48,903 bases of DNA, taken from contig JAILQK010000081.1 in the NCBI GenBank assembly GCA_024699045.1, forward strand, positions 1-48,903, in the 5' to 3' direction. The notes under the pieces were generated by a model. The model saw only the letters and a program-made list of their open reading frames with translations. It was not told the origin of the DNA and searched no databases. Each line of letters begins with the position of its first letter. Position 1 is the first letter of the stretch. Shown here piece by piece: positions 1 to 48,903 of this stretch. A program made the position numbers and the translations under genes. The stretch is from Lachnospiraceae bacterium (GTDB lineage Bacteria; Bacillota; Clostridia; Lachnospirales; Lachnospiraceae).

Positions 1-123
1 ATCCTCGACGATCTTGAGAACGGCAGGAAGCCGAGTACGCAGACCGTAAGGGATCTGAGGCGGGCTATGAGAGGGTATGCGATATATGATGCCCAGACCG
101 TACGGAATATGACGATGCGTTAG
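1..123 (+). CDS. C-terminal fragment of an unidentified protein (cut by window edge)
   Basis: Frame 1 is open from the first base to a TAG at 121-123 and encodes about 40 residues, basic and rich in Arg, Asp and Thr (ends YDAQTVRNMTMR). Codon choice resembles the neighbouring genes. The start lies outside the window, and I recognise no domain in this tail. A promoter for the next gene follows after about 60 bases, so this gene probably belongs to an upstream unit. It could also be a chance open frame, since only 123 bases are visible. Confidence 0.45.
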   Translation: MLDDLENGRKPSTQTVRDLRRAMRGYAIYDAQTVRNMTMR

Positions 124-184
124 TTTGTACTCCGTAGGGAGGATGCAGATCTTTTCTGGATTTATACGGTTCTGAAAATGCAGA

Positions 185-213
185 TTGCAGATTTAAGCAT
201 AGTTTAGTATAAT
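185..213 (+). promoter_or_regulatory. Sigma-A type promoter for the partner-switching operon
   Basis: TTGCAG (185-190), a 17-base spacer and a perfect TATAAT (208-213). Transcription would begin near 220, leaving a leader of about 35 bases with an AGGAGG-type ribosome binding site before the ATG at 255. No other good promoter is evident until after 8374, so this may drive the whole run from 255 to 8374. Confidence 0.7.
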
Positions 214-254
214 AATTTCATTGTGGATTCATATAAATATCAGGAGGAAGAAAA

Positions 255-554
255 ATGAACATCACAAAAAACAAGGATGGCAGCACACTTACGATCGCTC
301 TCGAGGGAAGACTTGATACCACAACGGCTCCTCAGCTTGAGTCAGAGCTTAAGACCGCTCTTGACGGTATCACGGATCTGATCTTTGAGATAAAGGATCT
401 TGCGTATATTTCATCAGCCGGACTTCGCGTACTTCTTTCTGCGCAGAAGATCATGAATAAGCAGGGAAAGATGGTGATCCGCGGCGCAAGCGAAGAGATC
501 ATGGAGATTTTCGACGTTACGGGATTTGTTGATATCCTTACGATAGAGTCATAA
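255..554 (+). CDS. STAS-domain anti-sigma factor antagonist (RsbV/SpoIIAA-like)
   Basis: A 99-residue single STAS domain. Family members bind a sigma-inhibiting kinase and are switched off when it phosphorylates a conserved serine. The N-terminal strand, the EGRLDTTTAPQLE segment and the phosphorylation loop YISSAGLRVLL (Ser53/Ser54) are all present, as is the C-terminal helix after FDVTGF. Length is normal for the family. The start is supported by the strong site AGGAGG just upstream. It is followed after 10 bases by the likely partner kinase-like protein, and an RsbU-type phosphatase that could reactivate it lies at 6716-8374. Which target is released (a sigma factor or another protein) is not visible, because no sigma factor is encoded here. 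Confidence 0.9.
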   Translation: MNITKNKDGSTLTIALEGRLDTTTAPQLESELKTALDGITDLIFEIKDLAYISSAGLRVLLSAQKIMNKQGKMVIRGASEEIMEIFDVTGFVDILTIES

Positions 555-564
555 GGAGAAGCAG

Positions 565-1188
565 TTGACTACAGAAAAGATATATGTGAACAGTCGTGGC
601 GAAGGTCTTGACACGGCTTTTGATCTGGTTGACGGTTTTATCCAAAAAGTCGGACTTTCAGGTAAAAACGCTATTCATATACGTCTGCTTGCCGAAGAGA
701 TGCTCGGTATGGTGAAGGCCATTACCGGAAATTTCAATGCACTTTTCTGGGCTGAGGGCGATGATAAGGAATGTCAGCTGCATCTCAGTGCTGATGTCGA
801 CATGGATGCTGATAAAAGAAAAGAACTCATTGAGGCTTCTACATCCGGAAAGAATGAAGCGGCCAAGGGGATCATGGGCAGGATCCGTGAAGTCGTTGAG
901 GTCTGGATGGAAAACTATGAGGATATAGGCAAGATCCAGATGCAGTATGGCATCGATCCGATAAATTACAGCATGATGGGTGTCGATAATCAGACAATGA
1001 GTCAGGCAGTGCTTACATGGTCTTTGAAACAATATCGTGACGATGTTTCGGGAGCCGTAGATGTTGAAGAGCTCACCGAAGATGTCAGGGACGACCTTGA
1101 GAAATCGATCGTTGCCAATATCGCTGATGATGTCAAGGTAGGCATCATGAACGATAAATTGCAAATGACGATTTTCAAAAAGTTTTAG
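565..1188 (+). CDS. Degenerate RsbW-like anti-sigma/ATPase-fold protein
   Basis: A 207-residue protein starting at TTG (565), preceded by AAGGAG at a good distance. The segment HIRLLAEEMLGMVKAI near residue 40 sits where GHKL kinases carry the N box, and the C-terminal strand with KLQMTIFKKF resembles the end of RsbW-like domains. The N-box asparagine is absent and I see no clear DxGxG ATP-lid motif, so ATP binding or kinase activity is doubtful. It is longer than classic RsbW (about 150-160 residues). Its place directly behind the STAS gene is the main argument for an anti-sigma or switch-partner role. It may bind the STAS protein without phosphorylating it. Confidence 0.65.
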   Translation: MTTEKIYVNSRGEGLDTAFDLVDGFIQKVGLSGKNAIHIRLLAEEMLGMVKAITGNFNALFWAEGDDKECQLHLSADVDMDADKRKELIEASTSGKNEAAKGIMGRIREVVEVWMENYEDIGKIQMQYGIDPINYSMMGVDNQTMSQAVLTWSLKQYRDDVSGAVDVEELTEDVRDDLEKSIVANIADDVKVGIMNDKLQMTIFKKF

Positions 1189-1206
1189 ACACGGGTCCTT
1201 AAGCTA

Positions 1207-2250
1207 ATGATAGATAACGCTGACCAGCTTTTTGCCCGACTTGAAGAAAAAAACATCAGGCTGGATGCCGGTAAAAAGGAGACCATAGCCCGGGTAGACG
1301 AGAAATACCGACTTCGGATCTCGGATCACTACTTTGCTCTGATCGACTGGGACGATGAGGACTGTCCGATATATCGCCAGTGCATTCCGGACGGGAAAGA
1401 ACTGGAAAAACATAAGGGATACAGTGAAGATCCGTTAAACGAGGGTCAGTATGAAAAGGTGCCTTTTCTGATCCATAAGTATCATTCCCGTGCAGCCTTT
1501 ATGTGTTCAAATTTCTGTTATATGCACTGCAGACATTGCACTCGCAAAAATACTGTCATGAACAATTCCATAGCCGACAGGGATTCCTTGCCGCCGGCTC
1601 TGGATTATGTGAGGGAGCATACTGAGATCAATGATATACTGATCACGGGCGGAGATCCGCTGGCTCTTCCTTACGACCTCCTTGAATACTATATAGCCGG
1701 GTTTCGCAGTATTCCCACCGTCAATACCATAAGGATCGGTACGCGGGCGATAGTTACCGAGCCTTCAAGCATCACGGATGAGCTATGTGATATGCTTGAG
1801 AGATACCATCCTGTCTGGGTCTTCACCCAGTTTAATCATCCAAAGGAAGTTACGAAAGAAGCGGCGGAAGCATGTGACCGTCTGCTGAAGAGGGGGATCC
1901 CGCTTGGGAATCAGAGTGTTTTCCTGAAAGGGATAAACGATGATCCGGATACCCTTGAGAAACTGTATACCGATCTTATAGGGATAAGGGTCAGGCCTTA
2001 TTATCTGTATATCTGTGACAGGGTTGACGGCACGGCACATTTCTATGCCGATTATCATGTTGCAGTCGATGTCGTGGAGAAGCTTCGTTACAGGCTGCCG
2101 GGATATGCAGTGCCTAAACTGATCATAGACGCAGACGGTGATAACGGTGGCAAGGTTACGATAGAGAAAAATCACATGCTCCGCGAGACGGAAAAATATC
2201 TGGTGCTTCCGGGCAATACCGAAGATTCAACAACGAAATATTATATCTGA
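1207..2250 (+). CDS. Lysine 2,3-aminomutase-like radical SAM enzyme (KamA family)
   Basis: A 347-residue radical SAM enzyme with the iron-sulfur motif CYMHCRHC (Cys104, Cys108, Cys111) followed by TRK as in KamA proteins, and a glycine-rich ITGGDPLAL segment. The C-terminal part carries the PLP lysine in DADGDNGGK (Lys316). Two aspartates that bind the substrate epsilon-amino group in clostridial lysine 2,3-aminomutase (Asp293 and Asp330 there) have counterparts Asp271 (YICDRVDG) and Asp308, with the same 37-residue spacing. In glutamate 2,3-aminomutases these are Lys and Asn, so lysine to beta-lysine is the likelier reaction. It is shorter than KamA (about 416 residues). The start lacks an obvious ribosome binding site. 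It is followed by an ATP-grasp ligase, which suggests use of the product in a conjugate rather than catabolism. Confidence 0.85.
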   Translation: MIDNADQLFARLEEKNIRLDAGKKETIARVDEKYRLRISDHYFALIDWDDEDCPIYRQCIPDGKELEKHKGYSEDPLNEGQYEKVPFLIHKYHSRAAFMCSNFCYMHCRHCTRKNTVMNNSIADRDSLPPALDYVREHTEINDILITGGDPLALPYDLLEYYIAGFRSIPTVNTIRIGTRAIVTEPSSITDELCDMLERYHPVWVFTQFNHPKEVTKEAAEACDRLLKRGIPLGNQSVFLKGINDDPDTLEKLYTDLIGIRVRPYYLYICDRVDGTAHFYADYHVAVDVVEKLRYRLPGYAVPKLIIDADGDNGGKVTIEKNHMLRETEKYLVLPGNTEDSTTKYYI

Positions 2251-2266
2251 ACAGGAGAAAACTAAA

Positions 2267-3271
2267 TTGACTGTAGGTCTTACTTATGATCTGAGGGAAG
2301 ACTACGGGATCGCAAAGGACAGTATGATCTTTGCCGATTTCTGCCATCCCGAGGAGATCGGATACATGGAGGCTGCTATCAGGCGCAACGGATACGGCGC
2401 TGCCATGATCGGAAACATGTACAAGCTGAATGAAAGGATCCGGAACAATACTCTGGACTGCGATATAGTACTCGTATGTGACGAGGGAATCTCGTCCAGA
2501 AACAGGGAAGCGATCGTTCCTGCGCTCTTAGAGCTCAACAGGATCCCCTATGTGGGAAGCGATGCATACTGTATGGGGCTTTCACAGAATAAGTATCACA
2601 CCAAGCTTGTAGCCGGAGCCCTTGGGATCACCTGCCCCGACGGGATATATCTGGATTACAGGAATGATAACGTCATGGATGAGGACGGGATCATGCGGAT
2701 GCTTTCGGAAAAAGGACTTGATTTTCCGCTCCTTGTAAAGCCCAATGAGGAAGGCTACAGCATGGGAGTATTTCTGGTAAAGGACAAAGAAGAGCTCTTA
2801 AAGGCAGTGAAAAGCGATTTTGACAATTACCATGAACCGGTGCTGGTAGAGGAATATATCGACGGAAAGGAAGTCTATGTTCCGATCGTGGGAACGGGAG
2901 ACGAGGCCTATACGCTCCCGGTAGGCAGGGTTGTCGCAGAAGACGGTTCTGATGTGGCGATCTACTGTGTCGAGGATAAATGCTATGACTGGTCTCATTA
3001 TGAGGCATGTGAACTTCCGGAGGAGACAGCCGGCAGGATGAAGGCGGAGTCATTGAAGCTCTATCGGCATATGGGATGCCGTGATTTCGGACGATGTGAC
3101 TACAGGCTTAAGAAGGATGGAACTCCGGTGATGATAGAGATCACACCGCGTCCCGGACTGACCGAAGAGGGGCCTTTTGAAAGCAGTGCCAAAGCGGCAG
3201 GAATGACTTATGACGGTCTTTTGAAAGAGATAATAAACAGCGCTGCAAAACGATATGGATTGACAGACTGA
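2267..3271 (+). CDS. ATP-grasp ligase related to D-alanine--D-alanine ligase
   Basis: A 334-residue ATP-grasp enzyme starting at TTG (2267) behind AGGAG. The middle matches D-Ala ligases: IPYVGSDAYCMGLSQNKYHT, then ATP-binding strands FPLLVKPNEEG and EPVLVEEYIDGKEV. The C-terminal metal-binding block is present as RCDYRL and MIEITPRPGLTEEGPF. The HGxxGEDG signature of true Ddl is replaced by CDEGISSRNREAI, and the usual ENT of the metal loop is EIT, so cell-wall D-Ala-D-Ala synthesis is unlikely. The fold joins a carboxylate to an amine with ATP cleavage. Its substrate may be the beta-amino acid made by the preceding enzyme, but that is inference from gene order. Confidence 0.75.
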   Translation: MTVGLTYDLREDYGIAKDSMIFADFCHPEEIGYMEAAIRRNGYGAAMIGNMYKLNERIRNNTLDCDIVLVCDEGISSRNREAIVPALLELNRIPYVGSDAYCMGLSQNKYHTKLVAGALGITCPDGIYLDYRNDNVMDEDGIMRMLSEKGLDFPLLVKPNEEGYSMGVFLVKDKEELLKAVKSDFDNYHEPVLVEEYIDGKEVYVPIVGTGDEAYTLPVGRVVAEDGSDVAIYCVEDKCYDWSHYEACELPEETAGRMKAESLKLYRHMGCRDFGRCDYRLKKDGTPVMIEITPRPGLTEEGPFESSAKAAGMTYDGLLKEIINSAAKRYGLTD

Positions 3272-3272
3272 C

Positions 3273-6200
3273 ATGGATAAAAAAAAGAGTAGGGTATTTC
3301 AGCTTGTCATATGTGTTTTTATATGCGGGATCATAGCCCTTGCCGCGATACTCAACGCGTATTCTTTTATGTACAGCAGCGTGGAGGCTGTCGGCGAAAA
3401 TAAGGCGGTGATCCTTTCCCAGCTCAAAGGGACGCTTGAGTACGGACTGAAATACGGCAAGGAGCTAGATAATTATTACGATATCGAGGATATCTTCGAA
3501 AAGATACAGAAGTATTGCGAATCGGAACAGTCCTACATAGTCGATAACGATCTTAAGCTTCTGTACGGAGAAGGCCAGCCGGATGATCTGTCCGAAAAGA
3601 TCGCGCAAATGGAGACCGAGAAGAGCCAGCAGATCCTCTGGGTCGACGGTAATACCCAGCATATCCTTCAGTCGATCAACGGTGCTTATGAAAGAGCGGG
3701 CTATATAGGGATCACCTGCAGCACCGAAAAGATGAAAGCGTTTTCACACCGGTATGTACGCCGTATTTATATGTTTGCGCTTGCGGAAGCGCTGATAGGG
3801 ATACTGCTCTTTCTGGTGCTCTTCAGACTGCTGCCCCACCGGTTTAAGGAGAGAAGACTTAAATTCCTCATCATGGCAGCGATCATCGTTACAAATGTGA
3901 TCTCGATCCTCCCGTCATATTTCGTGCTGAAAGCAGGTTACGAAGCTTTGTCATCCGATGTGGCTCAGAGCATCCTGGCTCAGAATTCGGATGATATCAA
4001 CAGGATAATCTCCGAAGGCGTGAACTACAGTGATATCAAGGATTCGGAGGTCTACTATAAGGGAATTGCCGATCTGAGTGAACAGATCGATTCCGTATCG
4101 CTGTCGGAGACCGAAGGAGCAGGCGATATCTCGATAGAGCTTGCCGAAGATGAGAACGGAGAGAAGAGATATCTCAATGCGGTCATTTCGACTCTGTATT
4201 ACAACAGGAAACTAACGGTCGCCGTATTAAACACTCTTGTCACCACGATCACGGCCATAATGATCTCGATCGAGATCCTGTCATTCCTTTTGGGACTTCT
4301 GGTCGATGAGGACCGGGAGAGGAGAAAACTCAGGGACAACAGTGAACGGAAGACCATTGAGAATCCGGGCCTTGTGCGGGGACTTTCGTTTTTCTTTTCC
4401 GCCTTCAGATATATGGCGGTCGCTTTCATGTCCATAGTACTGGCGGAGATCTATCAGCCCATCTATGTTTTCGGTAAAGAGATCCCTTATGAGATACTTA
4501 TGAGTCTGCCCCTTTCGGGTCAGGTCTTCATTTCGATGATCACTTCATATATCTCGGGGATCGTGATCCATAAGTTCGGCTGGAAGAAGACTTCGCTTGC
4601 GGGGATCCTGATCATGATCTTAGGAACCCTTGCCTCGGCTTTTGCAAAAAGTCCTGTCCCTTTTATCCTGGCCCAGATGCTCGTAGGAACGGGGCTTGGA
4701 TTTGCCAAGATGGGGATCGATATCTATGCGGTCGCGGTATCGTCCGATGAGGATATGCCGGAATATACCGCCGGAGCCAATGCCGGGATAATAGTAGGCT
4801 TCTCTTCCTCGGCAGCCCTCGGAGCACTCATAGCCAATATATTCGGATATTCGGGCGCTTATATCGTGATGAGCGTGCTTGGGGTAGGAGTCCTGATGCT
4901 TGTCATGTCGTTTGGGATGAATGTAGCGCCTCAGGAGGAGAGACCCGAGGAGACGGAATCGGATCCGAGTGGCGAGAATTCCAGACCGGATCTGAGATTT
5001 CCTGCGTATATCCTTTTTATCATCATCCCTTATTTCTTTATAATGATGTTTGTGGATTATTTCTTCCCTGTTTATGCCAACAGTGAGGGTATAACAACCG
5101 ATGCGATCGGTTATGTTATGCTCATATACGGGATAGTGACGGCATATATCGGCACGCCTCTTTGTCCGAAGCTTACAAAGAAGATGGACTCGGCCGTGCT
5201 TATGCCGGTGATCCTGCTCATACTCGCGGGAAGCCTGTTTGCTTTTTCGATACGTAATTTTGTGGTCGTCGCCGCAGTGATAGTGGCGCTCATCGGGATA
5301 GCGGACGGGATAATGCCGAGTATCCAGTTCATGTATGTTTATGACCTCCCCTTCTCAAAGCGTATAGGTTTCTCCAAGGCTCTCGGGATCGAAGGGTTTT
5401 TCAGCAGCATGATCGGCGCGGCTGCTCCGGTGATCTTCGGTGTAGTCATGATGTATGGTAACGGCGGCCTTGCTCTTATCGCGATCCTCATCGCAATCTG
5501 CGCGGTCGTATTCATGCTTATGAACGGGATCATCGGAAAGAAGGGCGGAAATAACGGCGGAAAGAAACCCCTGGCGATGATGCTTTGCGTTGTGATGGCC
5601 GGTTCGCTGATCTTTAATACCGTTGAAGGACGTTGTGCTACCGGAGGAGACAGAGGAAAGCTTAAGATCGGATATTGTCAGGCCGGAGATTATTATGAGT
5701 TTGATTATCAGCTCTATCAGATCGGAATGGGGCTTCAGGAGCTCGGAGAGATCGCTCCGGGCACGCTTGACGGTTTTGAGCAGGGAGACAGCGCGGCTGA
5801 TGTATGGGCGGCGCTTTGTGAGAGTGAGAGCGAACACTATGAGTTCACTCCCGAATGCTATATTGATACGGCTTCCTTAGAGTTCAGCACTATAAACAAG
5901 GTACTCGCGGGAGAAAAGCTCGGAGAGCTCATAAGTTCAAATGATATCGATCTTATGATAACCATGGGGACAAGCGCGGGGACCATGGTAAGGGATTGCA
6001 GTGATGTTCCCTATATGAATTTTATCGCCAGCGATCCGGTGAGTTCCGAGATCACGGGCGGGGTGACCTATTCGGGAGATCCCAGAAAATGGGCGCATGT
6101 CAGTACCGGAGTCGAGGAGAAGGCGCTGGATGTAATGGATGATATTTTTGATCCGGACAAGCTGGGGATAGTATACAGCGCGGAGGATCCGGAGGCCTAT

Positions 6201-6719
6201 ATCTACAGTGGAGCCGCAAGCCTTGATGAATATGCAAAGGCAAACCGGAAGAAGGTCGTTACCGAATTCGTTACGGATGAATTCGAGGATACCGAAGAGG
6301 CATACCAGAATTACAAAAAAGAGATGCTTGAGGCGCATGAGAAGCTTGCATCGGCAGGCATAGATCTTTATATCCTGACAACGTCCTATTTAAGACTCGA
6401 GGATTTTGATGAGGTTCTTCAGCCTTTCATGGAGCATGGGATACCGGTATTTTCCATCAACAGCACGGAGGACGTCAGATGCGGAGCACTGGCTGCGGTT
6501 GAGATGTTTGATTACAAGAATATAGGCAGGTTTGCCGCTGGCACGATGAGACAGTACAGGGAAGGGGCTTCCCTCGATGAGCTGAGTCAGGAATATCTGA
6601 CATCGCCGTTTTTGGTCCTTAACATCGACACCATAAGACGGACCGGAGTTAAAATGTCACTTGAGACTTTATTGTCCGCAAGCAAGATATACAAAAGGTA
6701 CGGGGGTGAAACGCAATGA
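3273..6719 (+). CDS. Fusion of extracellular sensor, MFS transporter and tethered ABC-type solute-binding domain
   Basis: A 1148-residue protein in one uninterrupted frame. In order: membrane helix (about 10-32), extracellular region (35-163), two helices (165-187, 197-216), a second extracellular region (217-315), a helix (316-341), a charged linker, then a 12-helix MFS-like domain (about 370-755), a hydrophobic segment (764-785) and a solute-binding domain (about 795-1140). The last resembles the ABC_sub_bind family: IGYCQAG, then DLMITMGTSAGTM, and near the end ALAAVEMFDYKNIGRFAA. Counting helices from an inside N terminus puts the binding domain outside. I infer a receptor-transporter whose ligand is presented by its own binding domain. 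It starts 2 bases after the ligase gene and overlaps the phosphatase gene by ATGA, which ties it to both. It is unlikely to be an assembly fusion, because the frame and codon use are uniform. Confidence 0.8.
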   Translation: MDKKKSRVFQLVICVFICGIIALAAILNAYSFMYSSVEAVGENKAVILSQLKGTLEYGLKYGKELDNYYDIEDIFEKIQKYCESEQSYIVDNDLKLLYGEGQPDDLSEKIAQMETEKSQQILWVDGNTQHILQSINGAYERAGYIGITCSTEKMKAFSHRYVRRIYMFALAEALIGILLFLVLFRLLPHRFKERRLKFLIMAAIIVTNVISILPSYFVLKAGYEALSSDVAQSILAQNSDDINRIISEGVNYSDIKDSEVYYKGIADLSEQIDSVSLSETEGAGDISIELAEDENGEKRYLNAVISTLYYNRKLTVAVLNTLVTTITAIMISIEILSFLLGLLVDEDRERRKLRDNSERKTIENPGLVRGLSFFFSAFRYMAVAFMSIVLAEIYQPIYVFGKEIPYEILMSLPLSGQVFISMITSYISGIVIHKFGWKKTSLAGILIMILGTLASAFAKSPVPFILAQMLVGTGLGFAKMGIDIYAVAVSSDEDMPEYTAGANAGIIVGFSSSAALGALIANIFGYSGAYIVMSVLGVGVLMLVMSFGMNVAPQEERPEETESDPSGENSRPDLRFPAYILFIIIPYFFIMMFVDYFFPVYANSEGITTDAIGYVMLIYGIVTAYIGTPLCPKLTKKMDSAVLMPVILLILAGSLFAFSIRNFVVVAAVIVALIGIADGIMPSIQFMYVYDLPFSKRIGFSKALGIEGFFSSMIGAAAPVIFGVVMMYGNGGLALIAILIAICAVVFMLMNGIIGKKGGNNGGKKPLAMMLCVVMAGSLIFNTVEGRCATGGDRGKLKIGYCQAGDYYEFDYQLYQIGMGLQELGEIAPGTLDGFEQGDSAADVWAALCESESEHYEFTPECYIDTASLEFSTINKVLAGEKLGELISSNDIDLMITMGTSAGTMVRDCSDVPYMNFIASDPVSSEITGGVTYSGDPRKWAHVSTGVEEKALDVMDDIFDPDKLGIVYSAEDPEAYIYSGAASLDEYAKANRKKVVTEFVTDEFEDTEEAYQNYKKEMLEAHEKLASAGIDLYILTTSYLRLEDFDEVLQPFMEHGIPVFSINSTEDVRCGALAAVEMFDYKNIGRFAAGTMRQYREGASLDELSQEYLTSPFLVLNIDTIRRTGVKMSLETLLSASKIYKRYGGETQ

Positions 6720-8374
6720 AAAAGACGATAGGAATAAGAGCGAAGGTCATTATCTGCACGGTGCTGGCCATGACGATCCTGACGGCCGTGATCTCGTGGA
6801 TAGGTTATTTCACGTTCAATAAAAATGTCCTGAAAAATTATGTGAAATACGCGGAACTCGTGATAGAATCCGCAAATACGGTTTTTGATACCTATGATAT
6901 GGGTGATATGATCAGGGACCGTTCCATGGGGGAGAAGTATGAGGAGGCCAGACTCGAACTCAACAAGATCAAAAACAATGCTGATATCATGTACCTGTAT
7001 TCGGTGTATTTTGAGGATATAAACGATCCGAATAGTATCTGCTACGCTATAAACGCAAAGAACGATGAGGAGCTTAATGTAGGACTTCCGGTCGAGGAGA
7101 TCTACAGCTACATGGCAGAACCGTGTGAGGAGGATGCTTTTGCCGACAGTACGCTAGAGCTTTTCCGGAAGTGTCTCCTCTCCGGCGATACGGATATCAA
7201 ATATGAGGAGAGCGAGACGAGCGAATATGGAAGGCTGATCACCTGTTACAGGGCGGTTTTTGACAGTGACGGAAATCCTGTGGGGATCATCGGGGCGGAT
7301 ATCGATATCAATCAGATCAATACGGATCTGAATGAATACCTGAGGATCGTAATGATAACCGCATTGTTCTTTACGCTGGTGATCATAGGGTTCTTTATCT
7401 TCCTTGTCGGCATGCTCATCACCCGTCCGGTGGAGAGCATGGCACACAGTACAGATCTGTTCTTAAAGATGATGGATGCCAGTACTCCACCGGAGGATCT
7501 GGCATACAAAAAGGTCATCGTAAAGGGCCATGACGAGATACATATGCTCGCCAAAAACATCGAAAGTCTGGTAGAAGGCGTTGTAAACTATATGCTGAAC
7601 CTCAAGAACGTCACTGCCGAGAAGGAAAGGATCGGGGCGGAACTTAATGTCGCGACCCAGATCCAGGCCGATATGCTCCCGAGGATATTCCCGGCTTTCC
7701 CCGGCAGAGAAGAGTTCGATATTTATGCCAGCATGACCCCTGCCAAGGAGGTCGGAGGAGATTTCTACGATCTGTTCCTTATCGATGAGGATCATATCGG
7801 ACTTGTAATGGCTGACGTCTCTGGTAAAGGGGTTCCGGCGGCGCTCTTCATGGTGATCGCAAAGACGCTTATCAAAAACAGGGCAATGCTCGGGGGATCC
7901 CCTTCCGAGGTGCTGGCTGATGCGAATGAGCAGCTTTGCGAAGGGAATGAAGCGGAGCTTTTTGTCACCGTTTGGATAGCTATCATAGAGATCTCCACAG
8001 GAAAGGGCGTTGCGGCAAATGCCGGTCACGAGAATCCGATACTGCGGAGGAAGGACGGTAAATATGAGATGGTGACGTACAGGCATTCTCCGGCGGTCGC
8101 TACCATAGAAGGACTGAATTTCAAACAGCATGAGTTTGAGATTTTCCCCGGAGATACGCTTTTTGTATATACGGACGGCGTCCCGGAGGCAACCAATGCC
8201 CATGACGAGCTCTATGGCACGGACCGTTTGCTCGATGTGCTCAACAGCGATCCGGATGCTGATACCAAGCAGCTTCTTATCAATGTAAAAGATTCCGTTG
8301 ACGGTTTTGTCGGTCTTGCCCCGCAGTTTGATGATATAACGATGCTGGCGTTCAGATATTTCGGACCGAAATAA
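6716..8374 (+). CDS. Sensor PP2C-type serine phosphatase (RsbU/SpoIIE family) with HAMP
   Basis: A 552-residue membrane protein: helix 1 (about 9-31), extracellular sensor domain (35-205, with Cache-like GIIGADIDI near its end), helix 2 (211-236), HAMP-like linker (238-295), coiled segment (about 298-325) and a SpoIIE phosphatase domain (335-550). Catalytic metal motifs are visible as GGDFYD, MADVSGKGVPAALFM, YTDGVPEA and DDITML. Family members dephosphorylate STAS antagonists, so the protein at 255-554 is the natural substrate. The ATG overlaps the previous stop (ATGA), with GGGGGTG upstream as ribosome binding site. The operon thus begins and ends with partner-switching parts. Confidence 0.9.
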   Translation: MKKTIGIRAKVIICTVLAMTILTAVISWIGYFTFNKNVLKNYVKYAELVIESANTVFDTYDMGDMIRDRSMGEKYEEARLELNKIKNNADIMYLYSVYFEDINDPNSICYAINAKNDEELNVGLPVEEIYSYMAEPCEEDAFADSTLELFRKCLLSGDTDIKYEESETSEYGRLITCYRAVFDSDGNPVGIIGADIDINQINTDLNEYLRIVMITALFFTLVIIGFFIFLVGMLITRPVESMAHSTDLFLKMMDASTPPEDLAYKKVIVKGHDEIHMLAKNIESLVEGVVNYMLNLKNVTAEKERIGAELNVATQIQADMLPRIFPAFPGREEFDIYASMTPAKEVGGDFYDLFLIDEDHIGLVMADVSGKGVPAALFMVIAKTLIKNRAMLGGSPSEVLADANEQLCEGNEAELFVTVWIAIIEISTGKGVAANAGHENPILRRKDGKYEMVTYRHSPAVATIEGLNFKQHEFEIFPGDTLFVYTDGVPEATNAHDELYGTDRLLDVLNSDPDADTKQLLINVKDSVDGFVGLAPQFDDITMLAFRYFGPK

Positions 8375-8382
8375 GGTTTTAG

Positions 8383-8411
8383 TTGTTATTATTGGCGTAA
8401 AATGGTACAAT
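8383..8411 (+). promoter_or_regulatory. Promoter for the Q/E-rich repeat protein
   Basis: TTGTTA (8383-8388), 17-base spacer, TACAAT (8406-8411), just after the phosphatase stop. The leader is about 50 bases, ending in AAAGGAG before ATG 8466. Confidence 0.6.
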
Positions 8412-8465
8412 CAGCTTAAGTATGGTGTGTTCCATGGAGGGATTATCTCCAGAAAGGAGAGAGTT

Positions 8466-9458
8466 ATGGCTGACATTTCTATATCACCTGTACAAACGTC
8501 GATCAGTACCCCGAATTCTGCATTAAGAAATACAAATACAGATGCTCGTTCCGCGGGCGCAAAGGCAGCTGAGAAGCTCAAAGAGACATCGGATGCGCAA
8601 AAAGAGAGAGGCGCGGAGGTTAGACGGGAGCAGCTTGAGGATGTAATAGCCGTCTCAAAGGACGGAGATACCGTACAGGCTACCGATACAAGCAAAGAGA
8701 GACTTGCGGAGGATGCTTTCGGTCATATGGAGATCCGTCAGGATCAGCAGGCACAGCAGGATCAGCAGACCCAACAGGCTCAGGAGCTTCAGGCAGACCG
8801 GCAGGATATGCAGAGTATCCGTGACGGACAGGCGCAAACCGTTACCGGAGAAGTGACCGAGGAGGCGATCGAGGCGAGAACTCTTGCGGCAATAGAGGGA
8901 ACCGAGAGCCAGCAGGCCATGGAGGAGCGGACAAAGGAAACTCTTGAAAACGGTACAAAGACTGAGGAAGCCATAAGCGAGAGCACTCAGAGACAGCTGA
9001 ACGGCACAAGCCGGACCGAGCAGGCGATAGAGATCGGCAATCAGAGAGCTGATGAGGAAGAGGCCGAAGAAGAGTACAATAATAAGATAGAGACATATAA
9101 CGGGGTCTCCGATATGAGGCTTGAGCAGATGTATATCCAGGGCGAGATCTCAAAAACGGATTACGATAAGGAGATGGAGGCCAGAGAAGAGCGCAGGGAA
9201 GCCGAGAATGCCGATGATTCAAGGTTCAGCAACCAGATGACAGGGGCGGCGGTACTCGAAGAGCGCGGAGAGAGAGATCTTGAGCAGATCGAAACGGCAT
9301 TTTCTCCCGAAGCTAACGATACGATCGCAGGAGAGGACCGGATGGAGATCCTTGCGGCGCTTGATGCAAATACGCTTAATACACAGGCTGATGCCAATGT
9401 CGTTACCGATGCCACTGCCAGTGGTGAAGAAGCGGTAAGAAGAGTAGTTTTTTCGTAA
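8466..9458 (+). CDS. Q/E-rich, repeat-containing coiled protein of unknown function
   Basis: 330 residues, with the start at ATG 8466 chosen for the adjacent AAGGAGAGAG; an in-frame ATG at 8427 has no such site. There is no signal peptide or membrane helix. The N-terminal 30 residues are Ser/Thr/Asn-rich, then come charged helices, a glutamine run (about 90-120, QDQQAQQDQQTQQAQELQ) and three imperfect repeats of 17-18 residues of the form (E/Q)(E/Q)A(I/M)-E-x-T-(7 to 9 residues)-T between about 140 and 200. The composition suggests an elongated or disordered helical protein. It has its own promoter and terminator-like hairpin and is therefore a single-gene unit. I do not recognise a family. 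Confidence 0.75.
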   Translation: MADISISPVQTSISTPNSALRNTNTDARSAGAKAAEKLKETSDAQKERGAEVRREQLEDVIAVSKDGDTVQATDTSKERLAEDAFGHMEIRQDQQAQQDQQTQQAQELQADRQDMQSIRDGQAQTVTGEVTEEAIEARTLAAIEGTESQQAMEERTKETLENGTKTEEAISESTQRQLNGTSRTEQAIEIGNQRADEEEAEEEYNNKIETYNGVSDMRLEQMYIQGEISKTDYDKEMEAREERREAENADDSRFSNQMTGAAVLEERGERDLEQIETAFSPEANDTIAGEDRMEILAALDANTLNTQADANVVTDATASGEEAVRRVVFS

Positions 9459-9492
9459 GATAATCTATAAACAGTTATTATTATGACTCAAT

Positions 9493-9518
9493 GGGCGACA
9501 CATTTTGTGCCGCCCTTT
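9493..9518 (+). terminator. Terminator-like hairpin after the Q/E-rich gene
   Basis: GGGCGACACA (9493-9502) pairs with TGTGCCGCCC (9506-9515) with one A-C mismatch and a TTT loop, followed by only a short T run (TTTAAT). The weak U tract makes efficiency uncertain. Confidence 0.55.
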
Positions 9519-9586
9519 AATACAAATGGTTTATCAGCATGACTGCGTTACGGGGGTTCCGGGTTTGAACGAAAAGGAGGTCTGCT

Positions 9587-12130
9587 ATGAGTGAAGTTAT
9601 AAGACCGACCGGGAAGGAATTGAAAAAATATATCGTCGATAATCTTGACAGGGCTATCGAAGAAGGTTGGATAACGGCTTTTTATCAGCCCGTTGTAAGA
9701 ACCCTCACAAACGAGATCTGTGGTCTGGAAGCCCTTGCAAGATGGATAGACCCCGTGTACGGTATATTTCCGCCCTATGATTTTATAGGCGCACTTGAGG
9801 AAGCAAAGCTCATACACAAGCTCGATAGTCATATAATCCACATCATATGTGCGGATTATGCGGATTCACAGACCAGGGATATTTCTCCCGTGACTGTTTC
9901 GTTCAATCTGTCACGTTTGGATTTCAAGCTCATGGATGTCCATGAGATCATAGAAACGGAGATGAAAGCGTACAATGTTCCGAGAGAATCATTGCGCGTC
10001 GAGATCACCGAGAGCATGATGGATAATAATGAGGAATACATGCACGATGTCATTGACCGTTTCTGGGACAGGGGCCTTCGGGTATGGATGGATGATTTCG
10101 GGAGCGGTTATTCTTCTCTTAATGTCCTTAAGGATTATCGTTTCGATACTCTTAAGATCGACATGGTCTTTTTAAGGGATTTTAATGCCAAATCCATGGA
10201 GATCGTCAAATCCATAGTCGATATGTCAAAACGGATAGGAGTGCATACTCTTGCCGAGGGGGTGGAGACCCTGGAGCAGCTTGACTTTCTCAGGAGTATC
10301 GGCTGTGAGAAGGCTCAGGGATATTATATCGGAAAGCCTATGTCTTATGATGACGGACTCGTTTATCTTAAGTCAAAAGGTTATCAGATGGAGGCTCCGG
10401 AGAAGCGCAGGTACTACCATGATATCGGTAAGGTAAACATCCTGAGCGCAATGCCCATGCTGTCGGTCGATAAGGGAGGGGACAACAAGACGTATTCAGA
10501 GGAGCAGATCCCGCTCGCTTTTGTCGAGTACTCCGGCGATAAACTGAGATACCTTTTTGCGAATCACAGCTATATTGAGACCATCAACAGACTTGGATCG
10601 GATTCACTTGAGGCTATCGAGGATGAGTTTAATAAAGGTGAATCTCCTTTAAGGGATAAATTCCTTTCCATGCTTATAAGGGCCAAGGAGACCAATGAGG
10701 TAGTCGGGGTCGATTTTATCAGGGAAAGCCGATACTGCTACGCGCAGGTCAGGGCTGTAGCGGGGTATCCGGGGGGCAACGCCTATCTTTGTCTTCTTAC
10801 CGACGTATCGGATGAAACGCTCGTATCAAGAGGGATAACCCTTGACAGACATATGAGGAGTCTTTGCTCGATCTATGAAATGATCACGCTTGTGGATCTG
10901 AATACCGGTTATTCCAAGACGATCTTCAGCACCTTTACGACAAAGCATGATTACAATCTGCGTCCCGCGGCAGAGGAGCTTAAAGATTATTCCGAGAATC
11001 AGATTTATCCCGACGATGCGGAAAGATTTGTGAGATTTACGGATCTCACTACTATAGAACAGAGGATACAGGATAGTCCTACGAGGCATATTTCGGCGCC
11101 TTTCAGGACTTTGACCGGCGACGGTAAATATATCTGGGCTTTATATTCCTATCTTTTTGACGGGGAAAAGAGCGACAGAAAGATCTTTTGCTGTTTCCGA
11201 AGGCTGGCGCCCGAAGCGGTTGCCCGTATCAGCGTTGAGGCGGCAGAGACAGGACTGTCTGATGAGATCAAGGCCGAGGAGATCGGGCTCACTCCGGACA
11301 TCCTTTGGAAAAATTTCTGCAACAACTCAAATGTGGGATTTTTCTGGAAGGACAACAAGCGCAGGTTTGTGGGTGTGAACAGAAAGTTCATGGAATACTA
11401 TGACCTGACTTCAGAGGAGCAGATCATCGGCAAAACCGATGAAGACATGGGTTGGCATGTCGATCCCGAGCCTTTCAAGAATGATGAGGAAAGTGTATTA
11501 CGGGGTGAGGGGCAGACGTATATGGTGCCCGGGACCTGTATATGCAAGGGAGAGATAAGAAATATCCTTGCAAGTAAGATGCCTTTGTATGTTGACGGCA
11601 AGATTGCGGGACTCGTAGGTTTCTTCCTGGATGTCACGGATCAGAAGAGCAGGGATACGGATATTAAATACCTTATGCAGACCGATGAGATGACGGGGAC
11701 CATGAATTTCCTCGGCATGATGGAAGCGCTTTTAAGATATCAGGATGCGTATGCCATGTATCAGTCTGATTTTGCAATGATATTTATCAATATTTCCCAT
11801 TTCAAGCTGTTTGCGGAAAACTACGGTCACGAATGGTGCCGGCATCTCCTAAAGAACGTTGCGGCAAAGCTGCAAAAGATCATCGGAGTCGAGGGCATAG
11901 CGGGCAGATTATTCACCGATAATTTCATGGTCGTGCGTCAGTTTGAAAAGAGCTCGGAGATAACCGGACTGATCGATGAGATCCAAAGGGAGATCGAGGG
12001 CACGCAGTTTATTGAAGGGGTTTCATGTTCTGTTTGTATCTATACCGGCTGTTCATTCTTTTCGGAAACAAGGGATCTGCAGGTTATGTATGAGGAGACC
12101 GTCAAACGCCTTAGAGAAAATAACCGATAG
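9587..12130 (+). CDS. EAL cyclic-di-GMP phosphodiesterase with PAS and degenerate GGDEF domains
   Basis: 847 residues. An EAL domain lies at the N terminus (about 15-265) with the catalytic set intact: GLEALARW, NLSRLDF, EITES, DDFGSGYSSL, LKID, AEGVETLEQ and QGYYIGKP. A middle region (about 290-550) has PAS-like pieces, a clearer PAS domain follows (about 565-685, FFWKDNKRRFVGVN to GLVGFFLDVTDQK), and a GGDEF-fold domain ends the protein (690-845). Its signature is RLFTDNF near residue 777 instead of GGDEF, so cyclase activity is not expected and a binding role is possible. No membrane segment is seen. AAAGGAGG precedes the ATG. The Dlt-like operon starts 20 bases downstream, so c-di-GMP turnover and polymer modification may be co-transcribed. 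Confidence 0.88.
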   Translation: MSEVIRPTGKELKKYIVDNLDRAIEEGWITAFYQPVVRTLTNEICGLEALARWIDPVYGIFPPYDFIGALEEAKLIHKLDSHIIHIICADYADSQTRDISPVTVSFNLSRLDFKLMDVHEIIETEMKAYNVPRESLRVEITESMMDNNEEYMHDVIDRFWDRGLRVWMDDFGSGYSSLNVLKDYRFDTLKIDMVFLRDFNAKSMEIVKSIVDMSKRIGVHTLAEGVETLEQLDFLRSIGCEKAQGYYIGKPMSYDDGLVYLKSKGYQMEAPEKRRYYHDIGKVNILSAMPMLSVDKGGDNKTYSEEQIPLAFVEYSGDKLRYLFANHSYIETINRLGSDSLEAIEDEFNKGESPLRDKFLSMLIRAKETNEVVGVDFIRESRYCYAQVRAVAGYPGGNAYLCLLTDVSDETLVSRGITLDRHMRSLCSIYEMITLVDLNTGYSKTIFSTFTTKHDYNLRPAAEELKDYSENQIYPDDAERFVRFTDLTTIEQRIQDSPTRHISAPFRTLTGDGKYIWALYSYLFDGEKSDRKIFCCFRRLAPEAVARISVEAAETGLSDEIKAEEIGLTPDILWKNFCNNSNVGFFWKDNKRRFVGVNRKFMEYYDLTSEEQIIGKTDEDMGWHVDPEPFKNDEESVLRGEGQTYMVPGTCICKGEIRNILASKMPLYVDGKIAGLVGFFLDVTDQKSRDTDIKYLMQTDEMTGTMNFLGMMEALLRYQDAYAMYQSDFAMIFINISHFKLFAENYGHEWCRHLLKNVAAKLQKIIGVEGIAGRLFTDNFMVVRQFEKSSEITGLIDEIQREIEGTQFIEGVSCSVCIYTGCSFFSETRDLQVMYEETVKRLRENNR

Positions 12131-12150
12131 CAGGAGAAAACAGTTCATTT

Positions 12151-13086
12151 ATGAGATCCCGACGTGTAGTGTGGTTTTTTATCATATTCATATTGCTTCT
12201 TTTTATTACTTCCGGTCTGGTAAGCCCATATGGGGGAGAAGTATATGATATCAAAAGCACAAACCAGAGGATCGAGGATATAAGGGTTGAAAAGGACAAT
12301 ACAATAGATGTCCTTTTTGCCGGAAACAGTCTTGTCTTCAGAGATCTTTCGCCCCTTCAGATGTGGGGACTTGAAGGCATCACTTCCTATGACCTCAGTG
12401 ACGGAGCCATGAGGCTTTGCGATCAGTATACCCTTATCCAGAATGCCTGCATTACCCAAAAGCCCGAGCTTATCGTGCTTGAGACCTGTGTTTTCTTTAC
12501 GGACGCTTCTCCGTATAAAGATGATTTTGCCCTTCCGACCAATCTTATCGAGAAGATATTTCCGATCTTTCATTATCATACTTTTTATAAGGGACTTAGC
12601 GTGTCGGATCCGGATATCGATGCCAGAAGGCTTTTGAAGGGCTTCGATCCTTCCTTTGATACCAAACCGTATACCGGGGATCCCGACTATATGGCAGACC
12701 GGGGAGAGGTCACCGATATTCCCGAGCTTAACCGCAGATATCTGGAAGATATCATGGCGTTTTGCAAAGAAAACGATATAAAGGTCATGCTCATCGCTCT
12801 GCCGAGTCCGGTGAACTACGATATGTCAAAGCATAATTCGATAGCGGGATGGGCAAAGGAAAGAGATATAGAATTTGTGGATCTCAATCTTCTTACCGAT
12901 GAGCTGGGCATTGACTGGAATACCGATACAAAGGATGAGGGGGATCATTTGAACTTTGAAGGCTCAAAAAAGGTTTCGTCATATATTGCGGAGCATATCA
13001 CAAAAGGATACGGCCTTTCGGATCACAGGGGCGACCCGGAGTATGCGCAGTGGGAAGAGTCTTATGAAGAGGCGGGATTGTACTGA
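12151..13086 (+). CDS. Membrane-anchored SGNH-type protein, DltD-like partner of the MBOAT
   Basis: 311 residues. An N-terminal membrane helix (about 7-25) is followed by an extracytoplasmic domain with FAGNSLVF (the block I serine nucleophile, GNS) and near the end DEGDHLNFEGSKKV, matching the catalytic Asp-x-x-His of SGNH hydrolases. DltD and AlgJ/AlgX proteins use this fold to pass acyl groups to polymers outside the cell. Its stop overlaps the MBOAT start (TGATG), which strongly suggests joint function. The ribosome binding site is AGGAG about 14 bases before the ATG. Identity with DltD itself is not claimed; only the fold type and position agree. Confidence 0.75.
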   Translation: MRSRRVVWFFIIFILLLFITSGLVSPYGGEVYDIKSTNQRIEDIRVEKDNTIDVLFAGNSLVFRDLSPLQMWGLEGITSYDLSDGAMRLCDQYTLIQNACITQKPELIVLETCVFFTDASPYKDDFALPTNLIEKIFPIFHYHTFYKGLSVSDPDIDARRLLKGFDPSFDTKPYTGDPDYMADRGEVTDIPELNRRYLEDIMAFCKENDIKVMLIALPSPVNYDMSKHNSIAGWAKERDIEFVDLNLLTDELGIDWNTDTKDEGDHLNFEGSKKVSSYIAEHITKGYGLSDHRGDPEYAQWEESYEEAGLY

Positions 13087-14678
13087 TGGATCTTAAATAT
13101 TTCACTGAATGCATACTGGAATGGTGGGGGCAGCTTTCATATACCGTATGGATGTATTTTGCCCTGCTTCTGCCGTTGACGGCCCTTATCTATCAGGCTG
13201 CGGGGAAGAAGAACAGAAGATATGTCCTGCTTGCTGCAAGCTGGTTTTTCTTTTTCAGCTTAAGCGGGATACTCCTTATCGCCAATATCTTAACCTCAGC
13301 TTTTGTCTGGGTGGTGGGCAATAAACTGGAGTCCGTTAATGCCGACAAGAGTATCAAGCGCAAGGCGAGAAAGAAGAAAAAGAAGCAGATCCTTGTCATA
13401 TCGGTGGTCCTTCTTCTTCTCGTCCTGGTGATCTTTAAGTATCTGGATTTCCTTGGACTGAATATCGTACGGATCACGCAGATCGCAGGCATTCCCTTCG
13501 ACTGGAAGGTACTGGGACTGGCGGTTCCGGTGGGGATCTCTTATTATACGCTCGAAGCGATCGCATATCTTTCCGACGTATACTGGGAAAAGACGGAGGC
13601 AGAGAAGAGTTTTCTGAACGTGGCGCTTTTCATGTCGTTCTTTCCCAAGCTGATAGAGGGACCTATCACACGGTACGGCGGAGTGCCTGAGCTTTTTGCG
13701 GGCGATGGGCTTGTCCTTGATAATGTCGCCTATGGGTATCAGAGGATCCTCTGGGGGCTTTTCAAAAAGCTGGTGATTGCCGATCAGCTGGCTCCGGCGG
13801 TAAATTCGCTGTATGACGGAGATTATATGGATGGCGGAGTCGCGCTTTTTGCGGCGCTGGCATTTACCATACAGGAATATATGGATTTCTCCGGAGCGAT
13901 AGATATCGTCATAGGGAGCGCGAGGATATTCAATGTTAAGCTTGCCGAGAATTTCAGACAGCCTTTCTTTGCAAAGAACGCTTCCGATTTCTGGCGCAGA
14001 TGGCATATAACGCTGGGAGCTTTTTTCAGGGATTATATTTTCTACCCGATCTCACTTTCAAAGAATACGGCAAAGCTTTCGGGAAAGGTGAAGAAGGTCT
14101 GCGGGGCATCGGTCGGACGATTCGTGACTCCGGCGATATCGCTGTTTTTTGTCTGGCTTTCAAACGGTCTGTGGCATGGTCCAAGGTGGACCTATGTGTT
14201 TTACGGGATGTATTATTTTGTCCTGATACTTATCGAGAACATCGTCGAGGAGCCGTTCCTCAAGCTTCTGGAACGCCTGAAGCTTAAGGAGACATCGGCT
14301 CCCGTCAGGGTGTTCCGGTATGTGAAGCTGCTGTTCATTGTCATGATCGGAGAGATGATATTCAGGGCGGAGTCTCTCAGCAAGGGATTTGACATGTTAA
14401 AATGCATCTTCACCGATCTCAGATTCGATGTGATGGCAGAGAACCTGGAGAATATCGGCATAGACCGGTATGGTTATATCCCTATCATCGGCGGACTCAT
14501 CGTTGTGATGATCGTTGAGACCTTAAAGGAGATCGGAGTCCCTTTAAGAGCAAAGCTTCAGGCCCTCCCGGTCCCGGTAAGATTCGGGTTCTGGTATGTA
14601 TGTATTTTTGTTGTTATAATATTCGGTGCGTATGGCACAGGTTATGATGTGGAGGATCTGATCTACGCGCAGTTTTAA
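13086..14678 (+). CDS. MBOAT-family membrane acyltransferase (DltB/AlgI-like)
   Basis: 530 residues with about ten or more membrane helices and a Lys/Arg-rich loop near residues 88-101. MBOAT motifs are clear: EGPITRYGGVPEL, then NFRQPFFAKNASDFWRRWH (His307) and SNGLWHGPRW (His364, the usual catalytic histidine). These enzymes move an acyl or aminoacyl group from a cytoplasmic donor across the membrane to an outside acceptor. Here the donor is probably the carrier protein encoded at 16223-16462, as in DltB-DltC. The gene overlaps the preceding SGNH gene by one base. A second, separate MBOAT is at 38139-39569. Confidence 0.9.
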   Translation: MDLKYFTECILEWWGQLSYTVWMYFALLLPLTALIYQAAGKKNRRYVLLAASWFFFFSLSGILLIANILTSAFVWVVGNKLESVNADKSIKRKARKKKKKQILVISVVLLLLVLVIFKYLDFLGLNIVRITQIAGIPFDWKVLGLAVPVGISYYTLEAIAYLSDVYWEKTEAEKSFLNVALFMSFFPKLIEGPITRYGGVPELFAGDGLVLDNVAYGYQRILWGLFKKLVIADQLAPAVNSLYDGDYMDGGVALFAALAFTIQEYMDFSGAIDIVIGSARIFNVKLAENFRQPFFAKNASDFWRRWHITLGAFFRDYIFYPISLSKNTAKLSGKVKKVCGASVGRFVTPAISLFFVWLSNGLWHGPRWTYVFYGMYYFVLILIENIVEEPFLKLLERLKLKETSAPVRVFRYVKLLFIVMIGEMIFRAESLSKGFDMLKCIFTDLRFDVMAENLENIGIDRYGYIPIIGGLIVVMIVETLKEIGVPLRAKLQALPVPVRFGFWYVCIFVVIIFGAYGTGYDVEDLIYAQF

Positions 14679-14699
14679 GGATTACGGTAAAAGGATCTG

Positions 14700-16205
14700 A
14701 TGGAAAAAAACGTACTGGCATGGCTTGAAAAGTCGGCAGAAAAAAATCCGGACCGGACGGTTTATGAGGATATAAGTGAAAGCATCACCTTCGGGGAGCT
14801 TCTGGATGAGGCGAAAAGGATAGGCTCCGCGATCTGTGAGGCGGGGCTTTCCGGGAAACCCATAGCGGTGATGATGGGAAGGAGCATTCATACGATCGCG
14901 GCATATCTGGGGATAGTTTATTCCGGTCATGCCTATGCTCCCATCGACAGCACTCAGCCGGTTTCAAGGATCGAGAAGATCCTCGGACTTTTGGAACCCG
15001 AGGCTGTGATCCGGGACAAAGGGACCGAGGGAAAGCCTGTGGAAGGGCTTCTTGGGAATGTGAAGAGCTTCGGTTTCGAAGAGATAAGAAGTCATGAAGT
15101 GGATAATGAGAGGCTTAAGGCGGCAGGAGCCTCACTCACGGAAACGTCGCCCCTTTATATCATTTTCACTTCGGGTTCGAGCGGAAGGCCCAAAGGAGTC
15201 ATCACTTCTCATCATTCACTTATGAACTATATCGAGGCTTATGCCGGAGTGATGAAGATCACGGAGGAGGACAGGCTTTGTTCCCAGTCTCCTCTTGATT
15301 ATATCGCGGCGATAAGGGATATTTATCTGCCGTTGCTCAGGGGGGCTTACAGCTTTATCTGTCCCAAGGAATATTTCATGCAGCCTGATCTCCTTAACGG
15401 TCTTTTGAATGATAAGCGGATAACCTGCGTAGGCTGGAGCACCTCGGCTTTATGTGTGCTGTCAAAGCTTCGGATGTTTAAGAGCGGCAGACCGGAGTTT
15501 CTGAGAAAGGTCTGCTTTTCGGGATCGGTAATGCCGGCAAAGGTTTTAAGGGAGTGGCAGACCGAGCTTCCCGGGACCGAATTTATTAATCAGTACGGAC
15601 CGACTGAGGTCACGGCTTCATGCACCTACCACCGGATCGATCATGTAGTCGGTGAGGGAGAGATCATACCGGTAGGGGTACCTTACGAGAATTATAAAGT
15701 GTTCCTTTTATCGGACAATGATGAGGCAGTGGAACAGGGAGGATACGGTGAGATCTGCGTGGCGGGATGTTCGCTTGCGCTGGGGTATTATAATGATGTG
15801 GAGCGGACAGGTTCCTCATTTGTACAGAATCCCTTAAACGGATCATATATGGAAACGATCTACAGGACCGGCGATATCGGGAGGTTCAGGGAGGATGGCT
15901 GCCTGGAATTCCACGGACGGCGTGACAGGCAGATCAAGCATATGGGACACAGGGTCGAGCTTGATGAGATAGAAGCCGCGGCGCTCGCATCGGCCGATAC
16001 GGCGGAAGCGGCAGCCGTCTATGACAAAGAAAAAGAGACGATATGGCTGTTTTATTCGGGAAATGCCGGGGTAAAGGAACTTATTGTCGGTATGAGGGGC
16101 TTTCTTCCCGGATTTATGGTCCCGAGAAAAGTTATTAAAATGGAAACGCTTCCCAGGCTTGCAAACGGCAAGACCGATCTTGAAAAGCTTAAGGAATCAT
16201 TTTAA
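14700..16205 (+). CDS. Amino-acid adenylating ligase (DltA-like, carrier-charging)
   Basis: 501 residues of the acyl-adenylate superfamily with the core motifs in order: YIIFTSGSSGRPKGV (phosphate loop), NQYGPTEVTAS, YRTGDIGRF, GRRDRQIKHMGHRVELDEIE and the C-terminal lysine region NGKTDLEKL. Length equals DltA. The A4 region reads SPLDYIAAIRDIY, keeping an Asp where amino-acid-activating enzymes hold the alpha-amino group. FSGSVMP replaces the FCGExLP seen in DltA, so the amino acid may not be D-alanine. It lies between the MBOAT and carrier genes, so charging that carrier is the expected role. Substrate is not readable from sequence alone. Confidence 0.87.
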   Translation: MEKNVLAWLEKSAEKNPDRTVYEDISESITFGELLDEAKRIGSAICEAGLSGKPIAVMMGRSIHTIAAYLGIVYSGHAYAPIDSTQPVSRIEKILGLLEPEAVIRDKGTEGKPVEGLLGNVKSFGFEEIRSHEVDNERLKAAGASLTETSPLYIIFTSGSSGRPKGVITSHHSLMNYIEAYAGVMKITEEDRLCSQSPLDYIAAIRDIYLPLLRGAYSFICPKEYFMQPDLLNGLLNDKRITCVGWSTSALCVLSKLRMFKSGRPEFLRKVCFSGSVMPAKVLREWQTELPGTEFINQYGPTEVTASCTYHRIDHVVGEGEIIPVGVPYENYKVFLLSDNDEAVEQGGYGEICVAGCSLALGYYNDVERTGSSFVQNPLNGSYMETIYRTGDIGRFREDGCLEFHGRRDRQIKHMGHRVELDEIEAAALASADTAEAAAVYDKEKETIWLFYSGNAGVKELIVGMRGFLPGFMVPRKVIKMETLPRLANGKTDLEKLKESF

Positions 16206-16222
16206 TTAAAAGGAGATACATT

Positions 16223-16462
16223 ATGAAAGAGAAGATACTGGAGATCCTTACTGATCTCAGACCGGATGTGGATTTTGAGAATGAGAAAGCGCTGATCACC
16301 GATAACGTGATCGAATCATTCGATATAATCGAGCTTATCTCGAGGCTCGGAAATGAGTTTGACGTCGAGATAAGTCCCAAGGAGCTCACCGCGGTGAATT
16401 TTGATTCGCTGGATGCGATCACGGCGCTCATCGCGCGGCTTGTCGAAGAAGAGGAAGACTGA
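16223..16462 (+). CDS. Acyl/aminoacyl carrier protein (DltC-like)
   Basis: 79 residues, acidic and helical. The phosphopantetheine attachment serine is in NVIESFDIIELI (Ser32), which resembles DltC/ACP sites. A good AAGGAG precedes the ATG. It sits directly after the adenylating ligase and immediately before a PLP decarboxylase, so it could carry the amino acid while it is loaded, decarboxylated and handed to the MBOAT. Confidence 0.88.
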   Translation: MKEKILEILTDLRPDVDFENEKALITDNVIESFDIIELISRLGNEFDVEISPKELTAVNFDSLDAITALIARLVEEEED

Positions 16463-16469
16463 CAGCATC

Positions 16470-17606
16470 ATGACACCTTCCTATGTCTTTGATCTGGATA
16501 TCTTCAATAAAAGGATTGACGATATAAGGGGAGCGATCCCCGGGATCCCGCTTGTTTATTCCATCAAGGCCAATCCGTTCCTGCTGCCGTACCTGCCGGA
16601 TACCATAGCTCATATAGAGGTGTGCAGTCCCGGTGAGTTTTCCATATGCAGGGAGCTTCAGGTGTCGCCCGGGAAGATGATCTATTCCGGAGTGATGAAG
16701 GAGGAGACGGATATTGCAGAGGCCCTGACCTATGGGGCGGATCTTATTACCGCAGAAAGCATCAGACATTTTGAGCTGATCCGCGATGCTGCTGCAAAGC
16801 TTAAGAAGAAGGTCAGCATACTGCTGCGTCTTTCGAGCGGCAACCAGTTTGGCATGAGCGTCGGGGATATCAGGACTGTCCTTACGATGGCTGAAGGCCT
16901 TGAGGATCTTCATATTGCAGGACTTCATTATTATTCGGGGACCGCGAAGAAGAAGAAACAGGTGGAAGCGGATATCGGTCATCTGGCGAAGGTACTCCAC
17001 GAGCTTAAGGCCGAATGCGGATTTACATGTGAACTGCTCGAGTACGGACCGGGACTGTCGGCGGAGTACTTTGCCGGGACCGCGGATGAATGCGAAACGA
17101 AGGATATGGAGCTTCTGGCGGAAACGGCGCCGCTCATAAATGAACTGTCCGAAAGGATAAATCTCAGCATCGAGCTCGGAAGGTTCATCGCCGCGCCCTG
17201 CGGAACATACGAGACTGCGGTGAAGGATCTCAAGACCGTGGGAGATGTGGACTATATGATAGTCGACGGGGGAACGCATCAGGTCAAATATTTCGGCCCG
17301 AATGCGGCAATGAAGATACCTCCGATAGAGCAGGATCATGAGGGCAGTAAGAAGGAATATATGATCTGCGGGAGTCTTTGTACCACTGCGGATGTGCTTG
17401 TAAGGAACGTAAGTCTTTCTGAGGTTTCCGTGGGGGATGTGCTCAGGTTTAAGAGGACAGGAGCTTATTCGGTAACGGAGGGGCCGGTGCTTTTCCTTTC
17501 ACGAAGGCTGCCCGAGATATACGTGAGCTCACAGGCTGAGGGCCGGGTTCTGATAAGAAAAGGGATCGAGGCATACAGTATCAATAAAGGACAGAGTCTT
17601 GAATAG
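16470..17606 (+). CDS. Fold-III PLP decarboxylase (LysA/BtrK-like), possibly acting on carrier-bound amino acid
   Basis: 378 residues, start at ATG 16470, 8 bases after the carrier stop; the frame is open further upstream but only inside the carrier gene. The PLP lysine is in YSIKANP (Lys33). Other family marks are HYYSGT, LEYGPGLS, SIELGRFIAAPCG and ICGSLCTTADVL, the last holding the cysteine and aspartate of the other subunit's active site in diaminopimelate/ornithine-type decarboxylases. In butirosin synthesis the related BtrK decarboxylates gamma-glutamyl-carrier protein. The position after a ligase and carrier makes that chemistry more plausible here than lysine synthesis. A free amino acid decarboxylase remains possible. 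Confidence 0.8.
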   Translation: MTPSYVFDLDIFNKRIDDIRGAIPGIPLVYSIKANPFLLPYLPDTIAHIEVCSPGEFSICRELQVSPGKMIYSGVMKEETDIAEALTYGADLITAESIRHFELIRDAAAKLKKKVSILLRLSSGNQFGMSVGDIRTVLTMAEGLEDLHIAGLHYYSGTAKKKKQVEADIGHLAKVLHELKAECGFTCELLEYGPGLSAEYFAGTADECETKDMELLAETAPLINELSERINLSIELGRFIAAPCGTYETAVKDLKTVGDVDYMIVDGGTHQVKYFGPNAAMKIPPIEQDHEGSKKEYMICGSLCTTADVLVRNVSLSEVSVGDVLRFKRTGAYSVTEGPVLFLSRRLPEIYVSSQAEGRVLIRKGIEAYSINKGQSLE

Positions 17607-18741
17607 ATACGCAGCATTACCTGTCCGGAAAGAATGTTTTAAGGGAAAGCTCAGGATACTTGTCTTTATTCTTTCCCTGCTTTTGTTATCGGGCTGCGCC
17701 GTAAAAGAAACGGAACAAAGCGCGGCCGCGAACGGGGAAACGCCGACGGAGGTCATTTCCGGATCGGATGCTGAGCCGGCGGCTGAGACAGCAGTTGAGA
17801 CAGCGACTGAGACAGCGGTTGAGACAGCGACTGAGTCTGCGATGGTTTCATCGCTGATATCCGATGATCCTCATACTACACCGTTTGAGGGGATAACCGC
17901 AGGAGAATCGAAGGCATCCCGTTTAAGCGATCCCGGGGCTTCAGCCGGGGAAGGGATCCAGTCCGGCGGAACAGAGGCTCAGGGAGATCCCGAAGGTGCC
18001 GGAGACGGGACAGGAGCATTAGGTGAAGTCTCGGGGAATGAGACAGCCGGTGGGACTGCGGATGCAGAGAAATCCGGTGAGGCTACGGATGCTGAGACAT
18101 CAGGTGAGACTACGGATGCAGAGGCATCGGACGAGGTTTCGGGAACCGGGGCATCGGGCGGAGGAACATTTACGTCGGAAGAGATCCCCGATGAGGTTTT
18201 TGCAAGGATGAAAGGGGTGTCTTATCCCGATGGATGCTCTGTAGCGAGAGAGGATCTCAGATATCTGAGGCTTTCGTATCATGATTTTAACGGACAGACC
18301 CAGCTGGGTGAGATGGTATGCAGCAAAAAGATCGCGGATGATCTGACTGAGATATTTAAGGAGCTTTATAACCGGGGATATCAGATAGAAAAGATGCGGC
18401 TCATCGATGATTATGGCGGTGATGACGACCTTTCCTGTGCAGACAACAACACATCATGCTTTAACTACCGCACCGTCGCCGGGTCGACAAATCTTTCCAA
18501 GCATGCGCTGGGACTTGCGGTAGACATCAATCCTTTTTATAATCCATATGTCACTTATCCGGGAGGAGTGGAGAGGATATCACCTCCGGGCTCCGAACCT
18601 TACGCCGATCGGAACGCTGATTTTCCGCACAAGATCGGACCCGGAGATGCGGCTTACGAGCTCTTTATGTCCCATGGATTTACCTGGGGAGGCAATTGGA
18701 AGACTCTGAAGGATTATCAGCATTTTCAGAAGGCTTCCTGA
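17599..18741 (+). CDS. Lipoprotein M15-family peptidase (VanY/D-Ala-D-Ala carboxypeptidase-like)
   Basis: 380 residues from TTG 17599 (AAAGGA upstream), overlapping the decarboxylase by 8 bases. A basic N terminus, hydrophobic stretch and lipobox LLSGC (Cys near residue 34) indicate membrane anchoring outside the cell. A long Ala/Glu/Thr/Gly linker (about 40-190) has ETAVETAT repeats and three 9-residue TDAExSGEx repeats. The C-terminal domain (about 195-378) has zinc-site motifs NLSKHALGLAVDINP and DYQHFQ of M15 peptidases. Likely role is trimming peptidoglycan stem peptides. It is translationally tied to the Dlt-like operon, so wall modification and wall trimming may be coordinated. Confidence 0.83.
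   Translation: MNRYAALPVRKECFKGKLRILVFILSLLLLSGCAVKETEQSAAANGETPTEVISGSDAEPAAETAVETATETAVETATESAMVSSLISDDPHTTPFEGITAGESKASRLSDPGASAGEGIQSGGTEAQGDPEGAGDGTGALGEVSGNETAGGTADAEKSGEATDAETSGETTDAEASDEVSGTGASGGGTFTSEEIPDEVFARMKGVSYPDGCSVAREDLRYLRLSYHDFNGQTQLGEMVCSKKIADDLTEIFKELYNRGYQIEKMRLIDDYGGDDDLSCADNNTSCFNYRTVAGSTNLSKHALGLAVDINPFYNPYVTYPGGVERISPPGSEPYADRNADFPHKIGPGDAAYELFMSHGFTWGGNWKTLKDYQHFQKAS
17785..18141 (+). repeat. Coding repeats in the lipoprotein linker
   Basis: Near 17785-17835 GAGACAGC(A/G)-type 12-base units alternate (ETAV/ETAT). From 18061 to about 18141 three 27-base units start at 18061, 18088 and 18115 and encode TDAEKSGEA, TDAETSGET and TDAEASDEV. Both lie in a low-complexity spacer between lipid anchor and peptidase domain. 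Confidence 0.8.
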
Positions 18742-18789
18742 CCCTTGAAGAGAAGGGCGGTAATAATGATGACCATTTGCAGCAGGACA

Positions 18790-18860
18790 CAGAAGCATCG
18801 ATCATCATCTGCGATAAGGCGCAGAAGCATCGATCATCTTCAATAAGGTGCAGTCAGAGC
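18790..18860 (+). repeat. Tandem repeat, 32-base period, about 2.3 copies
   Basis: CAGAAGCATCGATCATC occurs at 18790 and again at 18822, each followed by a shared ATAAGG(C/T)GCAG segment, with a third partial copy from 18851. It fills half of the gap (18742-18899) between the lipoprotein gene and glutamine synthetase; the rest of the gap has only a small CCCTT/AAGGG inverted repeat, and no convincing promoter was found. Confidence 0.75.
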
Positions 18861-18899
18861 ACGGCATAAAACAAAGATCTAAGATACGGGAGGAACAAA

Positions 18900-21002
18900 A
18901 TGTCGGACGGATCTATAAAAGAATTATACGGCAGCCTGGTCTTCGGGAACAGGGTAATGCAGGAGAGGCTGCCAAAGGACGTCTATAATGCGGTCAGGAC
19001 GACCGCTGAGAACGGAACACACTTAAAGCTTGACGTAGCCAATATAGTGGCGGCGGCCATGAAGGAATGGGCTCTTGAGAACGGGGCCACCCACTTTACT
19101 CACTGGTTCCAGCCGATGACAGGTCTTACCGCAGAAAAACATGACAGCTTTATCTATCCTTCGGGGAGCGGAGAAGTGCTGCTGGAGTTTTCGGGAAAGG
19201 AACTTGTCAAGGGGGAGCCTGACGCTTCGAGCTTTCCTTCCGGGGGATTAAGGGCGACCTTTGAAGCCAGAGGCTATACGGCCTGGGATCCGTCATCGCC
19301 CTGCTTCGTAAAGGACGGCACGCTTTATATTCCTACGGCCTTCTGCTCATACGGGGGAGAGGCTCTGGACAAGAAGACGCCGTTATTAAGATCGATGGAC
19401 GCGCTTTCGGAGTCTGCGGTCAGGCTTCTGAAGCTTTTCGGGAAGACCGATGTGAAGAGGGTCAACATCACGGTAGGCGCCGAGCAGGAGTATTTCCTGA
19501 TAGATAAAGAGATGTATCTTAAACGCAAGGATCTTGTGATGTGCGGCAGGACTCTTATAGGAGCTCCGGCGCCCAAGGGACAGGAGATGGAGGATCATTA
19601 TTTCGGGGTGCTTAAACCCAAGGTCTCGGAATTCATGCATGAGCTTGACCGTGAGCTGTGGAAACTCGGGGTTCCGGCAAAGACCAAGCATAATGAGGTG
19701 GCTCCCGCGCAGCATGAGCTTGCGCCTGTATTCGAGACGGCAAATGTTTCGGTGGATCATAATCAGCTGACGATGGAGATAATGAAAAAGGTCGCCGACA
19801 AATGCGGCTATGCCTGTCTTCTCCATGAAAAGCCTTTCGAGGGTATCAACGGTTCCGGTAAGCACAATAACTGGTCCATATGTACGGATACCGGAGAAAA
19901 TCTGCTGGATCCGGGAAAGACCCCGCAGGACAACAAGCAGTTCATGATCTTTTTGATGGCAGTGATCTCTGCGGTGGATGATTATGCCGAGCTTTTGAGG
20001 CTTTCGGTCGCCACGGCCGGAAACGATCACAGGCTTGGCGCGGATGAGGCTCCGCCCGCCATCGTATCGGTATTTATCGGAGATGAGCTTGCGGGAGTTT
20101 TCAGATCGTTGGAAGAGGGAACAAAGTATGACGGCGCCGGAGCGACCAAGATGAGCTGGGCGCATGTGCTTCCTCACATACAGCAGGATACCACTGACAG
20201 GAACAGGACTTCTCCTTTTGCTTTTACCGGAAACAAATTTGAGTTCAGGATGCCGGGCTCGGCCCTTTCGGTGGCTCAGCCCAATATAGCGCTCAATACC
20301 GCGGTTGCCGAGGAGATAGACAGGATATACGAAAGACTCAAGGGAGTACCCGCCAGGAAGAGGGATGAAGCTATAGACGAACTCCTGAGAGATCTTTTGA
20401 AACAGCATAAAAGAGTGATCTTCAACGGAAACGGCTATTCCGATGAATGGGTCGAAGAGGCCGAAAAGAGAGGCCTCTACAATCTGAAATCCCTGCCCGA
20501 TGCGATGCCTCATCTTCTTTCTGAAAAGGTGAGAGAGCTTTTCAAAAAGCATGAGGTGCTGTCGGATGCCGAGCTTGAGTCCAGATATGAGATATTCCTG
20601 GAAAACTATAATAAGGAGATCCATATCGAGGCACTGACGCTTCAGGAGATGATAAGGAAGGACTTTACCCAGGGGCTGGTCTCATATATGAAGGATGTCA
20701 CAAATGAGGCACTGAAAAAGAAGCAGCTCCTTCCGACATTACCGATCTCATATGAATCGGATATAATCAATACGCTTGATGATACAAGTGAGATCATAGG
20801 AAACAAGATCCATCAGCTGAGGGATGATACCGAGCGGGCCGAGAAGATAACCGATCCGCTTGAGGCGGCCAGATTTTATCATGATATCATACTCCGGGAT
20901 ATGGAAGAGTTGAGAACCTTTGTCGATAAGGCTGAAAAGATAATCCCCGACGGATACCTGCCTTATCCGACCTATGGACAGATCCTGTTCTCGCTTCGCT
21001 GA
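18900..21002 (+). CDS. glnN: Type III glutamine synthetase
   Basis: 700 residues, the length of GSIII (about 700) rather than GSI (about 450). Matching segments include THWFQPMTGLTAEKHDSF, TVGAEQEYFLI, NEVAPAQHELAPVFE, NGSGKHNNWS and AGNDHRLGADEAPPAI, which hold the metal and glutamate-binding residues. It joins ammonia to glutamate with ATP in the cytoplasm. It stands alone, with GGGAGG before the ATG. The last two codons and stop (CTTCGCTGA) begin a 41-base tandem repeat that runs towards the convergent plsC gene. Confidence 0.95.
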   Translation: MSDGSIKELYGSLVFGNRVMQERLPKDVYNAVRTTAENGTHLKLDVANIVAAAMKEWALENGATHFTHWFQPMTGLTAEKHDSFIYPSGSGEVLLEFSGKELVKGEPDASSFPSGGLRATFEARGYTAWDPSSPCFVKDGTLYIPTAFCSYGGEALDKKTPLLRSMDALSESAVRLLKLFGKTDVKRVNITVGAEQEYFLIDKEMYLKRKDLVMCGRTLIGAPAPKGQEMEDHYFGVLKPKVSEFMHELDRELWKLGVPAKTKHNEVAPAQHELAPVFETANVSVDHNQLTMEIMKKVADKCGYACLLHEKPFEGINGSGKHNNWSICTDTGENLLDPGKTPQDNKQFMIFLMAVISAVDDYAELLRLSVATAGNDHRLGADEAPPAIVSVFIGDELAGVFRSLEEGTKYDGAGATKMSWAHVLPHIQQDTTDRNRTSPFAFTGNKFEFRMPGSALSVAQPNIALNTAVAEEIDRIYERLKGVPARKRDEAIDELLRDLLKQHKRVIFNGNGYSDEWVEEAEKRGLYNLKSLPDAMPHLLSEKVRELFKKHEVLSDAELESRYEIFLENYNKEIHIEALTLQEMIRKDFTQGLVSYMKDVTNEALKKKQLLPTLPISYESDIINTLDDTSEIIGNKIHQLRDDTERAEKITDPLEAARFYHDIILRDMEELRTFVDKAEKIIPDGYLPYPTYGQILFSLR

Positions 21003-21116
21003 GACAGGATCGGACTTATCCTTTGTTTAATCAGCTTCGCTGAGACAGAATCGGACTTATCCTTTGTTTAATCAGCTTCGCTGAAACAGGATCGGGCTTA
21101 TACCTTCTTTAATTCA
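20994..21116 (+). repeat. Tandem repeat, 41-base period, about 2.9 copies, between convergent glnN and plsC
   Basis: Units start at 20994, 21035 and 21076 with CTTCGCTGA. The first contains the glnN stop and the last runs into the 3' end of the reverse-strand acyltransferase gene. Each junction forms a small TCAGC-TTC-GCTGA hairpin. The array replaces any ordinary terminator here. Confidence 0.85.
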
Positions 21117-21814
21117 CTCAGCTTATCCTGGATCGCCTTTTTTACCATATCGGCGATCTGATGGGTGGAACAGTCCTTATATTCGTCGTAAAAGATCGGC
21201 GGCAGGAAATGTACCTGAGTGAAAACGGGCTGCAGACCGTTTCTCCCGAAAGGTATATAGGAGTCTACCAGGACCACCGGGACGATGGGACAGTGTGATT
21301 TCACTGCGCACTTGAACGCGCCGGCAAGGAATTCCTGCAGATGGTTTTCGTTAAAGGCGTAGCCGCCTTCGGGGAAGAGAATGTACCGCCTGCCGTTTTT
21401 GACTTCATCGGCGATGCGCATGATACCGTTTACCTGAGCCCGCATATCCGTGCGGTCAAGCCTGACTCCGCGCAGAAGCCTTGTGACCTCATTTGCGAAC
21501 GGCAGATGGGAGCGCTTTTCATCTATCACTATCGTACAGGGTTTTTCATGTACATGTATGATCCCGAGCACATCAAACTTACCCTGATGATTCGGATACA
21601 TCACATATCCGCCCTCCTCGGGGAGATTTTCAAGTCCGTATGCTTTCGTGTGAACAAAGGAATTGCGCATGGCCTGATCGATCATGTGCTTTCCTATACG
21701 ATATCGGTCTTCTTCACTGAACTTGTCGGGATGATCCTCGACATAAATGAGCCGAAAAAAATAATATATTATGAAAGGGAGTGATATCCCTATGGTCCAA
21801 ACCAAACGCAGCAT
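21098..21814 (-). CDS. plsC: 1-acyl-sn-glycerol-3-phosphate acyltransferase
   Basis: 238 residues from ATG at 21814; a GTG at 21838 in the same frame is possible, but the ATG has the AG-rich GGAGAGAG at suitable distance. An N-terminal membrane helix is followed by YPNHQGKFDVLG (the NHx4D catalytic motif), VRLDRTD and LFPEGGYAF (the EGT-like block). It would acylate lysophosphatidate to phosphatidate at the inner membrane. FakA (34293) and a FakB-type DegV protein (22169) in the same window belong to the same lipid supply route, though not to the same operon. Confidence 0.88.
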   Translation of the reverse strand: MLRLVWTIGISLPFIIYYFFRLIYVEDHPDKFSEEDRYRIGKHMIDQAMRNSFVHTKAYGLENLPEEGGYVMYPNHQGKFDVLGIIHVHEKPCTIVIDEKRSHLPFANEVTRLLRGVRLDRTDMRAQVNGIMRIADEVKNGRRYILFPEGGYAFNENHLQEFLAGAFKCAVKSHCPIVPVVLVDSYIPFGRNGLQPVFTQVHFLPPIFYDEYKDCSTHQIADMVKKAIQDKLSELKKV

Positions 21815-21838
21815 CTTAACAACTCTCTCCGCAAACAC

Positions 21839-21960
21839 CGGATTATGATCAATAAAAGCCCCGGTTTTTAGCGATCCGGAAGCATTTATTTCCTAAAATA
21901 TATTATCACATCGGGATGATAAAATCCATAAAACGGATCGATGGTCAGATTAAAGATTGT
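21839..21960. other. Upstream region of plsC, no clear signals
   Basis: Part of the 354-base gap between plsC and the DegV gene. It is AT-rich with several TATA-like words on the reverse strand (for example near 21895-21910), but none has a convincing -35 partner. No gene or structured RNA was recognised. Confidence 0.4.
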
Positions 21961-21966
21961 GTGTAA

Positions 21967-21995
21967 TTGAAACAGATATCAAAAACTGTTACAAT
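21967..21995 (+). promoter_or_regulatory. Promoter for the DegV/FakB gene with a long leader
   Basis: TTGAAA (21967-21972), exact 17-base spacer, TACAAT (21990-21995). The start of transcription would be near 22002, giving a leader of about 165 bases before ATG 22169. The leader has an inverted repeat GCATGT/ACATGC (about 22038-22071) but matches no riboswitch I know. Confidence 0.7.
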
Positions 21996-22168
21996 AACTA
22001 ACCGTTGAGACGGATCCCCTATTACAGGGCCGATACTGCATGTTGATACCACAAGCTTATGATACATGCTGCGACACATCATCCGTGCAGACCGACGCAT
22101 AGGATCGATACAGATAGTAATATTATTTTGCTATTTTACATTAAATAAAGACAGGAGAGTGCGTAAAG

Positions 22169-23059
22169 ATGGGAGATTATGTAATAAGCTGCTGCTCGAC
22201 GGCCGATATCACCAAAGAACATTTCATAAAAAGGGATATCAAATATATCTGTTTCCATTTTGAGATCGATGGAAAGCAGTATATGGATGATCTGGGAGAG
22301 AGCATGGATTTCCATGAATTCTATCAGCGTATGGCCACAGGATCGATGACAAGGACTTCTCAGATCAATGTAGATGAATTTGTCAATTATTTTGAGCCTT
22401 TCCTCAAGGAAGGCAAGGATATCATCCACTTAAGCCTTTCATCCGGGATCTCGGGTGTGGTAAATTCGGCGCAGATCGCAAGGCAGGATCTTCAGGAGAA
22501 ATATCCGGACCGAAAGATTTATGTGATAGACTCTCTTGCAGCCTCGGCCGGCTACGGCCTTCTCATGGACATCCTTGCGGATATGAGGGATGAGGGCAAG
22601 ACGATAGATGAATTAAAGGATTATGTCGAGGAGAACAAACTCTATATCCATCATTGGTTCTTTACGACCGATCTTACTTATCTGGTCCGCGGAGGAAGAG
22701 TTACCAAGACCGCCGGGTTTGTGGGAAATCTTCTCAATATCTGCCCGCTGCTTAACGTTAATAACGAGGGCAAGCTCATTCCCAGAGAGAAGATCCGCAC
22801 CGCAAAGAAGGTTATCAGGGAAGCGGTAGAGAAGATGAAGGAACATGCGCTCAACGGAACGGATTATGACGGCAAATGCTATATATCACATTCCGACTGC
22901 ATGGATCTTGTCGATCAGGAAGTTGCCCTGATAGAGGAGGCTTTCCCTAAGCTTAAGGGAAAGATAGAGGTAACTTATATAGGTACCACGATAGGGAGTC
23001 ATACTGGTCCCGGAACCGTTGCTCTTTTCTTTGTCGGAAAGGATGAAAGGACAGAGTGA
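22169..23059 (+). CDS. DegV-family fatty-acid-binding protein (FakB-like)
   Basis: 296 residues. DegV marks are present: an early serine/threonine strand (CCSTADIT), SMTRTSQINVDEF, HLSLSSGISGVVNSAQIA, VIDSLAASAGYG, YLVRGGRVTKTAGFVGNLLNICPLLNV and the final SHTGPGTVALFF. FakB proteins hold a fatty acid while FakA phosphorylates it; FakA is encoded at 34293. GGAGAG precedes the ATG. The TGA stop directly abuts the stop of reverse-strand prmA, forming TGATCA with no gap. Confidence 0.9.
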   Translation: MGDYVISCCSTADITKEHFIKRDIKYICFHFEIDGKQYMDDLGESMDFHEFYQRMATGSMTRTSQINVDEFVNYFEPFLKEGKDIIHLSLSSGISGVVNSAQIARQDLQEKYPDRKIYVIDSLAASAGYGLLMDILADMRDEGKTIDELKDYVEENKLYIHHWFFTTDLTYLVRGGRVTKTAGFVGNLLNICPLLNVNNEGKLIPREKIRTAKKVIREAVEKMKEHALNGTDYDGKCYISHSDCMDLVDQEVALIEEAFPKLKGKIEVTYIGTTIGSHTGPGTVALFFVGKDERTE

Positions 23060-24037
23060 TCAGCCGTTATATACGGAGACGATCACACACCATTCCCCGA
23101 GGGTATCTTCTTCAAGCACTTTATAGCTGTTTTCTTCAAGCGTCTGTCTTACGGCAGGCGCTTTTTCCGTGAGTATCCCCGAATAAATGACGATCCCTCC
23201 GGGACGTACCATTTCCTTCATAACGGGAGTCAGCGGAGTCAGTACGACGGGCAGAATGTTTGCCACCACGATGTCGTAGTCGTTTCCAAGATCTGCACGG
23301 AATCCCTGATCGGTCACTGCGTTTCCGGTGAGCATCGTGAAATCGGTATCGTTAAGGTCGTTTTTGGTGAAGTTATCCTCTACGGCAGGGAGTGAATTAG
23401 GATCGATGTCCGTAGCGGTTATACATGAGGCGCCAAGCTTAAAAGCGGCCATTGACAGGATGCCGGATCCGGTTCCCAGATCCAGGACCTTCATGCCGGG
23501 ACTTAAGTATTTTGAAAGCATTATGATGCAAAGCTTCGTTGTCTCATGAGCGCCCGTTCCGAAGGCGGTACCGGGATCTATATGCAGAAGGATATCGCTG
23601 TCTTTTCCGTGATCGGCTTCCTCCCATGAGGGAACGATCGAAAGCGTGCGGCCATCGTTAAGGATTATATCAAAGGAGTGAAAAAACTTTTTCCAGGAGT
23701 TGAGGTAGTCCTCATCATCAAGTTCCGATGATGAGATCGACAGATCGCCGCAGGGGACTTCGATGCGTGCCCGCATATCCTCGAGCGCAGCGCGGATGCC
23801 TGAAAGGATGGTGTCTTTGTCATCTTCTTCCGAAAGATAAAAGGAGATGAGCGCCTGCCCTTCGGGTATGTCTTTATTCAAAGGAACCTCATCCACAAAG
23901 ATCTCATCAAGCTCCTCCTTGCTCCAGGGCTTGGAGTCAGCGATCTCGATACCTTCTATTCCGTTGTCGGCCAGAATACATGAAAGGATGTCCTCAGCTT
24001 CGACCGTAGTTTTGATAGTATATTTTGTATATTCCAT
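23060..24037 (-). CDS. prmA: Ribosomal protein L11 methyltransferase
   Basis: 325 residues. The N-terminal substrate-recruiting domain (1-105) precedes a class I SAM-binding domain with DPGTAFGTGAHETTKLC and VLDLGTGSGILSMAAFKLG (motif I), then NILPVVLTPL (motif IV). It trimethylates ribosomal protein L11. The start at 24037 has only a weak AG-rich site, and the best promoter (24047-24075) would begin the transcript within a few bases of the ATG. Confidence 0.93.
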   Translation of the reverse strand: MEYTKYTIKTTVEAEDILSCILADNGIEGIEIADSKPWSKEELDEIFVDEVPLNKDIPEGQALISFYLSEEDDKDTILSGIRAALEDMRARIEVPCGDLSISSSELDDEDYLNSWKKFFHSFDIILNDGRTLSIVPSWEEADHGKDSDILLHIDPGTAFGTGAHETTKLCIIMLSKYLSPGMKVLDLGTGSGILSMAAFKLGASCITATDIDPNSLPAVEDNFTKNDLNDTDFTMLTGNAVTDQGFRADLGNDYDIVVANILPVVLTPLTPVMKEMVRPGGIVIYSGILTEKAPAVRQTLEENSYKVLEEDTLGEWCVIVSVYNG

Positions 24038-24041
24038 AGCT

Positions 24042-24070
24042 TTTCAATTATCGGGCATTTATGATAAAAT
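24042..24070 (+). promoter_or_regulatory. Promoter for the 24152 gene
   Basis: TTTCAA (24042-24047), 17-base spacer, TAAAAT (24065-24070). It interleaves with the reverse promoter for prmA, so the two polymerases would compete. Confidence 0.5.
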
Positions 24071-24075
24071 TACAA
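24047..24075 (-). promoter_or_regulatory. Promoter for prmA, close to the start codon
   Basis: On the reverse strand TTGTAA (24075-24070), 17-base spacer, GATAAT (24052-24047). Only 9 bases separate the -10 box from the prmA ATG, implying a very short or absent leader. Confidence 0.5.
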
Positions 24076-24151
24076 GGTTAGATTGATATATTCAGGCAAT
24101 GCCGGTCGGATAAGAACAACAGGCATACCGTATTAATAAGGAGTTGATACC

Positions 24152-24544
24152 ATGGACAACAACGATATCGAACTTTTTTCCACTACTGATCTCAGAGCCA
24201 AAGACAAGGTGGTTTCCACACTGGTAAAGCACAGGGTTTCTTACCTCGAAAGATGGGAGAAGGTCCCTCTCTTAAGGAGAAGAGAGTATGGCGGAGCCAA
24301 GGAGCTCTGCGTCATATATGTGAACGGCAATCAGTACGGAAAAGCCAAGAAGATACTGGACGAGTTCAATGCTAGCTATGCTGAGGCAAAGGGCGCAAAG
24401 AAGAAGAAAAAGAGGTCGCGCAGAGGTGACGCTGACGGTTTCGGATCCGGAGCAGCGGAAGAAATGCCTCTTGATGAAGAGGGTGAAGAGAATACAGGAC
24501 ATGCCGGCGGGGACGACATAGATGATGGCATCGATGATCTTTAA
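24152..24544 (+). CDS. Conserved-looking small protein of unknown function
   Basis: 130 residues with AAGGAG before the ATG. The first 70 residues look folded (LFSTTDLRAKDKVVSTLVKH, then ELCVIYVNGNQYGKAKKILDE) and faintly resemble the DUF2007-type fold in which two strands and two helices surround a ligand site; that likeness is weak. The C-terminal part is a Lys/Arg run (about 86-95) followed by a Gly/Asp/Glu-rich acidic tail, likely unstructured. It has its own promoter and lies between prmA and the purine salvage operon. Confidence 0.7.
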   Translation: MDNNDIELFSTTDLRAKDKVVSTLVKHRVSYLERWEKVPLLRRREYGGAKELCVIYVNGNQYGKAKKILDEFNASYAEAKGAKKKKKRSRRGDADGFGSGAAEEMPLDEEGEENTGHAGGDDIDDGIDDL

Positions 24545-24549
24545 GGACC

Positions 24550-24611
24550 ATGCGGGTGACCGGCATAAATTACCAGTTTGATGCGGATGACCGGCATAAA
24601 TTATCAGCTTG
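24550..24611 (+). repeat. Tandem repeat, 31-base period, 2 copies
   Basis: ATGCGG(G/A)TGACCGGCATAAATTA begins at 24550 and 24581, just after the stop of the 24152 gene. The rest of this 149-base gap (24612-24693) leads to the GGGGAGGA site of the phosphorylase gene. Confidence 0.75.
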
Positions 24612-24693
24612 ACCGTGCATAACGACGAAGCCCGGATCTTAAAAACGGCATACTTCGTCTTAACGTATAGGAAATCAATCGGGGAGGACAGAG

Positions 24694-25515
24694 ATGGACG
24701 AAAGATATGAAAAGCTTTTGAAATGTGTTGAATACATCAGGAGCAGGACTGATTTCAAGCCGGAGATTGCTTTGGTACTGGGTTCCGGACTCGGAGGTTA
24801 TGCCAGAAACATGCAGGTGGAATGCGAGATCCCGTATAATGACATACCGGGCTTTCCCGTTTCGACGGCTCCGGGGCATGACGGCAGGTATATCTTCGGA
24901 ACGGTTGGGGACAAGAAAGTTGTATGCATGAAGGGAAGGATTCATTTTTACGAAGGCTATGACATCTCTGATGTGGTGCTTCCCTCAAGGGTCATGAGAC
25001 TTCTCGGAGCCGGGATCCTGATCTTGACGAATGCATCCGGTGGAATAAATTCATCGTTTAATCCGGGGGATTTCATGCTTGTAAGGGATCATATCTCTCT
25101 GTTTGCGGTCAATCCTCTTGTCGGAAATAATATAGATGAGCTCGGGGTCAGATTTCCCGATATGTCACACGTTTATGACGAGGAATTGAGGAATAAGATC
25201 AAGAGCGTTGCTGCGGAGCTTTCCATCGACCTTAAGGAAGGGGTATATGTCCAGCTTATCGGACCTTCATATGAGTCTCCGGCGGAGATCCAAATGCTTA
25301 AGAATCTTGGCGCGGATGCCGTGGGAATGAGCACCGTGAGCGAGGCGATCTCGGCAAGGCACTGCGGCTTCAGGGTCTGCTGCATATCCTGTGTCAGCAA
25401 TCTTGCGGCGGGCATATCCGATCATGAGCTTAGCGGAGAAGAAGTGATAGAGGCCGGCAAAGTGGCGGCTCCTTTATTTGAAAAGCTTGTGACCAGATCG
25501 ATAGAGGTATTTTGA
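24694..25515 (+). CDS. Purine nucleoside phosphorylase family enzyme, possible methylthioinosine phosphorylase
   Basis: 273 residues, trimeric PNP (PunA) family: LGSGLGGYA (phosphate loop), STAPGHDGRY, MKGRIHFYEGY, ILTNASGGIN, GPSYESPAEI and CISCVSNLAAG, the last keeping the Asn that reads 6-oxopurines. The histidine that contacts the ribose 5'-hydroxyl in the common LSHDEV block is Gly248 here (LSGEEV). With mtnA and a deaminase next in the operon, splitting methylthioinosine into hypoxanthine and methylthioribose 1-phosphate is a reasonable role. General inosine/guanosine phosphorolysis is the alternative. Confidence 0.88.
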   Translation: MDERYEKLLKCVEYIRSRTDFKPEIALVLGSGLGGYARNMQVECEIPYNDIPGFPVSTAPGHDGRYIFGTVGDKKVVCMKGRIHFYEGYDISDVVLPSRVMRLLGAGILILTNASGGINSSFNPGDFMLVRDHISLFAVNPLVGNNIDELGVRFPDMSHVYDEELRNKIKSVAAELSIDLKEGVYVQLIGPSYESPAEIQMLKNLGADAVGMSTVSEAISARHCGFRVCCISCVSNLAAGISDHELSGEEVIEAGKVAAPLFEKLVTRSIEVF

Positions 25516-26588
25516 TGGCATTAAAATATAAAGATACCGATCCGGTGAGATTGTCAGATGACGGGAGGACGATAATCGTCCTGGATCAGACAAAGCTTCC
25601 CGAAGAGGTGGTTTATCTGAATATCGGGACGGCAGATCAGATGTATGATGCCATTAAGTCGCTGGCAGTAAGAGGCGCCCCGTGTATAGGAGTTTTTGCA
25701 GGGTATTGCATTGCGGTGCTGGCATCCGGGTACACAGATCTTGATAATGCGCAGTTTGACAAAAAGCTCAGAGAAGATGCTGCGTGGCTCGAGTCTTCAA
25801 GGCCTACGGCCGTAAATCTTTCCTGGGCAGTCCAAAGACAGCTGAAGCTTCTGGAGTGCGGTATATCGGCCGGCATTACGCCGGTAAAGATCGCCGGGAG
25901 ACTGCTTGAGGAGGCGCGTACGATACATGAGGAAGACATTTCCATGTGTATGCGTATCGCAGAGCACGGACTTTCGCTGCTTAATGATGGAGACGGGCTG
26001 CTTACGCATTGTAATGCGGGCGCTCTGGCCACGTCGAGATACGGTACGGGACTCGGACCGATCCTTTTGGGCAGAGAGCGCGGATATACATTCCATGTTT
26101 TTTCCGATGAGACCAGACCGCTGCTTCAGGGCGCGAGACTGACGGCTTTTGAGCTTGTGAATGCGGGAGTGGAGGAGACCGTGGTCTGTGACAACATGGC
26201 TTCACTGCTCATGAAGCAGGGAAAGATCCAGGCGGTGCTCGTAGGCTGTGACAGGATCGCCGCTAACGGAGATACCGCCAATAAGATAGGGACTTCCGGA
26301 GTTGCCATCCTTGCAAAATATTACGGTATACCTTTTTATGTTCTGGGTCCTTATTCCACGATAGATATGAATACCCCCAAAGGTGACGATATAGAGATAG
26401 AGCTCAGGGATCCTGAGGAGATAAGGAGCATGTGGTATAAGACTCCCATGGCTCCTGCGGGTGCCGGATTTTATAATCCGGCATTCGATGTGACGGATCA
26501 TTCGCTGATCACGGCGATAATCACCGATAAGGGGATACTCAGACCGCCCTACGATAAATCCATCGGTCAGATGATGAGAAGAAGATAG
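25515..26588 (+). CDS. mtnA: S-methyl-5-thioribose-1-phosphate isomerase
   Basis: 357 residues from ATG 25515, overlapping the phosphorylase stop by one base; a TTG one codon upstream is less likely. Motifs: AVRGAPCIGVFAGY, the catalytic cysteine in LTHCNAGALATSRYGTGLGPI, and the catalytic aspartate in VLVGCDRIAANGDTANKIGT. It converts methylthioribose 1-phosphate to methylthioribulose 1-phosphate in methionine salvage. Later salvage steps are not encoded in the window. Confidence 0.93.
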   Translation: MALKYKDTDPVRLSDDGRTIIVLDQTKLPEEVVYLNIGTADQMYDAIKSLAVRGAPCIGVFAGYCIAVLASGYTDLDNAQFDKKLREDAAWLESSRPTAVNLSWAVQRQLKLLECGISAGITPVKIAGRLLEEARTIHEEDISMCMRIAEHGLSLLNDGDGLLTHCNAGALATSRYGTGLGPILLGRERGYTFHVFSDETRPLLQGARLTAFELVNAGVEETVVCDNMASLLMKQGKIQAVLVGCDRIAANGDTANKIGTSGVAILAKYYGIPFYVLGPYSTIDMNTPKGDDIEIELRDPEEIRSMWYKTPMAPAGAGFYNPAFDVTDHSLITAIITDKGILRPPYDKSIGQMMRRR

Positions 26589-26621
26589 AAGCAATAAGAG
26601 AAAGGAACGGAGAAAAGGAAT

Positions 26622-27908
26622 ATGAGCAGTATAAGGATATACAACGCAAGGATCCTTACGATGGATGCAGGCACCGGCATTATCGATAACGGTGTACTCA
26701 CTACCAGGGATGACCGGATCGCATACCTTGGAAGTTCTGATAAGGAGCCCCGGGAGAGATCGTATGACCGGGAGATAGACGCAAAAGGCAATCTGCTCAT
26801 GCCCGGATTCAAGAATGCGCATACACACAGCGGCATGACCTTTTTAAGATCCTTTGCCGATGATCTGCCGCTTGACAGATGGCTGAATGAAGCCATTTTC
26901 CCGAGAGAAGCGAGGCTCAAGGACGGTGATATCTACTGGTGCACAAAGCTTGCGGTGATGGAGTATCTTACCAGCGGGATAACCGCCTGCTTTGATATGT
27001 ATCTGAAGCCGTATGAGATCGCTAAGGCTACGGAAGAGAGCGGATTCAGATGTGTTCAGGTGGGAGGGATGAATAATTTCTCCCAGTCTTTGGAGCTTCA
27101 GGAAGAATGGTTCAATGAGCTCAACGGGAAAAATCCTCTTACCTCATATATGTTTGGTTACCATGCAGAGTATACCTGCTCAAAGGAGCTTCTGGAAGGA
27201 CTTTCCAAGCTGGCTCATAAATACGGGGCTCCGGTCTGGGGACATAATTCGGAGACGGCATCGGAGGTTGAGGGCTGTAAGGAAAGATACGGGCTCACGC
27301 CTACCGAATTCGCTGATTCCTTAGGACTTTTTGATAACGGCGGCGGAGGATATCACTGCGTGTATCTTTCGGAGCATGACATGGATATCTTTGAAAAACG
27401 CGGGCTTTATGTCGCGACGAACCCGGGATCCAATACCAAGCTGGCTTCAGGGACGGCACCTATAGCCAGACTGCTTGAGCGCGGCATAGGGATCGGGATA
27501 GGAACCGATGGCCCTGCAAGCAATAACTGTCTGGATATGTTCAGAGAGATGTTCCTGACTACCGGGCTTGCAAAGCTGAGAGAAAAGGATGCCTCGGCGG
27601 TCGATGCGGATAAGGTGCTGGAGATGGCGACTGCAGGCAGTGCCAGGGCAATGGGCCTTACCGAAGCGGATGTACTCTCAGAGGGAAAGCTTGCGGATCT
27701 GATCATGATCGATCTCTCAAAACCCGAGATGCGGCCTCTTAACAATATCACCAAGAATCTGGTCTATTCAGGTTCAAAGGCCGATGTGAAGCTTACCATG
27801 GTCGGTGGAAAGATCCTGTATGAGGACGGACGGTTCAATATAGGAGAGGATCCGGAGGTGATATATAACGAGGTGGATAAGGTGATCGGAGCGATGAAGG
27901 ACATATGA
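26622..27908 (+). CDS. mtaD: Amidohydrolase, 5-methylthioadenosine/S-adenosylhomocysteine deaminase type
   Basis: 428 residues of the ATZ/TRZ-like amidohydrolase family. Metal ligands are seen in FKNAHTHSGM, then GYHAEYTCS, VWGHNSETASE and GIGTDGPASNN. The MTA/SAH deaminase signature region (FLRSFADDLPLDRWLNEAIFP) is present. It would convert methylthioadenosine to methylthioinosine. Together with the two preceding genes this gives a complete route from methylthioadenosine to methylthioribulose 1-phosphate. It overlaps the next gene by ATGA. Confidence 0.88.
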   Translation: MSSIRIYNARILTMDAGTGIIDNGVLTTRDDRIAYLGSSDKEPRERSYDREIDAKGNLLMPGFKNAHTHSGMTFLRSFADDLPLDRWLNEAIFPREARLKDGDIYWCTKLAVMEYLTSGITACFDMYLKPYEIAKATEESGFRCVQVGGMNNFSQSLELQEEWFNELNGKNPLTSYMFGYHAEYTCSKELLEGLSKLAHKYGAPVWGHNSETASEVEGCKERYGLTPTEFADSLGLFDNGGGGYHCVYLSEHDMDIFEKRGLYVATNPGSNTKLASGTAPIARLLERGIGIGIGTDGPASNNCLDMFREMFLTTGLAKLREKDASAVDADKVLEMATAGSARAMGLTEADVLSEGKLADLIMIDLSKPEMRPLNNITKNLVYSGSKADVKLTMVGGKILYEDGRFNIGEDPEVIYNEVDKVIGAMKDI

Positions 27909-29560
27909 GCAGCGTCAGATCCTATGATCCGGGTGAACTGGAGCTTATCAAGGATGCATGGCTTGCCGATCCGCAAAGTGATAAGCAGACATCACTTTTC
28001 GATCAGACCTGGAATGATATGAATATGGACCGGGTTTTTGCCCGGATCGACACCTGTGCTTCACTTGCAGGAGAGGAAAGGCTTTACGCAATGCTGCGTG
28101 AGCCTTTTTCTGATGCAGAGGAGCTTCGAAGAAGAGATGAGCTTATACGCTTATTTGATAATGAAAAGGATCTAAGCCGGGAATACCGGGGAAGGCTTGA
28201 GGGGATCGGAAGAGATATAAAGCAGCCGGCCTCCGTGACAGTTAAGAAACTCTCCGAGGCCGGGCAGCAGGGCAACATCGGCCATATACTATGCGCGCTT
28301 CTCGGGGTGTTCTCGATCTGCATGATCTTTGTGTCACCTACCGCGGGTCTGATCATTTTTCTTATTACACTGATCCTTAATATATCGACGTACTTTCGCA
28401 GAAAGGAACAGATAGGAGAGTATCTGTCCTGTTTTTCTTATCTGATAAGGGCATACAGGGCGGCGCGTTCCATGCTCAGTGTCCGTGATGATCCCGAAAG
28501 ATCCTACAGAAAAAAGCTTGAAAGAGCAGTATCCGTGCTAAGCGGAGTAGTAAGAGGCGGATTTTTGCTGACCGGAGGAAGAGGTCTGACCGGCGGGCTT
28601 ATTAATATGCTCCTTGATTATCTCCGGATTTTCTTTCATCTGGATCTTATGAAATTCAATTCGATGCAAAAGAAGGTCCTGGAGCACAAAGATGATATTG
28701 AGGAGCTGTTCATTGCGCTCGGTGAGATCGATGCGTTCATCGCGGTGGCGGAGTACAGGAGAAGCCTTCCGTTCTGGTGTGTGCCGGAGCTTATCATTTC
28801 CGGGGATGACAGTGAGAGAGGGATAATGGGCAATGCCGAAACGGAGAGCAAGGACAATGCCATAACGGAGAACGGGGGCATAAGGGACAGCAAGGCCGGG
28901 ATAGAGGTTAAACGACTCAGCCATCCTCTGCTCGATCACCCTGTCGCTTCCGATATCCGCGCATCCGGGAAGGGGGTTCTTGTCACGGGATCCAATGCGT
29001 CCGGCAAATCCACTTTTTTGCGTTCGGTCGGACTTGCGGCCATACTCGGTCAGAGCCTTGCAACGGTTTATGCCGAAAGCTATCGCGCTTCGAGATTTTA
29101 TATCGTCTCATCGATGACGGTCGCGGATGATATCGTTTCCGGCAGCTCTTATTACATGGCAGAGATCAAGGCCGTAAAACGGCTTATCGATGCCTGCGGC
29201 AGAGGGATCCCGGTGCTCTGCTTTGTGGATGAACTGCTTAAGGGGACCAATACGATAGAGCGTATCGCGTCTTCTTCGGAGATATTAAAAAGCCTTGTCA
29301 GGGACAATGTGATATGCTTTGCGGCGACCCATGATGCGGAGCTTACGGATATGCTGGCCGGACATTATGATAATTACCATTTTGAAGAGGATATAAGCGA
29401 CGGAGACGTGAAGTTCTCGTTCAAGCTCATGGAAGGCAGTGCCAAAAGCCGGAATGCGATCAGGCTGCTTGAGATAATGGGTTATGATGAGTCGATAACG
29501 GAAGCCGCCGTAAAAAGAGCGGAGGAGTTTGAAAAAACAGGAGAGTGGGGACGCCTGTGA
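27905..29560 (+). CDS. Membrane-anchored MutS-like ATPase lacking mismatch-recognition domains
   Basis: 551 residues. It has no MutS domain I. Residues about 120-160 hold two hydrophobic helices (LLGVFSICMIFV and LIIFLITLILNI). A helical core follows, then the MutS ATPase with Walker A GSNASGKST (362-370), the GSSYYMAEI loop, Walker B VLCFVDELLKGTN and the switch histidine ATHDAEL. Such short membrane MutS homologues are widespread and uncharacterised. The start overlaps the deaminase stop. The last stop codon begins a 32-base tandem repeat. Confidence 0.85.
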   Translation: MSSVRSYDPGELELIKDAWLADPQSDKQTSLFDQTWNDMNMDRVFARIDTCASLAGEERLYAMLREPFSDAEELRRRDELIRLFDNEKDLSREYRGRLEGIGRDIKQPASVTVKKLSEAGQQGNIGHILCALLGVFSICMIFVSPTAGLIIFLITLILNISTYFRRKEQIGEYLSCFSYLIRAYRAARSMLSVRDDPERSYRKKLERAVSVLSGVVRGGFLLTGGRGLTGGLINMLLDYLRIFFHLDLMKFNSMQKKVLEHKDDIEELFIALGEIDAFIAVAEYRRSLPFWCVPELIISGDDSERGIMGNAETESKDNAITENGGIRDSKAGIEVKRLSHPLLDHPVASDIRASGKGVLVTGSNASGKSTFLRSVGLAAILGQSLATVYAESYRASRFYIVSSMTVADDIVSGSSYYMAEIKAVKRLIDACGRGIPVLCFVDELLKGTNTIERIASSSEILKSLVRDNVICFAATHDAELTDMLAGHYDNYHFEEDISDGDVKFSFKLMEGSAKSRNAIRLLEIMGYDESITEAAVKRAEEFEKTGEWGRL

Positions 29561-29667
29561 CCGGTAAGGGAAGGGATTGGCAATGAATGCGGCCGGTAAG
29601 GGAAGAGACTGGTAATGAATGTGACCGGTAAGGGAAGGGATTGGTAATGAATGCGGCCGGTAAGGTA
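29561..29667 (+). repeat. Tandem repeat, 32-base period, about 3.3 copies
   Basis: CCGGTAAGGGAAG recurs at 29561, 29593 and 29625, with a partial copy at 29657, and copies differ at few positions. It begins at the stop of the MutS-like gene and ends 8 bases before the convergent fucosyltransferase gene. There are no unique spacers, so it is not CRISPR. Confidence 0.88.
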
Positions 29668-29675
29668 CGGGACGC

Positions 29676-30686
29676 TCAGTCGGCCCGGTTTTTCTTCTTT
29701 GAACCGGCCTGAACAGCCGTTTTCTTGATGAAGTGGACCGGACGCCTTACGATATCCATCAGATGGTGTGTATTCCCGGCTATCGCGGCTTTCTTTTGAT
29801 AATCGTTTCCGACATAGACCATGTTTCTTCGGATCGCCTCTCCTATATCCTGGTCGAAGATATTCCGCAAAAAAGCGTCGGCATAGTCGGGTTTCAGATA
29901 TCGGGCCGCAAGACTGTCATCCTTTAAGGCCGGGGTCTTTATCATATCCAGAAAGAGAGAGTCGTTTTCGTTTATTTCCTTTACCTTATCCACTGCGGCA
30001 TCAAAGCTTTTGAAATCATGGCAGTTGACAAATGAGGCCGGATCGAACTGTGAGGCGATCGTCGGATCTCCCCAGTAGATCGGGATAGTATCCCCCGCAA
30101 AGGCCTCAAGGATCTTTTCGGTAGTGTATCCGTGAGTGGAAGAGTTCTCGAAGGCCATCGTGAAACGGTATTTCTTTTCAAACTCTATCTTGTCAGGAAC
30201 GGGGCCTCCGACATTATTGTGATACCGTCCTCCGCAGTCGATGTCTTTGTAACGGCAGAGAGCTTCATACATTTCATCTCTCTCCCTGCAGGCAAAGGGA
30301 TTTGAGATGACGCAGTTACAGAAGCCTTTTTTGGAAAGGTAGTATTCGTCACTGTAGGTATGCTTTTTGTAAAAGAGATCAAGATGCATCGTATATAATG
30401 CGTAATGGGGGAGACAAAGATACCGGTCTTCAAAGTCGATATAATGAAATCCCATCGCATAATCATAGAGATTGAAATCGGGGACGAGGTTCTCGCCCAT
30501 ATAAAGGATCTTTATGCAGTCCCTGTACTTGAGGTGTTTATTGTCAAAAAAACTGCAGAAGACATAATCGGGATCGTCGGAGATCTCGACATCGTAATAT
30601 CGGTTCAGGATATCGATAAAAAAGTTGTCTTCCTTATCAAGATCCGGCCAGAAATCTATGAAATCAATTTTGATCTTTTTGCGCAT
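29676..30686 (-). CDS. GT10 family fucosyltransferase-like glycosyltransferase
   Basis: 336 residues from ATG 30686; the frame is open further upstream but that part covers the divergent promoters. The family 10 donor-binding motif is clear: MAFENSSTHGYTTEKILEA then PIYWGDP. NPFACRERDEMYEAL also matches GT10. Members add fucose from GDP-fucose to GlcNAc-containing acceptors, commonly for surface glycans. No other glycan genes adjoin it. The C terminus is Lys-rich (GSKKKNRAD), perhaps for membrane contact. The promoter lies only 6 bases before the ATG. Confidence 0.87.
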   Translation of the reverse strand: MRKKIKIDFIDFWPDLDKEDNFFIDILNRYYDVEISDDPDYVFCSFFDNKHLKYRDCIKILYMGENLVPDFNLYDYAMGFHYIDFEDRYLCLPHYALYTMHLDLFYKKHTYSDEYYLSKKGFCNCVISNPFACRERDEMYEALCRYKDIDCGGRYHNNVGGPVPDKIEFEKKYRFTMAFENSSTHGYTTEKILEAFAGDTIPIYWGDPTIASQFDPASFVNCHDFKSFDAAVDKVKEINENDSLFLDMIKTPALKDDSLAARYLKPDYADAFLRNIFDQDIGEAIRRNMVYVGNDYQKKAAIAGNTHHLMDIVRRPVHFIKKTAVQAGSKKKNRAD

Positions 30687-30692
30687 ATGTGT

Positions 30693-30721
30693 AGTATAGC
30701 GAAAATAAATGTTGCAAACAA
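30693..30721 (-). promoter_or_regulatory. Promoter for the fucosyltransferase, apparently leaderless
   Basis: Reverse strand TTGTTT (30721-30716), 17-base spacer, TATACT (30698-30693). Six bases then precede the ATG, so transcription would begin at or next to the start codon. Confidence 0.55.
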
Positions 30722-30740
30722 GCTGTATTTTTGATAGAAT
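30712..30740 (+). promoter_or_regulatory. Promoter for rpmB
   Basis: TTGCAA (30712-30717), 17-base spacer, TAGAAT (30735-30740). It overlaps the reverse promoter of the fucosyltransferase at their -35 boxes. Confidence 0.65.
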
Positions 30741-30796
30741 AAACAGCGCTGTGGGCTTTCGGCCCAAATAACGATCAGTCAGGGAGGTATAGTAAA

Positions 30797-30982
30797 ATGG
30801 CAAAGTGTGCAGTTTGCGGCAAGGGTGTTCATTTTGGTAACAACGTAAGCCATTCACATAGAAGATCAAACAGGATCTGGAACTCCAATATAAAGAGAGT
30901 AAAGTGCAAGGTCAACGGAGTACCGAAGAGACTTTATGTCTGCTCAAGATGTCTCAGATCAGGTGCCGTAGAGAGGGCATGA
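30797..30982 (+). CDS. rpmB: 50S ribosomal protein L28
   Basis: 61 residues, very basic. It begins MAKCAVCGKGVHFGNNVSHS and has a second CSRC pair near the end, so it is the zinc-binding form with four cysteines. A strong GGGAGG precedes the ATG. It is a single-gene unit with its own promoter and terminator, as is usual for L28 in this group. Confidence 0.97.
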   Translation: MAKCAVCGKGVHFGNNVSHSHRRSNRIWNSNIKRVKCKVNGVPKRLYVCSRCLRSGAVERA

Positions 30983-31009
30983 CAGATCTGGATCCGATAT
31001 GGGAACTAT

Positions 31010-31039
31010 AAAGACCGGCCTTTAACGGCCGGTCTTTTT
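31010..31039 (+). terminator. Rho-independent terminator after rpmB
   Basis: AAAGACCGGCC (31010-31020) pairs perfectly with GGCCGGTCTTT (31027-31037) around a 6-base loop, followed by TTTTT. Confidence 0.92.
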
Positions 31040-31075
31040 GTGCACCTGACAGTCCAGGTGATGATAGAGCTTTTT

Positions 31076-31169
31076 ACAGATCTTCAGACGACAGAGCGTG
31101 TATTACAGATCTTCGGAAGACAGAGCGTGTATTATAGATCTTCGGAAGACAGAGCGATTATTACAGATC
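31076..31169 (+). repeat. Tandem repeat, 29-base period, about 3.2 copies
   Basis: (C/T)AGATCTTC(G/A)GA units start at 31077, 31106 and 31135, with a partial copy at 31164 inside the last codons of the reverse-strand gerW gene. The repeat seems to have grown outward from the end of that gene. It contains AGATCT palindromes. Confidence 0.85.
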
Positions 31170-31592
31170 GTCCGTATCGATCAGATCGCTGCTTGAGGTG
31201 TCTCCGTCAAAAGCCAGGTTGATCGCGTCGTTATTCTCCACTCCGGGAGCAGAAGGATCACTCTTGTCGGTGAATTTATTGACCAGATCCGGAACCATAT
31301 CGAGCATTTTTGTAACTGCATCCTGGTTCCTGATATTTACGAGCTTTGTCACACCCTTGGAGATGACGAGAACGGAAGAGGGAGTCATCTTGCCTCCGAC
31401 ACCGCCGCCGCCGCCGTTTTTCTTGTCACCGGTAGTAGCACCGGTTCCCATACCGAAAGTCACATCAACCAAAGGGATGATGATCGTATCATCGATCTTT
31501 TTGGGCTCGCCTACGACCGTCTTCGTGGAGAAGAAACCGCTCAGCCCCTTTATAAGGGAATTTACCATTTCGTCAAAAGTCAAATTAGCCAA
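31161..31592 (-). CDS. GerW (YtfJ) family protein
   Basis: 143 residues from a TTG at 31592 with AGAGGA upstream. Family features: an N-terminal helix (FDEMVNSLIKGLSGFF), VVGEPKKIDDTIIIPLVDVTFGMG, a Gly-rich stretch (GGGGGVGG) and MTPSSVLVISKG. In Bacillus, YtfJ/GerW is needed for spore germination, but the family also occurs in non-sporulating relatives, so no spore role is inferred. It follows the DUF2953 gene, the same pairing as ytfI-ytfJ. Confidence 0.9.
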   Translation of the reverse strand: MANLTFDEMVNSLIKGLSGFFSTKTVVGEPKKIDDTIIIPLVDVTFGMGTGATTGDKKNGGGGGVGGKMTPSSVLVISKGVTKLVNIRNQDAVTKMLDMVPDLVNKFTDKSDPSAPGVENNDAINLAFDGDTSSSDLIDTDDL

Positions 31593-31613
31593 AACCTGAT
31601 CCTCTCTTTCCTT

Positions 31614-32330
31614 TTATTCCTCATTGATCTTTTGCAGCTGTCTGTATAGTCTGCGTATATCCTTATCAAAATACACCCGTGCAAGGGCGATCAGAACGAA
31701 TATCAGCTGGACGTGTCCTTTAAGGAACGCATCGCCTTTTATGACCTTCTGGTCAAAATCCGGGTTAAGGTGCAGATGATCGGTATACACGGGATAAAAC
31801 GAATAGATGATACCGACGATCTCTCCGGTCGACGCCGGATTGCCAAGTCCCAGATCCAGGTTTGCGTTCAGCTTGCGGGGCCTGATATGCCATAACAGCT
31901 TTTTAAGTCTTAGCAGAAGCTCCTGAACCGCCCGCTGGTCTCTTTCGTCATTGATCATATATATGATCCGCTTTATTTTAACATAAAGAGAAGTGATTTT
32001 GTATTTTATTTTCTCGAAGCGCTCGCTTACCGGCTCCTTGCGCTCGCCAAGCACTCCGGCTTCGTCCTTTGCGGAAGGGTAGACTTTGATCCACAGGACC
32101 TTTGCGGCCATGTCATCGGAATCGTTGTTCCGGTCATAGTTGAACCGGATGATGTGGAGTATCCAGTTGGCCTTCGCGTGAACATTGTATTTATTGTCCG
32201 TATCGGTATAGTCCGCGTCCGCATTGTAATGGATCGGGACGAAAAGGATCACGAGCAGCAGAAAAAGAACGATCCCCAGAATGATAAGGAGGATTATCCC
32301 TATTATCTTAAGTATCTGAAGCGCTATCAT
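31614..32330 (-). CDS. DUF2953 (YtfI-like) membrane-anchored protein
   Basis: 238 residues. A long N-terminal hydrophobic segment (about 5-32) anchors a domain with WILHIIRFNYDR, WHIRPRKLNANLDLGLGNPASTGEIVGI and a conserved-looking end DAFLKGHVQLIFVLIALARVYFD. The NLDLGLGNPASTG strand is typical of DUF2953. The function of the family is unknown. It sits between an unknown small gene, which it overlaps by ATGA, and gerW. Confidence 0.85.
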   Translation of the reverse strand: MIALQILKIIGIILLIILGIVLFLLLVILFVPIHYNADADYTDTDNKYNVHAKANWILHIIRFNYDRNNDSDDMAAKVLWIKVYPSAKDEAGVLGERKEPVSERFEKIKYKITSLYVKIKRIIYMINDERDQRAVQELLLRLKKLLWHIRPRKLNANLDLGLGNPASTGEIVGIIYSFYPVYTDHLHLNPDFDQKVIKGDAFLKGHVQLIFVLIALARVYFDKDIRRLYRQLQKINEE

Positions 32331-32641
32331 GAAAACAGCTCCTCTACATAAGAACGGATGCTTTCGTGTCCGTATTCCATCGAAGCCTCGTAGATCTCCT
32401 TTACCAGCTCGATCGCTTCATATTCGGATCTTGCGATCCCGACGATCTTCAGATCGATGTCTTTGTAATAAGACTGGGCAAGCTGTTTGGTATCATAGTA
32501 TTCCAAAGGATCCACCCCGTTTTCGGCGGGACAGATGACGTAGATGCCGGACATATATTTTTTCTTTTTCAGTTTTTTTATCACCCGGGACGGATCGTCC
32601 TTGATGCTGTCTCCGAGAAAGACCCTGTTTGCGAATTTCAT
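32327..32641 (-). CDS. Small protein of unknown function, first gene of the gerW operon
   Basis: 104 residues, with no membrane segment. It has a Lys run (VIKKLKKKKY) near residues 20-29, then IYVICPAENGVDPLEYYD and a helical C terminus. Its stop overlaps the DUF2953 start, so it is the leading gene of a three-gene operon under the promoter at 32746-32775. I do not recognise a family; the composition is that of a folded cytoplasmic protein. Confidence 0.75.
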   Translation of the reverse strand: MKFANRVFLGDSIKDDPSRVIKKLKKKKYMSGIYVICPAENGVDPLEYYDTKQLAQSYYKDIDLKIVGIARSEYEAIELVKEIYEASMEYGHESIRSYVEELFS

Positions 32642-32745
32642 ATTATAATGTCACCCAAAGTCCTGCATTCTGATCCAGGCGAGCAGGAAGATAAAGGCGG
32701 ATCGGATAGAGATGTCAGCCTTTATGCTTTTGTTCATATTATCAA

Positions 32746-32775
32746 AGTATAATAAAAAAGGGAGGGAGTTGTAAA
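32746..32775 (-). promoter_or_regulatory. Promoter for the gerW operon
   Basis: Reverse strand TTTACA (32775-32770), 18-base spacer, TATACT (32751-32746). The leader would be about 100 bases. No other structure was recognised between 32642 and 32745. Confidence 0.5.
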
Positions 32776-32793
32776 GAAAATGTGTGTTTATAA

Positions 32794-32822
32794 TTGACTT
32801 TGACACTACAGGCAATTATACT
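32794..32822 (+). promoter_or_regulatory. Promoter for the HD-GYP gene operon
   Basis: TTGACT (32794-32799), 17-base spacer, TATACT (32817-32822), followed by about 45 bases of leader before ATG 32872. It may also drive yloU, fakA and recG downstream. Confidence 0.75.
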
Positions 32823-32871
32823 AGATGATGTGTTTTTATGGAGTACTGGCAACTAGATACGGAGTGAGACG

Positions 32872-33927
32872 ATGAAGACTGTAGCTGTTATGGCGCTTCA
32901 GGATGGGATGCAGATCGCTGAAGACATAGTGATCGGCGATAAGGTCGCCATAAAAAGCGGAACCAAAGTAGATCATATAATAAAAGCAAAGCTTGAGGCA
33001 TTTAAGCTTCTGACTGTGAACATACTTGATGCGGAGGACCTGGCGGAGACTTATTATGAAAAGATAAGGGTTTCCGAAGCATTCAGCATCTTCAAGAAGA
33101 ATTATAACGCAAACCTTGCTGCCTACAAGGTGGCGGTCGATTCATTCATTTATAAAAAGGTCCCGTTCAGATTTGTGGATCTTAAGGCTATAGCGGATGC
33201 GCTTTGTCCTGATTCCATTTCCGGAAAGCGTCTTTTTTCGTATATCAATATCATGATCCATGATGAAGCGGACATGTCCTATGCGCACGGACTGAACGTG
33301 GCCCTCATCTGCAAAAAGATGGGAAAGTGGCTCAGGATGAGCCCGGAAGATTGCGAGACGCTTATTTATGCCGGATTTCTGTTTGATATTGGTAAGTTTA
33401 TGCTTCCCAATGATATAATATGGAAACACGAGAAGCTCAACAAGATGGAATATGATCTTGTTAAGACCCATGCTTTCTACGGCTATCATATGCTCAGCAA
33501 GTACGGGATCAACGAGCATATACTGAACGCAACGCTGATGCATCACGAAAGATGTGACGGATCCGGATATCCGCAGGGACTGTCCAGGGATGAGATCGAT
33601 CAGTTTGCGATGATCATTGCGATAGCCGATGTGTATGAGGCGATGACAAGCGCCAGATCTTACCGGCCTCCTATGAATCCATACCAGGTCGTTGAGATAA
33701 TAAAGGACGAGATGTTCCTTAAATATGATGTTGCGATAATCACGACCTTCCTGAATCATATAATGGATGAGATGATCGGAAACGATGTAAGACTGTCCAA
33801 CGGGATGATGGGTGAAGTGATAATGAACAACAGCGGGGCCATAGGAAGACCGGTCGTAAGGAGCAAGGACGGGACGGTAGTGGATCTGTCCCAGCAAAGA
33901 GATATAAAGATATTGGAATTGATCTAG
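32872..33927 (+). CDS. HD-GYP domain protein with altered HD motif
   Basis: 351 residues. The N-terminal 110 residues are a divergent partner domain, and the HD-GYP domain covers about 125-310. Retained residues include the early His139 (YAHGLNVAL), HHERCDGSGYP (about 223-233) and IADVYEAMTSARSYR. The HD pair itself reads FLFDIGKF, with Phe171 in place of the metal-binding histidine, so metal loading and c-di-GMP hydrolysis are doubtful. The C terminus (about 315-351) resembles the small strand-rich tail of related proteins. GGAG-type spacing is weak before the ATG. Confidence 0.87.
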   Translation: MKTVAVMALQDGMQIAEDIVIGDKVAIKSGTKVDHIIKAKLEAFKLLTVNILDAEDLAETYYEKIRVSEAFSIFKKNYNANLAAYKVAVDSFIYKKVPFRFVDLKAIADALCPDSISGKRLFSYINIMIHDEADMSYAHGLNVALICKKMGKWLRMSPEDCETLIYAGFLFDIGKFMLPNDIIWKHEKLNKMEYDLVKTHAFYGYHMLSKYGINEHILNATLMHHERCDGSGYPQGLSRDEIDQFAMIIAIADVYEAMTSARSYRPPMNPYQVVEIIKDEMFLKYDVAIITTFLNHIMDEMIGNDVRLSNGMMGEVIMNNSGAIGRPVVRSKDGTVVDLSQQRDIKILELI

Positions 33928-33936
33928 GAGGTAAAT

Positions 33937-34293
33937 ATGAGAGCCAAAATGAATACAGATCTAGGGAATATTTCGCTGGATACCGAAGCGATAGCCCAGG
34001 TTGCGGGAACGGAAGCCATGGAGTGCTTCGGAGTGGTCGGTATGGCTACTTATTCCGTGAGGGACGGACTGGTGAGGCTGCTCAAAAAAGAGAGCCTTTC
34101 TCACGGTATCAATGTGGATATAGTCGATAACAAGATAAATCTTGATTTCCATGTGATCATAGCTTACGGCGTGAGCATCAAGGCGGTCTGCGACAATCTT
34201 ATGAGCAATGTTAAATACCGCGTTGAGGAGTTCTCAGGAATGGAAGTCGGCAGGATAAACGTCTTTATTGAAGGGGTAAGGGTGATAGACTGA
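33937..34293 (+). CDS. Asp23/Gls24 (YloU) family protein
   Basis: 118 residues with AGGAGG immediately upstream. The family fold is visible as ISLDTEAIAQVAGTEAMECFGVVGM and, in the second half, NLDFHVIIAYGVSIKAVCDNL then VGRINVFIEGVRVID. Asp23-like proteins are implicated in cell-envelope stress. It is followed by fakA with a one-base overlap, the order seen as yloU-yloV in Bacillus. Confidence 0.92.
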   Translation: MRAKMNTDLGNISLDTEAIAQVAGTEAMECFGVVGMATYSVRDGLVRLLKKESLSHGINVDIVDNKINLDFHVIIAYGVSIKAVCDNLMSNVKYRVEEFSGMEVGRINVFIEGVRVID

Positions 34294-36107
34294 TGTCAAA
34301 CAAAACTCTTGATGCGTCCCTTATCTCAAAGATGTTCCTTGCGGGGGCTGCCGAGCTTGCCGCAAACAAGGAGATGATCAATGATCTTAACGTATTTCCT
34401 GTTCCGGACGGAGATACGGGGACGAATATGACTCTTACCATTATGTCAGCCGCAAAGGAAGTTATCGCTCTCGGCGATGATTTTGACATGGCGGCGCTGT
34501 GCAAGGCGGTATCGGTCGGATCGCTGAGAGGAGCCAGAGGTAATTCGGGAGTCATCCTCTCACAGCTGCTCAGGGGCTTTACCAAGGAGATACAGACGCA
34601 TCCGAGCGTTGATATGGAGGTTCTTGCCGCAGCTTTCAATAAAGGAGTCGAGACGGCATACAAGGCCGTAATGAAGCCCAAGGAAGGTACGATCCTCACC
34701 GTGGCGAGAGGCGCCGCTGAAAAGGCATCCGAGATGTCGGACAAGGCTTCGGATATAGAGGAGTTCTCGGAGGAGGTCATCTCACACGCCGAATATGTAC
34801 TGACTCAGACACCGGAGCTTCTCCCGGTACTGAAGCAGGCCGGCGTCGTTGATTCCGGAGGCCAGGGACTCGTCTGTGTACTGAAGGGCGCAAGAAAAGC
34901 CCTCATCGGTGAGACCGGTGATCTTACCGCCGATGATCTTGCCGCGATCGCGGGAAGCAGCTCGGGCGGGATAAACCGTGAAGCAGTCGCAAACGCGGAT
35001 GTGAAATACGGATATTGTACGGAATTCATCATAATGCTGAATCATGCCTTTAATCAGAAGACCGAGGCTGATTTCAAGAAATATCTGGAGTCGATCGGAG
35101 ATTCGATCGTGTGCGTGTCATACGAGGACATAGTCAAGGTCCATGTCCATACAAATCATCCCGGACTCGCTTTTGAGAAAGCCCTGACATTCGGAGCTCT
35201 TACTTCAATGAAGGTCGATAATATGCGCGAAGAGCATCAGGAGAGGCTTTTCAAGCTTGACGGCGGCAAATATGTCGAAAGACCCGAGGAGGAGATGGAA
35301 TACACGGGACAGGCGGGAACCGCAAACGGACCGGTCAGAGCGAAGGTTGCCTCGTCACAGGTCGTAGCCGAGAAGATCGCCGAAGCCGGTATCCCGGATC
35401 TTCCGGATACCGAAGCTGCCGGAGATCCGGAGGCTTCCGCTGAAATGAAGCAGTTCGGATTCATAGCGGTTTCTTCGGGTGAAGGCCTCAATGAGATCTT
35501 TAAGGATCTCGGGACCGATGAGATAATCTCCGGAGGCCAGACCATGAATCCTTCCACCGATGATATCCTTGAGGCGGTCGGACGGGTAGCGGCGGAAACC
35601 GTATTTATTCTGCCCAATAACAAAAACATCATACTGGCCGCTAATCAGGCGGCAAGCCTGTCGGAGGACAAAGAGGTCATCGTCATACCGACGAAGACCA
35701 TCCCTCAGGGGATCACGGCCCTTATCAGCTTCCTCCCGGAGAGCACTTCCGAGGATAATAAAGAAGCGATGTGTGAGGCGATAAAGGGAGTCAAGACCGG
35801 AGAGATCACTTATTCCGTACGCAGTACCGAGCTTGACGGAAATGTGATCAAAAAAGGCGACATCATGGGAATAGGTGACTCGGGGATCCTTTCCGTCGGA
35901 ACGGATATCCTGGATACGGCCTTTGAGATGGTCTACAGAATGATAGATGAGGATTCATCCCTCGTAAGCATCTATTACGGAGCAGACACGGATGAGGATG
36001 ACGCGAAGGAGCTTGTCCGCAGGATAGAGAGCAAGTATTCCGATGTTGATGTGGAGATGCATGCAGGCGGAGAGCCGGTCTATTATTATATAATCTCTGT
36101 CGAATAA
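34293..36107 (+). CDS. fakA: Fatty acid kinase FakA (DAK2 domain, YloV)
   Basis: 604 residues. The N-terminal DAK2 kinase domain (about 1-210) has NVFPVPDGDTGTNMTLT and GARGNSGVILSQLLRGF; a middle domain follows (about 230-330) with VHVHTNHPG, and a DegV-like C-terminal domain (about 385-604) with GGQTMNPSTDDIL. It phosphorylates fatty acids held by FakB proteins; a FakB-like gene is at 22169. The start overlaps yloU by one base. A 40-residue Glu/Ala/Gly-rich linker near residues 335-385 is low complexity. Confidence 0.94.
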   Translation: MSNKTLDASLISKMFLAGAAELAANKEMINDLNVFPVPDGDTGTNMTLTIMSAAKEVIALGDDFDMAALCKAVSVGSLRGARGNSGVILSQLLRGFTKEIQTHPSVDMEVLAAAFNKGVETAYKAVMKPKEGTILTVARGAAEKASEMSDKASDIEEFSEEVISHAEYVLTQTPELLPVLKQAGVVDSGGQGLVCVLKGARKALIGETGDLTADDLAAIAGSSSGGINREAVANADVKYGYCTEFIIMLNHAFNQKTEADFKKYLESIGDSIVCVSYEDIVKVHVHTNHPGLAFEKALTFGALTSMKVDNMREEHQERLFKLDGGKYVERPEEEMEYTGQAGTANGPVRAKVASSQVVAEKIAEAGIPDLPDTEAAGDPEASAEMKQFGFIAVSSGEGLNEIFKDLGTDEIISGGQTMNPSTDDILEAVGRVAAETVFILPNNKNIILAANQAASLSEDKEVIVIPTKTIPQGITALISFLPESTSEDNKEAMCEAIKGVKTGEITYSVRSTELDGNVIKKGDIMGIGDSGILSVGTDILDTAFEMVYRMIDEDSSLVSIYYGADTDEDDAKELVRRIESKYSDVDVEMHAGGEPVYYYIISVE

Positions 36108-36134
36108 AGAGCCGGGGCTCTTGGTCTGAACAAT

Positions 36135-38138
36135 ATGGATCTTAAGGATGAGATCTCATCGATAAAAGGAATAGGGGAAAAGAGTGCCGCCTTGTTTCAC
36201 AAGGCAGGCGTCTTTTCCGTTTATGACCTGATACATTATTATCCTACGTCTTTTATAAAATATCCGGAGATCAAAAAGGTATCCGATATCTGTCCGGAGG
36301 AGAGAGCGGCGCTCAAGCTGACTGTCCTTACGGAGGCAAAGGTCGCCCATGTGCGCGGCATGTCTATGCTGACTTTTATGGCGGGCGACGATACGGGGGA
36401 GATAAGGATCACTTATTTCAATATGCCTTATCTCAAAAAGAACATCCACCCGGGGAATGAAAAGATCTATTACGGCACGGTCTCGGTAAGGGGACAAAGC
36501 TACGGCATATCCCAGCCAAAGACATATAAAGAGGATGAGTACGAAAAAATGAAGGACGTCTTAGCCCCGGTCTATCCTCTGGTAAAGGGACTTACTTCAA
36601 AAGCGGTGACCAAGGCGGTAAAGCAGGCTTTTGATGAGCTTCCCGCGGTAGAAGACTGTCTTCCTGATAAGGACAGAGAGGAGCTGTCTTTGGGAGGGCT
36701 GCACGAAAGCCTCTATACGATGCATTTTCCGGAGGATATGCAGGCGTATGTAAAAGCCAGGGAGCGGATAGTCTTTGATGAGTTCCGGGAGTTCCTCGTA
36801 TCCATGGGGAGTCTTAAGGATGGGGCGTCAAGGAGCAGGAATGATTATCCGATGATCGAGGTTTCCGAAGCGATAAGACTCAGGGAATCGCTTCCGTACC
36901 GGCTTACGGATGCGCAGATCAGGGCTTATGATGATATAATATCCGACATGGGTTCTCCCTATGCGATGAACCGTCTCATAGAAGGAGATGTCGGATCGGG
37001 AAAGACCATAGTCGCGCTGCTTGCGATGCTTACAGCAGTGAAGAACGGCCATCAGGCGGCGCTTATGGCTCCGACCGAAGTGCTTGCCGCACAGCACATG
37101 AAAAAGATCGCTCCCCTTATGGAAGAGTATGGAGTCAGATGCGTGCTGCTGACCGGAGCGATGACCGCAAAGCAAAAGAAAGAGACCCGGCGTGAGATAG
37201 CAGAAGGGAGCGCGGATATCATAATAGGGACCCATGCGCTCATTACCGGACTTGTCGATTACAAAGACCTTGCGCTTGCCGTGACCGATGAGCAGCACAG
37301 GTTCGGGGTGAGACAAAGAGAGGATCTTTCGGACAAAGCGGGATCGAAGAGTCCGCATGTGCTCGTGATCAGCGCAACCCCCATCCCCAGGACGCTCGCG
37401 ATCATATTGTACGGCGACTTGGACATCTCCGTGATGAACGAACGCCCCGCCAAAAGGCTTGAGATCAAGAATGCCGTAGTGGGTACGGAATACAGGGAGA
37501 AGGCATATAATTTTATCCGCAAGGAAGCAAAGGCCGGGAATCAGGCCTATATCATCTGTCCTCTGGTGGAGCCGACCGAAACGGGAAGGGGAGAGAACGT
37601 CCTTGAGTACTCCGAAAAGCTCAGGGAGAGATGGGGTGATGAGGTGAGGGTGCTCACGCTTCACGGTCGCATGAAGAATGCGGACAAGAATGAAGTCATG
37701 ACACGATTTGCGGCAGGAGACGCGGATGTGCTCGTTTCAACGACCGTGGTAGAGGTCGGAGTGGACGTCCCCAATGCGACCGTAATGATGATCGAAAATG
37801 CCGAAAGCTTCGGGCTTTCCCAGCTTCATCAGCTCAGAGGACGCATAGGCAGAGGGGATAAGCAGAGCTATTGCATTTTTGTGGATACGTCCGGCGGGAA
37901 ATCCCCGTCAGCAAGACTTGAAGCCATGAAAAAGACTAACGACGGATTTGAGATCGCCTCGGAGGATCTGAAGCTCCGCGGCCCCGGGGATATATTCGGG
38001 ATCAGACAGTCCGGGGAGATGGGCTTCAGGATCGCGGATATCTACACGGATGCCGCACTATTAAAGAAGGCATCGGAGTATGTAAAGCAGCATGAGCAAT
38101 TTGAGGATAAGGATAAGACCCGGAAGGTAGTTTTATAA
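36135..38138 (+). CDS. recG: ATP-dependent DNA helicase RecG
   Basis: 667 residues. The N-terminal wedge domain includes GIGEKSAALFHKAG and the OB fold FMAGDDTGEIRITYFN. Helicase motifs follow: GDVGSGKT (Walker A, about 285), MAPTEVLA, DEQHRFGVRQR (about 385), ISATPIPRTLA, and in the second lobe STTVVEVGVDVPNA and QLRGRIGRG. It rescues stalled replication forks. No clear ribosome binding site precedes the ATG; a small AAGAGC/GCTCTT hairpin (36107-36122) lies in the gap after fakA. Confidence 0.96.
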   Translation: MDLKDEISSIKGIGEKSAALFHKAGVFSVYDLIHYYPTSFIKYPEIKKVSDICPEERAALKLTVLTEAKVAHVRGMSMLTFMAGDDTGEIRITYFNMPYLKKNIHPGNEKIYYGTVSVRGQSYGISQPKTYKEDEYEKMKDVLAPVYPLVKGLTSKAVTKAVKQAFDELPAVEDCLPDKDREELSLGGLHESLYTMHFPEDMQAYVKARERIVFDEFREFLVSMGSLKDGASRSRNDYPMIEVSEAIRLRESLPYRLTDAQIRAYDDIISDMGSPYAMNRLIEGDVGSGKTIVALLAMLTAVKNGHQAALMAPTEVLAAQHMKKIAPLMEEYGVRCVLLTGAMTAKQKKETRREIAEGSADIIIGTHALITGLVDYKDLALAVTDEQHRFGVRQREDLSDKAGSKSPHVLVISATPIPRTLAIILYGDLDISVMNERPAKRLEIKNAVVGTEYREKAYNFIRKEAKAGNQAYIICPLVEPTETGRGENVLEYSEKLRERWGDEVRVLTLHGRMKNADKNEVMTRFAAGDADVLVSTTVVEVGVDVPNATVMMIENAESFGLSQLHQLRGRIGRGDKQSYCIFVDTSGGKSPSARLEAMKKTNDGFEIASEDLKLRGPGDIFGIRQSGEMGFRIADIYTDAALLKKASEYVKQHEQFEDKDKTRKVVL

Positions 38139-39569
38139 ATGTCATTTACATCACTTGAATTCATCTTCATATTTTTGCCTGTATGCCTCGCGGGGTATTA
38201 TCTGTTTCCGAAGAGATTCAGAAACTATTTCCTGCTTGCCGCCTCGCTTATCTTCTATGCGGCGGGAGAGCCGAAAAGGATGTACATCCTTTTGCTCGGG
38301 ATCGTTGTCAACTATGTGGTGGGGCTTCTTCTTTCCGTAAAATACAAGGCCTCTTTTATCAGACCGCTGATACTGGTCCTTTCGATCGCCTATAATTTCG
38401 GGATCCTGTTTTATTACAAATACCTTATGGCCAGATACGGAGTTTCGAACGTGACGCTTCCGCTCGGCCTTTCGTTTTTTACCTTCAGGACAGTGTCATA
38501 TTGTCTTGATGTTTACTGGGATATGATGCCCGTCAATAAAAACCCTGCGGAGGTAGCCCTTTATATCTCGTTTTTCCCGCAGATCTCCATGGGTCCAATA
38601 AGCAGATATACCGATCTTATCAAGGAGATGAGGGAGAGAAGCTTTGACGCCGGTGACTTTTTTGAAGGGATCAAAAGGATCATAATGGGTCTTTTCAAGA
38701 AACTTGTGATCGCGGATATGCTGGTCCCGGCAATAGATCTGTGCTTTGGCATGGAGCCGTCCGAAAGGAGTGTGAGCTTTGCCTGGCTTGGTCTCATCGC
38801 TTTTCTGGTGCAGCTGTATTTTGATTTCATGGGGTATACCGATATCGCGATCGGACTTGGGAGACTTTTCGGCTTTCATCTCCCGGAGAACTTCGATCAT
38901 CCCTATGCCGCTTCGTCCGTCACGGACTTCTGGAACACCTGGCATATGACGCTCGGGGCCTGGGTCAGAAGTTATATCTACATTCCCATCTTCAGGGCCT
39001 GCCAGGGAAAGAAGTTTAAGAAGCTTACGTGTTATCTGCTCGCTTCGCTCGGCGTATGGCTTTTCATGGGCGCCTGGCACGGAGTGGGGACCAAAATGAT
39101 CTTTTACAGCCTTTATTATTACTTCCTTATTGCCGGAGAGAGGATCGTTGCTGACCGGCGCAAGGCAAGGAGGAAGAAACTGGGGCTCGGCAAGGCTTCA
39201 AAGACGCTGCCCTCGACGATAGGGGCACATGTTTATCTTATCGTCGCGGTCTTCTTCGGGCAGCTGCTATTTAAATGCGAGAGTATGGGGCAGTATGGCG
39301 GTTATCTGAAAAGCCTGTTCGGACTGGCGGGAAATGCGCTTACACAGGCGGAGACTTCGTTTTATCTGACACAGAACCTGCTTCCGCTTGCGGTCGGGAT
39401 CATATGTTCCTTCCCCGTTGTCCCGTATATCCTGGACAAGCTGAAAGCCGGAGGGAAGGAGAGGATGATAAATATCCTCGCCCCGGTGATCTACGGCGTG
39501 ATGCTCGTGGTCTCACTGGCTTTTGCCTTTACCGGGACCTACAGGTCGTTTGTCTACTTCCAGTTTTGA
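38139..39569 (+). CDS. MBOAT-family O-acyltransferase (AlgI-like)
   Basis: 476 residues with about ten membrane helices, starting right after the recG stop. MBOAT motifs: SFFTFRTVSYCLDVYW, FPQISMGPISRYTDL, FDFMGYTDIAIGLGRLFGF, then DFWNTWHMTLG (His269) and FMGAWHGVGTK (His314). AlgI-type enzymes pass acyl groups to polysaccharides outside the membrane. Its operon partners (SGNH protein, FkbH enzyme, carrier protein) suggest that the acyl donor is a carrier thioester rather than acetyl-CoA. Confidence 0.92.
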   Translation: MSFTSLEFIFIFLPVCLAGYYLFPKRFRNYFLLAASLIFYAAGEPKRMYILLLGIVVNYVVGLLLSVKYKASFIRPLILVLSIAYNFGILFYYKYLMARYGVSNVTLPLGLSFFTFRTVSYCLDVYWDMMPVNKNPAEVALYISFFPQISMGPISRYTDLIKEMRERSFDAGDFFEGIKRIIMGLFKKLVIADMLVPAIDLCFGMEPSERSVSFAWLGLIAFLVQLYFDFMGYTDIAIGLGRLFGFHLPENFDHPYAASSVTDFWNTWHMTLGAWVRSYIYIPIFRACQGKKFKKLTCYLLASLGVWLFMGAWHGVGTKMIFYSLYYYFLIAGERIVADRRKARRKKLGLGKASKTLPSTIGAHVYLIVAVFFGQLLFKCESMGQYGGYLKSLFGLAGNALTQAETSFYLTQNLLPLAVGIICSFPVVPYILDKLKAGGKERMINILAPVIYGVMLVVSLAFAFTGTYRSFVYFQF

Positions 39570-39600
39570 GTGGGCGGAAACATAAACTCTTAAATACAGG

Positions 39601-39751
39601 GAAATGATCGATACAGGGAAATGAAGAACATAAGAAATAAAGGAAGCTTAATGATAGATGGAAATGATTGATACATGGAAATGAAGAACACAAGAAATAA
39701 AGGAAGCTTAATGATAGATGGAAATGAATGATACATGGAAATGAAGAACAC
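39601..39751 (+). repeat. 60-base tandem repeat, about 2.5 copies, duplicating the start region of the next gene
   Basis: Units begin at 39601, 39661 and 39721 with GAAATGA. Each includes GGAAATGAAGAACA, the start region of the SGNH gene. In the first two copies that start leads into a short frame (MKNIRNKGSLMIDG, then stop within a few codons); only the third copy opens the real gene. Confidence 0.88.
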
Positions 39752-40928
39752 AGAGAAGATATCGGGACTTATAATAACCGCAGAGCTTTTTTTACTCATA
39801 GCCTTATCGCTGATCTTTTTTAACAGGGAGGAAGGCAGGGAGTCCGTTGCGGAAAACAGAAGACTTGCCCCTTTTCCTACGATCAGAGAGGAGGACGGCA
39901 GTGTCTCTATGACGCTCGGGGAGGATCTTAAGGCCTGGTTTGAGGATAACCTGGGACTCAGGGATGCTTACCTTACCATAAGCGGCGTGCTCAATTATAA
40001 TCTGTTCGGAAGAGCAAAGACGGGTAAGGTCGAGCTGGGAAGTGATGATTTTCTGTACCTTGCCGAAGAGGGAAACCTTTCGCTTGAGACATCAAAGTCC
40101 GAAGAGTTCGTCGACAAGATACCGGAGTATGCTTCCGATCAGCAAAAGATCGCCGATAAGCTTGCATCACAGGGGATTGATTATGTCCTGATGATAGGTC
40201 CGGGAAAACCATCCGTCTATCCCGAATATATCAGGAGCAGCTCACATGTCGTCGAGGAAACGATAGGGGATGCGCTTTCCGGATATCTGAAGGAGAATAC
40301 CGATGTCCATGTGTCATGGCCGAAGCAGGACCTTATCGGGGCGAAGGACAATGCCGAAAATGAACTCATCTATCTGAAGACCGATACGCACTGGACCACA
40401 TACGGCAGATATATAGCCTACGAGGATCTGCTGAAGGATCTGTCAGACTGGGGGATCGCGGATGTGAAGCCCTGTGAAGTGAGGTATTATAAGTCTGAGG
40501 AACCATATTACGGCGATCTTGCCGGGATGATGGGCCCCGTTACCTGGAGCGGAGAAGTCCTGAAGGAGAAGGACTTCACCGACTGGGAGGTGGTTTCGCC
40601 TAAGGCTGAGGTCGTGGACAAGGGAGAGCGATATGAAGCCTTCAAGGCGATGATGTATGAAAAGAATGTCTACAATCCCGAGCTTTGCGCGATGTTCCAT
40701 AATGACAGCGCCGAAGATATGAGTGTGCTTGTCTGCGGAGATTCAATGGTGGGGATATGCCTGCTGCCCCAGCTTGCCGAGTGCTTTTCCGACCTGACCT
40801 TTGTGTGGAGCTACAGTCTTGATCAGGAGATCATAGACTTTGTAAAGCCGGATCTTGTGATCTCGGAGTTCGGGGAGAGGGAGTTGAGATTAAGGATGGA
40901 TTCGATCAGGGAATTTGCGGGAGAATAA
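39735..40928 (+). CDS. AlgJ/AlgX-like SGNH protein, membrane-anchored
   Basis: 397 residues. An N-terminal helix (about 10-29) anchors an extracytoplasmic domain with LKAWFEDNLGLRDAYL, TDTHWTTYGRYIAYEDL (His219) and VCGDSMVG (Ser337), the catalytic set of AlgJ/AlgX-type acetyltransferase partners. In alginate systems these proteins complete acyl transfer begun by AlgI. The start is ATG 39735 or 39741, both within the third copy of a tandem repeat with only GGAA as ribosome binding signal. The previous gene is the MBOAT and the next is FkbH. Confidence 0.85.
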   Translation: MEMKNTEKISGLIITAELFLLIALSLIFFNREEGRESVAENRRLAPFPTIREEDGSVSMTLGEDLKAWFEDNLGLRDAYLTISGVLNYNLFGRAKTGKVELGSDDFLYLAEEGNLSLETSKSEEFVDKIPEYASDQQKIADKLASQGIDYVLMIGPGKPSVYPEYIRSSSHVVEETIGDALSGYLKENTDVHVSWPKQDLIGAKDNAENELIYLKTDTHWTTYGRYIAYEDLLKDLSDWGIADVKPCEVRYYKSEEPYYGDLAGMMGPVTWSGEVLKEKDFTDWEVVSPKAEVVDKGERYEAFKAMMYEKNVYNPELCAMFHNDSAEDMSVLVCGDSMVGICLLPQLAECFSDLTFVWSYSLDQEIIDFVKPDLVISEFGERELRLRMDSIREFAGE

Positions 40929-40930
40929 AA

Positions 40931-42655
40931 ATGTACAGATTCAGAGAGCTTGTCAAGGCATCAAAAAAGGAGACGGAGGGGAAAGAGTACCGTATAGCGG
41001 TCCTCGGAAACTGTGCTACCCAGTTCCTGTCCCAGTGCATCCAGGGCTATGCGCATCTGATGGGATCAAACCTTAAGGTGTTTGATGCCGACTATGACCA
41101 GATAGATGCGCAGCTTTTGGATCCCGGATCGGAAACCTACGGATCGAAGCCTGATCATATTCTGCTTTATCTTGCTGCCGACAGGCTCTATGAGGATTTC
41201 ATGAACCTTGGAAGTAATGAGCGGCAAGGCTTTGCCGACAGTGTGATGGCCCGGCTTATTTCATACTGGGATATGATAGAAAGAAACTCCGGGGCAAAGA
41301 TCCTCCAGATGGGATTTACGGAGATAGATGACCGTACTTTCGGAAACTTCGGGGCAAAGACCGAGGTGTCGTTTACCTATCAGATGAGAAAGCTTTCCTG
41401 GCTTACGGCGGAGGCTGAGGCGAAAAGACCCGGAGTCTATCCGGTCGATCTGCTTTCGGTCCAGACCGCTTTGGGACAGGATAAGTTTTATGATCCGGTG
41501 CTCTACTATAACGCCAAGGTCAATGTGGCGCTTGAATCCTGGGGCTATCTGGCCCGTCAGGTATATGACGTTATCGCGGCGCTTCAGGGCCGTGTGAAAA
41601 AATGCGTGATCCTCGATCTGGACAATACCCTCTGGGGCGGAGTCATCGGTGATGACGGGCTTTCGGGGATAGAGATCGGAGAGCTCGGCCGGGGACATGT
41701 ATTTACCGACTTCCAGCTTTGGCTTAAGGGACTTAAGCAAAGAGGGATACTGCTTGCGGTATGCAGCAAGAATGAGGAGGACACCGCGAAGGAGCCCTTC
41801 ATCAGTCATGAGGAGATGGTGCTGAGGCTTTCCGATTTTGCCATGTTTGTTGCAAACTGGAACGACAAGGCTTCAAATATCAGATATATTCAGGAGACAC
41901 TCAATATAGGCATGGATTCCATAGTCTTTCTGGATGACAATAAATTTGAAAGAGAGCTGGTCCGTTCCCTGATCCCGGACATATGCGTGCCTGAGCTGCC
42001 TGAGGATCCGGCGCGCTATCTTTCATTCCTGCAGGACTGCAATCTTTTTGAGACGGCCTCTTATTCCTCGGAGGATGCGGACAGGACCGGGATGTATCAG
42101 GCAGAGGCTAAGAGAAGGGAGAGCGAGGCGGCTTTCGGATCCATCGATGATTATCTTAAAAGTCTTGAGATGGAAGGCGAGGCCAGACCTTTCGATGAGC
42201 TCCATTACCCGAGGATCGCGCAGCTTACGCAAAGATCCAATCAGTTCAATCTCAGGACGGTCAGATATACGGAGGACGAGATCGCCCGTATCGCTTCCGA
42301 CGAAGGCTATGTGACACTGTACTATACCCTGAAGGACCGGTTCGGAGATCATGGACTTGTTTCCGTGGTCATAATGAAGAAGGAGGACGGGGATACATTT
42401 TTTATCGACACCTGGCTCATGAGCTGCAGGGTGCTGAAGCGGGGCATGGAGGAATTCATAGTAAACCGTTTTGTGGAAGAAGCCGGAAGAAGCGGAGCAA
42501 AGAAGATAAGGGCGGAATACATCCCTACCAAAAAGAATGCGATGGTCAGCCATATCTATGATGACATGGGATTTGACTGTGTCGGGGAAGGGTTGTATAG
42601 TCTCGACATAAGCGGTTTTGAAAAGAGGAAGACTTATATCAGTGAGACGGAGTAA
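40931..42655 (+). CDS. FkbH-type HAD-IIIC enzyme with N-terminal SGNH-like and C-terminal GNAT-like domains
   Basis: 574 residues. Domain order: SGNH-like N terminus (about 18-215, begins IAVLGNCATQFLSQ), HAD domain (about 222-370) with DLDNTLWGGVIGDDG (Asp229, Asp231), CSKNEED and VFLDDNKFER, and an acetyltransferase-like C terminus (about 430-560) with LTQRSNQFNLRTVRY and DTWLMSCRVLKRGMEEF. FkbH/OzmB-type proteins take 1,3-bisphosphoglycerate, dephosphorylate it and load glycerate on a carrier protein. A carrier follows 35 bases downstream, which fits. The product in this organism is unproven. Confidence 0.88.
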   Translation: MYRFRELVKASKKETEGKEYRIAVLGNCATQFLSQCIQGYAHLMGSNLKVFDADYDQIDAQLLDPGSETYGSKPDHILLYLAADRLYEDFMNLGSNERQGFADSVMARLISYWDMIERNSGAKILQMGFTEIDDRTFGNFGAKTEVSFTYQMRKLSWLTAEAEAKRPGVYPVDLLSVQTALGQDKFYDPVLYYNAKVNVALESWGYLARQVYDVIAALQGRVKKCVILDLDNTLWGGVIGDDGLSGIEIGELGRGHVFTDFQLWLKGLKQRGILLAVCSKNEEDTAKEPFISHEEMVLRLSDFAMFVANWNDKASNIRYIQETLNIGMDSIVFLDDNKFERELVRSLIPDICVPELPEDPARYLSFLQDCNLFETASYSSEDADRTGMYQAEAKRRESEAAFGSIDDYLKSLEMEGEARPFDELHYPRIAQLTQRSNQFNLRTVRYTEDEIARIASDEGYVTLYYTLKDRFGDHGLVSVVIMKKEDGDTFFIDTWLMSCRVLKRGMEEFIVNRFVEEAGRSGAKKIRAEYIPTKKNAMVSHIYDDMGFDCVGEGLYSLDISGFEKRKTYISETE

Positions 42656-42690
42656 GGAACGGTCTGCGTCCACTGTCTGAAGGGAGGATC

Positions 42691-42933
42691 ATGGAAAGAG
42701 AAGACGTACTGGCGAAGGTCACCGAGATAGCAAGAGATGTCTTTGACGATGAGGAGCTGGAGCTTACCGATGAGACGGTGGCTGCGGACGTGGACGGCTG
42801 GGACAGCCTTACGCATCTTAGCCTCATGAATGAGATAGAGATCGAATTTGATATCAAATTTGAAATGAAGGAAGTTCAGGCTCTTGGCAACGTAGGGGAG
42901 CTGGTGAATGTGATCCTCAGCCGTATTTCATAG
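42691..42933 (+). CDS. Acyl carrier protein
   Basis: 80 residues, acidic. The phosphopantetheine serine is in VDGWDSLTHLSLM (Ser39), typical of stand-alone carriers beside FkbH proteins. GGGAGG precedes the ATG. As partner of the FkbH enzyme it would be charged with a glyceryl unit and present it to the MBOAT at 38139. Confidence 0.92.
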   Translation: MEREDVLAKVTEIARDVFDDEELELTDETVAADVDGWDSLTHLSLMNEIEIEFDIKFEMKEVQALGNVGELVNVILSRIS

Positions 42934-42948
42934 AGAGAAGAATAACCG

Positions 42949-44724
42949 ATGACAAAACAAACGACAGTCGAACGTCTTAAGGCACTTCGCGCGAACATGC
43001 GAAAGGCCGGAGTTGATGCGTATCTTATCCCGACATCGGATTTTCATGATTCGGAATATACCGGCGAATATTTTAAGGTAAGGGAGTTTTTTTCGGGCTT
43101 TACCGGTTCATACGGGGATCTTCTCGTTACCATGGACGGAGCGTTTCTCTGGACCGACGGGAGATACTTTATCCAGGCGGAAAAGGAGCTTGAAGGAAGC
43201 GGGATCACTCTTATGCGCATGGGGATGCCCGGAGTCGAGACCGTTGGCAGCTATATAAGAAAGAATCTGCCGGCGAAGGCAGTTCTGGGCTTTGACGGAC
43301 GCACGGTAACGGCGTCGAGAGCGCTGGCATTGAAAAAAGAGCTTCCAAGCCACAGGCTCTCATATAAAAAGGATCTGTCGAAGGGCATATTCGAAAGACC
43401 GCCTTTTCCGGCTTCGGAGGTCGTGACCTTAACCGATGAGACGGCGGGAGAGAGCAGTATAAACCGCATCTCGAGGATAAGGGAGATACTCAGTCAGAGA
43501 AAATGCGATGCGATCCTTCTCACCAGGCTTGAAGATATCGCATATCTATATAATATAAGGGCGAAGGATATCGAGCATACACCCGTCGCCATGGCTTATT
43601 CATACATCACCTCTGATAAGGCCTATGTCTTTCTTATGGATGAAAATGCCGATACCGGTTATCCCGGGGTGATCGTAAGATCATATGATGAAATCTATGA
43701 TTTTCTTAAAAGCGATAAGGTTTCGGGAACCGTGCTGCTTGATGAGAGAAGCGTTAACTACAGGCTTTATAAGATCATCAAAAAGAGAGTGAAGATCTGT
43801 CCCGGCGTGAGTCCGGTCAGGGATATGAAGGCGGTCAAGAATCAGGTCGAGATATCGCATATCAAGGATATATACCTGAAAGATTCGCTGCAGCTTACCC
43901 GGTTCATCAAATGGATAAGTACGACCGACACGCATGAGACCGAGATGAGCGCTGCGGGCGAGCTGCTGAAGCTTCGCAAGGAGATCCCGGAGTTTAACGA
44001 TCTTTCGTTTAAGACCATTGCGGCCTATGGTGACAATGCGGCGATGATCCATTACGAACCGTCTGCAGAGCATGATCGTGAGATAGAGAAAAAGGGTCTT
44101 CTCATGGTGGATTCGGGCGGACAGTATGAAGGGGGCACTACCGATGTCACCCGAACGATCGTCATGGGGGAGCTCACGGATGAGGAGAAAGAAGCCTTTA
44201 CACTCACGGTCTGCGGGATGTTACGGCTGATGAACGCCCGTTTCATAAAGGGAGTTTCAGGGGTGAGCCTTGATGTCCTTGCACGTGAAAAGATGTGGAA
44301 GCAGGGGATCGATTATAAGCACGGAACGGGACACGGGATAGGCTACATGCTCGGGGTGCATGAGGGACCGCAGAGCATAAGGACAAGGTCGCTTGGAAGA
44401 GAGGCCGAGCTTAGACCGGGGATGCTTGTTTCGGATGAGCCCGGTATCTACAGAGAGGGAAAATTCGGAGTCAGGACGGAGAATATCCTTCTTGTCATGG
44501 AAGACTGCAGGACGGATGACGGGGTCTTTTACAGATTTTATTGTCTGACGCAGGTTCCGATAGATCATAAGGGCATGGATTACGGCATAATGTCTTCGGA
44601 TGAGATCGAAATGTATGAGGCTTATCAGAAAGAGGTGTGCCGGAGCCTGTCGCCGCTTATGAGCGATGAGGAGAAGGAATGGCTTTATTCATACTGTGGC
44701 AACGTTACGAATACGGAGAGATAA
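42949..44724 (+). CDS. Xaa-Pro aminopeptidase, M24B family
   Basis: 591 residues with the two creatinase-like N-terminal domains (about 1-305) and an M24 catalytic domain. Metal ligands are visible: Asp388 and Asp399 ([17 protein letters not shown]), His462 ([11 protein letters not shown]), Glu497 ([10 protein letters not shown]) and Glu511 (VRTENILLV). Length matches the large aminopeptidase P form found in Firmicutes and eukaryotes. It removes N-terminal residues ahead of proline in the cytoplasm. It follows the carrier gene by 15 bases and may be read from the same transcript without functional link. Confidence 0.94.
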
Positions 44725-44725
44725 G

Positions 44726-46195
44726 ATGAACGAGAAAAAAGTAAGGACAAGATTTGCGCCTTCGCCTACGGGGAGGATGCATGTAGGAAATCTGAGAACC
44801 GCGCTGTACGCGTATCTGATCACGAGGCATGAGGGAGGAGATTTTATTCTCCGGATAGAGGATACCGATCAGGAGCGTGAGATGGAAGGCGCCGTGGATA
44901 TTATAAACCGGACGCTTGAAAAAACCGGGCTTTCCTATGATGAAGGACCGGACAAGGACGGCGGGGTCGGACCCTATGTGCAGTCCGAAAGGGTCAAAGC
45001 AGGGATCTATATGAAATACGCGAAGGAGCTTGTCGATAAGGGTGAGGCTTATTATTGCTTCTGCACTCCGGAGCGCCTCGCGGGCCTGAAGACGAAGGTC
45101 GAGGGGACGGATAAGGAGATCACCGTATACGACAAGCATTGTCTGTCCCTTACGAAGGAAGAGGTAAAGGAGAAGCTTGAAAGCGGCATCCCTTATGTGA
45201 TAAGGCAGAATAACCCCACGGAGGGGACGACGACTTTTCATGATGACATATACGGAGATATTTCGGTCGATAACTCCGAGCTTGACGATATGATCCTTAT
45301 AAAGAGTGACGGGTTCCCCACATATAATTTTGCGAATGTCGTGGACGATCATCTCATGGGGATAACCCATGTCGTCAGAGGAAATGAATACCTTTCGAGC
45401 TCGCCCAAATACAACCGGCTGTATGAGGCGTTCGGCTGGGAGATCCCGGAATACATACACTGCCCGCTCATCACCGATGAGGAACACAAGAAATTATCGA
45501 AAAGATCGGGACATTCTTCATTTGAGGATCTGCTCGAGCAGGGCTTCCTGCCGGAGACAGTCGTGAATTTCGTAGCGCTGCTCGGATGGTCGCCGGAGGA
45601 TAACGCGGAGATCATGAGCCTTGAGGAGCTTGTGGAGAAGTTCGATTATCATAAGATGAGCAAAAGCCCGGCGGTTTTTGATTACGGGAAGCTCAGATGG
45701 ATGAACGGGGAATATATAAAAATGATGGAACCCGGGAAGTTTTACGATATCGCGCTCCCTTATATCAAAGAAGTGATACACAGGGATCTGGACCTTAAGA
45801 GGATCGCGGAAATGGTCCGGACCAGGATAGAGATCTTTCCGGATATCAAGGAGCATATCGATTTCTTTGAAGCTCTCCCTGATTATGACCCTGAGATGTA
45901 TGTGCATAAAAAGATGAAGACGACAAAGGAGTCTTCGCTTGAAGAGCTCAAGGCCATACTTCCGGTGCTTGAGGGCATCGGGGAGTGGAATAATGACCGG
46001 CTTTACGAAACGCTCCAAAGCTATGCGAAGCAGAAGGGTATAAAGAACGGTCAGATCCTTTGGCCTTTGCGTACCGCCGTATCCGGTAAACAGATGACCC
46101 CCGGCGGCGCGACGGAGCTGATGGAGATCCTGGGTAAGGAGGAGTCCCTGCTCCGGATCAAAGCGGGGATAGACCTGCTGGAAAAAAGCCTATGA
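44726..46195 (+). CDS. gltX: Glutamyl-tRNA synthetase
   Basis: 489 residues from ATG 44726, chosen for GGAGAG 6 bases upstream; the frame is open earlier only within the peptidase gene. Class I motifs: [20 protein letters not shown] (HIGH-type, HVGN) and KLSKRSGH (KMSKS-type). [10 protein letters not shown] and [14 protein letters not shown] are typical of GluRS. The stop overlaps the helicase start (ATGA). Confidence 0.96.
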
Positions 46196-48087
46196 ATGAA
46201 GCTCATGCAGCGCAGGCCGCTGCGATCAGACACAGAGACGGTCCCGCACTTGTCATCGCGGGACCGGGGTCGGGTAAAACCTTTACGATCGTAAAACGTC
46301 TTGAAAATCTTATCACCGAGTATCACACGGATCCTTCATCCATCCTTACCCTGACCTATACAAATGCCGCCGCCAAAGAGATGCGCCAAAGATCTTATTC
46401 TTTTCTCAATGAGCACATTTCGGGTCCTGTTTTCGGTACTTTTCATTCTGTTTTTTTCTCTATCCTTAAGCATTCGTTTTCGCTCAATGCATCAAATATA
46501 TTAAAAGCCGATGATAAATACATGATCCTGTGTGATATCGCAAAAAAGACCGGATATGAAAGCGACGATATGAGTGCCGCGGCCGGTGAGCTTTCCGCAA
46601 TGATAAGCGGATCAAAGAACGGGGTGAGCTACAGGGGTCTTTGCAGCCTTGAAGAGCAGGAAGAAATACTGAGGCTCTATAATGCCAGGCTAAAGGAGCG
46701 GAGGCTTCTGGACTTCGACGACATGATCCTTAAATGCAGGACACTGTTTGAAAAGGATCCGGATCTATTGCGGCGCTGGCGGGAGAGATACAGATATATC
46801 CAGGTGGATGAGTTTCAGGATATCAATCCGGTTCAGTATGAAGTGCTGAAGCTTCTGGCAGGCGAAGAGGCCAATATCTTTGCGGTAGGGGATGACGATC
46901 AGAGCATCTACGGCTTCAGGGGCGCAGGTCCCGGTATGCTTCAGCGCTTCATCCTTGAGCATCCCGGGATAGCAAGGTATGAGCTTACCGTTAATTTCAG
47001 ATGCTGTGCTCCCGTGGCGGAAGCGGCAGACAAGGTCATCGCTCTGAACGGATCGAGGATAGAAAAGCATCATTCTTCTTTTGAACTTATCGGTGAAGCC
47101 CCGGACATCCGTTGCTTCCGTACCCGGGCGGAGGAGATCACGGCGATCGTTGAGAGCGTGGACCGGGAGCATCCGGGGGATCAGGCCGTCCTTGTCCGGA
47201 CCAATGAGCTTGCGGAATTATTTGCGGATGAGCTCGGACGCCGCGGGATACGTGTCAGCTTCAGAGGCAGGAAGAAGAGTTTTTATTCCACGGAAACAGG
47301 AAAGGATATCCTCGCTTATATCAGGCTTGCTTCAGGCCACTATGACAGAGCGGACATACTCCGGGTCGTAAACAGACCCATGCGTTATATAAGCCGTGAG
47401 GCATTCGGCAAAGAGGCCGCAAGAGTTGAGGATGCGTTGGGTTATTATGGAAAAAGAAGCAGGGAATATCAAAACGCAAAGCGTTTCGCTGAGGATATAA
47501 AGCGCATGGCGAAGCTGCAGCCTGCAGATGCGATCAGATACCTGATAAACGTTGCAGGCTATGGAGATTATATGAGAAATTCAGGAAATGATCCTGAAGA
47601 TCTGCAGCGTATCGCTGAAACAGCCGGGCGATACCGAACGCCTGGACAGTGGCTCAAAGCGGTAGAATGCGAGTTGACGGGAAAAAACGGAAAGGATCCA
47701 GGCGCTGTGTCGCGTGGGAATGGAAAGGATCCAGGCGCTGCTTCGGGTGGGAATGAAAAGGATCCAGGCGCTGCTTCGGGTGGAGATAAAAGGGCGGCCG
47801 AGGAGGGGCTTGCCGTCATGACTCTTCATGCCAGCAAAGGACTTGAATTCAGGGAAGTATTTATTGTAGATGTGAATGAAGGGACGATCCCTTATCATAG
47901 GGCGGTGATGCAGGAGGAGCTCGAGGAGGAGAGGAGACTGTTTTACGTGGGAATGACCCGCGCGGCTAAAAAGCTGCATCTGTTCTATATCAGAGAAAGC
48001 CTTGGAAAGAGCCTGCAGCCATCCTCGTTTCTCAGTCCCATACAGGTTACGGGGGGAGCGCTCGGAACCGGCCACGGAAATAATTGA
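46192..48087 (+). CDS. UvrD/PcrA-like superfamily 1 helicase with in-frame repeat insert
   Basis: 631 residues, somewhat shorter than PcrA/UvrD. Motifs in order: Walker [74 protein letters not shown] and [17 protein letters not shown]. It should unwind DNA 3' to 5' with ATP. Residues about 501-533 form three 11-residue repeats (GKDPGAxSxGN type) just before motif V, Gly/Ala/Asp-rich and probably a flexible loop. The start overlaps gltX by four bases. The stop codon lies inside the -35 box of the next gene's promoter. Confidence 0.92.
47691..47789 (+). repeat. In-frame 33-base tandem repeat, 3 copies, in the helicase gene
   Basis: AAAGGATCCAGGCGCTG starts at 47691, 47724 and 47757. The unit is a multiple of three, so the frame is kept and each copy adds 11 residues. 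Copies two and three are nearly identical, which implies recent duplication. Confidence 0.9.
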
Positions 48088-48112
48088 CATTGTCTTTTTT
48101 CAATCGTGTAAA
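48084..48112 (+). promoter_or_regulatory. Promoter for the double-glycine peptide gene
   Basis: Perfect TTGACA (48084-48089), 17-base spacer, TGTAAA (48107-48112). The -35 box includes the helicase stop codon. Confidence 0.6.
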
Positions 48113-48160
48113 CAATCAGGAGTAGGTTTTATTTGTATTCTTAAAATGGGAGATTATTTC

Positions 48161-48331
48161 ATGGAAGACAAACGTATGGTAAAATCGGATGATGATTTAT
48201 TGGAAATGGTCAGTGGAGGATCCGGCAGTAATCCCCTGTTATCAAAAGAGGATATGGAATTTATAAGGACACAGATAGATCTAACCGATGACAGACAGAG
48301 GTTCATTAATGAAATGATGTCTTCCATATAA
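48161..48331 (+). CDS. Small peptide with double-glycine-type leader
   Basis: 56 residues from ATG 48161, chosen for GGGAG 8 bases upstream; ATG 48146 in the same frame is the alternative. The segment KSDDDLLEMVSGG (residues 8-20) has the pattern of leaders cut after Gly-Gly by C39 peptidase transporters (acidic helix, Leu, Met/Val, GG). The remainder is SGSNPLLSKEDMEFIRTQI and then an acidic/polar helix ending MSSI. It has no cysteine and is not strongly cationic, so it resembles a signal peptide or atypical bacteriocin rather than a lanthipeptide. No transporter or maturation enzyme is seen within the window. Confidence 0.6.
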   Translation: MEDKRMVKSDDDLLEMVSGGSGSNPLLSKEDMEFIRTQIDLTDDRQRFINEMMSSI

Positions 48332-48467
48332 AGGTATCCGGTGATCATGGCAGTGTTTTGTGATATATCGGCAGATATATCTGATCTTTTATTTCAGAGG
48401 CAATGCAGAGTGATCTCTGAATCAAACAGACAAAAGAACAACCAAGCCTGATTTCGGGATCAAAGTT

Positions 48468-48503
48468 AAAAGCAATGGTGTTGAGGCAGCATTGCTTTTG
48501 TAT
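48468..48503 (+). terminator. Terminator-like hairpin after the peptide gene
   Basis: AAAAGCAATG (48468-48477) pairs perfectly with CATTGCTTTT (48490-48499) around a 12-base loop, followed by GTATTTATT. The stem is AT-rich but the geometry fits bidirectional termination. Confidence 0.6.
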
Positions 48504-48506
48504 TTA

Positions 48507-48536
48507 TTGGCAAGCAGGTTAATTATGTTTTATACT
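48507..48536 (+). promoter_or_regulatory. Promoter for the propeller sensor gene
   Basis: TTGGCA (48507-48512), 18-base spacer, TATACT (48531-48536), about 60 bases before ATG 48598. Confidence 0.6.
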
Positions 48537-48597
48537 TAATGGAGCTGGCAGGAATTTATAAAGGATAATCAGGATCGGATTATAAGGATAGGGATCG

Positions 48598-48903
48598 ATG
48601 AAAAAAGGTAAACAATCAGTGAAGCGTAAAATGATAAAGATGGCAATTAACACGATATTGTCGTGGACGATGGTATTCAGTTATGGGAGCATGGCATATT
48701 GTGCCGGGACACCTCTTTCGAATATGGCTAATCCCGTAAGTGAGACTATATCTGTCGATCCAACCGGGTTGAAGGAAGGCTTTTCGGCAGTGCTTTATGA
48801 TAACAGCAACGGTCTTCCGACATCCGAGGCGAACGCGATCACGGAAACCAGCGACGGGTTTATATGGATCGGAAGTTACGCCGGTCTTATCAGATATGAC
48901 GGC
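48598..48903 (+). CDS. N-terminal part of a secreted or membrane sensor with regulatory-propeller repeats (cut by window edge)
   Basis: 102 residues are visible and the frame stays open to the last base. A basic start (MKKGKQSVKRKM) and hydrophobic stretch (about 15-34, ending MAYCAG) form a signal peptide or anchor. After a short spacer the sequence NGLPTSEANAITETSDGFI then WIGSYAGLIRYDG matches a Reg_prop (two-component regulator propeller) blade. Full-length proteins of this kind usually continue with more blades, a Y_Y_Y domain and a histidine kinase or GGDEF output; which one is outside the window. Confidence 0.8.
   Translation, partial: MKKGKQSVKRKMIKMAINTILSWTMVFSYGSMAYCAGTPLSNMANPVSETISVDPTGLKEGFSAVLYDNSNGLPTSEANAITETSDGFIWIGSYAGLIRYDG

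Follow-up and report, generated by a model that had tools for sequence, protein, structure and literature searches.

A conserved core of aminomutase, ATP-grasp ligase, receptor-transporter and SpoIIE phosphatase genes in Lachnospiraceae, with a possible make-export-sense function

We analyzed a window of 48,903 nucleotides, which is a whole contig of a Lachnospiraceae bacterium, starting at base 1. Six open reading frames (ORFs) follow each other on its forward strand (255-554, 565-1188, 1207-2250, 2267-3271, 3273-6719 and 6716-8374), the STAS ORF at 255 being the first gene of the run as far as this contig reaches; the successive gaps are 10, 18, 16 and 1 bases, and the last two ORFs overlap by 4 bases. 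The six-gene run is real, and its ORFs, gaps and domains agree with the initial annotation, with the second ORF assigned through a predicted model. Its count of four joins from 1207 onward should read three, although the values given for them were right. The run contains 16 promoter-like sites, compared to 13.7 +/- 4.0 in shuffled sequences, and three terminator-like sites, compared to 6.5 +/- 2.5, in a scan that cannot by itself show the run to be free of an internal promoter. The EAL/GGDEF gene downstream was rejected as a member of the system, since 8427-9458 and 9587-12130 have relatives that sit together at another site (L117) of G079, a genome of the same genus. A phage origin was rejected as well: viral contigs gave 38 pattern matches, none of them a relative of the ligase.

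The conserved core consists of four genes, encoding a KamA-type aminomutase, an ATP-grasp ligase, a Cache-MFS-SBP fusion and a SpoIIE phosphatase. This core was found in 12 genomes (the window and 11 further loci), being uncut in nine and cut by contig ends in three; KamA is present at all 12 loci, and the ligase gene adjoins it at each of them. The initial annotation had staked its reading on conservation of the gene set in relatives, and for the core such conservation is found. KamA orthologues at 68-77% are confined to operon genomes, i.e., three of 378 genomes of the family including that of the window, the next best match being at 43%; MFS-SBP matches at E<=1e-40 come from the same three genomes, out of 397. 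The pairwise distances of the four core proteins correlate across 10 loci (r 0.71-0.91, with at most 3 of 5000 permutations), which also reflects host phylogeny. The hosts are gut and rumen bacteria of one family, including Butyrivibrio AC2005 and Lachnospiraceae AC3007, whose records are named as strains, not as metagenome-assembled genomes.

The aminomutase (1207..2250, + strand, 347 aa) is a radical SAM, PLP-dependent enzyme of the KamA type, scoring 279.8 bits against TIGR00238 (cut-off 199.2) and matching the structure 2a5h at E 1e-79, with the equivalents of R134, D293, D330 and K337 all kept. The radical SAM motif CxxxCxxCTR, the PLP-lysine motif GGK and the IDA motif are each present in 12 of 12 KamA proteins, and so is Asp at position 293 (in 11 by pattern and at L046 by reading). 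We take Asp293 and Asp330 of lysine 2,3-aminomutase to bind the side-chain amine of the substrate. The substrate is likely to be a basic amino acid, and because of these conserved residues the beta-lysine chemistry proposed in the initial annotation is plausible; on the other side, the score against the lysine 2,3-aminomutase equivalog (AblA, TIGR03820) was 326.5 bits, compared to a cut-off of 525.4, and the arginine and glutamate aminomutase models score within 8 bits of it.

The next gene (2267..3271, + strand, TTG start) encodes a 334-aa ATP-grasp ligase of the D-Ala-D-Ala ligase superfamily (Dala_Dala_lig_C, 115.5 bits in Pfam). It scored below the cut-offs of 25 families shown, with 148.7 versus 245.65 bits for D-Ala-D-Ala ligase itself (TIGR01205); judged by sequence, it is a superfamily member forming a group of its own. 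More distant aminomutases, at 39-43% identity, were found at 16 loci; at 14 of these the frames are longer (411-459 aa) and the stretches examined contain no ATP-grasp neighbor. The two loci with such a neighbor (G024 and G127) were rejected as a wider form of the pair: they belong to another subfamily, with KamA identity of 39% and no window-type SpoIIE match in the stretch examined. The G024 ligase, searched against 392 genomes of the order at 1e-45, matched itself only, in a sample evidently without G127.

The receptor-transporter (3273..6719, + strand, 1148 aa) combines MFS_1 and ABC_sub_bind in one ORF. Its layout is TM-Cache-like-TM (3-186), TM-small domain-TM (193-343), a 12-TM MFS (365-750), a linker/TM and a class I solute-binding protein, SBP (797-1140); at L048, L051 and L052 the fusion is split into two genes. 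The last gene (6716..8374, + strand, 552 aa) encodes a membrane SpoIIE-type PP2C phosphatase (154.8 bits in Pfam) with an N-terminal sensor region, for which there is a weak dCache match (E 0.003), and a HAMP-like linker (weak HAMP match, E 0.09). Its motifs GGDFYD, DVSGKG, TDGV and DDIT are intact. Across 10 loci, all four motif patterns were found in six, and three of them at L053 and L054; the gene is cut at L049, and at L048 the motifs are lost (SGNFYD, TKG).

Upstream of the core, the first gene (255..554, + strand) encodes a 99-aa protein similar to STAS anti-sigma-factor antagonists (Pfam, 57.8 bits; TIGR00377, 71.9 bits, above the cut-off of 53.45), with the motif SSAGL, whose Ser is presumably the phosphorylated residue. 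The second (565..1188, + strand, TTG start) encodes a 207-aa GHKL-fold partner that is SpoIIAB-like by predicted fold only and falls outside the RsbW/SpoIIAB kinases by the criteria applied. It has no Pfam match at E<=1 and falls short of the HATPase_c_2 profile, and its family has no sequence link to solved structures at E<=10. Its model (pLDDT 69) gave Foldseek matches to UsfX/SpoIIAB at E 0.015-0.058, with none at E<=0.001, and an alignment with RsbW, compared by eye, places Met at the N-box Asn position. A search of 200 family genomes at E<=1e-4 yielded homologues in 12, beside a STAS gene at L102, L106 and L107; only in the window does this gene adjoin the core.

The initial annotation described a partner switch wrapped around the enzymes and the receptor. 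The enzymes, receptor and phosphatase do form a unit, while the wrapping is real but optional. Neighbors were counted over 12 loci from tblastn and a six-frame re-scan: a STAS gene adjoins the core at four loci and an intact RsbW gene at three, L054 having both, and L049 has an internally deleted RsbW without its middle. Overall, a STAS, RsbW or 207-aa gene (besides SpoIIE) adjoins the core at 5 of 12 loci, including the deleted RsbW, and at the other seven none was found within the DNA examined there. RsbW-type kinase genes occur in the same genomes as the core; the closest STAS in G079 (71%) sits with an RsbW gene away from the core. The statement that no sigma factor is present holds beyond the locus: the SigB/F/G model TIGR02980 remained under its cut-off in seven of eight genomes (G000, which is 81% complete, G079, G193, G080, G041, G153 and G135), and exceeded it in the eighth, G012, as well as in one of 14 control genomes. 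Therefore, a classic SigB/F/G-type sigma factor is an unlikely output, as far as such models can tell.

In this gene set, two enzymes that probably make a small amino-acid compound are coupled to a transporter-like receptor and a phosphatase switch; this pairing suggests self-signaling, in which the cell perceives a compound of its own making. Our preferred reading, which we hold tentatively and at slightly less than an even chance, is that the core is a make-export-sense unit for an amino-acid conjugate. KamA would convert L-lysine, or less probably another basic amino acid, to its beta form, and the ATP-grasp enzyme would link this beta-amino acid through an amide bond to another amino acid or to a small acid. 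Export of the cationic product would fall to the MFS part of the fusion, and the SBP and the Cache-like ectodomains would read the level of this product outside the cell; together with the phosphatase's own ectodomain, these would set the activity of SpoIIE, which would dephosphorylate the STAS protein and thereby change the RsbW-type partner. Several observations count against this reading: in G380, of the same genus as the window, no match to the MFS-SBP reaches E<=1e-40, seven of 12 loci show no adjacent switch gene besides SpoIIE in the DNA examined, the SpoIIE motifs are lost at L048 and one of the four patterns is missing at L053 and at L054, and the RsbW of L049 is deleted internally. 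In its favor, SpoIIE genes also recur beside related MFS proteins outside the KamA group (see below).

The ligand could also come from outside. The SBP is closest to the aromatic-amino-acid binders CD0873 and VC_1101: the fusion model (pLDDT 76) gave Foldseek matches to CD0873, 3lft and 3lkv for the SBP, and to VMAT2, NorA and MdfA for the MFS; a profile search gave CD0873 at E 3e-9 and 3lkv at 1e-5, and a single-sequence PDB search returned just two matches, both poor. With positions mapped by spacing, all 10 SBPs have Tyr at that of CD0873 Tyr-279, though an invariant Asn at that of Glu-263; the SBP may read a free aromatic amino acid rather than the product. In such a case, the MFS-SBP would be a receptor for a ligand from outside, such as a peptide or an aromatic amino acid; SpoIIE would relay it, and the enzymes would be effectors making a compatible solute or surface modification. 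This is a genuine possibility, albeit somewhat unlikely, and the wider clan to which the MFS belongs (26 of 397 genomes, in Lachnospiraceae) bears on it in both directions. Among 24 clan loci outside the KamA group, 14 have a SpoIIE neighbor (L152 was left out of this count, as its local SpoIIE-HMM match is HAMP in Pfam, with no SpoIIE at E<=5). No ligase or transferase was recognized beside the MFS at 10 of the 24, as expected of a receptor for an outside ligand, whereas varied enzymes of the amide/acyl-transfer type at the other 14 (GNAT/LPG-type genes being common anyway) look rather as if the supply of ligand changed along with the receptor. Examples are MFS-ATPgrasp-SpoIIE-RsbW in G080 and SBP-MFS-GH3 in G076.

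The resemblance of the MFS to drug exporters, and the occurrence of beta-lysine in peptide antibiotics, would fit efflux with feedback, in which an antibiotic-like or osmolyte compound is exported and the switch only tunes export and synthesis; we consider this doubtful, since no tailoring or resistance genes were recognized in the operon and an antibiotic would be expected to need more than two enzymes. Uptake and catabolism of lysine or dipeptides, for which an SBP_bac_3-type ABC transporter 3 bases after SpoIIE in Butyrivibrio AC2005 might speak, is very improbable, as an ATP-grasp ligase makes bonds rather than breaking them, and most of the more distant aminomutase loci lack an ATP-grasp neighbor in the stretches examined.

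If the make-export-sense reading is true, the partner switches of sigma-B-less gut and rumen bacteria gain an identifiable chemical input, a class of beta-amino-acid conjugates is predicted, and the SpoIIE genes beside transporter-like proteins and small ligases in Lachnospiraceae are accounted for. With the core present in AC2005 and AC3007, the system is testable in culture, if the strains are available. An extension to a whole self-signaling family in Lachnospiraceae is unlikely but worth stating: a variable cassette (KamA with ATP-grasp, ATP-grasp alone, GH3, GNAT/LPG-type or formyltransferase) would make the signal, Cache-MFS and SBP would export and read it, and SpoIIE would pass it to a sigma-free partner switch, which would amount to a form of quorum sensing that works through amino-acid conjugates and the dephosphorylation of proteins.

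In agreement with the initial annotation, no described system with such a gene combination was recognized in the open-access literature. The SiaABCD system, whose output in Pseudomonas aeruginosa is described in PMC8457831 as a diguanylate cyclase, also has a membrane SpoIIE phosphatase as input, and SiaA is the best NCBIfam match of the window SpoIIE. However, the score is 49.8 against a cut-off of 700, the neighborhood does not qualify as siaBCD, neither the window STAS nor the 207-aa protein matches the SiaC or SiaB families, and in G079 the nearest relative of the c-di-GMP gene that follows the window operon lies at another place (L117). The RsbU/SpoIIE-RsbV/SpoIIAA-RsbW/SpoIIAB switch of sigma B and sigma F shares the SpoIIE-type phosphatase, the STAS protein with its Ser motif and, at 3 of 12 loci, an RsbW-type kinase beside the core, but here SigB/F/G fall under the cut-off in all but one of eight genomes and the phosphatase comes coupled to a transporter-receptor and a pair of biosynthetic enzymes. 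The UhpC-type MFS receptors are transporter-like proteins that serve as sensors, paired with a histidine kinase; a transporter-like sensor is likewise proposed here, but one that carries ectodomains and a fused SBP and is paired with a phosphatase in place of the kinase. Finally, the AblA/AblB pathway for the osmolyte beta-lysine consists of a KamA-type aminomutase and an acetyltransferase; the core shares the aminomutase, whereas an ATP-grasp ligase takes the place of the acetyltransferase and an exporter-like MFS is added.

The window comprises the entire contig C201 of a 2.63-Mb genome (233 contigs, 81% complete). At 255-8374, six genes lie on one strand. The first four joins are gaps of 10, 18, 16 and 1 bases, the last two genes overlap by 4 bases, and we infer from this spacing that the six would be co-transcribed. 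The domain order is STAS, a 207-aa ORF (no Pfam match), a KamA-type radical SAM enzyme, a D-Ala-D-Ala-ligase-type ATP-grasp protein, a single 1148-aa protein combining MFS_1 and ABC_sub_bind, and SpoIIE. By eye, ribosome-binding sequences were found upstream of the STAS, 207-aa and ligase genes, and none was seen upstream of the KamA gene.

We scanned genome contigs with the ligase alignment and obtained 11 loci, among them L047 of G079 (a genome of the same genus as the window's) and L052 of G193; with the window, 12 genomes are represented. The 11 loci are a lower bound, because the scan relied on two narrow patterns. KamA and the ligase were side by side in all 12 loci, and the MFS gene came next after the ligase in 11, the exception, L055, being cut by the contig end. 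SpoIIE was present in 11 loci, downstream of the MFS/solute-binding protein (SBP) in 10 and upstream of KamA in L055, and the contig of L045 is cut before reaching it. The core of four genes is uncut in 9 of 12 loci (L045, L049 and L055 are cut), and the SBP is a gene of its own in L048, L051 and L052. Counting the window's own genome, MFS-SBP matches at E<=1e-40 were found in 3 of 397 family genomes, and KamA proteins of >60% identity in 3 of 378; G380, also of the window's genus, had no MFS-SBP match at E<=1e-40. Distances of the four core proteins correlate across 10 loci (r 0.71-0.91), a pattern that shared host ancestry would also produce.

A STAS gene adjoins the core in four of the 12 loci (window, L051, L052 and L054), and an intact RsbW gene in three, downstream of SpoIIE in L051 and L052 and between STAS and KamA in L054. 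A short ORF just before KamA in L049 (483-656) keeps both RsbW-like ends and lacks the middle; the 207-aa gene adjoins the core in the window only, and the window's genome has a true RsbW-like gene at another place (L109). Thus, at least one such gene lies beside the core in 5/12 loci, and the other seven have no adjoining STAS, RsbW or 207-aa gene within the available DNA. The initial annotation proposed a partner switch wrapped around the enzymes and the receptor-transporter; the aminomutase-ligase-receptor-phosphatase operon is indeed conserved in the 12 genomes, whereas the STAS and kinase genes are optional. The better description is a conserved operon of four genes, which STAS and kinase genes may flank as optional additions.

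Across 200 genomes, the 207-aa family is represented in 12, and L102, L106 and L107 resemble the window in having a member next to a STAS gene. Its model resembles UsfX/SpoIIAB at E 0.015-0.058, with no match at E<=0.001. Since the N-box Asn is replaced, the protein may bind STAS without kinase action. The C-terminal part of an MscS-type channel (L035, 2862-4256, minus strand) also matches this SpoIIAB-like family, at 24.5%. A SigB/F/G model scored over cut-off in one of eight genomes tested (G012). Among 10 SpoIIE proteins checked, all four motif patterns were found in six, three in L053 and L054, and none in L048, and the L049 protein is cut; the loss in L048 argues against universal phosphatase action.

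Residues 15-337 of the window KamA align with lysine 2,3-aminomutase 2a5h (E 1e-79), and the three cysteines and the equivalents of Arg134, Asp293, Asp330 and the PLP lysine Lys337 (2a5h numbering) are kept; in lysine 2,3-aminomutase, Asp293 and Asp330 bind the side-chain amine of lysine. CxxxCxxCTR, IDA...GGK and the Asp293 position were each found in 12/12 KamA proteins. The scores of the lysine, arginine and glutamate models differ by no more than 8 bits and so single out no substrate. The window ligase scored under the cut-offs of all 25 families shown. Ligase relatives in L038 (8706-13270, with KamA) and L037 (1146-6691) lie near AgrC-like and LytTR-like regulator genes, as judged by eye.

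The model of the 1148-aa protein (pLDDT 76) has two TM-bounded ectodomains, a 12-TM MFS part and a class I SBP. Foldseek matched the MFS part to VMAT2, NorA and MdfA, and the SBP part to 6hnj/6hni (CD0873), 3lft and 3lkv; profile searches with the SBP matched CD0873 (E 3e-9) and 3lkv (E 1e-5). Tyr, Trp and Phe are ligands of CD0873, SP1069 (3lft) and VC_1101 (3lkv), with specificity tuned by the Glu-263 and Tyr-279 positions of CD0873 (PMC6816091). By our mapping, which uses the alignment and the 16-residue spacing, these positions fall on Asn267 and Tyr285 in alignment A7, and both residues are invariant in 10/10 SBPs. We take this as a lead to a possible aromatic or aromatic-bearing ligand.

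With the 990-aa homologue of G135 as query, related MFS proteins were found in 26 of 397 family genomes (E<=1e-12); excluding G000 (the window's genome), G079 and G193 left 23 genomes and 24 loci, in which neighbours on the MFS strand were counted. SpoIIE lies near the MFS gene in 14/24 loci. A fifteenth, L152, was indicated by a local HMM and dropped (Pfam: HAMP, no SpoIIE at E<=5), and in L148 SpoIIE is on the opposite strand. There are 1-11 SpoIIE matches per genome (10 genomes); therefore, chance adjacency is roughly one per cent, an estimate assuming about 3,000 genes. RsbW lies near the MFS gene in 8/24 loci (two scans combined, seven from each), the 207-aa type in two and STAS in one.

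Ligating or transfer-type enzymes adjoin the MFS gene in 14/24 loci, a raw count over neighbours picked by eye for Pfam, of families that are common. These are LPG_synthase_C-type proteins in eight loci (L152, L156, L159, L160, L162, L163, L164, L165), GNAT in two (L104, L169), GH3 in two (L148, L149), a formyltransferase in L166 and a Ddl-like ATP-grasp protein in L147. No such enzyme was recognised in the other ten (L150, L151, L153, L154, L155, L157, L158, L161, L167, L168). ORFs of 373-469 aa with no convincing Pfam match adjoin the receptor in L153, L155, L157, L161 and L167, several with a similar N-terminus by eye. Peptidase-type ABC exporter genes adjoin the MFS gene in L154, L158 and L162 (by eye; ABC domains were confirmed in L154 and, for L162, in its copy L134). 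In L150 (6101-8111), an RsbW-like gene is directly followed by an Ntox11-domain protein gene, and an SBP-MFS pair adjoins.

Elsewhere in the window, 8427-12130 encodes a 343-aa ORF without a Pfam match and an EAL-PAS-GGDEF protein, relatives of which adjoin each other in G079 (L117, 1492-5101), away from the operon. The block at 12151-18741 (a 311-aa protein without a Pfam match, MBOAT, an AMP-binding ligase, an Orn/Arg/DAP-decarboxylase-type PLP enzyme and an M15 peptidase) is possibly a surface-polymer acylation set, and the segment at 38139-42655 encodes a second MBOAT, an AlgX-like SGNH protein and a protein of the FkbH_N type.

The four-gene core, the like of which was not recognised in the open-access literature searched, is most economically read as a make-export-sense unit: the core would make a compound, export it and sense it, this sensing would feed a partner switch, and the ligase cassette would be exchanged between members of the clan.
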